Origin: Dactylococcopsis salina PCC 8305
GTDB taxonomy: Bacteria; Cyanobacteriota; Cyanobacteriia; Cyanobacteriales; Rubidibacteraceae
DNA: 64,000 nucleotides
Direction: 5' to 3'
Assembly: GCF_000317615.1 (NCBI RefSeq)
Contig: NC_019780.1
Location: 3,636,722-3,700,721 of the forward strand
Below the pieces are notes generated by a model, which did not search any database, was not told the DNA's origin, and saw only the letters and a list, made by a program, of their open reading frames with translations. A program made the position numbers and the translations under genes. Positions 1-64,000 of the stretch are shown here, piece by piece; positions within the stretch are counted from its first letter, which is position 1; each line of letters begins with the position of its first letter.

Positions 1-1
1 C

Positions 2-1372
2 TGGTTGTTATTTTTCGGTTTATTTGCCGCCGGAATCTATCTTAACTTGGTGGGAGTTTTATTGTTGTTGTTAACTTCCACAGGAATTTATATCTATCTC
101 GGAAACCGTCTTCGCGCCGCTGGTCAAGATGTGATGTTGCGCCAACAAGCAAACGAACGGTTACAAGATAAACAAGCGTTGGACGATCATCCAGAACCTG
201 ACAATAATCAACAAGGAGAAACCCCAGAAGCGGAAACCAACACCAACCGACCTCCCATTCCCGAAGAAGACTTAAAAACCATTCAAAGTTTATTTGGAAT
301 TGATACATTTTTCAGCACGGAAACTATTCCCTATCAAGATGGAGCAATTTTCAAAGGAAATCTACGGGCTGATCCCGAAAAAGTCTATGAACAACTTACC
401 AATAAACTTAAACAAAAACTAGGGGAAAAGTATCGTCTCTTTTTAGTGGAAGGGCCAGAAAATAAACCAGTGGTGATTGTATTACCCAGTACCAATGATC
501 CGCAACCCAGCACCACCACCGAACAAGTCTTAGCCGTTGTCTTGATGATCGTCACGGCGGTGAGCAGTGTTGAAGCATTTAGTTTATTGTTGGGATTCGA
601 TTTATTTAGTAATTTAGAACGATTCCGAGAAGCCGTTCCCTTCGCTTTGGGATTAGGAATTATTTTAGGCGCCCATGAGGTCGGTCATCGTGTCATCGCC
701 CAACGTTACGGGGTTCGTTTGAGTTTACCTTTCTTTATTCCCAGTTTACAAATTGGCTCGTTTGGTGGGATTACTCGCATTGAGTCGTTATTACCTTCTC
801 GTAGTATTCTATTTGAGTTAGCTTTAGCTGGTCCGGCGGTGGGTGGATTAGTTTCTTTGTTGATGTTGGTGGTGGGTTTAGTTTTATCGCAGCCAGGAAG
901 TTTATTTCAAGTTCCCACCCAGTTTTTTCAAGGCTCGATTTTAGTCGGCACGTTGGCGAAAATTGTTTTGGGAAGTCAACTAGAAGCATCAATTGTGGAT
1001 GTTCATCCTTTAACGGTAATGGGTTGGTTGGGTTTAGTGATTACCGCGCTTAATTTAATGCCTGCTGGTCAATTGGATGGGGGAAGGATTGTACAAGCGA
1101 TTTATGGACGGAAAACGGCTCGTAGAACCACTGTTGCGACGCTGATTGTCTTAGGAATTGTCGCCATTACGAACCCCAGTAATCCGATTCCTTTATATTG
1201 GGGGATTTTGATTCTGTTTTTACAACGAAGTTTAGAACGTCCCAGTCTTAATGAGTTAACTGAACCAGACGATGCGAGAGCGGCGCTAGGATTGTTAGCA
1301 TTATTCTTGATGTTGGCGACCTTAATTCCTCTCAGTCCTGGTTTAGCGGGTAAGCTCGGTATTGGAATCTAG
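2..1372 (+). CDS. Site-2 protease family (M50) membrane metalloprotease, 5' partial
   Basis: The frame is open to the left window edge, so the true start probably lies just outside; the first start-like codon inside is a TTG at 5. The N-terminal hydrophobic segment is followed by a charged, proline-rich linker (about residues 45-90), a soluble domain to about 170, then a multi-span membrane domain. The zinc site is visible as HEVGH (about residue 223) and the second motif as PAGQLDGG (about 352), the usual HExxH plus LDG pair of site-2 proteases. By family it would cleave transmembrane substrates within the membrane. The long soluble insert before the HExxH helix matches the cyanobacterial/plant EGY-like type. 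Substrate unknown. It is followed by about 120 bp of heptamer-like repeats and then rnz. Confidence 0.85.
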   Translation, partial: WLLFFGLFAAGIYLNLVGVLLLLLTSTGIYIYLGNRLRAAGQDVMLRQQANERLQDKQALDDHPEPDNNQQGETPEAETNTNRPPIPEEDLKTIQSLFGIDTFFSTETIPYQDGAIFKGNLRADPEKVYEQLTNKLKQKLGEKYRLFLVEGPENKPVVIVLPSTNDPQPSTTTEQVLAVVLMIVTAVSSVEAFSLLLGFDLFSNLERFREAVPFALGLGIILGAHEVGHRVIAQRYGVRLSLPFFIPSLQIGSFGGITRIESLLPSRSILFELALAGPAVGGLVSLLMLVVGLVLSQPGSLFQVPTQFFQGSILVGTLAKIVLGSQLEASIVDVHPLTVMGWLGLVITALNLMPAGQLDGGRIVQAIYGRKTARRTTVATLIVLGIVAITNPSNPIPLYWGILILFLQRSLERPSLNELTEPDDARAALGLLALFLMLATLIPLSPGLAGKLGIGI

Positions 1373-1495
1373 TTATTGCCTATCAAAGGTAGGTTGGGTG
1401 AAATCAGTTACCAGTGACCAGTTATTAGTTATAAGTGACCGGTTAACCAATAACGAACAACAAACAACAAATAACCAATAACCAATAACAAAACT
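1373..1495. repeat. Short tandem CAGTGACC / AACCAATAAC-type repeats
   Basis: The gap between the M50 protease and rnz holds runs of CAGTTACCAGTGACCAGTTA and AACAAACAACAAATAACC, the heptamer-like short tandem repeats common between cyanobacterial genes. No ORF or clear terminator is visible. Confidence 0.6.
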
Positions 1496-2458
1496 GTGGA
1501 AATTACTTTCTTAGGAACAAGCTCCGGTGTCCCCACTCGATCGCGCAATGTTTCCAGTGTTGCGCTCCGTCTTCCTCAAAAGTCGGAAATCTGGCTGTTT
1601 GACTGTGGAGAAGGGACACAACATCAGTTGATGCGTAGTGATCTCAAATCTTCTCAAATTCGCCGTATTTTTATTACTCATATGCACGGCGATCATATTT
1701 TTGGTTTAATGGGATTACTCGCTAGTACGGGTTTAGCAGGTGCGAAAGGACAAGTTGATCTTTATGGTCATCCCGATTTGAAAGATTATCTGAACGCCTG
1801 TATCCGCTACTCTCACACCCATTTTGCGAATCGTATCCAAGTCCATGCTGTTGAACCTGGAGTGGTCTTTGAAGATGAACAATTTACGGTTAGTTGTAAT
1901 CCGCTTAAACATCGTATCCCTGCGTTTGGGTACGCGGTGACGGAAAAAGATCGTCCGGGACGTTTTAATGTGGAGAAAGCAAAAGCGTTGGGGATTCCGC
2001 CAGGTCCGATTTATGGCAGACTGAAAAAAGGGGAAACGATCGCGCTGGAGAATGGTCGTCGCGTTTCGGGAAAAGACCTTTGTGATCCTGATGAGTCGGG
2101 TCGGAAGTTTGTGTATTGTACGGATACGGTTTTTACAGAGAATGCGATCGCCCTCGCGGAAAATGCGGATGTTTTGATTCACGAGGCAACTTTTGCCCAT
2201 CAAGATGCAGAAATGGCGTTCGATCGATTACATTCGACCTCGACAATGGCAGCGCAAGTGGCTTTAGCCGCACAAGTCAAACAACTGATTATGACTCATT
2301 TTAGTCCCCGTTACGCCCCTGGCAATCCGTTACAGTTACATAATTTATTAGAGGAAGCGCAAGCCATTTTTCCCAATACTTGTTTAGCTTATGATTTTAT
2401 GGAATACGAAATTCCTCGTCATCAAACTCAACCAAAATCTCTCGCTCGATCGAGTTAA
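1496..2458 (+). CDS. rnz: Ribonuclease Z (tRNase Z)
   Basis: 320 residues, the usual length of the short tRNase Z. It starts with GTG (MEITFLGTSSGVP), the canonical N-terminus of the family. The metallo-beta-lactamase zinc motif is THMHGDH at 61-67, with later ligands in the HRIPAFGY, YCTDT and MTHFSPRY segments. The exosite stretch GPIYGRLKKGE near 176-186 fits the flexible arm that grips tRNA. It is expected to cleave the 3' trailer of pre-tRNAs in the cytoplasm. It stands alone, with repeats on both sides. Identification is firm; the start is supported by conservation of the first beta-strand, not by a strong ribosome binding site. Confidence 0.93.
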   Translation: MEITFLGTSSGVPTRSRNVSSVALRLPQKSEIWLFDCGEGTQHQLMRSDLKSSQIRRIFITHMHGDHIFGLMGLLASTGLAGAKGQVDLYGHPDLKDYLNACIRYSHTHFANRIQVHAVEPGVVFEDEQFTVSCNPLKHRIPAFGYAVTEKDRPGRFNVEKAKALGIPPGPIYGRLKKGETIALENGRRVSGKDLCDPDESGRKFVYCTDTVFTENAIALAENADVLIHEATFAHQDAEMAFDRLHSTSTMAAQVALAAQVKQLIMTHFSPRYAPGNPLQLHNLLEEAQAIFPNTCLAYDFMEYEIPRHQTQPKSLARSS

Positions 2459-2905
2459 TTTCCCTTAATATAAAACGTAGGTTGGGTGGAGTTTACGAAA
2501 CCCAACACCAATCAGTGACTAAACCTTTGTTGTTGGGTTACGTTTTCTCTTCACCGAACCTACCGTGATTGTTGGGTTGCGTTTTCTCTTCACCCAATTT
2601 ATACCATGCGTGAATAATTGGCGCTACACACCAACTCATTGTTCCCCCCTTTCAAAGGGGGGTTAGGGGGGATTTACTGTAACTTGACTTTTCCAAAATG
2701 GTATTACCTTTGTTGTTGGGTTACGTTTTCTCTTCACCGAACCTACCGTGATTGTTGGGTTACGTTTTCTCTTCACCGAACCTACCGTGATTGTTGGGTT
2801 GCGCTTCTCTTCACCGAACCTACCGTGATTGTTGGGTTACGCTTCTCTTCACCGAACCTACCGTGATTGTTGGGTTACGTTTTCTCTTCACCCAACCTAC
2901 CGTGA
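2459..2905. repeat. Tandem 37-39-bp repeats plus G/C palindrome
   Basis: From about 2713 to 2908 a unit of about 38 bp is repeated five times; each begins GTTGGGTTACGTTTTCTC and continues TTCACCGAACCTACCGTGAT. One and a half further copies lie at about 2530-2600. A separate palindrome, CCCCCCTTTCAAAGGGGGG followed by TTAGGGGGGAT, sits at 2644-2672 and recurs elsewhere in the window (8896, 15000). No gene is supported here; open frames in the array are repeats read through. Confidence 0.85.
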
Positions 2906-3868
2906 TTAATTGTTCTTTTTCCCAAAAAGTCCGCCAAATAATCCGCCTCGACGATTTGATTGATTTCCAGAACCACTATCTGTTCCTTTTCCTTGTTCAA
3001 TGAGTTTCGCTAAAACTTGTTTTCCTTCTAATGCCATTTTATTTTTCGGATCAAGTTGTAGCGCTTTATTAATATGAACTTTTGCCATTCCTAATTGACT
3101 TTGTTTAACATACGCTAATCCTAAAAGCGTGTGCGCTTGACTATTTTTTGGATCAAGTTGTAGCGCTTCTCGCAATTCCATAATTGCTTTAGTATAATCT
3201 TCTTTATTAATGAGTTGTTGTCCTCGACGCAGATAAGGCTCGACATATTTAGCAAGTTTATCTTGTGGAGAAGTTTGCTCCTCAGTTGCTTTTTCTGATT
3301 GATTAATTTCTGTCTTTTCTTGAGTCGTTTTAGCACTTTTTCCCGAATTAACGGTTGTTTTCTTCGGTTGAACAATTTTCTTTTTTAATCCTAAATAAAC
3401 TAGATTAAATTCACTAATTAAAGCAATTCTCCGTAAAGTTTTATCGAGTTCTTTATATTCTTTTTTAGCGATCGATGCTAAGTATTTTTTATAGAGTGAT
3501 TCGAGATTCCCACTGGTTGCTGCTTCAGCTAACTGTTGAGCTACTTTACTTTTAATTCTAGGTTTTCCCTGCGAAACAATACGCTCTCTAATTTGCCTTA
3601 AAAGTAATAAATGTTCTTGACGAGCCGCTTCATCTTTCACTAAATTCTCATAAGATGGATTCACTAATTGAGACAACAATTGATCCGCTAAATCTTCCTC
3701 TTCTTGGGTGTTTAAATCCCTAACATCAGGAAAAAGGATATGATTAATTTTCAGATACCGCTTCCGAATTTCTTCAGGAGATGCACCAATGGGAACACCT
3801 AAAATTGCATGATAATCAGTGAGGCTAAATTGAAATAGTCCACATTTAATCGGTGGAATTTTTAGCAT
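2906..3868 (-). CDS. J-domain-like protein with C-terminal TPR repeats
   Basis: 320 residues. The first 75 residues resemble a DnaJ J-domain (YHAILGVPIGASPEEIRKRY), but the HPD tripeptide that stimulates DnaK ATPase reads FPD (46-48), so DnaK activation may be lost or altered. A basic, Lys/Gln-rich middle region (about 150-205) is followed by two or three TPR units (about 206-290, with repeated ALQLDPKN). The C-terminus ends in a Gly-rich GGLFGGLFGKK tail. By family this would be a soluble scaffold or co-chaperone. Partner unknown. It is transcribed away from the IMPase gene and ends in the repeat array. Confidence 0.75.
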   Translation of the reverse strand: MLKIPPIKCGLFQFSLTDYHAILGVPIGASPEEIRKRYLKINHILFPDVRDLNTQEEEDLADQLLSQLVNPSYENLVKDEAARQEHLLLLRQIRERIVSQGKPRIKSKVAQQLAEAATSGNLESLYKKYLASIAKKEYKELDKTLRRIALISEFNLVYLGLKKKIVQPKKTTVNSGKSAKTTQEKTEINQSEKATEEQTSPQDKLAKYVEPYLRRGQQLINKEDYTKAIMELREALQLDPKNSQAHTLLGLAYVKQSQLGMAKVHINKALQLDPKNKMALEGKQVLAKLIEQGKGTDSGSGNQSNRRGGLFGGLFGKKNN

Positions 3869-3954
3869 CGGACACTCCTACTATTTTTAAGACAACAAAT
3901 TAAGACAATAAAATCTAAGAATTTTCGAGTGATATCTGGGGAACTTTCTCCCTT

Positions 3955-4788
3955 TTAAAGAATTTGCTCCGAGGTGAAGTTTTCGAGAGAAGGGGTTTGA
4001 CTCAAGGCGAGACTCAACTGATTATGGAGAACTGAGTTCGTCGCAATAATTCTTCCTGTGGCTAAATTAACCTTATTTCCATCATAAGCACTAATTTTCC
4101 CTCCCGCTTCTTCGACTAAAATCATTCCTGCTGCCATATCCCAAGGCGATAAACCGCGTTCCCAGTAACCATCAACTCGCCCACTGGCGACGGCGGCTAA
4201 ATCTAAAGCGGCTGATCCCCCACGACGCACTCCTTGTGTCAGATGGGTTAGATAACAAAATTCGGCATAGTTATTATCTCTTGTTGTACGTCGATCGTAA
4301 GCGAAACCTGTTACTAATAAACTCTGATCGAGATTAGGAGTAGAAGAAACCTGAATTGAGCGACGGTTACAAGTTGCACCGCATCCCCTCGCCGCCCGAA
4401 AAAGCTCATCTCGATCGGGGTCGTAAATCACTCCTACTTCTGGTGTTCCGTCAATCAAGAGAGCAATGGAAACCGCATAAACGGGATATTGGTGAGCATA
4501 ATTCGTCGTTCCATCTAAGGGGTCGATCGCCCAGAGATATTTCCCTTCTGCGTTTCCCGATTGTCCCGATTCTTCCGCAAGAATACTATGATCAGGAAAA
4601 TGACGCTGGATGATTTCTAAAATCACCGCTTCCGAAGCGCGATCGGCATTAGTGACTAAATCCCCCGATCGTCCCTTTTCCTCCACTGCGCTGAGATTTC
4701 CCCAATAAGAGCGTAACACCGCCCCCGCACTGAGAGCCGCTTCCGTTGCAATTTCCAAATAATGTTTGAGTTGATAAGTAGTTTCCAC
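3955..4788 (-). CDS. Inositol monophosphatase family protein
   Basis: 277 residues from a GTG start. The metal and substrate motifs of the IMPase/FBPase fold are all present: AEESG (71-75), DPLDGTTN (89-96) and WDMAAG (about 216). The enzyme would hydrolyse a phosphomonoester with Mg2+; inositol-1-phosphate, histidinol phosphate and 3'-phosphoadenosine phosphate are all substrates within this family, and the sequence alone does not choose. No operon partner; the upstream J-like/TPR gene is on the same strand 86 bp downstream. Confidence 0.85.
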   Translation of the reverse strand: METTYQLKHYLEIATEAALSAGAVLRSYWGNLSAVEEKGRSGDLVTNADRASEAVILEIIQRHFPDHSILAEESGQSGNAEGKYLWAIDPLDGTTNYAHQYPVYAVSIALLIDGTPEVGVIYDPDRDELFRAARGCGATCNRRSIQVSSTPNLDQSLLVTGFAYDRRTTRDNNYAEFCYLTHLTQGVRRGGSAALDLAAVASGRVDGYWERGLSPWDMAAGMILVEEAGGKISAYDGNKVNLATGRIIATNSVLHNQLSLALSQTPSLENFTSEQIL

Positions 4789-4904
4789 GAAAAATAATAA
4801 TTAAGAATTACATCATTGCCTTCACATTTTAAACCGATCGAGAGATATTCCCGTAAGCCCCCCAATATAGCAGTTCTCTATCTTATGTAAAAAGTTGACT
4901 CATG

Positions 4905-4965
4905 GAAGCCCCCCACACTTGGGGGGTTTGGGGGGCAATCAAATTTACAATTCATTTGGGATTGC
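4905..4965. repeat. G/C palindrome with CCCCCC...GGGGGG arms
   Basis: A CCCCCCACACTTGGGGGG hairpin (about 4907-4925) followed by TTTGGGGGGCAATC, another member of the dispersed palindrome class of this window, lying between the divergent IMPase and atpD genes. Confidence 0.6.
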
Positions 4966-5000
4966 TATAGTTCATCAACATGATAGAATCTCCTAGAGGA

Positions 5001-5111
5001 TTTTGGGATTAAGTCATTCCTACTCGTCCCAAGGCGAAGCCAGGGAGGAAAGTCTAAAAACGGTAACAAGCATTAAACCCATCATGCAGTAACTGTGTCG
5101 AAAGTCCCAAA
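5001..5111 (+). ncRNA. Candidate structured leader RNA upstream of atpD
   Basis: About 110 nt, ending 53 nt before the atpD start, can fold: TTTGGGATT (5002-5010) pairs with AAGTCCCAAA (5102-5111) with one bulge, closing the domain. Inside, TTCC (5017-5020) pairs with GGAA (5047-5050), TCCC (5027-5030) with GGGA (5043-5046), and GGC-GAA-GCC (5033-5041) forms the tip. A further small CAGT/ACTG hairpin lies at 5087-5095. I do not recognise the family: it lacks signatures of cobalamin, SAM, c-di-GMP, glutamine or guanidine riboswitches. It could be a leader that regulates atpD-atpC, an independent small RNA, or chance pairing. Confidence 0.35.
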
Positions 5112-5146
5112 TTCCCATACAGTAGATAAAGATAGTAAATTAATAG

Positions 5147-6619
<1,473 letters not shown>

Positions 6620-6703
6620 TCACAGCGAGACATTCTGGGAAATGGAGGGGACTGCTCCCCCTCTCCCCAGACAGTAAATTTCTCAATCAGTTGATTAAAT
6701 AAT

Positions 6704-7120
6704 ATGAGTTTAAATGTGCGTGTCATTACTCCAGACAATACGGTCTGGGATTCAGCAGCGGAAGAGGTGGTTTTACCGAGTACCACTGGACAATTAGGAA
6801 TTTTAAGTGGTCACGCTCCTCTGTTGAGTGCGTTGGATATTGGCGTAATGCGGTTACGTCCCCAAAAAGATTGGCTCAGTATTGCCGTTGCTGGCGGCTT
6901 TGCAGAGGTGGAAGAAAATCAAGTGACGATCTTAGTCAATAGTGCAGAACGGGGCGATAATATCAACTCGGAAAAGGCTCGTGAAACTTACGAGGAAGCA
7001 AAAACTCGTTTGGAAAAGGCTCAAGGAAGTGATAACCGCCAAGAGATTATTCAGGCGACTCAAAGTCTGAAGAAAGCTCGATCGCGCTTACAAGCCGCAA
7101 CGGGAAAAGCACCCGATTAA
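6704..7120 (+). CDS. atpC: F1Fo ATP synthase subunit epsilon
   Basis: 138 residues. The N-terminal beta-sandwich (MSLNVRVITPDNTVWDS, GQLGILSGHAPLL) and a C-terminal helical hairpin (about 88-135, Glu/Arg/Lys-rich) match the regulatory epsilon subunit, which couples the central stalk and inhibits ATP hydrolysis. Co-transcribed with atpD. The cyanobacterial literature often calls it atpE. Confidence 0.95.
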   Translation: MSLNVRVITPDNTVWDSAAEEVVLPSTTGQLGILSGHAPLLSALDIGVMRLRPQKDWLSIAVAGGFAEVEENQVTILVNSAERGDNINSEKARETYEEAKTRLEKAQGSDNRQEIIQATQSLKKARSRLQAATGKAPD

Positions 7121-7227
7121 ACAGTGATCAGTAACCAGTGACCAGTAACCAGTAGCGAGAAAACAGTCAAAACTGTCACAGCTACAGGAAAACCTTGTTG
7201 GGGTTGGTAACTGGTGACTGGTTAATA

Positions 7228-7560
7228 TTAATTGCTACCAGCGAAGATAATGTTGGGAAAATGTTGTTGAGCATCAACCATGGGGGTATGTTTGATGTTT
7301 TCTTGCCAATAATTAATAACTTCTGTGGCTTGGTTGAGCAGATCAATTTTTTCTTCTTCTGTAATCCAAGTTTTGGATTCCAATTCTTCTTTTAATTGTT
7401 CCCAAGCATCATTACGGGGCCAAAAGAAATAAGCGGTTAAAGGGCTGTTTCCTTTACCCACTACGTGATCCACTGCTACAGCGACATTATCATCTAACCA
7501 GAGAACTTTTAAGACAAAACGATTCTCAGTGGACACTTCCACCGCTTCCATAGATTCCAT
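7228..7560 (-). CDS. 30S ribosomal protein PSRP-3 / Ycf65 (cS23)
   Basis: 110 residues. The core [20 protein letters not shown], followed by [19 protein letters not shown] and ending in [13 protein letters not shown], is the PSRP-3/Ycf65 family, a small-subunit ribosomal protein found in cyanobacteria and plastids and absent from most other bacteria. Two in-frame Met codons (residues 1 and 4) are both possible starts. Monocistronic, convergent with atpC. Useful as a lineage marker for the window. Confidence 0.88.
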
Positions 7561-7615
7561 TGCGTTAAACCATTCTTGCTAATTGTACAGTCCTTTATTC
7601 TAACGGATATTATTC

Positions 7616-8407
7616 ATGTCATCACCACAGGCGATCGTAGTTTTTGATATCGATGGTGTCGTGCGCGATGTTGCGGGGTCTTATCGACGTGCGCTTGCTG
7701 ATACTGTAGAACAGTTAACCAATGGTGCTTATCGTCCCACCCCCGATGAAATTGATGATCTCAAAGGGGAAGGGATTTGGAATAATGATTGGGAAGCGTC
7801 ACGAGAATTAGTTTATCGCTATTTTGAGGCTCAAGGTCAGTCGAGAAGGAATCTAGAAGTTGATTATACAGAGTTAGTGGCGTTTTTTCAGTCTCGTTAT
7901 TTTGGCAATGATCCCGAACGCTGGGATGGTTATATTGCGGATGAACCGCTTTTGATGAGTAAGGATTATTTAGACAGTCTGACTGAACAGAAGATTCTCT
8001 GGGGGTTTTTTAGTGGCGCGACGCGAGATTCTGCGGCGTATGTTTTGCAAAGACGGTTAGGGTTACTTTCTCCAGTTTTATTCGCGATGGAAGATGCGCC
8101 TGGAAAACCTGATCCAACAGGTTTATTCGCAACGGTGGAACAGTTATATACAGAGGAAAGTTTACCAGTATTTTATGTGGGGGATACAGTCGCTGATATG
8201 CAGACGATTGTCAATGCGAGAATGGTACGACCCGATCGCGCTTGGTTTGCGGTGGGTGTGTTGCCTCCTCATGTTAGCGCAGCCTCTAGACAAAGGATAG
8301 AACAGTATTCCGCACAGTTGAAAGCCGCAGGGGCGATGATGGTTTTGAAGAATGTTGAAGAGTTGACCAGTGAGAAAGTTTTAATGACTCGCTCAAACCA
8401 ATACTGA
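7616..8407 (+). CDS. HAD-superfamily hydrolase, subfamily IA-like
   Basis: 263 residues from ATG 7616. HAD motif I is VVFDIDGVVRD (8-18, nucleophile Asp and general-acid Asp), motif II is in FFSGATR (about 130), the Lys of motif III is in APGKPDP (about 163), and motif IV is VGDTVADMQ (about 188). The cap domain between motifs I and II is helical. It resembles a conserved cyanobacterial HAD group with undefined substrate; phosphatase or phosphoglycolate-phosphatase-like chemistry is expected from motifs only. Transcribed divergently from the PSRP-3 gene, 55 bp apart. Confidence 0.8.
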   Translation: MSSPQAIVVFDIDGVVRDVAGSYRRALADTVEQLTNGAYRPTPDEIDDLKGEGIWNNDWEASRELVYRYFEAQGQSRRNLEVDYTELVAFFQSRYFGNDPERWDGYIADEPLLMSKDYLDSLTEQKILWGFFSGATRDSAAYVLQRRLGLLSPVLFAMEDAPGKPDPTGLFATVEQLYTEESLPVFYVGDTVADMQTIVNARMVRPDRAWFAVGVLPPHVSAASRQRIEQYSAQLKAAGAMMVLKNVEELTSEKVLMTRSNQY

Positions 8408-8978
8408 GGGCTATGTTTATGATGCCCTACTGCTAAAACCCGAATTATATCAGGTTCGGGTAATTGATAATTGGTGTTGGGTTTCGCGTGGAGACGTTCC
8501 ATGGAACGTCTCTACCCAATGACAAATCTTGTTGGGTTTCGTAAACTCCACCCAACCTACTTTTATCTAAAGATTACTGACACTTCAAGACTGGACAATA
8601 CTCGATATTAAATGTAAAAGTAAAGCAGTCATAGCGTACTTCGGAAAGTACGGTGGTGTCCCACAACGCCTTAAGGATTTTCCTCAGAGCTTCGTCAAAT
8701 TGGTTTTTCCTTTAGCGGTCAGAATCGAGCTTCTGATGAGCATCACTGACACACAAGTCAATCCAAATTATTCCTTAATTCTAAAAGACCTAAACCATTA
8801 ATGTCAACAAGCGAGCGAACTTTTCCAAAAAGTTAAACTATGTCAGCTAATGTCAAGTAATAGTTGTATTAGGAAATAACTCCCTCCGCATATTCCCCCC
8901 TTTCAAAGGGGGGTTAGGGGGGATGTGTTGGGTTTCGTAAACTTCACCCAACCTACTTTTCTAGATTTCTTTCAGATT
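8408..8978. repeat. Intergenic region with dispersed repeats and palindromes
   Basis: Contains, in order: one arm of the TATCAGGTTCG element (from about 8448), a perfect 22-bp palindrome centred on TTCCATGGAA (8491-8512, repeated nearly exactly at 60854-60875), GTTGGGTTTCGTAAACTCCA-type repeats, a degenerate coding-like stretch on the minus strand (8574-8711, listed separately), and the CCCCCCTTTCAAAGGGGGG palindrome near 8896. No intact gene of normal length is visible. Confidence 0.7.
8574..8711 (-). pseudogene. Coding-like remnant without a start codon
   Basis: On the minus strand a 45-codon open stretch reads NQFDEALRKILKALWDTT, then VLSEVRYDCFTFTFNIEY, and ends PVLKCQ. The amphipathic-helix character suggests former coding, but a stop lies immediately upstream and no ATG or GTG is placed in frame. 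Family not recognised. Could be chance. Confidence 0.25.
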
Positions 8979-9197
8979 TCAGCTATAAGTTAAACGCCCT
9001 TTCGCTTCTGGGATCGGCCATCCTAACTCTCTGGCTGTCTCAATCCATTCTTGAATAACTACCTCAGCATTTGCAACCGCTTCCAGATAGCTGCTTCCAT
9101 CAGCCATACAACCAGGCAATTCAGGAACTTCTACAATAAAAGCGCAATCCTCCTCACTCCAATAAATAATTAATTCATACTTCATCAACATTTTCAT
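8979..9197 (-). CDS. HicB-like (UPF0150) antitoxin-type protein, no HicA partner visible
   Basis: 72 residues. The sequence KYELIIYWSEEDCAFIVEVP, then ELPGCMADGSSYLEA, is the partial RNase-H fold of the HicB/UPF0150 family. Classical HicB proteins neutralise the HicA mRNA-interferase, but no HicA-like ORF is adjacent: the next gene upstream is pyrG (17 bp away) and downstream is only repeats. No C-terminal DNA-binding domain is present. Orphan HicB-like proteins are frequent in cyanobacteria and their role is unclear. Several ATGs are clustered at the start (residues 1, 3 and 5). Confidence 0.75.
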   Translation of the reverse strand: MKMLMKYELIIYWSEEDCAFIVEVPELPGCMADGSSYLEAVANAEVVIQEWIETARELGWPIPEAKGRLTYS

Positions 9198-9213
9198 CCC
9201 CCAAGGATAGTAC

Positions 9214-10908
<1,695 letters not shown>

Positions 10909-11202
10909 TCAAATAAAATCCTCGCTCTACCTGTATCATTTTACAGGGTTTAACTTATATAAACAGTAGGCCCTAGTGTAGTGAGGCGAAACCCAACACC
11001 AATTCTAAGCAATTACCCGAACTTGATATAAATCCCCCTGGGGGACTTTGCCCCCTAAATCCCCCTGGGGGACTTTGCCCCCTAAATCCCTCTGGGGGAT
11101 TTTGCCCCCTAAATCCCCCTGGGGGATTTTGCCCCCTAAATCCCCCAATTCTGGGGGACTTTGCCCCCTAAATCCCCCAATTCTGGGGGACTTTGCCCCT
11201 AA

Positions 11203-11294
11203 TATCAGGTTCACTCAATCAATGATAAACAGTAGGCTCTAGTGGAGTGAAGCGAAACCCAACACCAATTCTAAGCAATTACCCGAACTTGATA
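11203..11294 (+). mobile_element. Miniature inverted-repeat element, TATCAGGTTC family, copy in array
   Basis: 92 bp from TATCAGGTTC to GAACTTGATA. The interior carries GAAGCGAAACCCAACACC as in the copy at 60600-60690, whose insertion boundaries are clear. It is too small to encode anything. Confidence 0.6.
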
Positions 11295-11387
11295 TAAATC
11301 CCTCTGGGGGACTTTGCCCCCTAAATCCCCCAATTCTGGGGGACTTTGCCCCCTAAATCCCCCAATTCTGGGGGACTTTGCCCCTAA

Positions 11388-11479
11388 TATCAGGTTCACT
11401 CAATCAATGATAAACAGTAAGCCCTAGTGTAGTGAGGCGAAACCCAACACCAATTCTAAGCAATTACCCGAACTTGATA
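11388..11479 (+). mobile_element. Miniature inverted-repeat element, TATCAGGTTC family, second copy in array
   Basis: 92 bp, almost identical to the copy at 11203-11294 (TAGTGTAGTGAGGCG replaces TAGTGGAGTGAAGCG in the middle). Together with the flanking C/G repeat units it appears to have been duplicated as one larger unit. Confidence 0.6.
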
Positions 11480-11543
11480 TAAATCCCTCTAGGAGACTAT
11501 ATGAATCAACTCCCCCCAAAGTTGGGGGGTAGGGGGGCAAAAT

Positions 11544-12026
11544 TTACTGTGCGGTTTCTTCTGTTTCTGGAGTCTCCTCTTCTGCTGTCGCTGTTACCAC
11601 TTCCTCAGCAACTTCCCCTGTTTCCTCTGTTGCAGCAGGGGTTGTATTCGTTTTTAATTCTGGTTTGGGCTGCGACACTCGTTCTGGTTGGGCGGCAGCT
11701 AGAGGAGTGGTTTCACCTTCTGCGGGTGCTGGGGGAATCTCTTCTACCGTCAGAGTGAGAAAACGAATTACATTTTCTGAAAGACGCATTTGTCTTTGTA
11801 ATGCCTTAATCACCTCACCATCCACTCGATAATTCATCTGGACATAAATTCCATCCTGATGTTTATCAATTTTGTAAGCGAGTCTTTTTTTGCCGTGATT
11901 ACGGATGGTTAAATCTTCTACGTCGCGCTCTTTCAGAAAGTCTTGATACTTATTGACTTCCTGCGACACCTGATCTTCAGCTAGATCAGGACGAATGATG
12001 AACATGGTCTCGTAATTGTTTAACAT
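11544..12026 (-). CDS. rpsF: 30S ribosomal protein S6
   Basis: 160 residues from the ATG at 12026, preceded by AAGGAAAAT; an upstream in-frame start at 12083 would add a non-conserved stretch and is rejected. Residues 1-100 are S6 (NYETMFIIRPDL, IRNHGKKRLAYKI, QMNYRVDGEVIKALQ, MRLSENVIRFLT). The last 55 residues are an extended acidic, Thr/Glu/Ala-rich, probably disordered tail. S6 binds 16S rRNA with S18 in the platform of the small subunit. Confidence 0.95.
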   Translation of the reverse strand: MLNNYETMFIIRPDLAEDQVSQEVNKYQDFLKERDVEDLTIRNHGKKRLAYKIDKHQDGIYVQMNYRVDGEVIKALQRQMRLSENVIRFLTLTVEEIPPAPAEGETTPLAAAQPERVSQPKPELKTNTTPAATEETGEVAEEVVTATAEEETPETEETAQ

Positions 12027-12117
12027 GATGATTTTCCTTTTGGACAGTACGGCTTGCATGAACAAGCAAGGATCAAACATCATATCATATTTTTCTCTGT
12101 TATCCCATCGAAAGTAG

Positions 12118-12134
12118 GGTGGGCATTGCCCACC
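12118..12134. repeat. Perfect GGTGGGC palindrome, possible terminator
   Basis: GGTGGGCATTGCCCACC lies between the chelatase gene and rpsF, both on the minus strand. The same palindrome with a CAAT core occurs after the ferredoxin gene (16369) and after hisG (57411), which suggests a dispersed repeat reused as a transcript end. Confidence 0.55.
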
Positions 12135-12180
12135 ATAATAATGTCAAGATGTTCCATCAAACATCTCCATTCGTATCAAT

Positions 12181-13347
12181 CTAATGATGATGGTGATGAT
12201 GTCCGTCGTGATCATGGCTATGATCATGACTATGACCATGAGTTGCCTTTTCTTGGGCTAACTGAGGATTAACCACAGTCACTGTTTCTGAAAGTAAGGC
12301 TTCAATCTGTTCATCTGCCCAATTTGCCGCCATTTTCAAAAACTCAGGATGATCATTCGCGCAAGCCATTTGCACAAAGTTTACATCTTTATACTTGCGT
12401 TTTACATCGTGGATAATATGGTCAACATCTAAAATCGTTTCGTGATTTTCAGTGGCAAAACCAATGGGCATCATTACCACTGCTTTAGCGCCCAATTCAA
12501 TGATATTTTTTGCTGCTAAATCGGCGTTAGGCTGTGTCCATTCAATAAGAGGAGTATCGTGGTTTAACCAACCCACAGAAATCAAAGGATATTTGTTAAT
12601 TAATTGTTCTCTGACACTTTCATAAAGTGCTTCACTTTCCATAATTCCAGAGGTAAATCCTTTGGCTTCGTGAGGACAACCATGATTCATTAAAACAATG
12701 CCAATTTCCGAGGGGAGATAAGCATCGGATAACTCACTTTGGATTTTTTCTTCTACTAACCGCGCCATGAGGTTAATATAGTCAGGTTGATTGTAGAAAG
12801 AGGGAATATAACGCATTCCAGTTACCCACTGTTCTTCCCCAGAATTGAGTTCCCGTAGTGCTTCGTTGACTTGTTCAACAGCAATTCCACTGGTAAAAAT
12901 TGAATCTACAACTAATAAGGGATAAATTAAAATTTTGTTGTATCCCTGTTCTTTAATTTGCGCTAATACTTGGTTCGGAAGATAGGGTTTACAGAAGTTA
13001 AATGCCTTGAAAACCGAAACTTTTTCTCCCCAGTTTTTTCTGAGTTCTTGTTCGATTCCTTCCCGTTGCGCTTCAAAAATTTTATTATGAGGAGAGATAA
13101 AATTACCGTGTTGATGACTCCATTCGTGTAAGTCAAACATTGCTAGTAATTTCGCAACGGGAGGATACATCCAAGTGGGAACGGGGGCAAATTTTGCGGT
13201 GAGTAAGTTCAGCGCTTGTTCGTTATAGTTGGCGAAGTCATCATAACTTTCTACTTCACCATAACCCATTAATAAGACAGCGACTCGATCGTCGCCATTA
13301 GTATTGATTTGGCTAGTTTGTTGAATTTTTTCTGGTGTTGCGACCAC
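12181..13347 (-). CDS. Ferrochelatase/CbiX-family (class II) chelatase with His-rich tail
   Basis: 388 residues from a GTG start with GAGGAT 9 nt upstream. The family shows in VAVLLMGYGEVESYDDF near the N-terminus and VLMNHGCPHEAKGF and GFATENHETILD in the second half, the two-lobed chelatase fold with metal-site His and Glu. The last about 20 residues, HGHSHDHSHDHDGHHHHHH, form a metal-binding tail as in some CbiX and nickel/cobalt chelatases. It lacks the C-terminal membrane (CAB) segment of the standard cyanobacterial HemH. The metal and tetrapyrrole are not decidable from sequence; it may be a second ferrochelatase-like enzyme or act in metal storage. Confidence 0.72.
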   Translation of the reverse strand: MVATPEKIQQTSQINTNGDDRVAVLLMGYGEVESYDDFANYNEQALNLLTAKFAPVPTWMYPPVAKLLAMFDLHEWSHQHGNFISPHNKIFEAQREGIEQELRKNWGEKVSVFKAFNFCKPYLPNQVLAQIKEQGYNKILIYPLLVVDSIFTSGIAVEQVNEALRELNSGEEQWVTGMRYIPSFYNQPDYINLMARLVEEKIQSELSDAYLPSEIGIVLMNHGCPHEAKGFTSGIMESEALYESVREQLINKYPLISVGWLNHDTPLIEWTQPNADLAAKNIIELGAKAVVMMPIGFATENHETILDVDHIIHDVKRKYKDVNFVQMACANDHPEFLKMAANWADEQIEALLSETVTVVNPQLAQEKATHGHSHDHSHDHDGHHHHHH

Positions 13348-13602
13348 GATTTTTATCCTCTTTGGCGTTGAAGGTGAAACTAATTTTTAAGAAGCGGTTA
13401 CAGCCTAAAAACTGCTACTCGCTTCTATTTTGAATGAGATAGGCTCAAATTTCTTGCTTATCCAATCCTAGCCTAACATCCCCTCCTGGGGCAGGGCTGT
13501 TTCATTCTTTCTTTTGAAATCAAGGGAGATGGGGGAGAATGAAAAGAACCCTGCCTTCTAGGATATCCTTCGTTTTTCAGTGACCAGTCGGTTTGAGGAT
13601 GG
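13348..13602. other. Intergenic region with short MITE
   Basis: 255 bp between two minus-strand genes. It holds the 64-bp inverted-repeat element at 13491-13554 and otherwise nothing recognisable. Confidence 0.6.
13491..13554. mobile_element. 64-bp miniature element, GCAGGGCTGTTTC family (short copy)
   Basis: The left end is GCAGGGCTGTTTCATTCT and the right end is AGAATGAAAAGAACCCTGC, inverted copies with few mismatches. The interior is reduced to a CAAGGGAGATGGGGGAG stretch. The full-length relatives are at 14791-14990 and 41691-41890. Flanks (CTCCTGGG and CTTCTAGG) may be a decayed target duplication. Confidence 0.65.
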
Positions 13603-14574
13603 TTAACGCACAAATTTCGGCATTACTTCCGCTGCTGTCATTACGCTATACCAACCGCGTTGGTGAAACTCGCTTCCAGCTTTCAGATAACCGAAGGCTG
13701 TGCCACAAACATTCGCTGCCATGCTAGTCTCGTTACCGAGGGTAAAGGTATGAGTGGAGATTTTTCCCTCAAAGGTGCGTCCAGTAACTTGGACGTTGGT
13801 ACTTAAGGGTTTTTCCGCGTTACGAGTATCGACAACGCCGCCCACAGAAACCCGATCGCGCTCACAAATTCCTGCTAATTCCAACATCAGATCATCGGCG
13901 TGTTCCATGTTTTCCAGTTTCAAGAGTCCATCGGTTTCATCTAACAACGCCGCTACTTCCTGATCACTCATGGCTTTGGCTTGTTCCACTGTATAACCTG
14001 GCAAATGAGCGATATCTTCTCGGATTGTTGCACGGTACGCTTCCCAGTTGGCAATTCCGACACCAAAGGTAATTTTTACTTCATGGATTTCAGCATAACT
14101 CTGGGCAGCAATTGAAGCGGCGGCGGTTAACAAGCCAGGGGTTGCCCCACAACCCGTTAAATAAGTAATTCCTGCGGTTTCTAGTGCCTCTCTCATTCCT
14201 AGTATTTCTTCCATCGCACTGGTGCGCTTCAAGGCATCCACTAAAACCCCTTGCCAACCCGCATCAATAAATTCTTTTACCACCGAAGCCATAAACGTAT
14301 TCGGTAAATTAGGAAGCGCGAGAAAGTAGCCATCTACGGGATACTGTGCAATTAAATCACGGATACTGGTTTCGGAAAGTGTGCCTCCTGTTTCCAGATA
14401 TCCCACTGATCCCGTTTTATAGGCTTGTAAACAGGGTTTAATTTCTAATCCTTCGGGTTGATAAGCATAACCGTTTTGATCGGCAACTGCAACCCACTGC
14501 ATTTCTTGTTTTGGTTGTAACAGGTGTGCTGCGGCTTGTCCTAAACCACCAAACCCTAAGATACCAATTTTCAT
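13603..14574 (-). CDS. bioU: BioU-like (S)-8-amino-7-oxononanoate synthase, saccharopine-dehydrogenase fold
   Basis: 323 residues with AAGGA before the ATG. An N-terminal Rossmann fold opens with [15 protein letters not shown]; a conserved block [15 protein letters not shown] follows, then [15 protein letters not shown] and a C-terminal domain. This matches the cyanobacterial BioU group, which replaces BioA in biotin synthesis and is a suicide enzyme: in Synechocystis BioU one lysine is converted and its amino group transferred to the product. The candidate here is Lys116 in VDALKRT. From memory the Synechocystis residue is Lys124, a compatible position. No other bio genes are in the window, so the call rests on sequence resemblance. 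A generic saccharopine-dehydrogenase-like oxidoreductase is the alternative. Confidence 0.65.
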
Positions 14575-15247
14575 GCTTTCTCTTTTTCCTTAATATTTTG
14601 TCTGTTATTTACACCATTTCCATGATCCCCCCCTTTCCCAGACAGATTAGGGAGGATAACTAATTCCCCCCTTTCCCAGACAGATTAGGGAGGATAACTA
14701 ATTCCCCTTTCCCAGACAGATTAGGGAGGATAACTAATTCTCCTTTCCCAGACAGATTAGGGAGGATAACTAATTCCCCCCTTACAAAGGGCAGGGCTGT
14801 TTCATTCTCGGTGTTAAAATCGAAAGCGATCGCCTGAACCTCTTACGGTACGTTCGATCGAGACGTTTTTCCTACTTTTTGGCTTTTTCATAAGAAAAAA
14901 GAGTCCTGAAATCTCCCCCATCTCCCCCATCTCCCTTGTCTCCCCCATCTCCCTACCTCCCTTAATTTTAAAAGAATGAAACAGCCCTGCCTTACAAAGG
15001 GGGGTTAGGGGGGATAACTTCTCATGTCGCTACAAATTTAAAGCACCTCCAGAGAGAAAGTGTAGCGCAATCGAGCGACGAAGGTTTTGCGCCTTGACGC
15101 TTTCCTAGAACTTAAGCCAAACTAACAATATATCAGGGCGATCGAGCATTGAATCATAAATCATTAGAAAAATCAATGCTTAACCATTGAAATCTCAATA
15201 ATATATTTACGCCCAGTTTATTATCACCCCTTAATTAGCAAAAGCCT
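14575..15247. repeat. Repeat-rich intergenic region, including a 200-bp MITE
   Basis: Four tandem copies of a roughly 45-bp unit (CCCTTTCCCAGACAGATTAG, then GGAGGATAACTAATTC) span about 14627-14780. They are followed by the MITE at 14791-14990 and the right half of the palindrome it interrupted (GGGGGGTTAGGGGGGAT, about 15000-15016). The last 230 bp before the DUF2997 gene carry GCGATCGAG sites but no gene I can see. Confidence 0.8.
14791..14990. mobile_element. 200-bp miniature inverted-repeat element, GCAGGGCTGTTTC family
   Basis: Terminal inverted repeats GCAGGGCTGTTTCATTCT and AGAATGAAACAGCCCTGC are perfect over 18 bp. The element is flanked by a perfect 10-bp direct repeat, CTTACAAAGG (14781-14790 and 14991-15000), and sits inside a CCCCCC...GGGGGG palindrome that is otherwise continuous, so the empty site can be reconstructed. 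It is non-coding. The interior has a CTTTTTGGCTTTTTCATAAG segment and a CTCCCCCATCTCCC microsatellite. A second 200-bp copy is at 41691-41890. A 9-10-bp duplication fits several IS families; no parent transposase is in the window. Confidence 0.88.
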
Positions 15248-15463
15248 ATGAGCATGGAAACCCTAGAATTTATTATCCATCCCGACGGACGAGTCGAGGA
15301 AAAAGTTACAGGGATCATTGGCAACTCCTGTCAGGAAGTCACAGCAACGATCGAAGCGCAATTAGGGCGAGTCGTTTCCACTGAGCAAACTTCCGAATAC
15401 TTTGCCCAAAATACCATTGATTCCACCACCAACCAGACACAAGCTGCAAAAAATTCTTGGTAA
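15248..15463 (+). CDS. DUF2997 family small protein
   Basis: 71 residues: a short beta-rich protein beginning METLEFIIHPDGRVEEKVTG with NSCQEVTATIEAQLG, matching DUF2997. The family is found beside Ycf35 and a ferredoxin in cyanobacteria, as here, but its function is not established. First gene of a three-gene operon; 63 bp separate it from ycf35. Confidence 0.8.
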   Translation: MSMETLEFIIHPDGRVEEKVTGIIGNSCQEVTATIEAQLGRVVSTEQTSEYFAQNTIDSTTNQTQAAKNSW

Positions 15464-15526
15464 ATTTTTTATAAGAAACATATGTTTTGTTAAAGTTAAG
15501 TAAATTGATGCGGAGACTAAAAACCC

Positions 15527-15913
15527 ATGTCACACTTTAGCCAAATTAAAACGCAAATTCGGAATCTCTCTTCTTTACAAGCCGCTTTAGACGATCTCAA
15601 AATCAACTGGAAACCCGGTCCAGCGACAGTTCGCGGTTATCAAGGGCAAACCCATAATGCGGAAGTCGTCATCGAACAGGAAAACCAATATGATATCGGT
15701 TTTCGTTGGAATGGTACAGAATACGAACTGGTAGCAGACTTACAATATTGGCAACACCCCTTAACCGTTAACGGTTTTCTCAACCAAGTTAGCCAACGTT
15801 ATGCTTACCACACCGTAATGAATGCCACATCCCAACAAGGGTTTCAAGTTGCCGAAGAACAGAAAAACGAAGATGGTTCACTGCGCCTTGTTGTTCAACG
15901 CTGGAGTGCGTAA
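15527..15913 (+). CDS. ycf35: Ycf35 / DUF1257 protein
   Basis: 128 residues: SHFSQIKTQIRNLSSLQAAL at the start, then VRGYQGQTHNAEVVI and the C-terminal LRLVVQRWSA, the signature of Ycf35 (DUF1257), which is conserved in cyanobacteria and algal plastids. Function unknown. The stop overlaps the next start (TAATG), indicating translational coupling to the ferredoxin. Confidence 0.88.
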   Translation: MSHFSQIKTQIRNLSSLQAALDDLKINWKPGPATVRGYQGQTHNAEVVIEQENQYDIGFRWNGTEYELVADLQYWQHPLTVNGFLNQVSQRYAYHTVMNATSQQGFQVAEEQKNEDGSLRLVVQRWSA

Positions 15914-16347
15914 TGTCTGATACAGAAAAAGTCAACCGTTCTGGTTTAGAACCCGAATTGGGGGGCATCTTACGCCATAATCCCGATCGATCAGGCTACG
16001 AACCCGAATTAGGAGGACAATTTCGGGAAAAAGGCGTTTATGTGGATGAGTTAACCTGCATTGGCTGTAAACATTGCGCTCATACCGCCCAAAACACCTT
16101 TTACATCGAACCTGATCATGGACGAGCGCGAGCAATTCGTCAAGATGGCGACCCAGAAGAAGTGATTCAAGAGGCAATTGATACTTGTCCTGTGAATTGT
16201 ATCCACTGGGTTGACTATACCGAATTGAAAGCACTGGAAGCAGAACGAGAATTGCAAGTGATTCCTGTAGCAGGTTTCCCCGTCAGTAAAGGCGTAATTG
16301 CCGCTCAAAAAAGACGTTTGCAAAAACAGCGTCAAACTCAAGACTAA
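15913..16347 (+). CDS. 4Fe-4S ferredoxin linked to Ycf35
   Basis: 144 residues. The single cluster motif is CIGCKHC (about 50-56) with a distant C-P-V-N-C (about 96-100), so one 4Fe-4S centre is expected. The N-terminus carries two copies of RSG(L/Y)EPELGG about 22 residues apart, a peculiar duplicated motif. Its partner is presumably a redox enzyme connected with Ycf35 and DUF2997; none is known. It overlaps the ycf35 stop codon by one base and is followed by a hairpin terminator. Confidence 0.85.
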   Translation: MSDTEKVNRSGLEPELGGILRHNPDRSGYEPELGGQFREKGVYVDELTCIGCKHCAHTAQNTFYIEPDHGRARAIRQDGDPEEVIQEAIDTCPVNCIHWVDYTELKALEAERELQVIPVAGFPVSKGVIAAQKRRLQKQRQTQD

Positions 16348-16368
16348 GTTGATTCCTCGTTATTCTCA

Positions 16369-16396
16369 GGTGGGCAATGCCCACCGATTTTTTTTT
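16369..16396 (+). terminator. Rho-independent-type terminator after the ferredoxin operon
   Basis: The perfect hairpin GGTGGGCAATGCCCACC (16369-16385) is followed within 3 nt by a run of nine T (16388-16396), 22 bp after the ferredoxin stop. Confidence 0.8.
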
Positions 16397-16473
16397 GGTG
16401 CAATCGGTCAACGGCGTTTTACAATCAGGAATGATTAACCACTCCGATTCATTGTGTCCTGATTGTAGAAGTT

Positions 16474-17607
16474 ATGCGTATTGCCCTGTTTACCGAAACC
16501 TTTTTACCGAAAGTTGATGGCATTGTCACCCGTTTGCGTCACACCATTAATCACCTACAACAGGGGGGAGATCAAGTTTTAGTGGTTGCTCCTGATGGGG
16601 GGATTACCGAATATAAAGGCGCAAGAGTTTATGGAGTGTCTGGAATGCCATTACCCTTGTATCCAGAATTAAAACTTGCCTTTCCTCGTCCCGCAATTGG
16701 TGAAACCTTAGAAGCGTTTCAACCTGATCTCATTCATATTGTTAATCCTGCGGTGTTAGGGTTGGCTGGACTTTATTACGCCAAAATGATGGGACTACCC
16801 TTAATTGCCTCTTATCATACTCATCTTCCCCAGTATCTTCAACATTATGGGATGGGAGCATTGGAAGGGGTGTTATGGGAATTGTTAAAGGCAGCTCATA
16901 ATCAAGCGGAATTAAATTTATGCACTTCTACGGCGATGATGGAGGAGTTGAGCGATCATGGGATTGAACGGGTCGCTTTATGGCAAAGAGGAGTAGATAC
17001 AGAGTTATTTCGTCCCCAGTTACGCTCTCTGGAAATGCGAGAATATTTGTCTCAAGGACATCCTGATGATCCGTTATTGCTTTATGTGGGGCGTGTTTCC
17101 GCAGAAAAACAGATCGATGAGATAAAACCCGTTTTAGAAGCGATTCCCCAAGCGAGATTGGCAATTGTTGGTGATGGACCGAACCGAGAAACCCTAGAAA
17201 AGCATTTTGCTGATACTTCTACCCATTTTGTGGGCTATTTAGAAGGAGAAACCCTCGGCGCGGCGTATGCTTCGGCGGATGCGTTTATTTTTCCCTCACG
17301 GACGGAAACGTTAGGTTTAGTGTTATTAGAAGCAATGGCAGCAGGATGTCCAGTGGTAGCGGCTCGATCGGGCGGCATTCCTGATATTGTGACAGATGGG
17401 GAGAATGGTTATTTATTTGATCCGAAAGACCCGAAAGGAGCGGTAACAGCGACGAAACGCCTTTTAGAGACGCAATCAGAACGGGAATTATTACGGGAAA
17501 AAGCCCGTCAGGAAGCAGAACGTTGGGGATGGGGGGCTGCGACTCAACAATTACGAGACTATTATCAACAAGTTTTGTCGAAACAATCTCTATCGGTTGT
17601 TAGTTAA
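16474..17607 (+). CDS. sqdX: Sulfoquinovosyltransferase SqdX (GT4 family)
   Basis: 377 residues. Starts MRIALFTETFLPKVDGIVTRL; the GT-B fold continues with SYHTHLPQYLQHYG, the acceptor segment, and the donor-binding EX7E region FIFPSRTETLGLVLLEAMAAG near 275-295. This is the cyanobacterial SqdX type, which transfers sulfoquinovose from UDP-sulfoquinovose to diacylglycerol to make the thylakoid lipid SQDG. It has its own promoter region after the terminator at 16369. The sqdB partner is not in the window. The closest alternative is another GT4 lipid glycosyltransferase. Confidence 0.9.
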   Translation: MRIALFTETFLPKVDGIVTRLRHTINHLQQGGDQVLVVAPDGGITEYKGARVYGVSGMPLPLYPELKLAFPRPAIGETLEAFQPDLIHIVNPAVLGLAGLYYAKMMGLPLIASYHTHLPQYLQHYGMGALEGVLWELLKAAHNQAELNLCTSTAMMEELSDHGIERVALWQRGVDTELFRPQLRSLEMREYLSQGHPDDPLLLYVGRVSAEKQIDEIKPVLEAIPQARLAIVGDGPNRETLEKHFADTSTHFVGYLEGETLGAAYASADAFIFPSRTETLGLVLLEAMAAGCPVVAARSGGIPDIVTDGENGYLFDPKDPKGAVTATKRLLETQSERELLREKARQEAERWGWGAATQQLRDYYQQVLSKQSLSVVS

Positions 17608-17621
17608 TTTCCCTAAGTTCT

Positions 17622-17792
17622 ATGAATTATTATCGTTGGGGAAGTTGGCTTTTTTTACTCGGTAGCAGTTTTTTTACCTTTGACGCGATCGGATTAACCT
17701 TAGAAGAATTGACCTTCAGTTCTTCTTTTTATCTCATCGGCTGTATTTTATTTACGTTAGGCTGTATTTGTTTTATCCTTGATGCTCAATAG
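17622..17792 (+). CDS. Small YrhK-like two-span membrane protein
   Basis: 56 residues, starting 14 bp after sqdX: MNYYRWGSWLFLLGSSFFTF, then DAIGLTLEELTFSSSFYLIG and CILFTLGCICFILDAQ. Two hydrophobic segments (about 8-20 and 36-52), each GS/GC-x-LF-like, match the YrhK-like pattern. It may be translated with sqdX. Function unknown. Confidence 0.65.
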   Translation: MNYYRWGSWLFLLGSSFFTFDAIGLTLEELTFSSSFYLIGCILFTLGCICFILDAQ

Positions 17793-17806
17793 CATCCTAA
17801 GCTGTA

Positions 17807-18020
17807 GGTTGGGTGAAACCCAACAGAAAACGTAGGTTGGGTGGAGTGAAGCGAAACCCAACAAATTAAACGTAGGTTGGGTGGAGTGAAGCGAAACCCA
17901 ACAGATTAAACGTAGGTTGGGTGAAACCCAACAGAAAACGTAGGTTGTGTGAAACCCAACAGATTAAACGTAGGTTGGGTGAAACCCAACAGCGTCGGTG
18001 AGGTGAAACCCAACATCGAG
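17807..18020. repeat. Tandem CGTAGGTTGGGTG...GAAACCCAACA repeats
   Basis: Six or seven copies of an imperfect palindrome (GTAGGTTGGGTGGAGTGAAG, then CGAAACCCAACAGATTAAA, with or without the GGAGTGAAGC centre). The same unit occurs singly in many gaps of this window. The 5' end of the open frame before the DndD-like gene is only this repeat read through. Confidence 0.85.
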
Positions 18021-18071
18021 AAAACGTGGCACTATAGTAAAAAAGATGAAAACCGATCGAGCGAAATTGAA

Positions 18072-18251
18072 ATGAATCAATCGGAATCCAACCCTGAAAA
18101 CTATCTCCAAAACCATATTGAGCAGTTTTCTCCAGACGTTCAGGAAATCGTTACTCAAGTCTTGCAGCTAGAAAAAAAGAAGCTATCCCAGAAAGCGCCT
18201 CGTAACATTAATGAAGATGTCCTCAACATTATTAAAGACGTTGTGCAATGA
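18072..18251 (+). CDS. 59-residue protein coupled to a DndD-like ATPase
   Basis: Start chosen at MNQSESNPENYLQNHIEQ because everything upstream in this frame is repeat sequence. The protein is helical and charged (FSPDVQEIVTQVLQLEKKKL), without membrane segment or known motif. Its stop overlaps the start of the next gene by four bases (ATGA), so the two are probably translated together. Family not recognised; an accessory subunit of the ATPase is the natural guess. Confidence 0.6.
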   Translation: MNQSESNPENYLQNHIEQFSPDVQEIVTQVLQLEKKKLSQKAPRNINEDVLNIIKDVVQ

Positions 18252-20308
18252 GGTTAAAATCAATCAAACTCTGCAACTTTCGTCAATTTTATGGAATCAC
18301 CCCAGAAATTCAACTCGCAGGGGAAAAATTTAATACAACCGTTATTCATGGTAATAATGGGGCTGGAAAAACCACACTTCTTAATGCGTTTACATGGGTG
18401 CTTTACGAACAGTTTACCGCTGCCTTTTCTAACTGGGAATCTTTGGTTAATAAAAGAGCAATTCAAGAAGCAATTCCAGGGAAATCAGTTGAATATTTTG
18501 TAGAATTGAGTTTTGAACATGAACATCATTCCTATCAGTTAAAACGGCGTTGCTATGCCACCAAAAATCAGGATCAAGAAACGATCGAAAACGAAGAAAG
18601 TAAATTATTTATGCTAGTTGCGGGGGATGATGGCTGTTGGCGACCCCCTTTAGAACAGCCTGATGATATTATTGGGCGCATTTTACCAGTAAGTTTACAT
18701 CAATATTTTTTCTTTGATGGGGAACGAATTGATCATCTAATTCGTTATCAAAAAAAGACAGGACTCACGGAAGCAACCAAAGAATTACTAGGAATTAAAA
18801 TTTTTGAACGCGCCGCCGAACATCTTAAAAATGCTCGTCGTAGTCTGGAAGAAGAGTTAAGAAAAGTCGGAGATATTCAAACCAAAAAAATATTAAAGCG
18901 AAAACAAAAATTAGAACAAGAAATCGAGACCCTTCAAGAGAAGCAGATTAAAATTAATCAAGGAATTGAAGAAAAGCAAGTTTTAAAACAAGAATTAGGA
19001 GAGCAATTACTCACCTTAAGAGGTGCAGAGAATTTACAAAAAATAAAAGCAAATTTAACAAGAGACTATGAAACAACGAGAGAACAATTAGTTCGTTTGC
19101 ATGACAAAGTTAAACAAACAATTTCCAGTCAAGGTTACACAGTTTTCATGGCGAGTTTAGCCACACAATGTTCTAGTTTATTTGAAGAGTTTGAAGCAAC
19201 GCAGAAACTTCCTACTGGTATAAAAAAACCGTTTGTAGAAGAATTATTAAATCAACAGCGTTGTATTTGTGGAACAGAATTAATACCAGGAACACTTCCC
19301 CATGATCAGGTTAAAAATTGGATGGATAAAGCGGGAAGTGCTGATGTAGAAGAGGCGTTAATTCGCTTACATACGCAAACTCAAGCATTAGAAAAACAGG
19401 CGCTTCAGTTTTGGGAAACAGTTGATGAAAGTTTAGAACAGATTACAGAATTAAGAGAAAAATTAGCGAATTTAGAAGCGGAATTAGAAAAAGTTAAAAA
19501 GCAGTTGCGAGAGTATCCAGATCAGGAGATTAAACGCTTACAAAAAGAGTTGGATGTTACCGAGAAGGAATTAGAAGATTTATTGTTGGAAAAAGGTCGG
19601 AATGACATTGAATATCAACAGAAAACCGAGGAGTTAGAAAGACTGAATCAACAATTAAATCAGGAACAAAGTAAGGAGAAAAAACAGCAATTAGTCCAAC
19701 GCAGACGAGAAGCAACGGAAACAGCGATTAACTGTATTAAAGAACTAAAAGCAGAAATTGAACGCCGTTTTCGGGTGACGTTAGAGGAGAAAGTTCAGGA
19801 AATCTTTGCTAGTATTTCTTTTACGCCTTATTTACCGAAATTGGATCAAAATTATGAGTTAAGTCTCGTGGAAAAAACAACGGGAAACGAACAATTGGTC
19901 GCCCCTTCCACTGGAGAAAATCAAATTTTAAGCCTTTCTTTAATTGGCGGAATTATCGATCGAGTTCGCAATTGGAGTGCCAATAATGCGCTCATTGCCC
20001 CTGATAGTAGCACGTTTCCGATGGTAATGGATTCTCCTTTTGGGAGTTTAGATGAAATTTACCGCCGTCAAGTGGCAAAAGCGATTCCCAAAATTGCGAA
20101 TCAGTTGGTGGTGTTAGTAACAAAAACGCAATGGCGCGGTGAGGTAGAAGGGGAAATGAATCCGTTTTTAGGAAAACAATATGTCTTGGTTTATTTCTCT
20201 CCAAAACCCGATTGTGAGGAAGACTCGATCGAGATTAATGGGGAGTTTTATCCCTTAGTCAAACCGAGTGAAAATGGTTTTGAATACACAGAAATCAGAG
20301 AAATTTAG
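18248..20308 (+). CDS. DndD-like SMC/Rad50-type ATPase
   Basis: 686 residues. Walker A GNNGAGKTTLLNAF starts at about 35; two long coiled-coil arms (about 190-300 and 380-500) flank a hook with a CxC (CICGTEL, about 338-344); signature STGENQILSLSL at about 555 and Walker B FPMVMDSPFGSLDE at about 588-601. The order matches DndD, the ATPase of phosphorothioate DNA systems, and Rad50-like proteins. There is no dndB, dndC or dndE nearby, so a complete DNA-sulfur system is absent; the name describes the fold only. It may be a solitary DNA-repair or defence ATPase working with the 59-residue protein upstream. Confidence 0.75.
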   Translation: MRLKSIKLCNFRQFYGITPEIQLAGEKFNTTVIHGNNGAGKTTLLNAFTWVLYEQFTAAFSNWESLVNKRAIQEAIPGKSVEYFVELSFEHEHHSYQLKRRCYATKNQDQETIENEESKLFMLVAGDDGCWRPPLEQPDDIIGRILPVSLHQYFFFDGERIDHLIRYQKKTGLTEATKELLGIKIFERAAEHLKNARRSLEEELRKVGDIQTKKILKRKQKLEQEIETLQEKQIKINQGIEEKQVLKQELGEQLLTLRGAENLQKIKANLTRDYETTREQLVRLHDKVKQTISSQGYTVFMASLATQCSSLFEEFEATQKLPTGIKKPFVEELLNQQRCICGTELIPGTLPHDQVKNWMDKAGSADVEEALIRLHTQTQALEKQALQFWETVDESLEQITELREKLANLEAELEKVKKQLREYPDQEIKRLQKELDVTEKELEDLLLEKGRNDIEYQQKTEELERLNQQLNQEQSKEKKQQLVQRRREATETAINCIKELKAEIERRFRVTLEEKVQEIFASISFTPYLPKLDQNYELSLVEKTTGNEQLVAPSTGENQILSLSLIGGIIDRVRNWSANNALIAPDSSTFPMVMDSPFGSLDEIYRRQVAKAIPKIANQLVVLVTKTQWRGEVEGEMNPFLGKQYVLVYFSPKPDCEEDSIEINGEFYPLVKPSENGFEYTEIREI

Positions 20309-20359
20309 TTATACCATTTTGAAAACCTGATGCTACAGTTACGATCCATTAAGCCCCCC

Positions 20360-21154
20360 TTAAGAAGGGGGGTTTGGGGGGATTAACATCCAGCCTTGCC
20401 AAAAACTATAAAAAGCAAACAGAGACATCATCGTATAAAAACTAAACGCAACCACCCGATCGGGCAATTTAGGCAAATAACGGGTGCTAACCTGTGCGCC
20501 AATCAATCCTCCTAATCCTAACAAAAACCCCTCTAAAAATAAAACATTTCCTTGCCAAGCGTGTCCAGCAGTTGAAGAAATAGAAGTAATAACAATCACC
20601 CCTAAACTATTTTGAATCGCCACCTTAATCGGTTCAGCAAGTAAAATCATTTGTAAAGGAACTAAAACCGTGCCGCCCCCAATACCAAACAATCCTGCTA
20701 AAAAACCCGCACTTCCTCCCGTTAACAACTGCGCTAAAATCGGATTCCATGATGATTTTTCTTCCGTCTTTTGAGGATCAAAATTTTGTCTCTTGAGATT
20801 ACGTCGCCAACTGGCTAAAGCGGTATTTGCTAATAAAACAATTCCAAAACCAATTAACAGCAAATAATCTGGAATCAAACTCGCCACATAAACCCCAAGT
20901 TGAGCGGTTATAATGGCAACGAATCCTAAACTTAACACCTGTTTTAGGGTAATATACCCCATGCGGTAATTTTGAATACTGCCAGAAGAAGCAATAAGAA
21001 TAATCGCTAAACTACTGGTAGCCACAGCCTGGATAGGAGTCGCCCCCAAAGCAGTAATCAGGGGAACTAAAACCGTGCCACCACCAATGCCTAACAAGCC
21101 AGCCAGCAAGCCTGCAAGGATTCCTCCCCCTGCAATCAGCCAAATATTTTCCAT
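20360..21154 (-). CDS. TauE/SafE family permease
   Basis: 264 residues, about eight hydrophobic spans, with the duplicated family motif GLLAGLLGIGGGTVLVPLI near residue 16 and AGFLAGLFGIGGGTVLVPLQ near 150. TauE/SafE proteins move sulfite, sulfonates or other small organic anions across the plasma membrane. It is the last gene of the guanidine operon, 13 bp after the Rieske gene, so a substrate or by-product of that pathway is possible. The direction of transport is unknown. Confidence 0.85.
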   Translation of the reverse strand: MENIWLIAGGGILAGLLAGLLGIGGGTVLVPLITALGATPIQAVATSSLAIILIASSGSIQNYRMGYITLKQVLSLGFVAIITAQLGVYVASLIPDYLLLIGFGIVLLANTALASWRRNLKRQNFDPQKTEEKSSWNPILAQLLTGGSAGFLAGLFGIGGGTVLVPLQMILLAEPIKVAIQNSLGVIVITSISSTAGHAWQGNVLFLEGFLLGLGGLIGAQVSTRYLPKLPDRVVAFSFYTMMSLFAFYSFWQGWMLIPPNPPS

Positions 21155-21167
21155 TGAGATGCGATCT

Positions 21168-22262
21168 TTAAACTAAAAACTCTCGGATTAATTGTTGTTG
21201 GTGTAAAATTCGATCTTCTAACTGGTTGGCAATTCCCGCTTCGTAACCGCCACTTTCATAGCCTTTCTGTACCATTTCCGTTACCACCATATCTTCTTTC
21301 ATAAACGTTTCAAATTCTTCTCTTAAAGTTTCTGCCAGCGGACTAAAATTAGGTATCCCATAAATTTCTAAGTTGACTTCACAAGTGTCAGTTGTCAAAG
21401 GATCAATACGTATCCAAGCTAAAACGCCATTCGGTAACGCTAACAAATGTAAGTTGGGAAAAATGCCATAGGTAAAGAAGCCATACCGAGCTTTTTCTGA
21501 GACAATAGTATCTAGAATTGGGTGATCCTTCTGCCATTGTTCTGTGGTTGGGGTGTAGAGTAAATTAACATACCGATTAAATTGATGTTGATAGTTGCGG
21601 ACTGATCCTTGAATTTTATTTAAGGTATATTTATGAACAATGGGAACATGATAATCACATAGGGTATTATCGTGATAAACTTTCCAGTTACAGTTGACTT
21701 TATAATTTTGTTGAAATAATTGTTTGGTTTCTGGTTGTCGATAGCCTTGAATGGTTTTCGGAATCTCTCCTAAAAATGCTTCTAATGATGGTGCGGTTTC
21801 ATCGAAGCAAATAAAAACAAATTTTTCCCATTGTTGGCAACGAATGGATTTTAGAGGATAATCTTCTAAAGCAAAGGTTTCGGGAAATCGATCTTTAGCG
21901 GGTGTGCCAATTAATTTTCCCTCTAGATCATACACCCAAGCATGATAGGGGCAGACTATTTTCCAGTCAGAATGTCGTCCTGATTCTGGACAAAGGAGAG
22001 AAGCACGATGAGGACAAACGTTATAGTAAGCATTAATGGAATTTTCCTGCGTTTTAATCAGTAAAATACTGGTATTTGCTACTTCGGTGACAAAAATATT
22101 ATTTCGATCGAATAACTGATCCGCATCTCCCATATAAAGCCAAGTTCTACGAAAAATTTGTTTAGTTTCTAGGGGCAATAAATTCGGATCAGTATAGAGA
22201 CTTGCAGGCAAAAATTTTTGAGGGTTATCTTGATCTAAAATTGAGCCTAAATTTGTTTTCAT
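21168..22262 (-). CDS. Rieske non-haem iron oxygenase, alpha subunit
   Basis: 364 residues. The Rieske [2Fe-2S] site is CPH (about 83-85) and CPYH (about 103-106); the mononuclear iron site is in YHDNTLCDYHVPIVH (His, His and a later Asp). This is the ring-hydroxylating and N-demethylating oxygenase family that includes glycine-betaine and stachydrine demethylases. The start overlaps the ABC ATPase stop by four bases (ATGA). No dedicated reductase or ferredoxin is adjacent. Lying inside a guanidine operon, it may oxidise or demethylate a substituted guanidine; that is inference. Confidence 0.88.
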   Translation of the reverse strand: MKTNLGSILDQDNPQKFLPASLYTDPNLLPLETKQIFRRTWLYMGDADQLFDRNNIFVTEVANTSILLIKTQENSINAYYNVCPHRASLLCPESGRHSDWKIVCPYHAWVYDLEGKLIGTPAKDRFPETFALEDYPLKSIRCQQWEKFVFICFDETAPSLEAFLGEIPKTIQGYRQPETKQLFQQNYKVNCNWKVYHDNTLCDYHVPIVHKYTLNKIQGSVRNYQHQFNRYVNLLYTPTTEQWQKDHPILDTIVSEKARYGFFTYGIFPNLHLLALPNGVLAWIRIDPLTTDTCEVNLEIYGIPNFSPLAETLREEFETFMKEDMVVTEMVQKGYESGGYEAGIANQLEDRILHQQQLIREFLV

Positions 22263-23050
22263 TTCACCATTACTTCTTGTTCAACCGTGCTATTTCTCAA
22301 AAGTTGGGTGATATTTTCTCGATACCATTGAAAGTCGGATAAGGCTTTTACATGGTAGGATCGCCCTTTTTCTTGATCTGTTGGTAAATTAACTTGAACT
22401 TCTTTTTGCACAGTGCCGGGACGGGCGCTTAACACATAGATTCTCTGGGATAAGAACACCGCTTCCTCCACATCATGGGTAATCATTAAAATAGTGGTAC
22501 CGGTGCGTTGCCAGATTTCTAATAAAAATTGTTGCATGATTTCTTTGGTTTGTACATCTAATGCCCCAAAGGGTTCATCCATCAACAAAATTTTCGGTTG
22601 ACAAGCTAAGGCCCTAGCAATGGCAACTCGTTGTTTCATACCTCCAGAAAGGGCTTTTGGCGGTGCATTCTGAAATTGAGTTAATCCCACTACATCTAAA
22701 TAGTAAGAAACTCGTTCTCGCCGTTTATTAGGAGCAATTCCTTGTAATTTTAGACCAAATTCCACATTTTTTGCCACGGTCAACCAAGGATAGAGGGTGT
22801 AGCGTTGAAACACCATACCTCGATCGCGTCCTGGCCCAATAATTGGTGTATAATCTACCGTAATCTCTCCAGAACTAGGCGTATCTAAACCAGCAATCAA
22901 TCTTAGTAATGTTGATTTTCCCGAACCCGAAGCACCGACTGCACAAACAAATTCGCCAGTTTCCACGTGCAGGTTAATGTTGTCTAGGGCAGTAATTTTT
23001 CCTTGTTTGGTGGTAAACTCTTTACCTAAATTCTTAATCTCTAAGTGCAT
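22259..23050 (-). CDS. ABC transporter ATPase, nitrate/sulfonate/taurine type (guanidine importer)
   Basis: 263 residues: Walker A GASGSGKSTLL, signature LSGGMKQRVAIARAL and Walker B ILLMDEPFGALD, of the NrtD/SsuB/TauB group. GAGGTG precedes the ATG. Gene order with gdmH, hypA/hypB, a binding protein and a permease matches, as I recall it, the Synechocystis sll1077-sll1082 cluster, whose transporter has been linked to guanidine uptake. Confidence 0.9.
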   Translation of the reverse strand: MHLEIKNLGKEFTTKQGKITALDNINLHVETGEFVCAVGASGSGKSTLLRLIAGLDTPSSGEITVDYTPIIGPGRDRGMVFQRYTLYPWLTVAKNVEFGLKLQGIAPNKRRERVSYYLDVVGLTQFQNAPPKALSGGMKQRVAIARALACQPKILLMDEPFGALDVQTKEIMQQFLLEIWQRTGTTILMITHDVEEAVFLSQRIYVLSARPGTVQKEVQVNLPTDQEKGRSYHVKALSDFQWYRENITQLLRNSTVEQEVMVK

Positions 23051-23070
23051 AAATCACCTCAATTTGTTTT

Positions 23071-23898
23071 CTAAAATGCCCATTTGCAGGAAAGCCTCAA
23101 CAAACCACGAAAGGATAAATCAATCAAAAAACCAATTAAACCCAAAATAATTAAACAAGCGAAAATTTCATCAGTCTTTAGAAACTTTTGCGCCAACAAA
23201 ATTCGTTTCCCTAACCCTTGTTCGGCAGCGACTAACTCCGCAACAATCACTAAATTCCAAGAAGTTGCAATGTTAATCCGAAAAGCATCAATAATATTGG
23301 GAATCACATAGGGGGTAATTACACTTAATAACACTTGCCAACGTAATCCTCCTAAAGTGTAAGTGGTTTCAATCAACTCTTTGGGAACAAATTTCACCGC
23401 ATCCATAATCATCAAGACATTAAAAAAAATTGTCCCGATAAAAATCAGTAAAATTTTTGGTTCTTCACCAATTCCCAAGTAAAGAATGAGTAACGGAATA
23501 AATGCTGGTGCTGGCATATAACGTAAAATACCAATGATGGGTTCAAATAAGGCCCGTACACTGGCAAAAGCCCCCATTCCGATGCCAATGGGAACAGCAA
23601 TTAATCCCGCGAAAAAAAAGCCTCCGACGACGCGAAAAAAACTGGCAATTGTATCTTGAAGTAAATAGCCTTTTTCCCACAGCCGCCCTAACGCTTGAAC
23701 TACCTGCGAAGGACTTGGTAAAAAAACCTCCTCAACGCCACCGAAACGGGCTAACAGCCACCAAAATGACAGGGGAATCGCTACGGAAATAACCATTAGA
23801 CTCCACTGGAGAGGTTTAGGGATATCTTCAGCAACCCGCCAAAATGTTGTGGGAGGAAGTCCTTGATATTGAGAGTTGTCTTGGGATGCGTTTAACAT
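23071..23898 (-). CDS. ABC transporter permease (guanidine importer)
   Basis: 275 residues from the ATG at 23898, preceded by AAGGA; the longer frame from 23946 would overlap the binding-protein stop at 23909. About six membrane spans and the EAA-like loop (ELIETTYTLGG followed by PYVIPNIIDAFRINIATSW) identify a NrtB/SsuC-type permease. It lies 10 nt after the binding-protein gene. Confidence 0.9.
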   Translation of the reverse strand: MLNASQDNSQYQGLPPTTFWRVAEDIPKPLQWSLMVISVAIPLSFWWLLARFGGVEEVFLPSPSQVVQALGRLWEKGYLLQDTIASFFRVVGGFFFAGLIAVPIGIGMGAFASVRALFEPIIGILRYMPAPAFIPLLILYLGIGEEPKILLIFIGTIFFNVLMIMDAVKFVPKELIETTYTLGGLRWQVLLSVITPYVIPNIIDAFRINIATSWNLVIVAELVAAEQGLGKRILLAQKFLKTDEIFACLIILGLIGFLIDLSFRGLLRLSCKWAF

Positions 23899-23908
23899 AA
23901 CTTTTTCC

Positions 23909-24940
23909 TTACTGTTTTTCAGCATAGGTTTTAACAAAGCTGTCATTAAAAAGAGAACTGAGATCGGGTTTTTCTGGAATAAAGCCTACATTCACCATAA
24001 AGGCTGCCATTTCTTCTGCAGCATAAGGCATATGAGTCATGTTGTTCCCTTCACTGAAGGCTTCTAAATTTTCTTCTAAGGTAAAGATTTTGGTTCCTTC
24101 CTTAAAGAGTTGTAATTCTTCCGTGGTGACATCAGCGCGTTGGGCCATAATTTCATCAGCCCGATCAGGGTTATTTTCCATAAATTCCAAAACATCAAAC
24201 CAAGTATCCACTAAGGCTTGGACTTGATTCGGACGGTTATCAATTAAATCTTGACTGGTGACTAATAAATCTGGAATTGCCCCCGGAAACTCGGCAGAAG
24301 TAACTAACTCATGGCTTCCTTCTCGCTTCAAGGCGGTTAACCAATAGGGAGGAAAGGCCCCCACTGCATCCACTTTGCCAGAAGCAAAGGCGGCAGCTGC
24401 TGCCCCGGTTTCTAAATCAACGATATTCACGTCACTCCGGGACATTCCCTCTTCTTCTAATGCCAAAGTAAGGAGAAAATCGTCAACAACACCGGCTTCT
24501 ACCGCGACGTCTTTTCCTTCTAGATCGGGAATCGATCGAATTTCTTCGGCTGCGATAATTTTGTCATTGCCAGCAGAATTATCGTTCACTAACACAACAA
24601 CTTCACCGTTCACTGCATCAGCAACAAAGGAAACCGTATCGTTTAAAGTTTGACAGTTTGCATCTAATTGTCCCGCTGCCATTGCTTCCATAGAAGCCAG
24701 ATAGCCATCAAACCATTGCAACCTAACATTGGCGCCATTTTTCTCAAACAATCCTTCTTCTTCTGCAATTGCCCAGGGCCACCAACCTGCCCAATTACTA
24801 TATCCCATTACCACCGGTTCACCATTGGCTTCATTCCCACTACTTCCGGTTGGCGAATCATTTCCTGTATTACAGCTAACAATCAAAACTAAACTTAGAA
24901 AAAATAAACTAATTTGTGTTAATGCGTTTTGTCTTTTCAT
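23909..24940 (-). CDS. ABC transporter substrate-binding lipoprotein (guanidine importer)
   Basis: 343 residues from the ATG at 24940 with AAGGAG upstream. Signal peptide with lipobox LIVSC near residue 24, then a Ser/Gly/Asn linker and a two-lobed NMT1/SsuA-type domain starting VVMGYSNWAGWWPWAIAEEE. Several aromatics at the likely pocket (WAGWWPW) fit binding of a small cation by pi stacking. It begins 13 nt after the hypB fragment, in the gdmH operon; this position and family suggest guanidine as ligand. Confidence 0.88.
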   Translation of the reverse strand: MKRQNALTQISLFFLSLVLIVSCNTGNDSPTGSSGNEANGEPVVMGYSNWAGWWPWAIAEEEGLFEKNGANVRLQWFDGYLASMEAMAAGQLDANCQTLNDTVSFVADAVNGEVVVLVNDNSAGNDKIIAAEEIRSIPDLEGKDVAVEAGVVDDFLLTLALEEEGMSRSDVNIVDLETGAAAAAFASGKVDAVGAFPPYWLTALKREGSHELVTSAEFPGAIPDLLVTSQDLIDNRPNQVQALVDTWFDVLEFMENNPDRADEIMAQRADVTTEELQLFKEGTKIFTLEENLEAFSEGNNMTHMPYAAEEMAAFMVNVGFIPEKPDLSSLFNDSFVKTYAEKQ

Positions 24941-24952
24941 CACCCTTACTCC

Positions 24953-25180
24953 TTAAAAATTAACAACATTACTTTCAGCCAGAAGGTTAGGTTTTCCCAC
25001 TGTTTGCAAAACCCAATTCAACCAGATATTTAAACCTTCTCCCGTCTTTCCAGAAACTGGAATTATGGTGACGTGAGGATTGATTTCTCGGACATTATTT
25101 TCAATCTGTTTGAGATTCACTTCTAAATGAGGGGCTAAGTCCATTTTAGTAATTAATAAACAGTCTGCTTCTTGAAACAT
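24953..25180 (-). pseudogene. hypB remnant (C-terminal third only)
   Basis: 75 residues matching only the C-terminal third of HypB-type GTPases: [20 protein letters not shown] (G4 region, TKMD) and [18 protein letters not shown] (G5 region). The His-rich N-terminus, the CxxC metal site, the P-loop and switch regions, roughly 150-200 residues, are missing. Between it and hypA only about 130 bp remain, containing TTGCCTCTTGC repeat fragments (about 25274-25300), which suggests a deletion through a repeat. It cannot bind GTP as it stands. Confidence 0.8.
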
Positions 25181-25313
25181 AACAGGATAACGTTTGGTGC
25201 ATCTTTTTAAACTATAGTGCTACAAAATCAGGTTAGGACATTCAAAAATGTTGAAACTCACCTATAACTCACTTTTGCCTCTTGCATGCAAGCCTCTTGC
25301 CTAGCGCGTAGCG

Positions 25314-25676
25314 CTATAATGATTCTTCTTGGGTGTATTCGATATGATCAATTTTTAATTCCCTTCCTGAACGAATTTCCTCCATTGGTGAATGACAATG
25401 GGGACAAGCATATTTTTCGCCGATTTTGGGACGATATTCTTGTTGACAAGGGTGACAAAAGGCAAGGAGAGGAATTTCGTTAATTACTAACTCAACACTG
25501 TCTAAAAAAGTGTTCTGAGTTTGTACTTCAAAGGCAAACTTTAAACTCATGGGTTCAACACAAGTAAACTCCCCAACTAATAAATGAATTTTCTGAATAT
25601 TGGGCAACTTGGGCTGTATTTCCCACCACTCTTTTACGGTTTGAATAAGGGCTTTGGTCATGTCAGTTTCGTGCAT
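25314..25676 (-). CDS. hypA: HypA-like nickel chaperone of guanidine hydrolase
   Basis: 120 residues from the ATG at 25676 (MHETDMTKALI): the N-terminal MHE nickel motif and two CxxC zinc motifs, CHPC and CPHC, define HypA. In cyanobacterial guanidine-hydrolase clusters a HypA/HypB pair loads nickel into the enzyme; the neighbour gdmH and absence of hydrogenase genes support that role. Its start overlaps a small ORF by 14 nt. The partner hypB is truncated. Confidence 0.88.
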   Translation of the reverse strand: MHETDMTKALIQTVKEWWEIQPKLPNIQKIHLLVGEFTCVEPMSLKFAFEVQTQNTFLDSVELVINEIPLLAFCHPCQQEYRPKIGEKYACPHCHSPMEEIRSGRELKIDHIEYTQEESL

Positions 25677-25803
25677 CGGTAATTTCAATAGATTTCGGTT
25701 GAGATTCGATTCGCTTTAACCAAGATTGAATAGCTGGAAAAGAGTTTAAAGGGTTCAAAAAGGGGACGGGCTTTAGAACGATTTCCAAAGAGTAAACAAT
25801 CAT
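25663..25803 (-). CDS. Small ORF between gdmH and hypA, overlapping hypA
   Basis: 46 residues from the ATG at 25803; the frame is open back to 25839. The product reads MIVYSLEIVLKPVPFLNPLN and continues SFPAIQSWLKRIESQPKSIE to a TGA 14 nt inside hypA. The segment around FPAIQSWLKRIESQP looks like the C-terminal helix pattern of glutathione-S-transferase-type folds, so it may be a gene fragment. It could also serve to couple translation to hypA. Confidence 0.4.
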   Translation of the reverse strand: MIVYSLEIVLKPVPFLNPLNSFPAIQSWLKRIESQPKSIEITDARN

Positions 25804-25829
25804 ACAATCGACACATGATATCTGTTCAA

Positions 25830-26987
25830 TTAAGTCCAATTATTCGCAGTAATTTGTGCTTGTTCATGGATGTAATTGGGTTTTTCTTGACGAGGCAATT
25901 GTTCAGAAAGTACGAGATGCGCCATAGCATCACAAATCACTCGTGTTGCCATTAAAGCGGTCATATCGCTGACATCATAAGGGGGAGAAACCTCCACCAC
26001 TTCTAAACCACAAACGGGAACGCTTTGCACAATTTTTCCTAATAAATAAAGGGCTTCACGGGGTAATAATCCGCCGGGTTCGGGCCAGCCGGTTCCGGGT
26101 ACAAAACCAGCATCAATACAATCGATATCGAAGCTAATATAAACACAATCGGTTCCGTCCAAAGCCCGTTCCAACGCAAAATTTACCGCAGCATCTAATC
26201 CCATTTCTGTAATATCGGTAACGGTCAGAATATTCGTTGCCCGTTCTCGACAGACTTTGACTCCTTGACGGGGGACTTGCCAACCCCCTATTCCTAATTG
26301 AACAAGGTTTTTAGCTGGGGCGTTTTTGATATTTGTGGCGTGAAACCAGGGACAAGTGTGCATTCGTTCATCGAGATCACTTTCTTGAGTATCTACGTGG
26401 CGATCGAAGTGGATAATGCCAACTTTTTTCTCTCCTAAATGGCGACAAACCCCACGCACAGTGGGAAACCCGATCGAGTGATCACCGCCTAAGATAATCG
26501 GTAAAGCACCAGATTTAAAAATATGGGCAATGCCTTTAGAAATTTGGTCAAACGATTTTTCGTTATTGCCGGGGATGGTAAAAATATCCCCCACATCACA
26601 AAGGGTAATTTGTTCTCTTAAATCTACTCCCAGTTCAAAGTTATAGGGGGTATAAAGGGCGGAAATTTTGCGAATGCCTTGCGGTCCAAAGCGGGTACCG
26701 GGGCGGTAGGTGGTGCCAGAATCATGGGGAACACCGACGATCGCAACATCATAGTTTCCCACTTGTTTCACATCTTCTAAGTAGGGGGCTTTTAAGAAGG
26801 TGTTAATCCCAGCATAATGGGGCAGTTCACCTCGTGAAAAGGTGGAGATGCTTCGATCGCGAATACTATCTGCTGCTTCTAAGCCCTTGTTTAGCCCTTG
26901 ATCCACTTCTTGTTGCCAACCGGTAAAAGGTAACTGGCTTTCTTTGTCTAAAGCGCGGTTCGCTTCTGATTGGTTTTGATCAGTCAT
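25830..26987 (-). CDS. gdmH: Ni-dependent guanidine hydrolase (ureohydrolase family)
   Basis: 385 residues from the ATG at 26987 with AAGGAAATT upstream; a longer frame from 27029 runs into the riboswitch terminator and is rejected. Metal motifs of the arginase/agmatinase fold: GGDHSIG (about 167), HFDRHVDTQ (about 192; Arg where most arginases have Ala) and SFDIDCIDAGFVPG (about 283). The close cyanobacterial relatives beside HypA/HypB and an ABC importer are guanidine hydrolases releasing urea and ammonium. The guanidine-I riboswitch directly in front is strong independent support. Confidence 0.9.
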   Translation of the reverse strand: MTDQNQSEANRALDKESQLPFTGWQQEVDQGLNKGLEAADSIRDRSISTFSRGELPHYAGINTFLKAPYLEDVKQVGNYDVAIVGVPHDSGTTYRPGTRFGPQGIRKISALYTPYNFELGVDLREQITLCDVGDIFTIPGNNEKSFDQISKGIAHIFKSGALPIILGGDHSIGFPTVRGVCRHLGEKKVGIIHFDRHVDTQESDLDERMHTCPWFHATNIKNAPAKNLVQLGIGGWQVPRQGVKVCRERATNILTVTDITEMGLDAAVNFALERALDGTDCVYISFDIDCIDAGFVPGTGWPEPGGLLPREALYLLGKIVQSVPVCGLEVVEVSPPYDVSDMTALMATRVICDAMAHLVLSEQLPRQEKPNYIHEQAQITANNWT

Positions 26988-27010
26988 AATTTCCTTGATT
27001 CCTCCTAAAA

Positions 27011-27060
27011 TAAAAAACGGGAGACCCAAAGGTAGTTTAATCTACCGTTTAGACCTCCCG
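27011..27060 (-). terminator. Riboswitch-controlled terminator before gdmH
   Basis: On the minus strand CGGGAG (27060-27055), the 3' strand of the aptamer, can instead pair with CTCCCG (27023-27018), followed by six T (27017-27012). An internal GGTAG/CTACC hairpin sits in the loop. Ligand binding would hold the GGGAG strand in the aptamer and prevent termination: an ON switch. Confidence 0.85.
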
Positions 27061-27180
27061 GGCTTTTGTCCCGCCGTGTCGCTCTATCAAAGAGATGAGA
27101 ACGTGCTTCTCTTGGACCTGTCACTACACAAATAACAGACGATAATCATGCTACTTGCTTTCGGTAGTCGGAACCCTAGA
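27053..27180 (-). promoter_or_regulatory. Guanidine-I (ykkC) riboswitch aptamer
   Basis: Read on the minus strand: CTAGGGTTCCG at the 5' end, then GGTCCAAGAGAAGCAC, and ACACGGCGGGACAAAAGCCC closing with GGGAGGT. These are the invariant blocks of the guanidine-I riboswitch. It is followed by an intrinsic terminator that shares its last strand and then by gdmH. Confidence 0.93.
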
Positions 27181-27242
27181 AGCAGTATTAGTTTGATTGA
27201 TTTTAATGCTTTCTATGTTGCCTAACCTTTTCCGAAACAACA

Positions 27243-27256
27243 GTAACATTGGCTAC
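27243..27256 (-). promoter_or_regulatory. NtcA box of the guanidine operon
   Basis: GTAGCCAATGTTAC on the minus strand, an exact GTA-N8-TAC NtcA site, 63 bp upstream of the riboswitch aptamer. Confidence 0.7.
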
Positions 27257-27270
27257 AAAAGCTAATTTAG

Positions 27271-28078
27271 GGGTTGCTGAAGAAAGCTGAAACTTTCGTA
27301 CCATCTGGCTTTAAGGCTCTTAACTCCTCAAAAAAGTGCAAGGGAGACGAGGGAGACAAGGGAGACAAGGGAGACAAGGGAGACAAGGGAGCAATGGGAG
27401 ACAAGGGAGACAAGGGAGCAATGGGAGACAAGGGAGCAATGGGAGACAAGGGAGACAAGGGAGACAAGGGAGCAATGGGAGACAAGGGAGACAAGGGAGC
27501 AATGGGAGACAAGGGAGCAATGGGAGACAAGGGAGACAAGGGAGACAATTTTTCTTCCCCATCTCCCCCATCTCCCCCATCACCCCCATCTCCCCCATCT
27601 TCCCCATCTCCCCCATCTCCCCCATCTTCCCCATCTTCCCCATCTCCCCCATCTCCCCCATCTCCCCCATCTTCCCCATCTTCCCCATCTTCCCCATCTT
27701 CCCCATCTTCCCCATCTTGCCTCTTGCCTTTTGCCTCTTGCCTAAGGCAACTTACCTAAGGCAACTTACCTAAGGCAACTTGCCTCTTGCCTCTTGCCTA
27801 AGGCAACTTGCCTCTTACCTAAGGCAACTTACCTTTTGCCTCTTGCCTAAGGCAACTTGCCTCTTGCCTTTTGCCTCTTGCCTAAGGCAACTTACCTAAG
27901 GCAACTTGCCTTTTGCCTAAGGCAACTTGCCTAAGGCAACTTGCCTCTTGCCTTTTGCCTCTTGCCTTTTACCTAAGGCAACTTGCCTCTTGCCTTTTGC
28001 CTTTTGCCTAAGGCAACTTGCCTTTTGCCTCTTGCCTCTTGCCTTACTACACCAACTAATTAACTTTTTCAGCAAACC
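27271..28078. mobile_element. 808-bp repeat element with minisatellites and inverted ends
   Basis: Bounded by GGGTTGCTGAA and TTCAGCAAACC, imperfect inverted repeats, and by the direct repeat CTAATTTAG (27262-27270 and 28079-28087), like a 9-bp target duplication. It contains about 20 tandem 9-bp units (GGGAGACAA or GGGAGCAAT, 27350-27550), a CCCCCATCT/TCCCCATCT array (27555-27718) and a TTGCCTCTTGCCTAAGGCAA array (27720-28045). A shorter relative with the same right-end sequence (CTTACTA, ACCAA, ACTTTTTCAG) is at 56486-56685. Open frames here give collagen-like or Pro/Ser repeats in several phases and are not treated as genes. Confidence 0.65.
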
Positions 28079-28083
28079 CTAAT

Positions 28084-29415
28084 TTAGCTGGCTTTTTCTG
28101 GGCTTTCTGTTGCTAACCGGGGTTTTGGGGTTTTACCAACGCTTTGTTTTTCTTTCGCTACATCTTTCACCCACTGTACAAGAAGAGAAGCAATTACCAT
28201 TGATGCTCCACCCACAGCTAAAGCAAAAATACGATTATTATCTAATAAGTGTTCCATCACCCAACCTAATCCTAAAGCCGCCAGAATTTGAGGAATAACA
28301 ATAAAAGCATTGAAAATTCCCATGTAAATTCCTGTGTCTTTCATCGGTAAAACATCGGATAACATGGAGTAAGGCATAGTTAAAGAACTTGCCCAGGCTA
28401 AACCAAAACACGCCATCGGTAATAATAGTAAGTATTGGTTATCGACTAACAACAGAGAAATTAAACCGACACCGCCACAAAATAAACTAAAGGAATGAGT
28501 CGCTTTCCGACTGGTTGCGGCTGCAATGCGAGCCAAAAATAGGGAGTAAATAAAACAAACAATGTTGTATAAAGCAATACAAATTCCCGCCCATTCAATT
28601 CCTTCGCTATAGAGAGAAGAAGTTTCCTTTGTTGCGCCAAAAATTTCATGTCCAACTGCTGGAGGGAAGTATAAAAAGACACAGAAAATTCCGAACCAAG
28701 TAAAAAACTGCACCCAAGCCAATTGCTTCATTACTTCTGGCATGGTGAGAATTTTTTGAAAGATGCCTTTGATGACTCCCGTCACGCCTCCTGTGTTATC
28801 TTGACGATTTTTGAGTGCTTCTAAATCTTCGGGGGGATATTCTTTTGTGGTTAGCACTGTCCATAAAACTGTTCCTAAAAAGACGGCAGCCCCGATATAG
28901 TAAGAAACTTTGACGGTGATAGGAATTTCTCCCGCAGGAGTGGTAATTTGATTAAAATTAAACCAATGGTTGAGCATCCAAGGACAAACCGAGGCAATGA
29001 CTGCACCTAAGCCGATGAAAAACGCTTGCATCCCAAAACCGAGGGTGCGTTGTTCTGGCGGCACTAAATCGGAAACCAAGGCTCGGAAAGGCTCCATACT
29101 AATATTGACAGAGGTATCGAGTATCCATAATGCACCGGCTGCCATCCATAAACTAGAGGAGTTGGGCATTAAAATCAGTGCGATCGAGCTTAAAATTGCC
29201 CCAAACAGGAAATACGGTCGTCTGCGCCCTAATTTTGTCCAGGTTCGATCGCTCATATAACCAATAATTGGTTGTGCAATTAAACCGCTAACGGGGGCAG
29301 CTAACCATAAAATTGGGATTTGTTCGGGGTTTGCTCCCAGATACTCATAAATGGCACTTGTATTTGCCATTTGTAATGTCCAACCGAATTGAATCCCGAA
29401 AAAACCGAAACTCAT
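28084..29415 (-). CDS. MFS (GPH/SLC45-like) transporter, N-terminus in another frame
   Basis: 443 residues as read from ATG 29415, about 11-12 spans. GYMSDRTWTKLGRRRPYFLFG is the loop-2 motif of sugar:cation symporters of the GPH/SLC45 type. In-frame codons upstream (VPLGFVQLWN before the ATG) belong to the family N-terminus but have no start; a start at 29495 (MRQNVQKIKNLPKKLKK) is in another phase, joined if one A is added to the A6 run (29446-29451). The gene is therefore either started internally or frameshifted. It ends at the repeat element and is downstream of a GntR regulator. Substrate unknown. Confidence 0.75.
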   Translation of the reverse strand: MSFGFFGIQFGWTLQMANTSAIYEYLGANPEQIPILWLAAPVSGLIAQPIIGYMSDRTWTKLGRRRPYFLFGAILSSIALILMPNSSSLWMAAGALWILDTSVNISMEPFRALVSDLVPPEQRTLGFGMQAFFIGLGAVIASVCPWMLNHWFNFNQITTPAGEIPITVKVSYYIGAAVFLGTVLWTVLTTKEYPPEDLEALKNRQDNTGGVTGVIKGIFQKILTMPEVMKQLAWVQFFTWFGIFCVFLYFPPAVGHEIFGATKETSSLYSEGIEWAGICIALYNIVCFIYSLFLARIAAATSRKATHSFSLFCGGVGLISLLLVDNQYLLLLPMACFGLAWASSLTMPYSMLSDVLPMKDTGIYMGIFNAFIVIPQILAALGLGWVMEHLLDNNRIFALAVGGASMVIASLLVQWVKDVAKEKQSVGKTPKPRLATESPEKAS

Positions 29416-29574
29416 ATTCCACAGTTGAACAAATCCTAACGGTACTTTTTTAATTTTTTTGGCAAATTTTTAATTTTTTGAACGTTTTGTCTCATAATGA
29501 ACCTTCTAATCCTATTCTATTTGTATCCCTCTCCTGGATCATCTATCGGTAAAGAGAAAAAAATTAGCGAATCA

Positions 29575-30290
29575 TTAACGAGAGATGACAATCGAGTAAG
29601 AAAAGCGATCAGCACGAGAAATCGTTTCCCCATGAACAAGAGGGGTGCCATATTTACTATATGCAGTGTGGCGATAGACGATTAAGGGATGGAAGAGAGG
29701 AACGCTCAAATGTTGTGAAATTTCGGCATCAGCATGAGTACATTCAATAACCGCGTAAACTTGATCAATAATAATCCCTTGTTCTTCCAAGACAGAAAAG
29801 GTCATTGCTTCTTTAAGCTGTTCCCCGTAAGCGTCTCCAAGTTCGGGTAACGTATAAGTAATGTCGATCGCGCCGGCTAAACCATCAATAATAAGAAGTT
29901 TTTTTGCAGGTAGGCTTTCGGCGATGCGGTAGGAAGTTGGAGAATATTTTGAACCGTTGGCGGTGGCGTTACCAATTCCAGAGTGAGATTTTTAACGGTG
30001 AGTTCCAGTCCCTGATTTGCCATGTCTTGAGCTAAAAACATCGCAGCGGAACTCGAAAGCGAATAAGTCACTTTACGCTGTTCAGTGACAAAAACCCCTT
30101 TTCCCTGATAGGACAATACCAGTCCTTGATTAATTAAATTGGCAATTGCTTGGCGAATCGTTGTCCGACTGACATTAAATTCTTGAATCAGTTGAGACTC
30201 ACTGGGGAGTTGTTCTCCGGGTTGATAGATTTTTTCCTGAATGCGATCGCGCAATTTTTCTGAAATTAATAGGTGCAGGGGCTTGGGCAT
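29575..30290 (-). pseudogene. GntR/HutC-family regulator split by a frameshift
   Basis: The first part (30290 to 29877) holds the winged-helix domain, QLIQEFNVSRTTIRQAIANL, and half of the UTRA ligand domain. At an A7 run (29899-29905, minus strand) the frame ends, but the next frame continues the same protein: LLIIDGLAGAIDITYTLPEL through MTFSVLEEQGIIIDQVYAV to YRHTAYSKYGTPLVHGETIS. Adding one A restores one chain of about 239 residues. It is a real frameshift, a slippage site, or a sequencing error. A natural candidate for binding the TTGTnATAACAA operators of the island. Confidence 0.8.
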
Positions 30291-30331
30291 TAACTGATCT
30301 TAAACCAATCGCTGAAGTTTGCTTTAACATC

Positions 30332-31051
30332 CTACCCTGTCATCACCGAAACAGTGGCGGCCGCTACTAAACCCTGAAAAATCTTTTGATGATTTTCATC
30401 AGCAGGAGACATTTCAGGATGCCACTGTAGCGCGATCGCCCAAGGATGAAACTGATGCTCGATCGCCTCAATTAAGCCATCTACACTATAACCCACTGCT
30501 TGCCAATTCGGGGGAGTGGCTTCAATTCCTTGATGGTGCAAGGACATAACAGTAAATTCTGTTTTCCCAATTATCTCATAGAGGCGACTATCTCGATCGA
30601 GGGAGACTTGATGGGGAACAAAGCGATGTCTGTTTCCCGCATGAAGCACTGTGTCACCATAGGTTTCAGGAAGATGCGGGACTAACTCGGGAAGACCACT
30701 GGCCAAACTCAACACTTGTAGCCCGCGACAAATCCCTAACACAGGTGTTTTAGAGCTTAAAACTTTCTCAGCGAGAGTAAATTCAAATTGATCTCGCTCG
30801 CGATCAACTTCACTAATGCTAGGGTGTCCCACACTAGAGTACCGTTGCGGATCGACATCACCGCCGCCTGTAATGACCAAGCCATCTATTACATCTAAAA
30901 TCCGATCAAGCTTCGTTTCACCAGGAGGAAGTAAAATAGGAATCCCGCCCGCCGTGCGAACCGAGTCGGCATAATTAGCACAGAGTTGGAAATGGGCGCA
31001 GTCATCTCGCCCTTCGGTGGTAATACCAATAATCGGTGGTTTCACAATCAT
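30332..31051 (-). CDS. Class-I glutamine amidotransferase-like hydrolase (peptidase C26, PuuD-like)
   Basis: 239 residues. The nucleophile Cys is in LGICRGLQVL (about 105-114) and the His/Glu pair in LQWHPEMS (about 209). TGGGDVDPQRY is typical for the C26 family that cleaves gamma-glutamyl bonds, such as PuuD of the putrescine pathway. With gamma-glutamyl ligase-like genes in the same island it may release the product of a gamma-glutamylated amine. It is preceded 1 bp away by a 102-residue ORF. Confidence 0.85.
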   Translation of the reverse strand: MIVKPPIIGITTEGRDDCAHFQLCANYADSVRTAGGIPILLPPGETKLDRILDVIDGLVITGGGDVDPQRYSSVGHPSISEVDRERDQFEFTLAEKVLSSKTPVLGICRGLQVLSLASGLPELVPHLPETYGDTVLHAGNRHRFVPHQVSLDRDSRLYEIIGKTEFTVMSLHHQGIEATPPNWQAVGYSVDGLIEAIEHQFHPWAIALQWHPEMSPADENHQKIFQGLVAAATVSVMTG

Positions 31052-31052
31052 C

Positions 31053-31361
31053 TTATCGTTTAATCTGAAGACGAACTAAGCGCTCTCCTCCCAGAGGTTT
31101 CAGATAATAGTTAATGCTGTTAGGAGAGTCAGCACAAGCAGAGACTAAATGACCTTGCCAACGGAAATAATACAAGCGGTTAAATGCGCCAGATACGACT
31201 TCATAAGGAGTCTCCCAACCATGAGCATAAATAACCTCCCCTAACTCTAATTGGGAAGGACTCGCTTCTGACGGGGCGGGGAGAGTGGGCGCGGAAGCAT
31301 CAATAAAGCGTTTTAAGGCGGACTCAAGGCGAGTCAAAAACTGAAGGGGATGACGAGTCAT
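31053..31361 (-). CDS. Conserved-looking 102-residue protein of unknown function
   Basis: First gene of the operon with the C26 amidotransferase (1 bp gap) and behind an NtcA box at 31418. ELGEVIYAHGWETPYEVVSG and FRWQGHLVSACADSPNSINY suggest a small compact domain; no known motif or membrane segment. Not recognised. Confidence 0.6.
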   Translation of the reverse strand: MTRHPLQFLTRLESALKRFIDASAPTLPAPSEASPSQLELGEVIYAHGWETPYEVVSGAFNRLYYFRWQGHLVSACADSPNSINYYLKPLGGERLVRLQIKR

Positions 31362-31417
31362 AACAATAAGCAGTTAAAGGTTTTCTACTTATAGCTTGCC
31401 CGATTTTCCCCTATTTT

Positions 31418-31431
31418 GTAGCCAAAGCTAC
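31418..31431 (-). promoter_or_regulatory. NtcA box before the amidotransferase operon
   Basis: GTAGCTTTGGCTAC on the minus strand, an exact GTA-N8-TAC. It is followed after 24 nt by TATAAGT, a good -10, in the classical NtcA-activated layout. Confidence 0.75.
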
Positions 31432-31487
31432 AGAAAATATAATTTTTTCTATCCTAAGAAAGACACCGAAACAGAAATGATCGGTTC

Positions 31488-31901
31488 TTATCTTCTCTTG
31501 CCCTTTCTATAGGGTTTTCTCTTACCTTTGCGAGAACTCAAGGGGGTAGCCACTCCCATTAACGCTAACGGGGCTAAAACTAGCTGCTGGCTCGATCGCG
31601 CCAAACGGACTCGCACGCGATTCGCTGCTTCTACCCGTTCCGGTTCAACAGAAGCACTCAAAAACGTCGCCATCCCTGTTGCCATCAGTAACCCCAAGAC
31701 GGCGGGATTTTTAGCGTTGTTTGTGCCTTGAGTCGTCCCAAAGGTGTAATAGAGGAAGTAGAGGAAAATCAACAAAGAAACCACCAGTAAAATGCCAATC
31801 AGTGCTGGACGATCCGCAAAGGTATAGAAAGCGCCTTCTGCGTTAGCAAATTCTTCTGCACTTTTGAAGGGACTTGCCCCTGCCAAGATTAATCTATTCA
31901 T
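31488..31901 (-). CDS. Small membrane protein of unknown function downstream of amt
   Basis: 137 residues, 15 bp after the amt stop. A hydrophobic segment at about 33-53 (ALIGILLVVSLLIFLYFLYY), a second at about 68-82 and perhaps a third near 107-118, and a very basic C-terminus (RKGKRKPYRKGKRR). Probably co-transcribed with amt. Family not recognised. Confidence 0.55.
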   Translation of the reverse strand: MNRLILAGASPFKSAEEFANAEGAFYTFADRPALIGILLVVSLLIFLYFLYYTFGTTQGTNNAKNPAVLGLLMATGMATFLSASVEPERVEAANRVRVRLARSSQQLVLAPLALMGVATPLSSRKGKRKPYRKGKRR

Positions 31902-31916
31902 GTTAACTCTCCCCTC

Positions 31917-33317
31917 TTATGATTTCTGTTGTGATGATAGAGAAGAAGACTCAAAGGACATTTCCTCCGCTTCTTCCCTTGCAATTAAGGAGTATTCTGG
32001 GTAACCTGTAATCCCAAAGTCTCCTAAATCTAATCCTTCCATTTCTTCTTCTACGGGAACGCGCAATAGACCAAACTTTTTCAGGGCTAAGCTGGCGAAA
32101 TAACCAGGAATCAAGCCTAAAACAATGGTACAGAGAAACGCCCCCAACAGTTGACCAAAGAAGTTAATGGCTGGATAATTTCCAATTTGGTATCCTGTCG
32201 CCATCACACCCACTGCCATTGCACCGAGTAAGCCACAGTAACCGTGAACCGCAAACGCCCCAACTGCGTCATCAATGCCAATTTTTTCAATCCACATTCC
32301 CACCCAGGGCATGGTGAGCGCACCAATGAAAGCAATAGGAATCACTAATTGAGGGGCATATAAATCGAGTCCCGCCCCCACCGAAATAATTCCAGCTAAG
32401 CCGCCAGAAATGGTAAAAAAGGGATCGCCTTTTGAGCCAATGTAAGCCCCTACCAGGCCACTACATAGAGCAAGAGTGGTATTCACCGCGATCGAGGATA
32501 GGGTTGCAGGTGTGCCATAAATGCTTGTTTCGTTGGTATAGCCAGGGGCAAAAATCACGCAAGCGGCGAGAAAAGCATAGAACCCCACAAAAATCAGCAA
32601 TAACCCCACCATTGTTAAGGGTAAATTATGGGGAGGAATGCCACGAGGCTTACCTTGCTGATCATAACGACCGATTCTGGGGCCCAAGTTAATCAAAACA
32701 CCAAGAGCAAAGAAACCCGAAACACCGTGTACAACTGCGGAACAGCCAAAATCATGGTAGCCAATGAGATTAAACCAACCCCAATAATTCCAACCCCATG
32801 CAGCCGCCACCACCCAACAAAAACTTCCCAGGAGGGTCGCTAAAATCAGGTAAGCGCCGAGACGAATCCGTTCAATAACAGCACCTGACATAATGGAAGC
32901 CGTAGTCATGGCAAAGAGGGAAAAGGCGAAGAAAAAGACCCCTGTAATGTTATCAGCAACATTGGGACCCATTGCTTCTGACCAAGGATAGGTGGTTTCG
33001 ACAAAGCCTAATAATCCCTCGGTACTTAATTCCCCAACTGTTTCCGGGAGTTCACTCGTCCAAGGCCCCACTAACGGACCCAATGGCCAGAGGGAGAATC
33101 CAGCATAAACCCACCAGCCGATAAAGAAAAAAGATAGCCCAACGACAGCAAGGGTGAGAAGGTTTTTCACCATTGTGGAGAGGACATTTTTCGTGCGGGC
33201 CGCTCCTCCTTCGTAAGCTAAGAATCCCACATGAATCACAAGCATAAACACAGAAGCCCAGTAGTAATAGGTTTCTGTGACAAAAGTAGCGAGAAAGTTT
33301 TGTGCTTCGGCTGACAT
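31917..33317 (-). CDS. amt: Ammonium transporter (Amt family)
   Basis: 466 residues, about 11 membrane spans. FGCSAVVHGVSGF and AVHGYCGLLGAMAVG carry the twin pore histidines, and WGWNYWGWF lines the entry. A plasma-membrane ammonium channel or transporter, here behind an NtcA box and a GntR-type palindrome. The C-terminal cytoplasmic tail (about 425-466) is acidic and unlike the PII-binding tail of E. coli AmtB. Confidence 0.93.
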   Translation of the reverse strand: MSAEAQNFLATFVTETYYYWASVFMLVIHVGFLAYEGGAARTKNVLSTMVKNLLTLAVVGLSFFFIGWWVYAGFSLWPLGPLVGPWTSELPETVGELSTEGLLGFVETTYPWSEAMGPNVADNITGVFFFAFSLFAMTTASIMSGAVIERIRLGAYLILATLLGSFCWVVAAAWGWNYWGWFNLIGYHDFGCSAVVHGVSGFFALGVLINLGPRIGRYDQQGKPRGIPPHNLPLTMVGLLLIFVGFYAFLAACVIFAPGYTNETSIYGTPATLSSIAVNTTLALCSGLVGAYIGSKGDPFFTISGGLAGIISVGAGLDLYAPQLVIPIAFIGALTMPWVGMWIEKIGIDDAVGAFAVHGYCGLLGAMAVGVMATGYQIGNYPAINFFGQLLGAFLCTIVLGLIPGYFASLALKKFGLLRVPVEEEMEGLDLGDFGITGYPEYSLIAREEAEEMSFESSSLSSQQKS

Positions 33318-33366
33318 AATTCCTTTTTTGGTAACGACTAAGGGAATACCCCTAAGTTTGCAATAG

Positions 33367-33378
33367 TTGTTATAACAA
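33367..33378 (-). promoter_or_regulatory. GntR-type operator palindrome at amt
   Basis: TTGTTATAACAA, a perfect palindrome with GT-N4-AC core, next to the NtcA box: TAC, five bases, then TGTTATAACA. Confidence 0.5.
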
Positions 33379-33382
33379 GTTT

Positions 33383-33396
33383 GTAGCAGGAGCTAC
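33383..33396 (-). promoter_or_regulatory. NtcA box of amt
   Basis: GTAGCTCCTGCTAC on the minus strand, exact GTA-N8-TAC, 66 bp upstream of the amt start. Confidence 0.8.
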
Positions 33397-33412
33397 GATC
33401 GCGCTTAATTTT

Positions 33413-34315
33413 TTATCCGGTAACAGCAACCGCAGGGGAAAGGGCATTTCTGCAATAGTGGGCAAGATGGGGAGAACGATAGCCCTGTCTTGTCCACAGG
33501 ATGGGGAAGAAACTTTCATCCATTCTTACTTCTCCAACGCGCTGATAGCGCCCATAGATATAACCGGCAGGTACGCCAGGCTGAAAGTGGGCTTCCGAAC
33601 TGATGGTATGCACGGCTAAACTCCGTCGCGGATCGCTTGTACTGGTATTTTTTCCTGAACCGTGCCAAGTACAGCCATGATGAATGGCACAGCCTCCGGC
33701 GGGAATTTCCACAGGCACAACTTCTGGGTTAGAGACACCGGCAAGGGCAGCGGCTTTTTGCATTCCTGAGCGATGATCGCCTTGAGGGACGTGAAATTCT
33801 GAGGCTTCGTTGAGTAAGGGCCATTTGTGCGAACCACGAGCATATTCGAGGGGGCCGATTTCAGCACGGGTGTTATCAAGGGCAATCCAACAAGTGAGCA
33901 TTTCTGGGGGGTTGAGATAGTCAATGTAAGCGCCGTCTTGGTGCAGGGCGATTTCTTTTCCCCCGCCTGGAGGTTTGAACCAGAGGCTATCTTGCCCAAT
34001 GCGTGCCCCTGGCCATCCGGCTAAGGTGGCGCAGAGTCGCCCCACTTCTGATGAGAGGCTAACCGAGGCGATCGCGCGATCGCTTTTCCACGCATTACAC
34101 ATCTGGCGGGTGATATCGGGTAAACTCATCCCTGGTCGCCAGTGCCATTCATCGGGATAGATTCCTGTTTCAAATTCGCCGTGAAATAACGGTTCAATGC
34201 GCGATTTGAGAAGAGCGACTAATTCTGAGTCGATGAGCTTTTCAATCACCAAAAATCCATTTTCTTCAAAACTTGCTATTTGGTCGTCGGTGAGTTGAAT
34301 CGGTTGATAGGACAT
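33413..34315 (-). CDS. PhyH-family (phytanoyl-CoA dioxygenase-like) Fe(II)/2-oxoglutarate oxygenase
   Basis: 300 residues from ATG 34315; a GTG at 34324 is also possible. The iron site HxD is in ALHQDGAYIDY (about 128), the distal His in HHGCTWHGSG (about 217) and the oxoglutarate Arg in DPRRSLAVH. The family hydroxylates CoA esters, ectoine and quaternary amines; the substrate is not determined here. It sits between amt and the binding-protein/ligase genes with its own NtcA box, so action on a nitrogenous substrate is likely. Confidence 0.82.
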   Translation of the reverse strand: MSYQPIQLTDDQIASFEENGFLVIEKLIDSELVALLKSRIEPLFHGEFETGIYPDEWHWRPGMSLPDITRQMCNAWKSDRAIASVSLSSEVGRLCATLAGWPGARIGQDSLWFKPPGGGKEIALHQDGAYIDYLNPPEMLTCWIALDNTRAEIGPLEYARGSHKWPLLNEASEFHVPQGDHRSGMQKAAALAGVSNPEVVPVEIPAGGCAIHHGCTWHGSGKNTSTSDPRRSLAVHTISSEAHFQPGVPAGYIYGRYQRVGEVRMDESFFPILWTRQGYRSPHLAHYCRNALSPAVAVTG

Positions 34316-34347
34316 TTCTTTCACAGGGAAATTACTGCTTTTAACTT

Positions 34348-34358
34348 GTTATGATAAC
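34348..34358 (-). promoter_or_regulatory. Palindrome at the phyH promoter
   Basis: GTTATGATAAC overlaps the proposed -10 (TATCAT, 21 nt after the NtcA box on the minus strand). It is similar to but not the same as the TTGTnATAACAA operators, so its assignment is weak. Confidence 0.3.
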
Positions 34359-34377
34359 TAGCCTTTTCCGAAAAGTT

Positions 34378-34391
34378 GTAGCTTGCAATAC
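34378..34391 (-). promoter_or_regulatory. NtcA box of phyH
   Basis: GTATTGCAAGCTAC on the minus strand; exact GTA-N8-TAC followed 21 nt later by TATCAT, matching the GTA-N8-TAC...TAN3T arrangement. Confidence 0.75.
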
Positions 34392-34455
34392 AACTCTGCA
34401 AGCAGTGAGCAGTTATCTGTAATCAGTGACCAATGACTAATGACTAATCACAAAT

Positions 34456-35157
34456 ATGAACCTACTACAATCAGGACAATTAACCATTGCTGCCAGTGAT
34501 TTTGATGCGCGTCCGATGAGTTACATAGAAAACGGCACGCGATCGGGCTACGAACCTGAGTTAATGGCAGAACTCTGTCATCGTTTAGACTTAAAACCAG
34601 TATGGCTCAATCTGCGGATGGAAGACTTTTATGAAGCAGTCGTTCAGAAAAAATGCGATCTCCTCGGCTTCAATCAAGCAATTACTCCAGAACGCTCTCA
34701 AAAGGTTAAATTTACGCGCTGTTACGGCTATTTTGATGAGGCGGTGTTAGTTCGTGCAGGGAGTAATATTCATTCCCCAGCAGACTTGGTGGGAAAACGA
34801 GTGGGCGGGCTTGCCGCTAGCACCAATTTAGCCCTAGCGGAGAGTTGGGAAGGGGTGGAAACTGTTGCTTTTCCAGGCAGCGATCGCGTCTTACCCGAAA
34901 TGATCGAAGCCCTGCGAAATCAAGAAATTGACGGGGTTGTGGATGATGAACTGGTATTAGTTCCCCCAGCAAAAACTGATCCCACATTGGAAGTGGGTTT
35001 TAGTGTCCCCACTCAAGTTCCCTTCGCGATCGCGATTCATCCCGACAACACAGAATTATGGCAAACCGTCGATGAGACGTTACAACAACTGATTAACGAT
35101 GGCTTTCTCAAACAGCTTTGGCAAAAGTGGATTCCTTGGAAACCTGCTCCTTTTTAA
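34456..35157 (+). CDS. Family-3 solute-binding-like protein without signal peptide
   Basis: 233 residues. The two-lobed amino-acid/amine-binding domain is visible (LTIAASDFDARPMSYIENGT, RSGYEPELMAELCHRL and LVGKRVGGLAASTNLALAE), but the N-terminus begins directly in the domain with no hydrophobic signal and no lipobox. It is therefore either cytoplasmic or misannotated at the start. No permease genes flank it. It lies between phyH and a glutamine-synthetase-like gene and may act as a ligand-binding or metabolite-sensing protein. Confidence 0.7.
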   Translation: MNLLQSGQLTIAASDFDARPMSYIENGTRSGYEPELMAELCHRLDLKPVWLNLRMEDFYEAVVQKKCDLLGFNQAITPERSQKVKFTRCYGYFDEAVLVRAGSNIHSPADLVGKRVGGLAASTNLALAESWEGVETVAFPGSDRVLPEMIEALRNQEIDGVVDDELVLVPPAKTDPTLEVGFSVPTQVPFAIAIHPDNTELWQTVDETLQQLINDGFLKQLWQKWIPWKPAPF

Positions 35158-35165
35158 TTTTTCTG

Positions 35166-35179
35166 GTATCTAAAACTAC
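35166..35179 (+). promoter_or_regulatory. NtcA box of the GS-like gene at 35326
   Basis: GTATCTAAAACTAC, exact GTA-N8-TAC, 147 bp upstream of the start. Confidence 0.75.
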
Positions 35180-35183
35180 GGAA

Positions 35184-35195
35184 TTGTTATAACAA
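35184..35195 (+). promoter_or_regulatory. GntR-type operator palindrome at the GS-like gene
   Basis: TTGTTATAACAA, identical to that at amt and at the same 5-base distance (to TGTTATAACA) from the NtcA box. Confidence 0.5.
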
Positions 35196-35325
35196 GTTTG
35201 TTGCAATGAGGAAGATATGAAAAACATTTAATGCTTTGCAAAGATAATCCCCCCTAAAACCTCATAGGGGGAATCGGTGTAGCAGAGTTTTTTCCGTTTC
35301 GCACCCAACTACAGGAGAAATATCA

Positions 35326-36828
35326 GTGACAGCTACCACAGCAAAAACCGAAACGCTAACCGATATTGAAGCCTACGCCCAACAACCAGGACGAGCCGAG
35401 TTAATCCGAGAAGTCCGAGCTAAAATTGACGAACTGGGCATTCAATACATTTATTATCAGTTTGTTTCCATTACGGGGCGCATTGTCGGAAAAGGAGTAC
35501 CTGCTTCCGGTTGGGAAAAAGTCGCCAGTAAAGGATTTCAATTGGTCTATGGTGCAACGGCAAATTTAGCCCTCGATCGCCATCAAAATTATCTCGGTTA
35601 CGGCCCGGAAGCTGCGGAATTAGTGGCTCTCCCCGATCCAGAAACCTTCTGTCAACTGCCTTGGGATAAACGAGTCGCCCGTGTCTTCTGTACCTGTTTT
35701 CGCAATCGGGAAGAAATGACCGATCCAGGGGCGTTTCTCACCAGTGATTGTCGGGGCAATTTAAAACGCCTTCATGCAGAATTTCAAGCCAAACACAACG
35801 GCTTACATCTCCGTCACGGTTGCGAACCAGAAATGATGTGGCTGAAGCGAGGCGAAGACGGAAAACCCGCTGGAGGCGTAACCAAACCCAACTGTTATCA
35901 TATCGACCAGTTTGAAGAATTGCGCCCAGTATTCATGCGGGTGATTGAATATTGTCAAGCAATGGGCTTAGAAATGATCCAAGGGGATCACGAAGACGCG
36001 CCAGGACAACTGGAATTAAACTTTACCTTTGATGATGCCCTGCGAACCTGCGATCGCCTCGTCACCTATCGCCAGATTTGCGCCCAAGTTGCCCGTGAGT
36101 TTAACCTGATTGCTTGTTTCATGTCGAAACCGTTTATGGGGGTTTCTGCTTCTGGGTGTCACCATAACCTTTCCTTGTGGTACGGTGGCGAAGAAACAGT
36201 TAAGCCTCTGGTGGGCAGCAAAATGCCTGGGCTTTCTGATGTATTTACCTATCAAGAAGGAGGCAAAAATACGTTTATGCCCCTCCCTGACTCCCATCCC
36301 ACCCATCCCGGCCCCATCGGTTTAAATGGCATTGGCGGTGTGATTGAGCATTTAGCCGCCCTCACCGCGATCGGGTGTTCAACGGTTAATTCCTATCGTC
36401 GCCTCTGGGATACAGGCTTCTGGGCGCCAGTTTACGCCGACTGGGGCTATCAAAACCGCACTTGTGGCTTACGAGTCTCTGCCCCCGGACGGTTTGAATA
36501 TCGGGCTGTTGATTCAATGGTGAATCCTTATTTGATGGCGGGAGCATTATTAAAAGCCTTTGATGATGGCATCGATCGCGATCTCGATCCTGGTGCGCCA
36601 GAAACCCGCAACATCTACGAAGCAATGGACGCGGGGAAACAAGTGAAAAAACTGCCCATGTCTCTGGGAGAAGCCTTAATGGCGTTAGATCAAGATGAAG
36701 TAATTAAATCGGCACTTCCTGGCGAGATGTATCACGTTTACACTTCCTATAAACGGGATGAGTGGGAGCGTTTTCTCGCTACGACAACTAACTGGGATAT
36801 GGAGATGTATCTCGATTGCTTGCCTTAA
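35326..36828 (+). CDS. Glutamine-synthetase-like gamma-glutamyl ligase (500 residues)
   Basis: GTG start with AGGAGA upstream. The beta-grasp N-domain is followed by the GS catalytic core: CEPEMMW (Glu pair), GDHEDAPGQLELNF (metal Glu), SGCHHNLSLW (His), NRTCGLRVSAPGRFEYRAV (Arg/Glu). All metal and nucleotide residues look intact. It is longer than GlnT and lacks strong similarity to biosynthetic GS-I, placing it with GS-like ligases that make gamma-glutamyl amides from amines. In this NtcA-controlled amine island it is a candidate gamma-glutamyl-amine synthetase; substrate unknown. Confidence 0.8.
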   Translation: MTATTAKTETLTDIEAYAQQPGRAELIREVRAKIDELGIQYIYYQFVSITGRIVGKGVPASGWEKVASKGFQLVYGATANLALDRHQNYLGYGPEAAELVALPDPETFCQLPWDKRVARVFCTCFRNREEMTDPGAFLTSDCRGNLKRLHAEFQAKHNGLHLRHGCEPEMMWLKRGEDGKPAGGVTKPNCYHIDQFEELRPVFMRVIEYCQAMGLEMIQGDHEDAPGQLELNFTFDDALRTCDRLVTYRQICAQVAREFNLIACFMSKPFMGVSASGCHHNLSLWYGGEETVKPLVGSKMPGLSDVFTYQEGGKNTFMPLPDSHPTHPGPIGLNGIGGVIEHLAALTAIGCSTVNSYRRLWDTGFWAPVYADWGYQNRTCGLRVSAPGRFEYRAVDSMVNPYLMAGALLKAFDDGIDRDLDPGAPETRNIYEAMDAGKQVKKLPMSLGEALMALDQDEVIKSALPGEMYHVYTSYKRDEWERFLATTTNWDMEMYLDCLP

Positions 36829-36835
36829 TCATAAG

Positions 36836-36870
36836 CGCGATCGTCTTTTCAGTGAGAGGCGATCGCGCTG
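36836..36870. repeat. HIP1-based inverted repeat after the GS-like gene
   Basis: AGCGCGATCG and CGATCGCGCT face each other across a 14-nt spacer, giving a 10-12-bp stem at the 3' end of the gene. There is no T-run, so a terminator role is uncertain. Confidence 0.4.
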
Positions 36871-36925
36871 CCGATCAGCTATCTTAAATAGTAAAATTGA
36901 GCTAGCCTCTCCTCCGTAACCAACC

Positions 36926-37684
36926 ATGCAACAAACCAATCCTCCCCTTCCCGCCAAAGAAACCCTCCCCACAATGTATGATTTGCCTAGTGAAGACTCA
37001 GAGGAACCTGGTTTGCCCGACGAATTTCATTTATTCCAACCGGAATTGCTGCGGATTACCTTTCGTCCCCCAAATTACCCTGAAAATGAGGTGTTTGTTG
37101 CTAGTGACCTAAACCTTTACTACAACCCAACTCAGACTCAATGGTACAAACGCCCAGACTGGTTTGCGGTGTTGGGAGTGTCTCGCTTTTATGAACAACG
37201 AGACCTGCGTTTAAGTTATGTGACTTGGCAAGAAGAAGTCAATCCTTTTGTGGTGGTAGAATTGCTTTCACCAGGGACAGAACGAGAAGATTTAGGGCAA
37301 ACCCCCCTTACATCCGAGCGGAATCAGCCTCCCAGTAAATGGACTGTGTATGAGCAAATTCTGAGAATCCCGTATTATTTCCTGTTCAATCGCTACAACA
37401 ATGAATTTAGAGCGTTTGGCTTGCACCGAAACCGCTATCAAGAATTAGCCATTGAAGGATTAGGGGTATGGTTAGAACAAGCCCAGTTAGGATTAGGGTT
37501 GTGGGAAGGAGAGTATCAGAAAATCAATGGCTTATGGCTACGTTGGTATGATGCGGAAAACAACTGGATTCCTACTCCCACTGAACAAGCTCAACAAGCT
37601 CAACAGGAAGCTCAACAAGCTAATCAACGAGCAGAACGATTAGCAGCACAGTTAAGGGCTTTGGGGATTGATCCTGAAGCCTAA
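36926..37684 (+). CDS. Uma2-family (DUF820) endonuclease-like protein with coiled-coil tail
   Basis: 252 residues: FVASDLNLYYNPTQTQWYKR, the acidic PDWF turn, and EEVNPFVVVELLSPGTERED match the PD-(D/E)xK-like Uma2 fold. The last 35 residues are an EQAQQAQQEAQQANQRAERL coiled coil. These are abundant in cyanobacteria and their function is unknown. An inserted gene in the amine island. Confidence 0.8.
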   Translation: MQQTNPPLPAKETLPTMYDLPSEDSEEPGLPDEFHLFQPELLRITFRPPNYPENEVFVASDLNLYYNPTQTQWYKRPDWFAVLGVSRFYEQRDLRLSYVTWQEEVNPFVVVELLSPGTEREDLGQTPLTSERNQPPSKWTVYEQILRIPYYFLFNRYNNEFRAFGLHRNRYQELAIEGLGVWLEQAQLGLGLWEGEYQKINGLWLRWYDAENNWIPTPTEQAQQAQQEAQQANQRAERLAAQLRALGIDPEA

Positions 37685-37763
37685 ACAGTAATCAATAAAC
37701 AAGATGAGGAAGCAGAAAAAGAGCGCGAAGCCGACAACATCGATCGCGCTACCTTTCTTAAAA

Positions 37764-39134
37764 CTAACCTGCTTTCACCACTAACTCTTTTTCCGTCGCT
37801 AAAAACGCAGCCATTGAATCATCCAACGCATTCAGCCAAGGGGTATGATGAACTGGGGCTTTCTCGCCATTACAAGGGGAAACAAAGGCTTGATCCCGAT
37901 AGGTGAGAATATTCTCAACTTTGTGATGTTCCCATGTCTTGAAAGCATTCGCTGCTGCATCTAGATCAAAGTCTTCATAGTCTGTCGCAGCGCAAAGGTC
38001 TTTAATATAATCAGTTTGGAAGTCGATATCTTCAAAAGGGTTAGAGAGGGCTTCTTCTCGGGTTTTCCAAGTGGTCATATCTTCCAGTCTGACACTTGCT
38101 TCCGGAAGAGCGATATTTCCCAAAATCACATCCCTTGCATACCACGCCTGCGCGTCAAACATGGTAAAGGTGTAGTATTGGTCTTGCATTCCCAAATACA
38201 TTAGTTTGGGGTTATCTTGCCAGAAAATGCCTTTATAAAGACCATCGGGATAGAGACAGTTATGGGTTTTTAAGCGCAGAGAATCTTCTAAAAAGGGGAA
38301 ACTGTGGAGATATCCCGTACAGAGAATAATGGCATCTAAATCATCTTGATCAGTTCCATCTGCAAACTGAGCGCTTTTTCCTTGTAACTTCATGGGAAGA
38401 GGAACTTCTTTAATTCCCTCTGGCCAGTTAAAGCCCATTGGAGAACTGCGATAACCAATGGTAACCGATCGCGCTCCATATTTATACATCTGTAGGGCAA
38501 TATCTTCGGCTGAATAGCTGCTACCAATAACAACCGTATTGCGATCGCGAAACTCCTCAGCATCTCGGAAGTCGTGGCTGTGCATTACCCGTCCCGAAAA
38601 CGATTCTAAGCCCTCAAGATGGGGAACATTGGGAATCGAAAAATGACCTGTTGCAACAATAACATAATCAAAGGTTTGACACTGTTCTTGTTGGGTTTTT
38701 AAATCTTCTACAACCACCTGAAACTGATCGCTGTCTTGATCATATTCAACTCGTCGCGCAACGGTTTCAAACTGAATATAACGGTCTAAATTTTCGGATT
38801 TCGCTCGTCCTGTAATGTAATCATAAAGGACTGGACGCGGGGGAAAAGAGGGAATATTTTTCTGAAAATGATCGGAAAAGGTATAATCAGCAAACTCCAA
38901 ACATTCTTTCGGTCCATTTGACCACAGATAGCGATACATACTCCCGTGAACCGGTTCGCCATGTTCATCCAAGCCTGTGCGCCATGTATAATTCCATAAA
39001 CCTCCCCAGTTTTTCTGCTTTTCAAAACAAACAATTTCAGGAATGTCGATTCCGTTTAATCTGGCTTTTTCAAAGGCGTGTAGCTGAGACAGTCCACTGG
39101 GACCCGCGCCAATAATTGCAACTCGTTGATTCAT
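37764..39134 (-). CDS. tmm: Flavin monooxygenase, trimethylamine monooxygenase (Tmm)-like
   Basis: 456 residues. FAD site GAGPSGLSQLHAF (9-21); the FMO fingerprint region FSGRVMHSHDF (about 161-171); NADPH site GSSYSAEDIA (about 185). The long stretches GGLWNYTWRTGLDEHGEPVH and GSMYRYLWSNGPKECLEFAD, together with GMQDQYYTFTMFDAQAWYAR, are what I remember of bacterial trimethylamine monooxygenases of Methylocella and roseobacters, which oxidise trimethylamine to its N-oxide. Such a gene is unexpected in a cyanobacterium. It is divergent from the DUF1989-GcvT gene, 136 bp apart with an NtcA box between. Other tertiary amines or dimethylsulfide could be substrates. Confidence 0.82.
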   Translation of the reverse strand: MNQRVAIIGAGPSGLSQLHAFEKARLNGIDIPEIVCFEKQKNWGGLWNYTWRTGLDEHGEPVHGSMYRYLWSNGPKECLEFADYTFSDHFQKNIPSFPPRPVLYDYITGRAKSENLDRYIQFETVARRVEYDQDSDQFQVVVEDLKTQQEQCQTFDYVIVATGHFSIPNVPHLEGLESFSGRVMHSHDFRDAEEFRDRNTVVIGSSYSAEDIALQMYKYGARSVTIGYRSSPMGFNWPEGIKEVPLPMKLQGKSAQFADGTDQDDLDAIILCTGYLHSFPFLEDSLRLKTHNCLYPDGLYKGIFWQDNPKLMYLGMQDQYYTFTMFDAQAWYARDVILGNIALPEASVRLEDMTTWKTREEALSNPFEDIDFQTDYIKDLCAATDYEDFDLDAAANAFKTWEHHKVENILTYRDQAFVSPCNGEKAPVHHTPWLNALDDSMAAFLATEKELVVKAG

Positions 39135-39200
39135 ACGTTTTTTATGGCACTCTATTCGTCAATTAAACGCTAATGCTAGCAAAGCTCTTCCTTTCTCTCC

Positions 39201-39214
39201 GTAGTCAGAGATAC
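39201..39214. promoter_or_regulatory. NtcA box between the tmm-like and tdm-like genes
   Basis: GTAGTCAGAGATAC, an exact GTA-N8-TAC in the divergent region; the palindromic site could serve either gene. It is followed on the plus strand, five bases later, by TGTCATAACA. Confidence 0.8.
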
Positions 39215-39218
39215 AAAC

Positions 39219-39230
39219 TTGTCATAACAA
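39219..39230 (+). promoter_or_regulatory. GntR-type operator palindrome at the tdm-like gene
   Basis: TTGTCATAACAA, one mismatch from the palindrome at amt and the GS-like gene, at the same 5-base distance from the NtcA box. Confidence 0.5.
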
Positions 39231-39270
39231 GATTGCTTAACTAGATCAAGAACAGGCAAAACATGAAGTT

Positions 39271-41076
39271 ATGGTACTCACAACCCCGCAAAAACAAGTT
39301 GTTGCTGAATACGAAATTCCCCCCAGAAGCGCGATCGCGTATCAAGTGAAAGCGGGACAATATATTCAAATTATCGACCCCGAAGGCAGTCAATGTTCTG
39401 ATTTTCTTGCCTTTGCGGGGGATAACTACGAAGAAGAATTAGACAACGCCGTCACTCGCACTATTAACACAGTTGCTACAGCACAAGTGGGATTATATGG
39501 CAAGTATTTCTCTCAGAAAATGTGTCCGTTAGTCGAGGTCATTCAAGACACCTCTGGCTGTCACGATAGCTTTTTACTCGCTTGTACCAGCAAATACTAC
39601 GAAGATGCGGGTTATCCTGGTCATCCCAGTTGTAGTGAGAATTTCAACCGCGCCTTAGCGGAATATGGCATAAAACCGCGTCTGGGGTGGGCCGCCATTA
39701 ACTTCTTTTTTAACACCCATGTGGATGAAATGGGAAACATTGTAACAGAAGAATCGCGATCGCGCCCCGGAGATTATGTTATCCTACAAGCGAAGACAGA
39801 CTTACTCTGCGCCAGTTCCGCCTGTCCCGATGACATTGATCCGGCAAACGGTTGGCATCCCACAAGCATTCAAGTCCGCATCTATGACTCCGAAACCCCC
39901 TTTAACCGCGCCCTTGGTATTCGCGCCACTCCCGATGCACCCGTGCGTCTCACCAGAGACAGTGCTTTTACCCCTCGCATTCGGACTTTAACCGATGACT
40001 TAGTTGAGTATAACGGATTTTGGGTTGCTAATCGCTTCGCCAATCGGGGGGAATACGAAGAATATTGGTGCTTGCGGGAGAAAGCAGGATTAATCGACCT
40101 GTCAGCACTGCGAAAATGGGATATTTTGGGCAAAGATGCTCTAGAATTACTACAAATTACTTTTTCTCGGAATCTGGAAAAACTAGCGGTTGGACAAGCC
40201 ACTTACGGCTGCTTAATCAATGGACATGGGGGAATTTTAGATGATGGGATTGTCTTTCGTCTCAATGAGAAAGATTATCGCTATGTGGGAAACTGCGATC
40301 GCGATCAGGAATGGTTAGAAAAAATCGCTAATCGTCTGCAATTAGATGTCAAAATTGTCCCCAAAAGTGACCAACTCCATAACTTATCATTACAAGGAGC
40401 GCGATCGCGTGACATTCTCCGTCCTCTTCTAACTTTAGACGGAATGACTCTCGATGAATTGGGTTATTTCCGTTTCGCCACAGGAAGGCTAAATTCTATT
40501 CCTGTTTTTGTTTCTCGCACGGGTTACACAGGGGAATTAGGCTATGAAATCTTTGTCCATCCCAATGAGGGGGTCACCCTGTGGGATACGCTAATGGAAG
40601 CAGGGGCATCTTATGGACTCTCCCCAATGGGAATGTTAGCCCTCGATCGCGCCCGAATTGAAGCGGGATTACTCAGCGCTGGTTGTGAATTTGACGATCT
40701 CACCTCTCCCTATCAAGCTGGAATCGGCTGGTGTGTCAGCTTGAAAAAACCCCATTTTATCGGGAAAACCGCCCTCGAACAGATTAAACCTCATCCCCCT
40801 CGTGTTGCTGTGGGATTAGTCTTAGCAAGTAACGACATTGCCTGTGGCGGACAGTGTATTTATGCCCAAGGCGAACGGTGGCGCGTGGGAAAAGTTACTA
40901 GCGGAACCTATTCCCCCATCCTAAAGCGTAGCATTGCTCTCGCCCAAGTCGTTCCCGAATTTGCCCAACCTGAAACCATTTTAGAAGTCGGATTCCGCGA
41001 TGGGATTCGTCGCGTTAGTGCTGTCGTCGGTTCCCTCGCTGCCTTTGATCCGCAAAAAACTCGCGTTAAAAGTTGA
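39271..41076 (+). CDS. tdm: DUF1989-GcvT fusion, TMAO demethylase (Tdm)-like
   Basis: 601 residues. Residues about 15-215 are a DUF1989 (urea-carboxylase-associated) domain with Cys clusters DTSGCHDSFLLAC, GHPSCSEN and LLCASSACPDD; residues about 230-595 are a GcvT-like folate domain (SRTGYTGELGYEIFVHP, LDRARIEAGLL). TMAO demethylase of Methylocella and roseobacters, to my knowledge, has this same architecture, splitting TMAO to dimethylamine and formaldehyde, with folate trapping the C1 unit. The partner tmm-like gene is divergent from it. DUF1989-GcvT proteins with other substrates exist, so the reaction is inferred from architecture and context. Confidence 0.65.
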   Translation: MVLTTPQKQVVAEYEIPPRSAIAYQVKAGQYIQIIDPEGSQCSDFLAFAGDNYEEELDNAVTRTINTVATAQVGLYGKYFSQKMCPLVEVIQDTSGCHDSFLLACTSKYYEDAGYPGHPSCSENFNRALAEYGIKPRLGWAAINFFFNTHVDEMGNIVTEESRSRPGDYVILQAKTDLLCASSACPDDIDPANGWHPTSIQVRIYDSETPFNRALGIRATPDAPVRLTRDSAFTPRIRTLTDDLVEYNGFWVANRFANRGEYEEYWCLREKAGLIDLSALRKWDILGKDALELLQITFSRNLEKLAVGQATYGCLINGHGGILDDGIVFRLNEKDYRYVGNCDRDQEWLEKIANRLQLDVKIVPKSDQLHNLSLQGARSRDILRPLLTLDGMTLDELGYFRFATGRLNSIPVFVSRTGYTGELGYEIFVHPNEGVTLWDTLMEAGASYGLSPMGMLALDRARIEAGLLSAGCEFDDLTSPYQAGIGWCVSLKKPHFIGKTALEQIKPHPPRVAVGLVLASNDIACGGQCIYAQGERWRVGKVTSGTYSPILKRSIALAQVVPEFAQPETILEVGFRDGIRRVSAVVGSLAAFDPQKTRVKS

Positions 41077-41078
41077 TT

Positions 41079-41603
41079 ATGCTGTCAAAAACACCCGTTT
41101 CCTTTCTTTCTCTCCCTCTTGCGACCTATTGGGACTTTGCAGGAGTTGATGGTCTGGCGTTCGCCTCTAGTCTTGCGGGAGAAACCGCCCATCGTCTTTC
41201 TGTATTTCAATCCCAAACCATCACCATCGCAGGAGAAACCTGTTCCCTGTTGCGACTGTGTGAAAAGAACTTTCGCCTCAGTGCCTCCCAAACTGCCACA
41301 GAAAAGATTGAATCCCATTTAAAACCCGCCCAAAACCATTGGTGTGTCTGGGTCAACCGTTGCGAGAATTTAGGAATTTTAGCCCTTCCCGATGCTTGGG
41401 GAATGACCTTTTTGCAGGAAAACGCCACACCAAAACCGCCCCATCGTTTACAGGGGTTATGGCGCGATCGCGCTGTTCCTGCCCGTCTCAATGGTACTGC
41501 CATTTTAATCTGGAGACGACCGCAGTGGGTAGAATTACAACTCGCCCTCAGCCAGAAAAATGACCTAGAAGCAGCAATCAATCCTCCCAATGACCAAGCA
41601 TAA
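41079..41603 (+). CDS. Unknown protein downstream of the tdm-like gene, faintly SoxG-like
   Basis: 174 residues starting 2 nt after the tdm-like stop, so surely co-transcribed. Two Cys (CSLLRLCEKN) and a WRRPQWVEL tail; it resembles in length and position the sarcosine-oxidase gamma subunit (which accompanies folate-domain proteins), but I do not see a decisive motif. No membrane segment. Confidence 0.55.
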   Translation: MLSKTPVSFLSLPLATYWDFAGVDGLAFASSLAGETAHRLSVFQSQTITIAGETCSLLRLCEKNFRLSASQTATEKIESHLKPAQNHWCVWVNRCENLGILALPDAWGMTFLQENATPKPPHRLQGLWRDRAVPARLNGTAILIWRRPQWVELQLALSQKNDLEAAINPPNDQA

Positions 41604-41690
41604 ATATAGCAATCCCAAATGATCCCCCCTAGCCCCCCTTCGTAAGGGGGGAAAAGAAGGGGCGATCGCCCCCTAGCCCCCCTTACGAAG

Positions 41691-41890
41691 GCAGGGCTGT
41701 TTCATTCTCGGGGTCAAAATTGAATGCGATCGCCTGAACCCCTTATTGTACGTTCGATCGAACGCTTTTTCTTACTTTTTGGCTTTTTCATAAGAAAAAA
41801 GAGTCCTGAAATCTCCCCCATCTCCCTTGTCTCCCTTGTCTCCCCCATCTCCCTACCTCCCTTAATTTTAAAAGAATGAAACAGCCCTGC
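41691..41890. mobile_element. 200-bp miniature inverted-repeat element, GCAGGGCTGTTTC family, second copy
   Basis: Exactly 200 bp with the same perfect 18-bp ends as 14791-14990 and about 90% similar inside. The flanks CTTACGAAG and CTTATTAAGG may be a degenerate target duplication in the same kind of palindrome, suggesting a preferred target. Confidence 0.85.
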
Positions 41891-42000
41891 CTTATTAAGG
41901 GGGGAAAAGAAGGGGGGATCGCCCCCTAGCCCCCCTTACGAAGGGGGGAACGGTTAATCTACTTTTTACGAATGATTTAGAACTGCTATATGCTATCCTG

Positions 42001-42016
42001 ACTTGTAGTAACAAGT
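42001..42016 (+). promoter_or_regulatory. GntR-type palindrome before the desaturase
   Basis: ACTTGTAGTAACAAGT, 16-bp inverted repeat with GT-N4-AC core, 17 bp upstream of the start. No NtcA box is seen beside it. Confidence 0.4.
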
Positions 42017-42032
42017 TAACCAATAGAGAAAT

Positions 42033-42944
42033 ATGCTGACGGATCAAAAACAAGTAAACCCGCGTCAAGTGCTAGGAGTGGAAACCCTAAAATCCCTCAA
42101 CGAACGGTCTGATCGTAAAGGACTGTTACAACTAATCGCCCACTTAACCGTTATGGGAGTCAGTGGCTATCTCTGGGGAAGCCATATCGAGAAAGGATGG
42201 CTAGTGTTTCCCGTTCTGGTTGTCTATGGCTTTAGTCTGGCTTCCATGTTTGCCGCTTTACATGAGTGTGTTCACCGCACCGCTTTCGCCACTAATCGCC
42301 TCAACGGCGCGATCGCGTGGTTAGCGGGACTCTTATCTCTTTACAACAGCACCTATTACCGTCACTATCATAAATGGCATCATCGTTATACCCAAACGGA
42401 TAAAGACCCAGAGTTAGAAGACCCGAAACCCACTAACTGGCAAGAATATCTATGGCAACTCAGCGGTTTGCCTTGGTGGTGGGGAAAACTCCAGACGTAT
42501 TGGAAACTCACCACAGGTCAAATCGAAAATTATCCCTTTTTGCAAGAAAAATCGGGGAAAGACGTGATTCTCTCGGCAAGACTACAACTATTCGCTTATC
42601 TCGGCGCGATCGCGCTCAGTAGTGCCTTGGGACATCCCGAAGCGTTTTTCTTATACTGGATGCTTCCTCTCGCCGTCGGTCAACCGATGCTGCGGTTTAT
42701 TCTCCTTGCTGAACATACTGGCTGCACCGATGATGATAACCCCCTCACCAACACTCGCACCACCCTAACCCTGTTCCCGATACGGCTGTTAATGTGGAAT
42801 ATGCCCTATCACGCCGAACATCATCTTTATCCTTCTCTCCCTTTTCATGCCTTACCGAAAGCCCATCAACAGCTTTCTCCTTACTTTGAACGAGTCGAGA
42901 AAGGGTATGTGCAAGTCAATCGTAATATTGTTAGTCGTTTTTAA
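42033..42944 (+). CDS. Membrane fatty-acid-desaturase-like di-iron oxygenase
   Basis: 303 residues, four or more membrane spans. Three His boxes: HECVH (about 76), HYHKWHH (about 111) and HAEHH (about 255). The di-iron desaturase/hydroxylase fold could desaturate lipids, but it lacks clear likeness to the DesA-D series, and its place with the hydrolase and amine genes suggests a hydroxylase or N-dealkylase role. Function not determined. Confidence 0.8.
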   Translation: MLTDQKQVNPRQVLGVETLKSLNERSDRKGLLQLIAHLTVMGVSGYLWGSHIEKGWLVFPVLVVYGFSLASMFAALHECVHRTAFATNRLNGAIAWLAGLLSLYNSTYYRHYHKWHHRYTQTDKDPELEDPKPTNWQEYLWQLSGLPWWWGKLQTYWKLTTGQIENYPFLQEKSGKDVILSARLQLFAYLGAIALSSALGHPEAFFLYWMLPLAVGQPMLRFILLAEHTGCTDDDNPLTNTRTTLTLFPIRLLMWNMPYHAEHHLYPSLPFHALPKAHQQLSPYFERVEKGYVQVNRNIVSRF

Positions 42945-42961
42945 GCAAAGGACAGTCAAGA

Positions 42962-43996
42962 ATGGGCGCAGCAGCCGGTTGTTTTGTTATCCCTAACTTT
43001 GAGTTGCAATGTGGAAAAGTCTTACCTGAAGCCAAGCTGGTTTATCAGACTTATGGGGAACTTTCCCCCACTCGGGATAATGTTATTCTCTATCCCACAT
43101 CTTACGGCGCACGACATCCCGATTTAGAATGGTTGATTCATCGCGATCGCATTTTAGACCCCGATCGCTGGTTTATTATTATTCCCAATCAGTTTGGCAA
43201 TGGCTTATCCAGTTCTCCCAGCAACGATCCTCAGTGTAAACTAAGAGAATCAGAATTTTGGTTTACCCATTGGGATAACATTCGCGCCCAAGATCGCCTC
43301 TTAAAAGAAGTCTTTGGCATCGAAACCCTTGCCCTAGTCTATGGTTGGTCAATGGGGGCGCAACAGGCTTATCATTGGGGAGCATTGCATCCAGAGCGGG
43401 TTAAGCGTATTGTGGCATTATGTGGCACTGCTTGCACCACCGAACACAATCAAGTCTTTCTGGAGAGTTTACGGGCTGCACTCACTGCCGATCCCACATG
43501 GCAAGGGGATCAGTTTTCAGGAACTCCCGAACGCGGTTATCGGGCGTTTGCGCGAATTTATGCCAGTTGGGCTGCTTCCCCAGCCTTTTATCGGCAAGGA
43601 ATACATTACAAACAAGGGTTTGCATCCCTAGAAGATTACTTACTGCGCGGTTGGGAACCCAATTATCGCCAGCGCGATCCTCATGATCTTCTCTCCATGC
43701 TGGAAACCTGGCGACGGTGTGATCTTAGCGATAATCCCGTCTATCAGGGAGAACGCGATCGCGCCTACAGTGCCATCAAAGGCAAAACCTTAGTGATGCC
43801 AGCGACCACAGACTTGTATTTTACCCCAGAAGACTGTCAAGCCGAAGCCGATCGCATCCCTAACGCCGAATATCGTCCGATTCCCTCTATTTGGGGACAT
43901 CGCGCCGGGAATCCCTCTCAAAACCCCACAGATGAAACATTCATCGCCACTGCGGTCAAAAATTTATTATCACGAGGAGATCGGTTGCAAAGTTGA
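42962..43996 (+). CDS. MetX-like alpha/beta-hydrolase
   Basis: 344 residues, 17 bp after the desaturase. The nucleophile elbow is GWSMGAQQAYHW (about 127-138), late Asp in PATTDLYFTPED (about 281) and His in SIWGHRAG (about 315), the catalytic triad of homoserine O-acetyltransferase-like proteins. Position in the island rather than beside methionine genes argues for a different acyl or amide substrate. Confidence 0.75.
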   Translation: MGAAAGCFVIPNFELQCGKVLPEAKLVYQTYGELSPTRDNVILYPTSYGARHPDLEWLIHRDRILDPDRWFIIIPNQFGNGLSSSPSNDPQCKLRESEFWFTHWDNIRAQDRLLKEVFGIETLALVYGWSMGAQQAYHWGALHPERVKRIVALCGTACTTEHNQVFLESLRAALTADPTWQGDQFSGTPERGYRAFARIYASWAASPAFYRQGIHYKQGFASLEDYLLRGWEPNYRQRDPHDLLSMLETWRRCDLSDNPVYQGERDRAYSAIKGKTLVMPATTDLYFTPEDCQAEADRIPNAEYRPIPSIWGHRAGNPSQNPTDETFIATAVKNLLSRGDRLQS

Positions 43997-44166
43997 GGCG
44001 AAAACGGAACGTTTATTCACTTGGTTATCAGCGATCGGGCTAAATAGAATCAGAAAAAGTATAATTCCCACCAGAGAGAAGCGTTGATTATTCATACAAT
44101 TGTTTCCTTAGAGAATTGGGTCATCAATAGTCAGCTAATTGCTCTTTTCTGAAATCAGATAAGTTG

Positions 44167-44180
44167 TATCTCATTACACA
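44167..44180 (+). promoter_or_regulatory. Weak NtcA-like site before the second GS-like gene
   Basis: GTATCTCATTACAC, GTA-N8-CAC with one deviation from the NtcA consensus, 55 bp before the start. Confidence 0.35.
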
Positions 44181-44235
44181 TTGACTCTTCAAGTATCAGG
44201 AGATAATGCGAAAAAAATAAGTTTTTTCAAAATAT

Positions 44236-45555
44236 ATGGTAGCCACACAAAATAGTTTATCAAATATTGCCGAAGAAAAAGGGATTAATTATTTTCTCAT
44301 TTCTTTTACTGATTTATTTGGGGTACAACGTTCAAAACTCGTTCCCAAAGCGAGCATCGACAAAATGACAAAAGAGGGCGCTGGCTTTGCTGGCTTTGCT
44401 GCTTGGTTAGATTTAACCCCCGCCGATCCCGATATTTTAGCCATTCCTGATCCCAATAGTTTATTCCAACTCCCTTGGCAATCCGATGTCGCCTGGATGC
44501 CTGCTGACCTCTATACTACCTCGGGAGAACCTTTAGAACAAACCCCAAGATTAATTCTCAAAAAAGCCCTCAATCAGTTAAAAACTGAAGGTTATCAAGT
44601 TAAAACAGGCGTTGAATGTGAATATTTTTTATTAACCCCTGAAGGGGATTGTATTTCCGATCCTTGGGATAATCAACAGAAACCTTGTTATGATCAACAA
44701 GCCCTCATGCGTCGTTATGAAATCATTAGAGAAATCTGCGACGGGATGACAACTTTAGGCTGGAATCCCTATCAGAATGATCACGAAGATGCCAAAGGTC
44801 AATTTGAAATGAACTGGACTTATGACGAGGCTTTAGCAACAGCAGATCGTCACGCTTTTTTCAAATATATGGTGAAATCCCTTGCTGAAAAACACGGCTT
44901 AAAAGCAACATTTATGCCAAAACCATTTCGGGATTTAACAGGAAATGGCTGTCATGTTCATCTCTCACTTTGGAATCAAGAAGGAAACAAAAATATCTTT
45001 TGTGATTCTCAAGGCGAGTTAGGATTGTCTTCTTTTGCCTATAAATTTATTGCAGGAATTCTTCACTCCTCACAAGCACTTTGCGCCTTTACCAATCCCA
45101 CCATAAATTCTTATAAACGGATTAAGGCAGCTACCACCATGTCTGGGGCTACTTGGTCACCAAATACCGCAAGTTATAGTGGAAATAATCGCACTCATGC
45201 CATTCGCATTCCCGATCGCGATCGTTTTGAAATTCGTATGGCTGACGGAGCAGCCAATCCCTATCTCTTGCCAGCCGCACTCATTGCCGCTGGCTGGAAT
45301 GGCGTAGTTGAACAAAGAGAACCAGGCCCGCGTTATGATAATAATGCTTATACTGATCCGCTTCCTTTAGACAAAGTGAAACAATTACCCAGTAATCTTT
45401 TAGATGCGTTGCGTTACTTAGAAAACGATCAGATACTATCTCAAACCCTCGGTGAAAACTTTGTTTCCTCTTATATCAAATTAAAGTCTCAGCAATGGGA
45501 TAACTATAATACTGAAATTACCCCTTGGGAATGGAAGGCAACACTAGATTGTTAG
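44236..45555 (+). CDS. GlnT/type-III glutamine-synthetase-like ligase
   Basis: 439 residues. GS core motifs are intact: GVECEYFLL, NDHEDAKGQFEMNW, TGNGCHVHLSLW, NRTHAIRIPDRDRFEIRMAD. This is the GlnT group that contains gamma-glutamylmethylamide synthetase (GmaS), which ligates glutamate and methylamine, as well as true ammonia ligases. With tmm- and tdm-like genes nearby it is a candidate GmaS; the enzymes that process gamma-glutamylmethylamide (Mgs, Mgd) are not in the window. Confidence 0.8.
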   Translation: MVATQNSLSNIAEEKGINYFLISFTDLFGVQRSKLVPKASIDKMTKEGAGFAGFAAWLDLTPADPDILAIPDPNSLFQLPWQSDVAWMPADLYTTSGEPLEQTPRLILKKALNQLKTEGYQVKTGVECEYFLLTPEGDCISDPWDNQQKPCYDQQALMRRYEIIREICDGMTTLGWNPYQNDHEDAKGQFEMNWTYDEALATADRHAFFKYMVKSLAEKHGLKATFMPKPFRDLTGNGCHVHLSLWNQEGNKNIFCDSQGELGLSSFAYKFIAGILHSSQALCAFTNPTINSYKRIKAATTMSGATWSPNTASYSGNNRTHAIRIPDRDRFEIRMADGAANPYLLPAALIAAGWNGVVEQREPGPRYDNNAYTDPLPLDKVKQLPSNLLDALRYLENDQILSQTLGENFVSSYIKLKSQQWDNYNTEITPWEWKATLDC

Positions 45556-45660
45556 TGCTGATTTCAATTGAAGCTGCTTAATTTGCTGTTAAATTCTTGA
45601 TTTGATGCAGTTAGTTTCCCTATAGCCCCCGACCATCGGGGGTTGTGGGAATTACTATGA

Positions 45661-46509
45661 TTAATCAACGCTGCGTCCCAATAAAACAGGACAATTGGCG
45701 TAAACCCTGACATAATCAGAGAGAGATGTTCCCAAGAGTCGATCTAAATCAGGCAGACTTTGGGCGATCGTGGGACGACGTTCGGGAGAACCTAACATTA
45801 ACAAATCAGCTTTATTTTCTTCTGCTATTTGACACAAGGCCGGACCCGCTTTCCCTCCTGAAACAATCCCTCGATAATTAACCCCTTGCTTCTTCACTTT
45901 TTGCACCGCAGCCGCGAGAATTGGACTTTTTTCCGCTTGTTCTCCTGATAAAACTTCTCCTTTTTCCATTGCGGGATCAACTTGAACTAACAAGAGTTGA
46001 CCAGAAGGAATATCCTTCAATAAAAATAGAGCTAATTCTAAACAATATTCAGCGTCTTTGGATTGATCCACTGCGACCATAATGCGTTTCAAGCGGGTGA
46101 CATAAATGTCATCTTTCACCAATAACATGGGACGGGTGGACAGTTGAAACACATATTGACTGACAGAGTTCTCTAAAATTGACTCTAAGCGTTTCAAGCC
46201 TCGTGACCCCATAATGATGAGATCAGTTTCTATTTCTGCCGCCACTTCGCAAACCGTTGTTTTGGGGTCTCCCTGACGTAAGATTGTCGAAACCTGAGTC
46301 GGATCAAGGTGCATTCGTTGAATTGCGCCAGCGACGATTTTTCCCCCCTCTTCCCATTTTTCCGTCATCGCTTCACTGGTTACTTGTGAGGAAACCACGT
46401 GAAGAATTGTAACTGAAGCATTTTTAAGTGATGGTAGTTCTAACAGGTACTGCAACATTTCTTCGGAGTGACCTGTTCCTGAATCTGCAAGCAAAATTTT
46501 GTTGAGCAT
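45661..46509 (-). CDS. Tandem universal stress protein (two UspA domains)
   Basis: 282 residues with two UspA folds: KILLADSGTG and LIIMGSRGLKRLE in the first, KRIMVAVDQSKDAEYCLELA and LLMLGSPER in the second. The first domain has the GSRG-type ATP-binding loop; the second deviates. A cytoplasmic stress-response protein; partner unknown. Convergent with the glnT-like gene. Confidence 0.85.
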   Translation of the reverse strand: MLNKILLADSGTGHSEEMLQYLLELPSLKNASVTILHVVSSQVTSEAMTEKWEEGGKIVAGAIQRMHLDPTQVSTILRQGDPKTTVCEVAAEIETDLIIMGSRGLKRLESILENSVSQYVFQLSTRPMLLVKDDIYVTRLKRIMVAVDQSKDAEYCLELALFLLKDIPSGQLLLVQVDPAMEKGEVLSGEQAEKSPILAAAVQKVKKQGVNYRGIVSGGKAGPALCQIAEENKADLLMLGSPERRPTIAQSLPDLDRLLGTSLSDYVRVYANCPVLLGRSVD

Positions 46510-46885
46510 ACTTTATTTTATCCTCCCATAATCGGAAAACTAAGCACTTTGTCCTAATCTCCTTTTCTTAGGGATAACACGATTCGGGATCACTGATTCA
46601 CCGCCCTGTAACGACTCTTAAAACTTGTGGATTTTGCCTTGAGTATTGAAAAGCCTCATCTATCTGATTTGTGGTTTTTATCCGAATCAATTGCCGTCTG
46701 CTTAATATTTTGTTACAACGGAAGGGACGATCAAAGTTAAAAAACCAACTTCAATTGGTGATAACGGTGCGCCGAAAAAGGTTTCGCAGGGATTCCATTG
46801 TAAAAAACCTGTAATTTCTTAAGTCAGGAATGCAAGAATTTTTTACAGCTTCTTTGCATTTCAGTTTTTTTTAACGGAGGTTTTC
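46510..46885. other. Intergenic region, nothing recognised
   Basis: 376 bp between the divergent Usp and DUF2993 genes. Nothing beyond AAAAAACC/GTAATTTC-type simple sequence and a good AACGGAGG ribosome site for the DUF2993 gene. No repeat element or small ORF. Confidence 0.6.
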
Positions 46886-47677
46886 ATGATTGGTGGCTTA
46901 GCTGGTTTTCAAAATAAGGGTAGTGACTGGGGAGAAAATCTCCTCAATAGCGTTGCGAGTAATACGCTGCGCCACCTATTTACAAAGTGTGATGAGTTAG
47001 AGGTTAAGGTACGCTGTCATCCCTCTAGTAAGTTATTACAGGGAAGTATTGATAGTTTTAATATGAATGGGAAGGGTTTGGTGATTCGCAAGGCGTTTCG
47101 CACTCAGGAAATGTGGTTTGAAACCGATGCGGTGGCGATCGATTTCAGTTCCGCTCTCAAAGGGACGATCGCGCTTAAACAACCGACACAGGCGATCGCG
47201 CAGGTTTCACTCCTAGAAGAAGATATTAACACCGCCTTTAAGGCGCAATTAGTGAGGAAACGCTTAGAAAATCTTACTGCACCCACTTTAACGGAACTCT
47301 CAGGAGGAGAACCAGTCTCCTTTACAGAAATCAGCTTAACCTTACTCCCTCATAATCAAGTCCAATTAGAAGCAAACGCCGATTTAGGAAAAGCAGGGAT
47401 CATCCCCGTGAGTTTGATTTGTACTTTGGGAGTGGAACGGCGCCGGCGGATTTTATTTAAAGATGTTCAGTTTCAAGCAGATAACGTTCCTTCCGAACAT
47501 CGCGCCACCAGTGAAAAATTAACGGCGGTTCTCGGTGAGACACTTAATCATATGGTTGATCTCGATCGATTCGATCTCGATGGGGTAAAAATGCGGGTTA
47601 ACCGTCTGGAAACTCAAGATAAAACCTTAGTCTTCACGGGTTACGCACAAATCGACCATGTGCCACGAGTGGGATAG
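46886..47677 (+). CDS. DUF2993 (LmeA-like) protein
   Basis: 263 residues: IDSFNMNGKGLVIRKAFRTQ, then TDAVAIDFSSALKGTIALKQ and KLTAVLGETLNHMVDLDRFD match DUF2993, found in cyanobacteria and actinobacteria. No signal peptide is visible. AACGGAGG lies 8 nt before the ATG. Role unknown; lipid or cell-envelope maintenance is suggested by actinobacterial LmeA only. Confidence 0.78.
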   Translation: MIGGLAGFQNKGSDWGENLLNSVASNTLRHLFTKCDELEVKVRCHPSSKLLQGSIDSFNMNGKGLVIRKAFRTQEMWFETDAVAIDFSSALKGTIALKQPTQAIAQVSLLEEDINTAFKAQLVRKRLENLTAPTLTELSGGEPVSFTEISLTLLPHNQVQLEANADLGKAGIIPVSLICTLGVERRRRILFKDVQFQADNVPSEHRATSEKLTAVLGETLNHMVDLDRFDLDGVKMRVNRLETQDKTLVFTGYAQIDHVPRVG

Positions 47678-47766
47678 TTCAGTTCCTGTTCTAAATGTTT
47701 ACAACCAGGTTTAACTTTCACCCGAAAAAAATGGATTGATGAGATCATTCAAGATCAATCAGAATC

Positions 47767-48117
47767 ATGCAGGAGGTAACTCATATCTCTATCTCAATTG
47801 AATTGCCAATGCAACAAATTACTGAGTTTTGCCAACATTGGCAACTTATTGAGTTTGCACTATTCGGTTCAGTCCTACGAGAGGATTTTCGTCCTGATAG
47901 TGATATTGATGTTATGGTGAAATTTCATCCCAATGCTCACCCTACTTTTAGAACATTAGAGCAAATGGAAGCAGAACTAAGGGCAATTTTTCACCGCGAG
48001 GTTGACTTAATTACTCGTGAAGGGATTGAGGCAAGTCGTAACCACTTACGCCGTCAGGAAATCCTTTCCTCAAGCCAAGTAATTTATCTTAATGTGCAAA
48101 GAAGACTCCCAACATAA
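47767..48117 (+). CDS. MNT-type nucleotidyltransferase-domain protein
   Basis: 116 residues: ALFGSVLREDFRPDSDIDVM is the GSx10DxD motif of minimal nucleotidyltransferases, antitoxins of the HEPN-MNT class. No HEPN partner follows. The gene ends inside a perfect 13-bp hairpin (48102-48138), which contains its stop codon. Confidence 0.8.
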   Translation: MQEVTHISISIELPMQQITEFCQHWQLIEFALFGSVLREDFRPDSDIDVMVKFHPNAHPTFRTLEQMEAELRAIFHREVDLITREGIEASRNHLRRQEILSSSQVIYLNVQRRLPT

Positions 48118-48138
48118 TTTTAATTTGTTGGGAGTCTT
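48102..48138. terminator. Perfect 13-bp hairpin over the MNT stop codon
   Basis: AAGACTCCCAACA and TGTTGGGAGTCTT with an 11-nt loop; the TAA stop (48115-48117) opens the loop. No long T-run follows, so a terminator or mRNA-end stabiliser are both possible. Confidence 0.5.
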
Positions 48139-48198
48139 ATCATCGCACGTCGATAAAAAACTTCTCTTGAATCTTGGGGTTGATTGAGCCATGTAAAA

Positions 48199-48822
48199 AT
48201 GATGAATCCGATGTTAATCGACAAACTCAACACACATCCTGAGTTGCTGTCAGATGAAGCCAGTCAGCAATATAGAATTACAGATGTCAGTTGGCAAACT
48301 TACGAAACCCTTTTAACGGACTTAGGTGACAATTCCCCAGGGTTACGGGTTCACTATTTAGCGGGAGTGTTAGAAATTACAATGCCCAGTCGTCAACATG
48401 AAGTGTTTAAAGATAACATTGGACGACTGCTTGGGGTTTATTTTGAAGAAACGCGAACCCGTTTTTATAGTTTAGGATCAACAACTTTTAGAAGTGAAGC
48501 CAACAGAGGCGGAGCAGAACCCGATTTATCTTTTTGTATTGGTACAGACAAAGCCTTACCCGATATTGCGATCGAAGTGGTTAAAACCAGTGGTGGGGTC
48601 GATAAATTAGCAATTTATCAAGGCTTAAATGTTCCAGAAATTTGGTTTTGGCAAGAGAACTGCTTCACACTTTATCATTTAGAGAATCAAGAATATAGGC
48701 AAGTAGAATGTAGCCAATTTCTTCCTGATCTCGATTTAAATTTACTCGCTAGTTATGTGACTTACTCCGAACCGTTAGACGCAGTGTTGGCATATCGCCA
48801 AGCCATTGCTCAAACCAAATAA
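48199..48822 (+). CDS. Uma2-family (DUF820) endonuclease-like protein
   Basis: 207 residues from ATG 48199; a TTG at 48184 would add five residues. LRVHYLAGVLEITMPSRQHE, ANRGGAEPDLSFCIGT and DIAIEVVKTSGGVDKLAIYQ are the typical Uma2 core with the acidic PD and ExV turns. A common cyanobacterial family, function unknown. Confidence 0.82.
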   Translation: MMNPMLIDKLNTHPELLSDEASQQYRITDVSWQTYETLLTDLGDNSPGLRVHYLAGVLEITMPSRQHEVFKDNIGRLLGVYFEETRTRFYSLGSTTFRSEANRGGAEPDLSFCIGTDKALPDIAIEVVKTSGGVDKLAIYQGLNVPEIWFWQENCFTLYHLENQEYRQVECSQFLPDLDLNLLASYVTYSEPLDAVLAYRQAIAQTK

Positions 48823-49484
48823 TATGCGAAGTAGGTTGGGTGGAGAAGACGAAACCCAACATCAATCAGTGACCAGTGACCAGTGACCAGTGACCAGTTA
48901 CCAGTTGTTCTTGATCTAATCAGTTACTTAGTAGCTTACAATCTGTTACGAATTAATTGCTTACTATTCACTATTCACTGCTTACTGATCACTGATCACT
49001 GATCACTGGTCACTGCAATGGGTGGAGAAGACGAAACCCAACAGCCAACTTGGGTGAAGTTACGTTTCACTGCTTACCACAGTTTCTTATTTTTGTCAAC
49101 TTTATGGCTGAGGCAGGACATTTAGCTTTACAAAAATTGATGTGAATAAATTGATTTGTCAAGGGGGGCGATCGAAGAAAAGGTGACGAATCCTCGCCGT
49201 TTCAATGAGTTTTTTTTATTTTTGGCACTAATAACCATTATCTAAAAATACTTTACCATGAAAAATGTTGACGAGCAAGTCTAGGGGCGAAAAATCTCGG
49301 AAATTCGTTCTGATTTACTTTTCGTAATATAAGCAATTGCAATCAGTGAGAGAGTACAGTTTAGAATTGCTAATGTTAGCGCGGTGGGTTTCTGTTTCCT
49401 TAAACAGTATTCGTTATTCGTTATTTGTTATTTGTTATTCGTTATTTGGGAGTAGTAGGGTTTGCCTTGCCCACCCTACAAGAT
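48823..49484. repeat. Heptamer-repeat region
   Basis: About 660 bp: CAGTGAC heptamers in tandem (48866-48905 and, in reverse, 48980-49016), GTTGGGTGGAGAAGACGAAA elements, and TTATTCG heptamers (49405-49448), then TAGTAGGGTTTGCCTTGCCC. No gene visible. Confidence 0.75.
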
Positions 49485-52400
49485 TTAACTTCCTTTTGTT
49501 AACTGATCTTCTGTAATTTTAATGGTTTCAATACTGACGCGACAGATACGTTGAATTAAATCAATGACGGGTTCTTTATAATCGGAAAAGCGATAGTTGT
49601 TGAAGTGCTGCGCGATCGATTTATCTCTCGGTTTCTTCTCCTTATATTGATCTAAAATCCATTCCACAGCGCTACGGTTTCCTAACTTGTATTCCCAAAC
49701 TTGTTCGGGAATATCTTCGAGAGTGGTAACGCTATCAATGATGATTTTGTTGTTGGTTTTATCTGCTTTTAGTTTCGGTTTCGGTTGCGTTTGATTGTTG
49801 GGTAGGCTTACCTCTTTTCGTTGGAGAGGATAGGGAGTAATTGTTTCGTAGTTGAGATGTAAGTCTATTAATTGTTCTCCCCATTTTACCCACTGGAAAA
49901 AGTTGTCATAAAAGGGAAGACGAGGAAAGTCTCGTTTCAAGTTGAGTTCATATTTTTCTCGATAGTTGGGATTATGTAAAACCGAGTAGGTGTAATGGAA
50001 AATATCATCTTTGGTGATGCTATTGTCGTTGTAATGATCTTGAAATTGTTTTAATCCCCAGTCGGTGATGTTATCGAGTTGGTTTCCTTCTTTGTCGTAG
50101 CGATATCGAGGGAGAGATTGTGTTTTTTCTAAGCAGTCGAGACAGGTAACTGTATCACTAACTAAACATTGAAACGGTTTAGATGCGCTTAAACCAGAAA
50201 AGGAAATATATCTATTTTTCTCAGAGGGATGATAAAGGTTTAACCATTGATAGACCATTCCATTGAAATGTCGATCTAGATATAAGTTGCTTTTAACATA
50301 CGGACGATACAGAGATGAGATAATTTGCTGATCTGAGAATGACTTTTTTATTCCTTTTGCTAGATACTTGTTTAACTCTCTATCCCATTTAATCGCGTCT
50401 TTCTCTGGATAATCTTTATCAGCTAAAGTTGCTTGATAAACCTCCACAAAAAAACGCATCTTTGCTTCTAGGTTGTCTCGACTAAAATCATAAACCCATT
50501 CATCTCGTTGTGTTTTTATTCCAGAAGAATATAACTGAAAGATTGCTTTGTCTGACTTCCCAGCTTTTACCTCTTTATCCACCACTGGAATTAGATCATC
50601 AAAATCATTTACATCCGCTAGATGAATCCAATTATGTTTAGCATCTGGGATGACATGACTAAAACTAATTTGCTGCAACTGATAAGAACTAAAATAGCTT
50701 AACTTTTCATCAGCCTTGAGATAATCCTCTAAGACTGTGTAATAAGTCTTAAATCCTTCTTGCTTTTCATTTCTAATCAAGAAGTAAACTGCTACTCCAA
50801 CTCTAATCTTATCCGTAAAAATATTTCCACCTTCTTTTCGTCGTCTTTCTCCACTGGTTCTCGCATTTCCCTTTGTATCAATCACCCATAACTCATTAAA
50901 TTCTTCAGAGATAACTTTCCGAAACCCGTCAAAAGCAACAGCATTTAAGAAAGAATTGTTAGAAACAAAAGCAATGATTCCATTGTTTCCTAGTCTATCT
51001 GAAGCCCAACGCAAAAAACGAGTGTACATATCATAAACAACAATTTGATTCTGTGCTGTTCCTTGTTTCACATAAGTTTCTCGGATACGCTGATCAATTC
51101 CAACATAAGGACGATTGGGATTATTTTGACTATAGTTTTCTTGTTTCGCATTGTAAGGAGGATTCCCAATAATCACAGAAATCTTCCGTTCATTTTGTCG
51201 CTTAATTCGATCGGTATTTTCAACAGTTAACGCAAACAAATCATACTGTTTCCCTTGATAAATCGTATCATCCAATGTATCCACAAAACAGATATTTTCA
51301 AAGGCTTCATACTCACCCATTTTTTGAGCGTAGGTGTATTCGATGTTAAGATGAGCGATGTAATAAGGAAGAATCGCCACTTCATTACAATGTATCTCTT
51401 CTTGATATTTCTGTTTGAGTTTGTCTTTGGGTAAATACTCGATTAACTCCGTGACAAAAGTTCCTGTTCCTGTCGCGGGGTCTAAAATTTCCACATCAGA
51501 ATCAGAGAGAAACTTATTAAAATGTTTGTGGGTTAAATAGTCCGTCGTTTCAATCATAAAACGGACAATTTCGTTCGGTGTGTAAACAATTCCGAGACGA
51601 TCGGCTGCTTTGGGATTATATGCTTTATAGAAGTTTTCATACACAGCTTTGAGAAACTTCTGCTTTTCTTGATGGTTGTAAATACTGGCGGCTGTACGAC
51701 GAATTACGCCATAATAGCGTTCAATGGTGTTGAGGGTATCTTTGCGGACTTTCCCCTTAAAAAAGGTGTTGACAACGGTTTGTAATTCACTGGCAATATT
51801 GTTTTCTCGATGAAACTGTGACTCTTGAAAGATGTTGATAAAAATGTCTTCTGTGAGGATGTGTTGAATGATCATCTCTCGCACATCTTCGGGAGTAATT
51901 TCGGGGTTAATGGCTTCGCGACAGATGCTTAAAAATTTGTTTCTCGCTGTTTGAAAAGATTGATTGGTTTCTGCTTCTGTGGCGATACTTTTTCGTAGAG
52001 TTTCTAAGATTGTCGGAATGTCTTCTTGGAAGTGAGTAATGGCGCTGCGAAAGTCTTGGACTTCGGGACGAACGTAATTAATTAACTGATTTAAGATTCT
52101 GTCGAGTGCATCAACATCTCTCATAGAAACGCGCAAAGACTCTTCTCCTCCCTGAAATAAAACGGCGGTTTGGGAGTCTTCAAAAAGGATGTTATCGGTG
52201 GGATATCCCGCAGCGAATTTCTTTTCGATTTCTTTGTCTAAATTATCTTCTTGATCTTTGCTTTCCCAATATCCCCAAGCTAACCGCAACGCATCTTTAA
52301 TTGTCCCATCAGGATAGACAACTTTTCCTGATGCTGTGGGATAATCGAGTTCAGGAATGAGGAGAAAATCTCGTGATTTACAATACTCATTTAAGAGGTT

Positions 52401-52499
52401 TTGGAAGGCGGTTCGGATGGAGGTTTCTTTCCGTGATCCCCCATACTGGATAATTTTTTCAACTTCGGAATGATATTGGGAAATTAACCACTTTGACAT
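49485..52499 (-). CDS. Single-chain restriction-modification enzyme (Eco57I/type ISP-like, no helicase)
   Basis: 1004 residues from the ATG at 52499. The N-terminal nuclease is seen as PDG (about 63) and WESKD (E79, K81), a PD-ExK site; a helical region follows; the gamma-type adenine methyltransferase holds DPATGTGTF (motif I, about 338) and GNPPYNAK (motif IV, about 444); the C-terminal 400 residues would be the target-recognition part. No helicase or separate subunit gene is nearby, unlike full type ISP enzymes. It cuts and methylates in one chain, target unknown. The gene is bracketed by heptamer repeats. Confidence 0.8.
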   Translation of the reverse strand: MSKWLISQYHSEVEKIIQYGGSRKETSIRTAFQNLLNEYCKSRDFLLIPELDYPTASGKVVYPDGTIKDALRLAWGYWESKDQEDNLDKEIEKKFAAGYPTDNILFEDSQTAVLFQGGEESLRVSMRDVDALDRILNQLINYVRPEVQDFRSAITHFQEDIPTILETLRKSIATEAETNQSFQTARNKFLSICREAINPEITPEDVREMIIQHILTEDIFINIFQESQFHRENNIASELQTVVNTFFKGKVRKDTLNTIERYYGVIRRTAASIYNHQEKQKFLKAVYENFYKAYNPKAADRLGIVYTPNEIVRFMIETTDYLTHKHFNKFLSDSDVEILDPATGTGTFVTELIEYLPKDKLKQKYQEEIHCNEVAILPYYIAHLNIEYTYAQKMGEYEAFENICFVDTLDDTIYQGKQYDLFALTVENTDRIKRQNERKISVIIGNPPYNAKQENYSQNNPNRPYVGIDQRIRETYVKQGTAQNQIVVYDMYTRFLRWASDRLGNNGIIAFVSNNSFLNAVAFDGFRKVISEEFNELWVIDTKGNARTSGERRRKEGGNIFTDKIRVGVAVYFLIRNEKQEGFKTYYTVLEDYLKADEKLSYFSSYQLQQISFSHVIPDAKHNWIHLADVNDFDDLIPVVDKEVKAGKSDKAIFQLYSSGIKTQRDEWVYDFSRDNLEAKMRFFVEVYQATLADKDYPEKDAIKWDRELNKYLAKGIKKSFSDQQIISSLYRPYVKSNLYLDRHFNGMVYQWLNLYHPSEKNRYISFSGLSASKPFQCLVSDTVTCLDCLEKTQSLPRYRYDKEGNQLDNITDWGLKQFQDHYNDNSITKDDIFHYTYSVLHNPNYREKYELNLKRDFPRLPFYDNFFQWVKWGEQLIDLHLNYETITPYPLQRKEVSLPNNQTQPKPKLKADKTNNKIIIDSVTTLEDIPEQVWEYKLGNRSAVEWILDQYKEKKPRDKSIAQHFNNYRFSDYKEPVIDLIQRICRVSIETIKITEDQLTKGS

Positions 52500-52553
52500 A
52501 ATTAGGTCTTGCTGAAAAAGTTCATGGATTAGGCTTCGCAAAAGATGAAGACC

Positions 52554-52611
52554 GTTATTCGTTATTCGTTATTCGTTATTCGTTATTCGTTATTCGTTAT
52601 TCGTTATTCGT
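52554..52611. repeat. GTTATTC heptamer array
   Basis: Eight tandem copies of GTTATTC immediately upstream of the restriction-modification gene, within its promoter region; copy number may vary. Confidence 0.85.
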
Positions 52612-52642
52612 TAGTGAGTAGTTTTTCTTCTTCTTTTCTATC

Positions 52643-52735
52643 CACTATTTACTGGTCACTGGTCACTGGTAACTGGTCACTGATTGGTGTTGGGTTTCGC
52701 TACTCTCCACCCAACCTACGTCTAGAAAATTTTAA
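52643..52735. repeat. TCACTGG/TAACTGG heptamers and GGTTTCGC repeat
   Basis: CTGGTCACTGGTCACTGGTA heptamers followed by a GTTGGGTTTCGCTACTCTCC repeat, as in other gaps of the window. Confidence 0.7.
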
Positions 52736-52765
52736 CGACCATTAATGTTGCTTTTAGTTGTTTAA

Positions 52766-52838
52766 TGGAGCTAAGCGGACTCGAACCGCTGACCCCCTCA
52801 ATGCCATTGAGGTGCTCTACCAACTGAGCTATAGCCCC
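52766..52838 (-). tRNA. tRNA-Ala (anticodon GGC)
   Basis: 73 nt. Acceptor arms GGGGCTA and TAGCTCC with A73; D-arm AGCTCAGTTGGTAGAGC; anticodon stem CCTCA/TGAGG with loop ATGGCAT (anticodon GGC, reads GCC/GCU); T-arm with GGTTCGAGTCC. CCA is not encoded. Confidence 0.96.
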
Positions 52839-52903
52839 GCGAGTAAATACTATCTTCCCTTGTTTGTCTTCGTTTTGTCAAGGGTTTCCCTGAAAAAAAG
52901 CAA

Positions 52904-53086
52904 TCAACCTAAATAGCCTAAACAATTTTCCATCATTACGGAGGAAAGCATAATGGCTGCGGCGGCAAGTGCGACTAATGTTCCAGCTAACATCAGGGAG
53001 AATTCTTGGTATTGAACCCCTGATTGCATTAAGTGTAATGACCAAGCCACGAGGGCGACATCAAAAATGAGAATAAATAACAACAT
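52904..53086 (-). CDS. Small two-span membrane protein
   Basis: 60 residues from the ATG at 53086: MLLFILIFDVALVAWSLHL and a second span at about 30-50 (LMLAGTLVALAAAAIMLSSV). Upstream in-frame sequence (to 53149) is not hydrophobic in a signal-like way and is probably not translated. Function unknown. Confidence 0.5.
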   Translation of the reverse strand: MLLFILIFDVALVAWSLHLMQSGVQYQEFSLMLAGTLVALAAAAIMLSSVMMENCLGYLG

Positions 53087-53182
53087 ATTTAACAAAATGT
53101 AACAATTTATCTCTATCTTAATACATAAATCCCTAGATTTGTTTGTCAATCTGTGTAATGACAGACATTATCCCCACACCCA

Positions 53183-53460
53183 GAGAAGCCAGAAAAGGCG
53201 AAATTTTTTTTCAGGGGTGGCGCTCGATCGAGCTTTCTGATAAAGTATTCGTAGATAATGGGAAGTGTTGCCAATTTTAGAAAACGCCCCTGAAATCAAG
53301 GAAATTCGTTTTTAATATCCCCCCTCCCCGTATTGACAAGCCTCGATCGAGCATAAGGATTTAAAGAGTTATCGAAGAGTAACCATAGAGAAAGTTAGTG
53401 GTTGAAATCTAGAAAATATGGTACGCAAACGAATCCTCATGTTGAATAAAGCATCATTCC
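53183..53460. repeat. 278-bp non-coding repeat, copy 1
   Basis: From GAGAAGCCAGAAAAGGCG to ATAAAGCATCAT. About 85% identical to the copy at 53504-53783. Inner features kept in both: TCAGGGG...CCCCTGA ends closing about 80 nt, a GCTCGATCGAGC palindrome, GATAAAGTATTCGTAGATAA, and a TTGACA followed by CTCGATCGAGC. Conserved without an ORF, so an RNA or regulatory module is likely. Confidence 0.8.
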
Positions 53461-53503
53461 TATTCCACGATACCTTTTTCGCCAATACCAAATCACAAAT
53501 CAA

Positions 53504-53783
53504 GAGAAGCCAGAAAAGGCGAAAAATTTTTTTTTAGGGGTTGCGCTCGATCGAGTTTCCTGATAAAGTATTCGTAGATAATGGGAAGTGTTGCCAATTT
53601 CAGAAAACGCCCCTGAAATCAAGAAAATTCGTTCTTTATATCCCCCCTCCCCGTATTGACAAGCCTCGATCGAGCATTGGATTTTAAAAGATAATTAAAC
53701 AGTAACCATAAGGAAAAGTATTGGGCAAAATCTAGAAAATATGGTATGCAAGCAGAGTTTTAAGTTGAATAAAACATCATCCC
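53504..53783. repeat. 280-bp non-coding repeat, copy 2
   Basis: The second unit, ending about 40 bp before the hisF stop. Same order of features as copy 1 (TTAGGGG opening arm, CTCGATCGAG palindrome, TTGACA). Confidence 0.8.
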
Positions 53784-53825
53784 CAACCTCCAGACCAGGA
53801 GGGGGGATCAACCTTGTTATTCAGG

Positions 53826-54599
53826 TTAGGTTGGACGCACGGAAACCCCTTGTTTTCCTAGATAAGTTTTAATTTCGCTGACGGTAAGCTGTCCATAATG
53901 GAGTAAGGAGGCTAAAAGGGCGGCTTCTGCTTTTCCTTCAGTGAAGGCTTCACAGATATGAGCGACGTTTCCAGCGCCTCCAGAAGCGACGACAGGAATG
54001 CTTACTGCGTCACTAATACAACGGGTTAATTCTAGGTCATAACCTGCTTGTGTGCCGTCAGCATCCATGCTGGTGACTAACAGTTCTCCCGCGCCCCGTT
54101 TTTCTACTTCTTGCGCCCACTCGATCGCGTCTAGCCCCGTGTTTTCCCGTCCGCCGCGTACATAAACGTCCCAACCTGGGCGATCGAGATCGTCTCGTCG
54201 TCGTGCGTCAAGGGCAATGACGATCGATTGTTTTCCGACTTGGGCGCTGGCTTGATTGACTAAATCAGGATTTCGCACTGCTCCCGAATTAATACTGACT
54301 TTATCTGCTCCTGCTCTTAACAAATTCTTAATATGGTCTAAGGATTGAATCCCACCGCCAACGGTGAGGGGAATAAATACTTGTTCGGCGGTGCGTCGCA
54401 CAACATCGAGAATGGTGTCTCGTTGTTCGTGGGTGGCGGTAATATCCAAAAATACCAATTCATCGGCACCCGCGGCATCATATCGCTGTGCTAATTCTAC
54501 GGGATCACCCGCATCGCGAAGATTAACAAAGTTAATTCCTTTCACCACTCGCCCAGCGTTAACATCAAGACAAGGTAAAATGCGTTTAGCTAAGACCAT
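53826..54599 (-). CDS. hisF: Imidazole glycerol phosphate synthase, cyclase subunit
   Basis: 257 residues from ATG 54599 ([20 protein letters not shown]), preceded by AGGAAAAATC; the longer frame to 54626 is not conserved. Catalytic Asp residues lie in PCLDVNAG and [10 protein letters not shown]. It works with HisH to form the imidazole ring of histidine and AICAR. The ruvB gene is divergent, 32 bp away. Confidence 0.95.
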
Positions 54600-54631
54600 T
54601 TCGATTTTTCCTATATTACTGCTCAAATATT

Positions 54632-55684
54632 ATGGCGATTAGACGCTCCTCGGAACAAGGAAACCCCCCACAACAACCGCCAAAGGAGAGAAAGCCACGC
54701 AATGAGTTATTACAAAGCAATCCGACGACAGAGGAAACGAATAGTAATGAAGACTCACTGCGTCCACAACGCCTTGCTGATTATATCGGACAAAAGGACT
54801 TAAAGGCGGTTTTGGCAATTGCGATCGAAGCGGCGAAACAACGGGGAGAAGCAATGGATCATCTGCTATTATATGGTCCGCCTGGTTTGGGAAAAACCAC
54901 AATGTCTCTGATTTTGGCAACTGAGATGGGGGTAAACTGTAAAATTACGGCGGCTCCTGCTTTAGAGCGTCCGCGAGATATTACGGGATTGTTGGTGAAT
55001 TTGAATCCGGGGGATGTGTTGTTTGTGGATGAGATTCATCGCTTAAATCGGATTACGGAGGAGTTGCTTTATCCCGCGATGGAGGATGGACGGTTGGATA
55101 TTACGGTTGGAAAAGGACAAAGTGCGAAAACGCGCAGTATTCCTCTACCGCCGTTTACACTGGTGGGAGCGACGACACGGGTGGGATCGTTGACGGCGCC
55201 GTTGCGCGATCGATTTGGGATGATTCAACGGTTACAGTTTTATGAGTTGGATGAGTTGACGGAGATTGTTTTACGCACCGCTCAAGTTTTGGAAACGGAA
55301 ATTGTCAGGGAAGGGGCGATCGAAATTGCCACTCGATCGCGCGGTACGCCTCGCATTGCTAACCGTCTCTTAAAACGGGTGCGAGATTATGCACAGGTGA
55401 AGAATTTGGGGGTGATTGGTGCTGAGGTGGCAGCGGAGGCTCTAGAATTGTTTCAAGTGGATCAGATGGGGTTAGATTGGACCGATCGGTTGCTTCTCAA
55501 TACAATGATTGATCAGTTTCACGGGGGACCAGTGGGATTAGATGCGATCGGAGCGGCAACGGGAGAAGATCGGATCACCATTGAAGATGTTTATGAGCCT
55601 TATCTACTCCAAATTGGTTTCCTACAACGCACACCAAGAGGGAGAATGGTGACAGACAAAGCAATGAAACATCTGGGGTATTAA
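54632..55684 (+). CDS. ruvB: Holliday junction branch migration helicase RuvB
   Basis: 350 residues. A 50-residue N-terminal Pro/Gln/Glu extension precedes [20 protein letters not shown]; Walker [12 protein letters not shown]; Walker B FVDEIHRL; sensor 1 [18 protein letters not shown] (also the arginine finger region); winged-helix C-terminus. AAA+ motor of RuvAB. Confidence 0.96.
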
Positions 55685-55735
55685 TTTGGTCAATCTCCCT
55701 TGAACCGAAGGGGGAATCAACTGTCACCTGACTTT

Positions 55736-56095
55736 TCACTCAATATTATTTTCTAAATTTTCAGTTTCGAGAATGGTTTCAATGCAACTTTGAAGAGGAT
55801 CAAGTTTAGTTTGAATGATATCCCAAACCACTTCATCATCAATAGAGAAATAAGCATGAGTAATAATATTGCGAATCCCAATAATATTTTTCCACTCAAT
55901 TTGTGACTGTCGGTTTCTGATGTCCTCTGGAATTTTCTTAGTTGCTTCTCCAATAATTTGGAGATTGTAAACAACCGCATCAAAGGCTTGTTCGTCCTCT
56001 AAAAGTTCGCTTTGTGTTTTGTGAGACATATATTGTTTGATCTTTCTGATACTGTTAAGAATATCTTTGAGATATAGTTGAATGCTCCTTGACAT
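55736..56095 (-). CDS. HEPN-domain toxin-type protein (DUF86)
   Basis: 119 residues. The R-x4-H-xY motif is IRNIITHAYF (about 87-96), the predicted ribonuclease site of HEPN toxins. It overlaps the MNT partner by 41 nt, the standard HEPN-MNT arrangement, in which the MNT protein adenylylates and silences the HEPN toxin. Confidence 0.85.
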   Translation of the reverse strand: MSRSIQLYLKDILNSIRKIKQYMSHKTQSELLEDEQAFDAVVYNLQIIGEATKKIPEDIRNRQSQIEWKNIIGIRNIITHAYFSIDDEVVWDIIQTKLDPLQSCIETILETENLENNIE

Positions 56096-56399
56096 AGATT
56101 GCTTCTTTGAGAACTTGTTCAGTAATTTGGGACTTCAGGGAACGTCGCGTCACTAAATCTACATTCTTATTAAAAAGGTCTTCTAAGAAAAACTTTAAAC
56201 CCATATATCTATCTAAAGTGGCAGCCCCTTCAAATTCCACAAGAAAATCGAGATCACTATGGGAGGTGGCTTCATTACGGGCTGTAGAACCAAATAAAGC
56301 GAGAGATTTCACCCCAAACTGATTGATTTCTTCTAAATGTTCTTTGAGGGTAGAAAGAACAATTTGGCGGTTCATTGCATCTGGATCAGATTTTGCCAA
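56055..56399 (-). CDS. MNT-domain antitoxin-type nucleotidyltransferase
   Basis: 114 residues: LALFGSTARNEATSHSDLDF gives GSx10DxD. The HEPN gene overlaps its 3' end. A complete type VII pair, unlike the lone MNT gene at 47767. Confidence 0.85.
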   Translation of the reverse strand: MAKSDPDAMNRQIVLSTLKEHLEEINQFGVKSLALFGSTARNEATSHSDLDFLVEFEGAATLDRYMGLKFFLEDLFNKNVDLVTRRSLKSQITEQVLKEAIYVKEHSTISQRYS

Positions 56400-56748
56400 T
56401 TATAGTTGATGATTTTAGAAGGTCATCCTATCTTACTATTGCCCATTGCCTATTGCAACCGCGCTATAGTTGAGATTTTTTATTTAGTGCCTCCTGTTGG
56501 GAAACTGAAAGTTTTACCAAATAAGGATTTGAGGCGATTAAGTTCAGGTAAAAATGCAAGTTCATTAATTGTTCAATCGTCAAAATCTTGCCTCTTGCCT
56601 CTTGCCTTTTGCCTTTTGCCTTTTGCCTCTTGCCTTTTGCCTCTTGCCTTACTAAACCAACCAATGGACTTTTTCAGGAGGCACTATTTAAATCTGATTC
56701 ACCTGATTGTGATAGGATGACTCTCTGGTCTAGGAAGTGCAAAGAATA
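56400..56748. repeat. hisG upstream region with a TTGCCT element
   Basis: Holds the 200-bp element at 56486-56685. Between it and hisG only about 60 bp with a GGATGACTCTC stretch and TAGGAAG remain; nothing else visible. Confidence 0.7.
56486..56685. mobile_element. 200-bp miniature element with TTGCCT minisatellite
   Basis: Inverted ends AGTGCCTCCTG and CAGGAGGCACT are perfect; flanking ATTT on both sides (56482-56485 and 56686-56689) is a possible short target duplication. Interior TTGCCTCTTGCC/TTTTGCC array (56585-56650) and the same CTTACTA, ACCAA, ACTTTTTCAG right-end motif as the 808-bp element at 27271. No ORF. Confidence 0.7.
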
Positions 56749-57405
56749 ATGATCACTGTTGCTTTACCAAAAGGGGCGTTACTAGAAGAGAGTATTCGCT
56801 TATTTCAAAAGATTGGGTTGGATTTTAGTGCGTTTAATGATTCTAAAAACCGCGCTTTACAGATTGTTGATCCCACCAACACGGCGAGGGCGTTATTAGT
56901 GCGAGCGTTGGATGTTCCTGTTTATGTGGAATATGGACAAGCACAATTGGGAATTGTTGGTTATGATGTGTTGCGAGAAAAGACTCCGAAAGTGGCTGAT
57001 TTGGCGGATTTACAATTTGGTTACTGTCGGTTGTCAGTGGCGGTAAAATCTGATAGTAATTATCAGGAGTCTCGTTCTTTACCTGCTCATGCGCGAGTGG
57101 CTTCTAAGTTTGTTCAGTGTGCGCGAGAGCATTTTCATGGCTTAGATTTACCTGTGGAAATTGTTCCCCTCTATGGTTCGGTGGAGTTGGGACCGATTAC
57201 TGGGATGTCGGAAGCAATTGTGGATTTGGTTTCTACTGGACGCACTCTCAAGGAAAATGGGTTGGTTGAGATTGATTTGTTGTTTGAAAGTACCGCTCAT
57301 TTGATTGCTCATCCTTTGAGTTATCGCCTCGATCGAGGTGATTTGTCTCATTACTGTGATCAGCTTCGAGAATTGACACCCCAACAACAATCAGTGACCA
57401 GTTAA
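56749..57405 (+). CDS. hisG: ATP phosphoribosyltransferase, short form
   Basis: 218 residues from ATG 56749 ([19 protein letters not shown]); a GTG at 56737 would add four residues. Short HisG proteins need the HisZ regulatory subunit, not in this window. It catalyses the first step of histidine synthesis, ATP plus PRPP to phosphoribosyl-ATP. [17 protein letters not shown] is the PRPP loop. Confidence 0.95.
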
Positions 57406-57410
57406 GTGAA

Positions 57411-57435
57411 GTAGGGTGGGCAATGCCCACCCTAC
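57411..57435 (+). terminator. 25-bp palindrome after hisG
   Basis: A perfect inverted repeat with GGTGGGCAATGCCCACC at its centre and GTAGG/CCTAC arms. Same family as 16369 and 12118. No T-run; a dispersed repeat serving as an mRNA end is likely. Confidence 0.55.
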
Positions 57436-57542
57436 AAGATGTAACATCTACTTTTTAAATTGGTATGACCAGTAGTTCTCAAACTTAATGAGTAAAAGTG
57501 AAAGATTGATCGATCATTAACTCACTGATCACTGATTACTGG

Positions 57543-58559
57543 TCACTGACCACTGTAATCGCTGCTTCTGACTTTGCCGCGAAAGACTACATATTGGTAG
57601 ATGTTGTATGCCAACATGATCGGAATTAAGAAGCCGATAAAGGTCAACATAAAGACTAACGCACTGGGATCGGCCGCCGCTTGGTAAACGGTGATCGATC
57701 GCGGAATAATGTAGGGAAAGACGATAATTCCTAACCCCAGAAACGAGAGAAGAAAAATCAAAACTGTCCAAACAAAGGGCGCTCTTTCTTGTTGTTGATT
57801 CAAACTTCGTAACAGTTGGAACACGAAGAAAGCCCCTAATAGGGGAATCGTGGCGAAAATGTAAAGAAACGGCGGTTCAAAAAGGCGCGATCGCGCTTCT
57901 TCGAGGAAAATCGGTGTGGTAATGGTAATCAGTACCGCACCGATTAAGGTTGTAATTGCTGCAATTTTTGCGGTGCGATAATGAGTCTGTTGTAATCCTC
58001 CTTCGGTTTTCATCACCAAATAAGTTGACCCACTTAACACATAACCTTGAATTAAGGTTAAAGTTACTAAAATCGAAGGCAGACTTAACCAATCCCAAAC
58101 ACCGCCGATAAAATGTCCGCTTTCATCGACGTTAATTCCCGTTAAAACGCCTCCTAAAGCAAATCCTTGTCCAACGGTTGCCAGTAAACTCCCCAAACCA
58201 AAGGCAGCATTCCAGAAAAACTTGCGTTCCGAATGTTCTCGAAACTCAAACGCCACCGCACGAAAAATAAACCCAAATACCATCATCCAAATTGGAATGT
58301 ATAGGGAACTCAAAATCGTGCTGTAAGCCAAAGGATACGCACCAAATAACGCTCCTCCCATCAAGACTAGCCAAGTTTCATTGGCATCCCAAACGTTGCT
58401 TAAACTGGTCATTAACAAGCCACGGCGTTCCTCGTTAGAAGCCGTTAGGGATAAAATTCCTACCCCTAAATCAAACCCATCAAGGGTGACGTAGAGAAAG
58501 AGAAATAAGGCAAGAATGACAAACCAAACTTGCGGTAAGAAATAAGCGAGAGTTTCCAT
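57543..58559 (-). CDS. cydB: Cytochrome bd-type quinol oxidase subunit II
   Basis: 338 residues, about eight spans, typical CydB start YFLPQVWFVILALFLFLYVT, then LDGFDLGVGIL and NVWDANETWLVLMGGALFGA. It stabilises the haem-bearing subunit I. It begins 2 bp after cydA, so one operon. In cyanobacteria this oxidase relieves over-reduced plastoquinone. Confidence 0.93.
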   Translation of the reverse strand: METLAYFLPQVWFVILALFLFLYVTLDGFDLGVGILSLTASNEERRGLLMTSLSNVWDANETWLVLMGGALFGAYPLAYSTILSSLYIPIWMMVFGFIFRAVAFEFREHSERKFFWNAAFGLGSLLATVGQGFALGGVLTGINVDESGHFIGGVWDWLSLPSILVTLTLIQGYVLSGSTYLVMKTEGGLQQTHYRTAKIAAITTLIGAVLITITTPIFLEEARSRLFEPPFLYIFATIPLLGAFFVFQLLRSLNQQQERAPFVWTVLIFLLSFLGLGIIVFPYIIPRSITVYQAAADPSALVFMLTFIGFLIPIMLAYNIYQYVVFRGKVRSSDYSGQ

Positions 58560-58561
58560 GA

Positions 58562-59992
58562 CTAATTTTCCACAGGGCGACGATCGGGTGTATGCTCAAC
58601 AGGAGTCGGTGCTAAGGATTCTTTGGGAATCGGTAGATCAAAGTTGGGGCCTTGACGAATGATGCGACTGCCAAAATAAAGGGCGGAAATCAACAAGAGG
58701 CTATACACACCTGTAAACGCTAACAGAGAGGTGAGAATTTCTTGTGGCGGCAGGTTAGAGGCAGCGTCAACAGTGCGGATTTCTCCGTACATCGTCCAAG
58801 GTTGTCGTCCGACACAGCGCACAATCCAACCCGATTCGATCGCAATATAACCCAATGGTGCAGCAAACATCCAACCGATGAGTAACCATTTTTGATTCCC
58901 AATTTGTGGCGGTGCGAGTTTTCCTCGTAACCATTGTATTACGGTTACTGCCATTAAACCTGCGAGAAGAAAGCCAATTCCCACCATGATCCGAAACGAA
59001 TAGTAGATTAAGCCTACCATGCCAGGACGATCTTCAGGTTTCCATTCTTTTAACCCCTGTACGGGTTCTGATAAATTTTGCTTAAATTCTAGAATGTATC
59101 CTAAACCATTGGGAATGGAAATCTCCCAGTCGTTGCGTTCGGCTTTGGTGTTAGGAATGGCGAGTAAACTCCAATCGGCGGGTTGTCCTCCTGGGGCGGT
59201 TTCCCATTGCGCTTCCATTGCTGCCATTTTTGTCGGTTGTCGGTGATATACCTGTTCGCCGCTAAGATGTCCGATGTAAATTTGTAAGGGAGCAACCGCG
59301 ATCGCGCAGGCTAAAACAATCTTAAACGATCGCGCAAAAAACTGTTGATAACGTTCATTGCGACTGAGAATATACCACGCACTAATGCCGCCAATGACAA
59401 ACAAAGATGTTTCTAGAGTGGCAAAAAACATATGGAGAACACTATTCACCATAAACGGGTTAAAAATGGCTTGGAAATAGTCTGTCACCACAAACTTCCC
59501 ATCTACAATTTCACCGCCAGCTGGGGTTTGTAACCAAGAATTGGCGGTGAGAATCCAAAATGTGGATAAATTCGCCCCAAAGGCGACCATAATCGTTCCC
59601 ATGTAGTGAATGACAGGGGGAACTCTTCCCCAACCAAATAGCATAATGCCAAGGAATCCCGCCTCTAGCATAAAAGCCATCGAGGCTTCAAAGCCCAAAA
59701 TGCTACCAAAAAAGTCTCCGACGGCTTCTGAAAACGGCGCCCAGTTCGTTCCAAACTGAAACTCCATGGGTAAACCACTGGCAACACCAATGCCAAAATT
59801 GAGGACATAGAGTTTTGACCAAAATCGAGCATGATAGTAATAGTCAGGGTTACGGGTTTTTAGCCACATTCCCTCGACTACCACCAAATAAATTGACATT
59901 CCAGTCGTTAACACGGGCCACAACATATGGAAAATTGCGGTTAAAGCAAACTGCATCCGTGATAAGACAACCGAGTCTGATAAAAAATCCAT
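58562..59992 (-). CDS. cydA: Cytochrome bd-type quinol oxidase subunit I
   Basis: 476 residues. The haem ligand region RMQFALTAIFHMLWPVLTTG (N-terminal His), the WSKLYVLNFGIGVASGLPME block and GGQPADWSLLAIPNT of the Q-loop identify subunit I. The short Q-loop matches the cyanobacterial cyanide-insensitive type. Haem b/d-containing plastoquinol oxidase in the membrane, reducing O2 without proton pumping. Confidence 0.93.
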   Translation of the reverse strand: MDFLSDSVVLSRMQFALTAIFHMLWPVLTTGMSIYLVVVEGMWLKTRNPDYYYHARFWSKLYVLNFGIGVASGLPMEFQFGTNWAPFSEAVGDFFGSILGFEASMAFMLEAGFLGIMLFGWGRVPPVIHYMGTIMVAFGANLSTFWILTANSWLQTPAGGEIVDGKFVVTDYFQAIFNPFMVNSVLHMFFATLETSLFVIGGISAWYILSRNERYQQFFARSFKIVLACAIAVAPLQIYIGHLSGEQVYHRQPTKMAAMEAQWETAPGGQPADWSLLAIPNTKAERNDWEISIPNGLGYILEFKQNLSEPVQGLKEWKPEDRPGMVGLIYYSFRIMVGIGFLLAGLMAVTVIQWLRGKLAPPQIGNQKWLLIGWMFAAPLGYIAIESGWIVRCVGRQPWTMYGEIRTVDAASNLPPQEILTSLLAFTGVYSLLLISALYFGSRIIRQGPNFDLPIPKESLAPTPVEHTPDRRPVEN

Positions 59993-60409
59993 TGTTCCTC
60001 TCGTCAGAATGATTAAGCACTGTTACATCTTATCTAGAAGTTTCGCTATTTATTTCTGTATTTAAACAAGTTTTAGGGTTTGACAGAGTGTCGTTCGATC
60101 GATTTCAGGAGTTACGCACTTGCCCCTAAATTCCGCAATTCTGGTGGACTTTATGAGTTTATCCCCTCAACTTTGGCGGATTAGGGGAGCGAAATTCATT
60201 CAACTGTGTAAGTCTTGGATTTTTTCTGATTCGTTAATTTTACTGATAAAAATCCATCTTTCTCGTTGCGGTGAATGGCTGTGGTTTCTCCTCAAATTAC
60301 TCTTTAATTCTGATTTGTTTACAATAATTAATTCCGCATTTTTACGGAATTTAGTCAGAGTTTTTTCGATTTTGAATGATTTGTTTTAAAATAAAATTAG
60401 CAGAAAAAA
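59993..60409. other. Intergenic region, decayed repeats
   Basis: About 420 bp: a degenerate AAATTCCGCAATTCTGGTGG, then TTAGGGGAGCG, resembling the C/G repeat of 11 kb; the rest is AT-rich with no credible gene or hemerythrin 5' sequence that I can recognise. Confidence 0.5.
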
Positions 60410-60767
60410 GTGGAACATTTCGCCATGGAAGAAAAGCTGATGCGTGAACAGGAATATCCTTCCTATCAAGAACATAAGAAAATCCATGACAAATTGACGG
60501 GAGAAGTGAAGGAAATTGCCGATAAATTCGCTGAGGGCGATCGATTTGTGACGATCGAGTTATCTCATTTTCTTACTAGATGGTTGATTCACCATATTAT
60601 ATCAGGTTCGCTCAATCAATGATAAAAAGTAGGTTGGGTGTAGCGAAGCGAAACCCAACACCAATTATAAACAATTACCCGAACCTGATATTAAAGGTCA
60701 AGATCAAAAAATGATTCGCTTTTTCCGAGAAAAAAATACGTTAGGGAAAGAAATGAGTCCCGTTTAA
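60410..60767 (+). pseudogene. Bacteriohemerythrin gene, 5'-truncated and interrupted by a MITE
   Basis: Reads VEHFAMEEKLMREQEYPSYQ, then EHKKIHDKL and ending LTRWLIHHI at about 60596, the iron-binding HF..EE, H...H and WL..H pattern of hemerythrin. Removing the 91-bp element (60600-60690) and one TTA copy restores the frame, and the chain continues KGQDQKMIRFFREKNTLGKE to the stop at 60765-60767. The first helix is missing. Not functional as an oxygen-binding protein. Confidence 0.85.
60600..60690 (+). mobile_element. 91-bp TATCAGGTTCG miniature element inserted in hemerythrin
   Basis: Ends TATCAGGTTCG and CGAACCTGATA are perfect inverted repeats. A TTA duplication (60597-60599 and 60691-60693) flanks it. 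The empty site reconstructs to an uninterrupted codon series, which is proof of insertion. The interior, GTAGGTTGGGTGTAGCGAAG, then CGAAACCCAACACC, is the same as that of the array copies at 11 kb. Confidence 0.88.
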
Positions 60768-60965
60768 GTTCTCTGATTTCTTCTGATTTGAGCGATGATT
60801 GTTAATCAAAAATAACGGTGACCAATGACTAATTGAATGTTGGGTTTCGCGTAGAGACGTTCCATGGAATGTCTCTACCCAACCTACATCTACTCAGGAC
60901 GCTAGATAAAAACCTCTCCCACAAGGAGAGAGGACAATAAGAGAAGGCTTGGTTTCTAAAATGAA
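60768..60965. repeat. Palindrome and GGTTTCGC repeat between hemerythrin and atpG
   Basis: A TTCCATGGAA-centred palindrome (60854-60875), nearly the same as at 8491, flanked by GTTGGGTTTCGCG and CCAACCTAC. No gene. Confidence 0.7.
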
Positions 60966-61922
60966 TTAGCCACCGAGGGCTTCTGCGCCACCAACCACTT
61001 CTAAAATTTCTTGAGTAATGGCGGCTTGACGTGCTTTGTTATAGGACAAGGTAAGGGTTTTAATCAATTCTGTGGCATTATCGCTGGCGTTGTTCATTGC
61101 AGTCATCCGTGAGGCTAATTCGCTGGCGGCGGATTCTTGCAATGCTCGTAATAATTGGTTGTTTAGATACAGTGGAAGCAGTGCGTCTAAAATTTGAACG
61201 GGGTCTTGTTCAAAAATCATGTCTCGTGGGAAGTCTTGGGTACGAGTTTCGCTTTCTACGGTTTCTCGTTCAACGTCAAAATCGCCGCCTCTGGTGGTTA
61301 AACGGAAGATTTCATCGTCGGAGACTTCTAATCCTTGCGGATCAAGGGGCAGCAAGGTTTGAATCACAGGACGAGAACTGATTAAGGAGACAAATTTGGT
61401 ATAAATTAACTCGACGCGATCGACGCTTTCCGATAAGAATAAGGATAACAGTTGATCGGCAATGTTTGAGGCTTCTTCTGCGGTGGGAATTTGTTCGAGG
61501 TTGGTGTAGCTTTCTGCGATCGGGGCTTGACGACGTTTAAAAAATTGACTCGCCTTGCTACCCACTAATACATATTTGTAATTAATTCCTTCTGCTTCTA
61601 ATTCTTGCGCCCGTTGACGCGCTCTTTTAATCACATTGGCATTATAAGCACCACACAAGCCTCGATCGCCTGTCACGACCAATAATCCCACTGTTTTTAC
61701 TTCTCGATTCTCCAGTAAGGGCAGATCAACATCTTCAAACCGCAGCCGCGTTTGTAAATTATAAAGCACCTGTGCCAACCGATCGGCAAAAGGACGAGTG
61801 GAACTGACCTGTTCTTGCGCCCGTCGCACTTTCGCTGCTGCCACAAGACGCATTGCTTCTGTGATTTTACGAGTATTTTTAACTGAACCAATCCGATCGC
61901 GGATTTCTTTTAAGTTTGCCAT
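60966..61922 (-). CDS. atpG: F1Fo ATP synthase subunit gamma
   Basis: 318 residues. N-terminal and C-terminal helices ([40 protein letters not shown]) form the rotor shaft. A photosynthetic-type insertion lies at about 195-235 ([20 protein letters not shown]) without the Cys pair of chloroplast gamma, so not redox-controlled. Follows atpA. The cyanobacterial literature often calls it atpC. Confidence 0.95.
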
Positions 61923-61959
61923 AATTTTTTCTGCTTATAATACGGTTATTTCTTAGTTA

Positions 61960-62181
61960 CCATTTCAGTTACCAGTTAAGCAGTTACCATTTCAGTTACC
62001 AGTTAAACAGTTACCAGTTACCAGTAGTTCTCAAACCTCATTAGTAAAAGCGAAAGATTGATCGATTATTGATTCACTCTTCACTGATTACTGGTCACTG
62101 GTCACTGGTCACTGGTCACTGATTCCTGATTACTGATTACTGGTCACTGGTCACTGGTCACTGATCACTGATTCCTGATTC
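61960..62181. repeat. CAGTTACC and TCACTGG/GATTACT heptamer repeats
   Basis: Tandem CAGTTACC units (61970-62020), then about 13 heptamers of the TCACTGG, TTACTGG and TTCCTGA types (62084-62178), between atpA and atpG, so inside the atp transcript. Confidence 0.8.
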
Positions 62182-63723
<1,542 letters not shown>

Positions 63724-63740
63724 TCATCAACTTTTGTTTT

Positions 63741-64000
63741 TTATGAGACTGTGGTTTCAAGGCTGAAACCAATGCGACGCAGTTGTCCTTTCAAACTGGC
63801 ATCGAGAACTTGTGAACCGACTTTAATCACTACTCCACCAATTAAGCTGGGGTCAAGTGTGGTTTCTAATTCCACGTTTTGAGCATTGGTCATGGCTTTG
63901 ACTCTTTCTTTGACCCGATCGCGCTGCTCGTTGCTTAACTCGGTGACCGATGTCACTTCCGCTAACACCGTCGAAGTGCGATCGCGCACTAAAGCCAAAA
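63741..64000 (-). CDS. atpH: F1Fo ATP synthase subunit delta, 3' part (runs off the window)
   Basis: Only the C-terminal about 86 residues are inside: [20 protein letters not shown] and [16 protein letters not shown], the conserved C-terminal region of delta (OSCP). The ATG within (63998) is an internal Met; the gene starts beyond base 64000. Upstream of atpA, as expected. The cyanobacterial literature often calls it atpD. Confidence 0.9.

Follow-up and report, generated by a model that had tools for sequence, protein, structure and literature searches.

The stretch of Dactylococcopsis salina PCC 8305 DNA analysed here (64,000 nucleotides, contig NC_019780.1; hereafter the window) contains the following three genes at its centre, the functional names being predictions:

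37764..39134, minus strand: tmm (FMO ORF), Tmm, 456 aa
39271..41076, plus strand: short tdm, 601 aa, DUF1989 plus GcvT, without the N-terminal DUF1989-like domain
41079..41603, plus strand: small gene, 174 aa, stand-alone GcvT-like domain, candidate gamma subunit of Tdm

The FMO gene is divergent from the gene for the DUF1989-GcvT protein, as a preliminary description of this DNA had stated, with 136 bp between them. The small ORF starts at 41073 or 41079 and ends at 41603 (176 or 174 aa), and the ATG at 41079 leaves a 2 bp gap to the tdm stop. HIP1, a cyanobacterial hallmark (GCGATCGC), occurs 27 times against 0.45 expected, which fits a cyanobacterial origin. At the level of sequence, the locus, with a Tmm-like FMO and a Tdm-like fusion, is confirmed as real, and it probably represents a variant of the known Tmm/Tdm pathway with a shortened Tdm and a small, previously unnamed partner protein.

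Multiple lines of evidence support the proposed resemblance of the FMO to Tmm. The 456-aa ORF has an FMO-like domain (Pfam, 3e-50) and passes the NCBIfam cut-off for trimethylamine monooxygenase (NF058570; 770 bits, cut-off 675). In the PDB it comes closest to a group of bacterial FMOs scoring 581-632 bits, headed by 7d4k at 632 and including 6kbw, which is named trimethylamine monooxygenase; the next PDB FMO, 5nmw, scores 185 bits. The GAGPSG and FSGRVMHSHDF motifs are present, and of the 20 residues contacting NADP or FAD in Pelagibacter Tmm7211 (Asp314 included; numbering transferred by hand from the alignment with PDB FMOs), 17 are identical, among them Trp70, Asn72, Asp314, Gln315, and Arg409; the exceptions are V125A, Y170L, and H227S, and the Y170 and H227 positions are also variable among the FMOs aligned with the window protein. 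The best 60 of 273 plasmid matches split into a group at 54-61% over 86-100% of the FMO query and a group at 30% or less over about half of it. In an 18-row tree that includes SAR11 Tmm7211, the window FMO groups with Tmm, with a very long outgroup and unsettled bootstrap; rooted on this outgroup, the cyanobacterial rows do not form one clade. Family score, relatives, and contact residues together suggest that the window FMO is a trimethylamine monooxygenase.

The 601-aa protein combines DUF1989 (Pfam, 2e-48), GCV_T (3e-64), and GCV_T_C in one chain and is homologous to Tdm, as had been proposed. Against the TMAO demethylase model NF053776 it scores 785.7 bits, missing the cut-off of 1100, and the match spans model positions 159-762 of 763. 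Its best PDB relative is the Tdm 9q59 (572 bits, from 9q59 residue 185 on), and its full-length identity to the plasmid-borne Tdm listed is 44-48%. Known Tdm have a third, N-terminal domain, a point that the preliminary description missed: this DUF1989-like domain of ~180 aa, called ubiquitous in Tdm, is missing from the window protein. Across 45 cyanobacterial Tdm, 0-122 residues precede the core (part of these being upstream open frame, and some sequences being cut; contig ends truncate Tdm in L104 and L105), against 176-186 in eight proteobacterial ones.

The metal and substrate residues of DUF1989 are present in the window Tdm, which keeps D44, C105, H118, C121, C185, D187, and D188; here C105, C121, and C185 correspond to the Zn cysteines Cys263, Cys279, and Cys343 of Tdm, and H118, D44, and D188 to its His276, Asp198, and Asp346. 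The equivalents of D198, C263, H276, C279, and C343 are kept in all 45 cyanobacterial Tdm and that of D346 in 44. The Zn cysteines may be common to other DUF1989 proteins. Given the grouping of the FMO with Tmm and the presence of these residues, the proposed conversion of trimethylamine (TMA) to TMAO and on to dimethylamine (DMA) appears to be the best reading, and the 601-aa protein would be a short TMAO demethylase yielding dimethylamine and formaldehyde. Delivery of C1 units to folate, likewise part of the original proposal, is not supported, because two THF-contact positions carry replacements (Phe329 and Leu458) matching F487 and L618 of M. silvestris Tdm, an enzyme reported to demethylate without needing THF, which lowers its formaldehyde release only slightly (PMC12560246).

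The small protein adopts a GcvT fold in its predicted model (pLDDT 94.7; Z 16.2 by structure comparison), and in length it comes close to 2gag_C and 1vrq_C, the gamma chains of sarcosine oxidase (190-195 aa). The window copy matches no Pfam or NCBIfam family; among 35 members, those from the 41 loci other than L065, L066, L078, L083, L084, and L103 (extended, truncated, or displaced), the Pfam and NCBIfam matches include no sarcosine oxidase gamma model and comprise weak GCV_T matches in five (best 0.0022). A plasmid search with the L088 copy gave no match. In 41 of 45 loci its gene lies behind tdm and in the same orientation (directly in 39, after 0.6-1.0 kb in two), mostly abutting or overlapping the tdm stop codon; in G511, G463, and G612 it lies elsewhere in the genome, so that 44 of the 45 short-Tdm genomes carry it. 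It was not found in G535, where a contig end truncates Tdm. It is missing from 19 of 21 tested genomes lacking an intact Tdm, and the other two (G005 and G408) hold fragments of both genes. An origin as the split-off N-terminal domain of Tdm was rejected (hhalign probability 0.3%; GcvT fold).

In heterotetrameric sarcosine oxidase, SoxG contacts the GcvT half of its partner, and by analogy the small protein would bind the GcvT half of the short Tdm. The earlier suggestion of a new subunit is thus well supported by linkage and predicted fold, and we regard the protein as a candidate gamma subunit. Conceivably, it could instead assist folding or assembly, or bind folate as a helper, without being a stable subunit: the Fe-S assembly proteins YgfZ and IBA57 also match its fold, and GcvT domains outrank the gamma chains as fold matches. 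We consider this unlikely, as its length is close to that of the gamma chains whereas YgfZ has 325 aa, and its gene mostly adjoins the tdm stop codon. If confirmed, a short Tdm with a gamma-like partner would mean that Tdm can do without the "ubiquitous" N-terminal domain, and would offer a simpler enzyme for studying how Tdm acts.

The gene neighborhood provides contextual information on the fate of the products:

31488..31901, minus strand: small membrane-like protein accompanying the Amt
31917..33317, minus strand: ammonium transporter Amt (PF00909, 1e-64)
33383..33396, plus strand: NtcA-type box, upstream of Amt
33413..34324, minus strand: PhyH-type Fe/2-oxoglutarate dioxygenase (PF05721, 5e-27)
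34378..34391, plus strand: NtcA-type box, between PhyH and SBP
34456..35157, plus strand: SBP_bac_3 protein (PF00497, 4e-24), divergent from PhyH
35166..35179, plus strand: NtcA-type box, upstream of GS500
35326..36828, plus strand: GS500, a second GS-like ligase (Gln-synt_C) that may act on an amine
39201..39214, plus strand: perfect NtcA-type box GTAN8TAC, between tmm and tdm
44236..45555, plus strand: probable GmaS (gamma-glutamylmethylamide synthetase), 439 aa, 582 bits to RhGmaS 7cql

All six diagnostic GmaS residues (Lys30, Ala48, Asp177, Glu186, Trp300, and Arg312; PMC7948447) are kept, as K34, A52, D182, E191, W307, and R319. A 78% relative of this GmaS occurs in the same-genus genome G054, which is without Tdm; its arrival as part of one transferred cassette was therefore rejected. 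GS500 shares with GmaS a Trp in the Glu-flap position and is found in 42 of 45 Tdm genomes, against 12 of 343 others. The PhyH protein shows an H-x-D motif at residues 128-130, followed by His221; its gene recurs near Tdm or GS500, and the PhyH/SBP pair recurs across loci. No signal peptide is apparent by eye in the SBP_bac_3 protein, whose domain starts at the sequence start. Amt is present in 27 of 45 Tdm loci (manual count), many of which also have a homologue of the small membrane-like protein adjoining it (the L087 copy has no Pfam or NCBIfam match); known TMA clusters with Amt near Tmm/Tdm occur in Aquabacterium and Thioclava.

Perfect NtcA-type boxes thus lie at four promoter regions of the window, that of tmm/tdm among them, where -10-like TAN3T spacing is seen on the tmm side only. 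The window holds 15 such boxes against 6.7 expected (1 of 100 shuffles as high), some of them intragenic (21560 and 39584). Across loci, after removal of genes of low identity, with <70% coverage, or with <200 bp available upstream, and with mononucleotide shuffles as controls, boxes occur upstream of PhyH in 9/16 loci (1.2 expected), of GS500 in 13/17 (1.1), and of Amt in 17/28 (2.2), with no enrichment upstream of Tdm (1/43), ACAD (0/18), or Tmm (1/8).

With respect to phyletic distribution, short Tdm was detected in 45 of 388 Cyanobacteriia genomes, spread over 27 of the 159 genera; this class draw corrects a phylum draw in which Tdm seemed almost missing, the coverage column giving a full-length match in 2/386. 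The sole locus found by a genome-contig scan with Tdm belongs to a Chloroflexi MAG and matches the GcvT part at 35%. Tmm is present in nine of the 388 genomes, all among the 45 with Tdm, leaving 36 with Tdm but no Tmm. An acyl-CoA-dehydrogenase-like flavoprotein (ACAD) accompanies Tdm in 33 of the 45 and in none of the nine with Tmm; the two never co-occur, and in a draw of 319 genomes Tdm is present in 28 of the 30 with ACAD. The p-value of 2.5e-7 for this exclusivity was set aside, and the exclusivity is suggestive rather than proven, because the Tdm tree has only three Tmm/ACAD switches and an independent-pairs sign test is not significant. Compared by eye with the catalytic-Glu motif of MCAD, the ACAD has the residue at the MCAD-type catalytic Glu replaced, with GWVMGPTNE in the 19 copies covering the region; the solved structures nearest to it are those of ordinary acyl-CoA dehydrogenases, and it has no plasmid match at 1e-60.

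We consider it likely that the locus is a nitrogen-scavenging module comprising Tmm, the short Tdm with its gamma subunit, an NtcA switch, and capture by GmaS and Amt. Judging from homology, Tmm would oxidize TMA to TMAO with NADPH, FAD, and O2, and the short Tdm, whose DUF1989 would hold the Zn/Fe site, would demethylate it, as its conserved residues also suggest; NtcA, to judge from the boxes, would switch the cassette on under nitrogen limitation, and methylamine released later would pass to GmaS and ammonium to Amt. For the dimethylamine step, the PhyH dioxygenase and GS500 can be put forward as speculative candidates. Counted against the module are the score of Tdm below the NF053776 cut-off, its missing N-terminal domain, the lack of an identified TMA/TMAO transporter, the intragenic boxes, and the lack of box enrichment upstream of Tdm, ACAD, and Tmm.

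The searches of the window genome for further pathway genes covered PF11927 (DUF3445, which we take to be a Dmm component), stand-alone MgsC, and MgdC/SoxA. PF11927 was not found there, although it is present in 9 of 20 Tdm genomes tested (of the 45); PF01645 occurs only in a 1569-aa frame, GltB by size, and as a 31-bit match, so that stand-alone MgsC was not found; nor was MgdC or a full-length SoxA, a nearly full-length SoxA below cut-off being present in 3 of 10 Tdm genomes tested. These three results leave the window genome without a complete known route to ammonium. The pathway might accordingly end at dimethylamine, with Tmm and Tdm serving C1/formaldehyde turnover or detoxification and no nitrogen gained, and SAR11 offers a parallel with Tmm, Tdm, and GmaS in the absence of DmmDABC (PMC5520151); the NtcA-type boxes, the Amt linkage, and the window GmaS point instead to nitrogen use and make this rather improbable. 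Alternatively, the main substrate of the FMO could be a different compound, such as dimethylsulfide, and that of the DUF1989-GcvT protein a different N-oxide. SAR11 Tmm also oxidizes dimethylsulfide, and the residues of bacterial FMOs are said not to touch the substrate directly (PMC8498191), so that they cannot settle specificity; the many genomes with Tdm but no Tmm would fit as well. However, all nine Tmm genomes carry Tdm, as expected from a shared TMAO intermediate, and the DUF1989-GcvT protein is homologous to Tdm over its full length; we judge this alternative very unlikely. That TMAO serves as an osmolyte, made by Tmm and recycled by Tdm in a salt-loving species, would suit the halophile Dactylococcopsis salina and is hardly credible given the spread of Tdm over the class and the NtcA-type boxes on the cassette promoters.

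Beyond the nitrogen-scavenging module itself, we tentatively propose, as a possibility that we still consider doubtful, that cyanobacteria hold their own widespread, NtcA-controlled methylamine system in which a two-subunit Tdm is fed by either Tmm or ACAD, the latter a new TMA N-oxygenase, and in which PhyH and GS500 handle dimethylamine in place of the Dmm/N-methylglutamate pathway. Never found with Tmm, ACAD is a concrete candidate for this role; it could also act at another step, and the occurrence of PF11927 in nearly half of the tested Tdm genomes is a weak point for the replacement of Dmm. As nitrogen compounds, TMA and TMAO are abundant, and descriptions of their aerobic use come mainly from proteobacteria. 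If confirmed, the module would make photosynthetic cyanobacteria, in 27 of the 159 genera sampled, competitors for them. The preliminary claim that no cyanobacterial description is known was nearly right for the open literature searched, the sole precedent seen being a remark in PMC12206446 that the Trichodesmium FMO Tery_3826 may scavenge organic nitrogen, e.g., TMA.

Several parallels with known systems emerge. With sarcosine oxidase gamma (2gag_C and 1vrq_C), the small protein shares the stand-alone GcvT-like domain, a similar length, and being encoded together with a catalytic protein that contains GcvT; in contrast, identity is 15%, Pfam and NCBIfam do not recognize it, and its partner is DUF1989-GcvT rather than a flavoprotein. 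The Tdm shares DUF1989 plus GcvT, the Zn/Fe residues, and the THF-site replacements with the Tdm of M. silvestris and PDB 9q59 and differs in lacking the N-terminal DUF1989-like domain. Similarly, the GmaS resembles that of Rhodovulum sp. 12E13 (7CQL) in score and in the six diagnostic residues, whereas searches of the window genome for the downstream MgsC and MgdC found neither. Compared with the proteobacterial Tmm-Tdm-DmmDABC-GmaS-Mgs/Mgd pathway of Ruegeria pomeroyi and Methylocella silvestris, stand-alone MgsC, MgdC, and PF11927 (the Dmm component) are the parts not found in the window genome; the window retains Tmm, a DUF1989-GcvT Tdm, GmaS, and Amt within ~14 kb, with metal and catalytic residues kept, and adds the GcvT-fold small protein, NtcA-type boxes, PhyH, SBP, and GS500.

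The open reading frame (ORF) calls bear out the arrangement given in the preliminary description, namely a flavin monooxygenase (FMO) gene, tmm, a DUF1989-GcvT fusion gene, tdm, and a small downstream ORF. The tmm and tdm ORFs are divergent with a 136-bp gap in between, and the ATG of the small ORF is located 2 bp downstream of the tdm stop. These and other genes of the window are:

13603-14574 (-), BioU, biotin-synthesis enzyme, barely above cut-off (603 versus 600)
20360-27029 (-), predicted guanidine-use cluster: ureohydrolase, HypA nickel chaperone, ABC transporter, Rieske oxygenase, TauE-like gene (the last assigned by eye)
29877-30290 (-), GntR-family regulator, apparently truncated (137 aa versus ~245 aa in locus L072)
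30332-31051 (-), PuuD-like gamma-glutamyl hydrolase of the peptidase C26 type, close to the cassette; loci L080 and L132 have relatives
31917-33317 (-), Amt
33413-34324 (-), PhyH dioxygenase
34456-35157 (+), SBP
35326-36828 (+), GS-like ligase GS500
37764-39134 (-), FMO (Tmm)
39271-41076 (+), DUF1989-GcvT protein (short Tdm)
41079-41603 (+), small protein
42033-43996 (+), desaturase-like protein plus MetX-like hydrolase, in the interval from tdm to the gmaS gene at 44236

Multiple comparisons support the proposed placement of the FMO with trimethylamine monooxygenase. It passes the NCBI curated model for this enzyme (770 bits; cut-off, 675), its closest solved relatives score 581-632 bits, with a drop to 185 for the next-ranked FMO, and 17 of the 20 residues listed for Tmm7211 in PMC8498191 are identical, the numbering being transferred by hand. 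Among the 60 listed of 273 plasmid matches, two groups are apparent, at 54-61% almost full-length versus at most 30% across about half of the protein. Furthermore, in a tree of 18 sequences, the 9 cyanobacterial Tmm adjoin 8 proteobacterial Tmm, away from the distant FMO; this tree has a very long outgroup branch and an unsettled bootstrap, and does not show the cyanobacterial sequences as one clade.

The DUF1989-GcvT protein can be aligned over its whole length with PDB 9q59 (572 bits), starting at residue 185 of the latter, and likewise, at 44-48%, with plasmid-encoded Tdm from Rhizobium, Paracoccus, Acinetobacter, and other bacteria. The Tdm metal-site residues named in PMC12560246 are present; the equivalents of D198, C263, H276, C279, and C343 are invariant across the 45 cyanobacterial sequences, and D346 is kept in 44 of these. 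The same paper describes an additional N-terminal DUF1989-like domain as "ubiquitous" in Tdm. This domain is absent here, so that the protein misses the cut-off of the curated Tdm model (785.7 versus 1100 bits) and, by that test, is not a full member of Tdm. Thus, we classify it as a short variant that most likely works like Tdm.

In the open literature, outside subscription papers and bioRxiv preprints, we found no description of Tmm together with Tdm in cyanobacteria. The TMA pathway is described in proteobacteria (PMC13390433; PMC5520151), and an FMO of Trichodesmium is mentioned as one that might scavenge nitrogen from TMA (PMC12206446).

Of the 388 genomes of the class Cyanobacteriia, 45, belonging to 27 of the 159 genera, encode the short Tdm, and these sequences form a single clade separate from the 8 proteobacterial ones (support 100/100). 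In the phylum draw, the best Tdm E-values in 103 other genomes (the count of rows for the order, family, and genus to which the window belongs) are at least 2.7e-64, compared to 5.8e-237 for the window. Acquisition by transfer is thus likely; loss in relatives may also have occurred, since G005, one of the 103, retains decayed Tdm and ACAD fragments. Tmm is present in only 9 of the 388 genomes, all of them among the 45 with Tdm. An acyl-CoA-dehydrogenase-like flavoprotein (ACAD; e.g., L072:11988-13424) is encoded in 33 of the 45 Tdm genomes but not in any of those with Tmm, and G607, G612, and G621 possess neither; in a 319-genome draw, 28 of 30 ACAD genomes carry Tdm. Because only 3 switches on the Tdm tree explain this pattern, replacement of Tmm by the ACAD-like protein is kept as a tentative idea. 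The nearest solved relatives of this protein are ordinary acyl-CoA dehydrogenases, with lower scores for DnmZ, of the ACAD fold, and KijD3, presumably also an ACAD-fold enzyme; we take both to be N-oxygenases. The decayed cassettes L131 (G005) and L133 (G408) contain short Tdm fragments close to Amt, with a broken ACAD in G005.

Of the 45 Tdm genomes, 42 encode GS500, compared with 12 of 343 others (Fisher p ~1e-41, uncorrected for kinship), and an Amt of the window's kind is present in 27 of 45 Tdm loci; PhyH, SBP, and a small membrane-like protein also recur, as does, in some loci, a copper amine oxidase. In GS500, the Glu-flap base is replaced by Trp, a hint that the substrate is an amine; counter to this reading, one alignment pairs a GS500 Asp with the Asp50'-loop Asp of ordinary GS, although a second puts Val there. 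Both its score (582 bits to 7cql) and its retention of all six diagnostic residues given in PMC7948447 identify the GS at 44236 as a GmaS. Neither PF11927 (present in 9 of 20 Tdm genomes tested), which we took as the Dmm component, nor stand-alone MgsC, nor full-length SoxA/MgdC was found in the window's genome. The desaturase-like and MetX-like proteins are possible candidates for the dimethylamine enzyme. GmaS-like genes are accompanied by relatives of both in L105 and by hydrolase relatives in L081. The ureohydrolase of the 20360-27029 cluster matches 7esr/7oi1 at 764 bits; these entries bear the name probable agmatinase 2, which we take to be a guanidine hydrolase, and a role of this cluster in guanidine use is likely.

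GTAN8TAC, which we take as the NtcA consensus, occurs 15 times in the window versus 6.7 expected (1 of 100 shuffles was as high): in the tmm/tdm (39201-39214) and PhyH/SBP intervals, upstream of GS500 and Amt, at 25792 and 27032 by the likely guanidine-use cluster, and in some cases inside genes. Across loci, boxes precede PhyH in 9 of 16 (1.2 expected), GS500 in 13 of 17 (1.1), and Amt in 17 of 28 (2.2), which suggests that the cassette would be regulated through them. Upstream of Tdm (1/43), ACAD (0/18), and Tmm (1/8), boxes are not above chance; for Tdm, frequent location downstream of other same-strand genes elsewhere could account for this.

In 41 of 45 loci, the small gene lies 3' of tdm and shares its strand; it comes immediately after tdm in 39, whereas 0.6-1.0 kb separates the two in L080 and L103, and a 4-base overlap is seen in 25 (by mechanical ORF start). 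It is located elsewhere in G511, G463, and G612, the tdm of the latter being cut by a contig end, and none was detected in G535, where tdm is likewise cut. Among 21 tested genomes without intact Tdm, 19 lack the small gene and the remaining two, G005 and G408, contain fragments of both genes, in keeping with joint loss of the pair. An initial suspicion that the small ORF encodes the missing N-terminal domain of Tdm is rejected by profile comparison (probability 0.3%). Its AlphaFold2 model, built from 35 homologues (pLDDT 94.7), shows a GcvT-like domain (1wos, a T-protein, is matched with Z 16.2 over 164 residues, rmsd 2.8), and 5 of the 35 members show a weak GCV_T match (best, 0.0022).

Compared to the 8 proteobacterial Tdm, with 176-186 residues ahead of the core, the cyanobacterial proteins have 0-122 (by mechanical ORF starts, some sequences being cut by contig ends). 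With respect to heterotetrameric sarcosine oxidase, larger GcvT-containing chains lead the Foldseek list for the small protein, and the top matches comparable to it in length are the enzyme's gamma chains, 1vrq_C (rank 9) and 2gag_C (rank 19); by this likeness in fold and length, the 174-aa protein is a candidate gamma subunit that would form a complex with the short Tdm.
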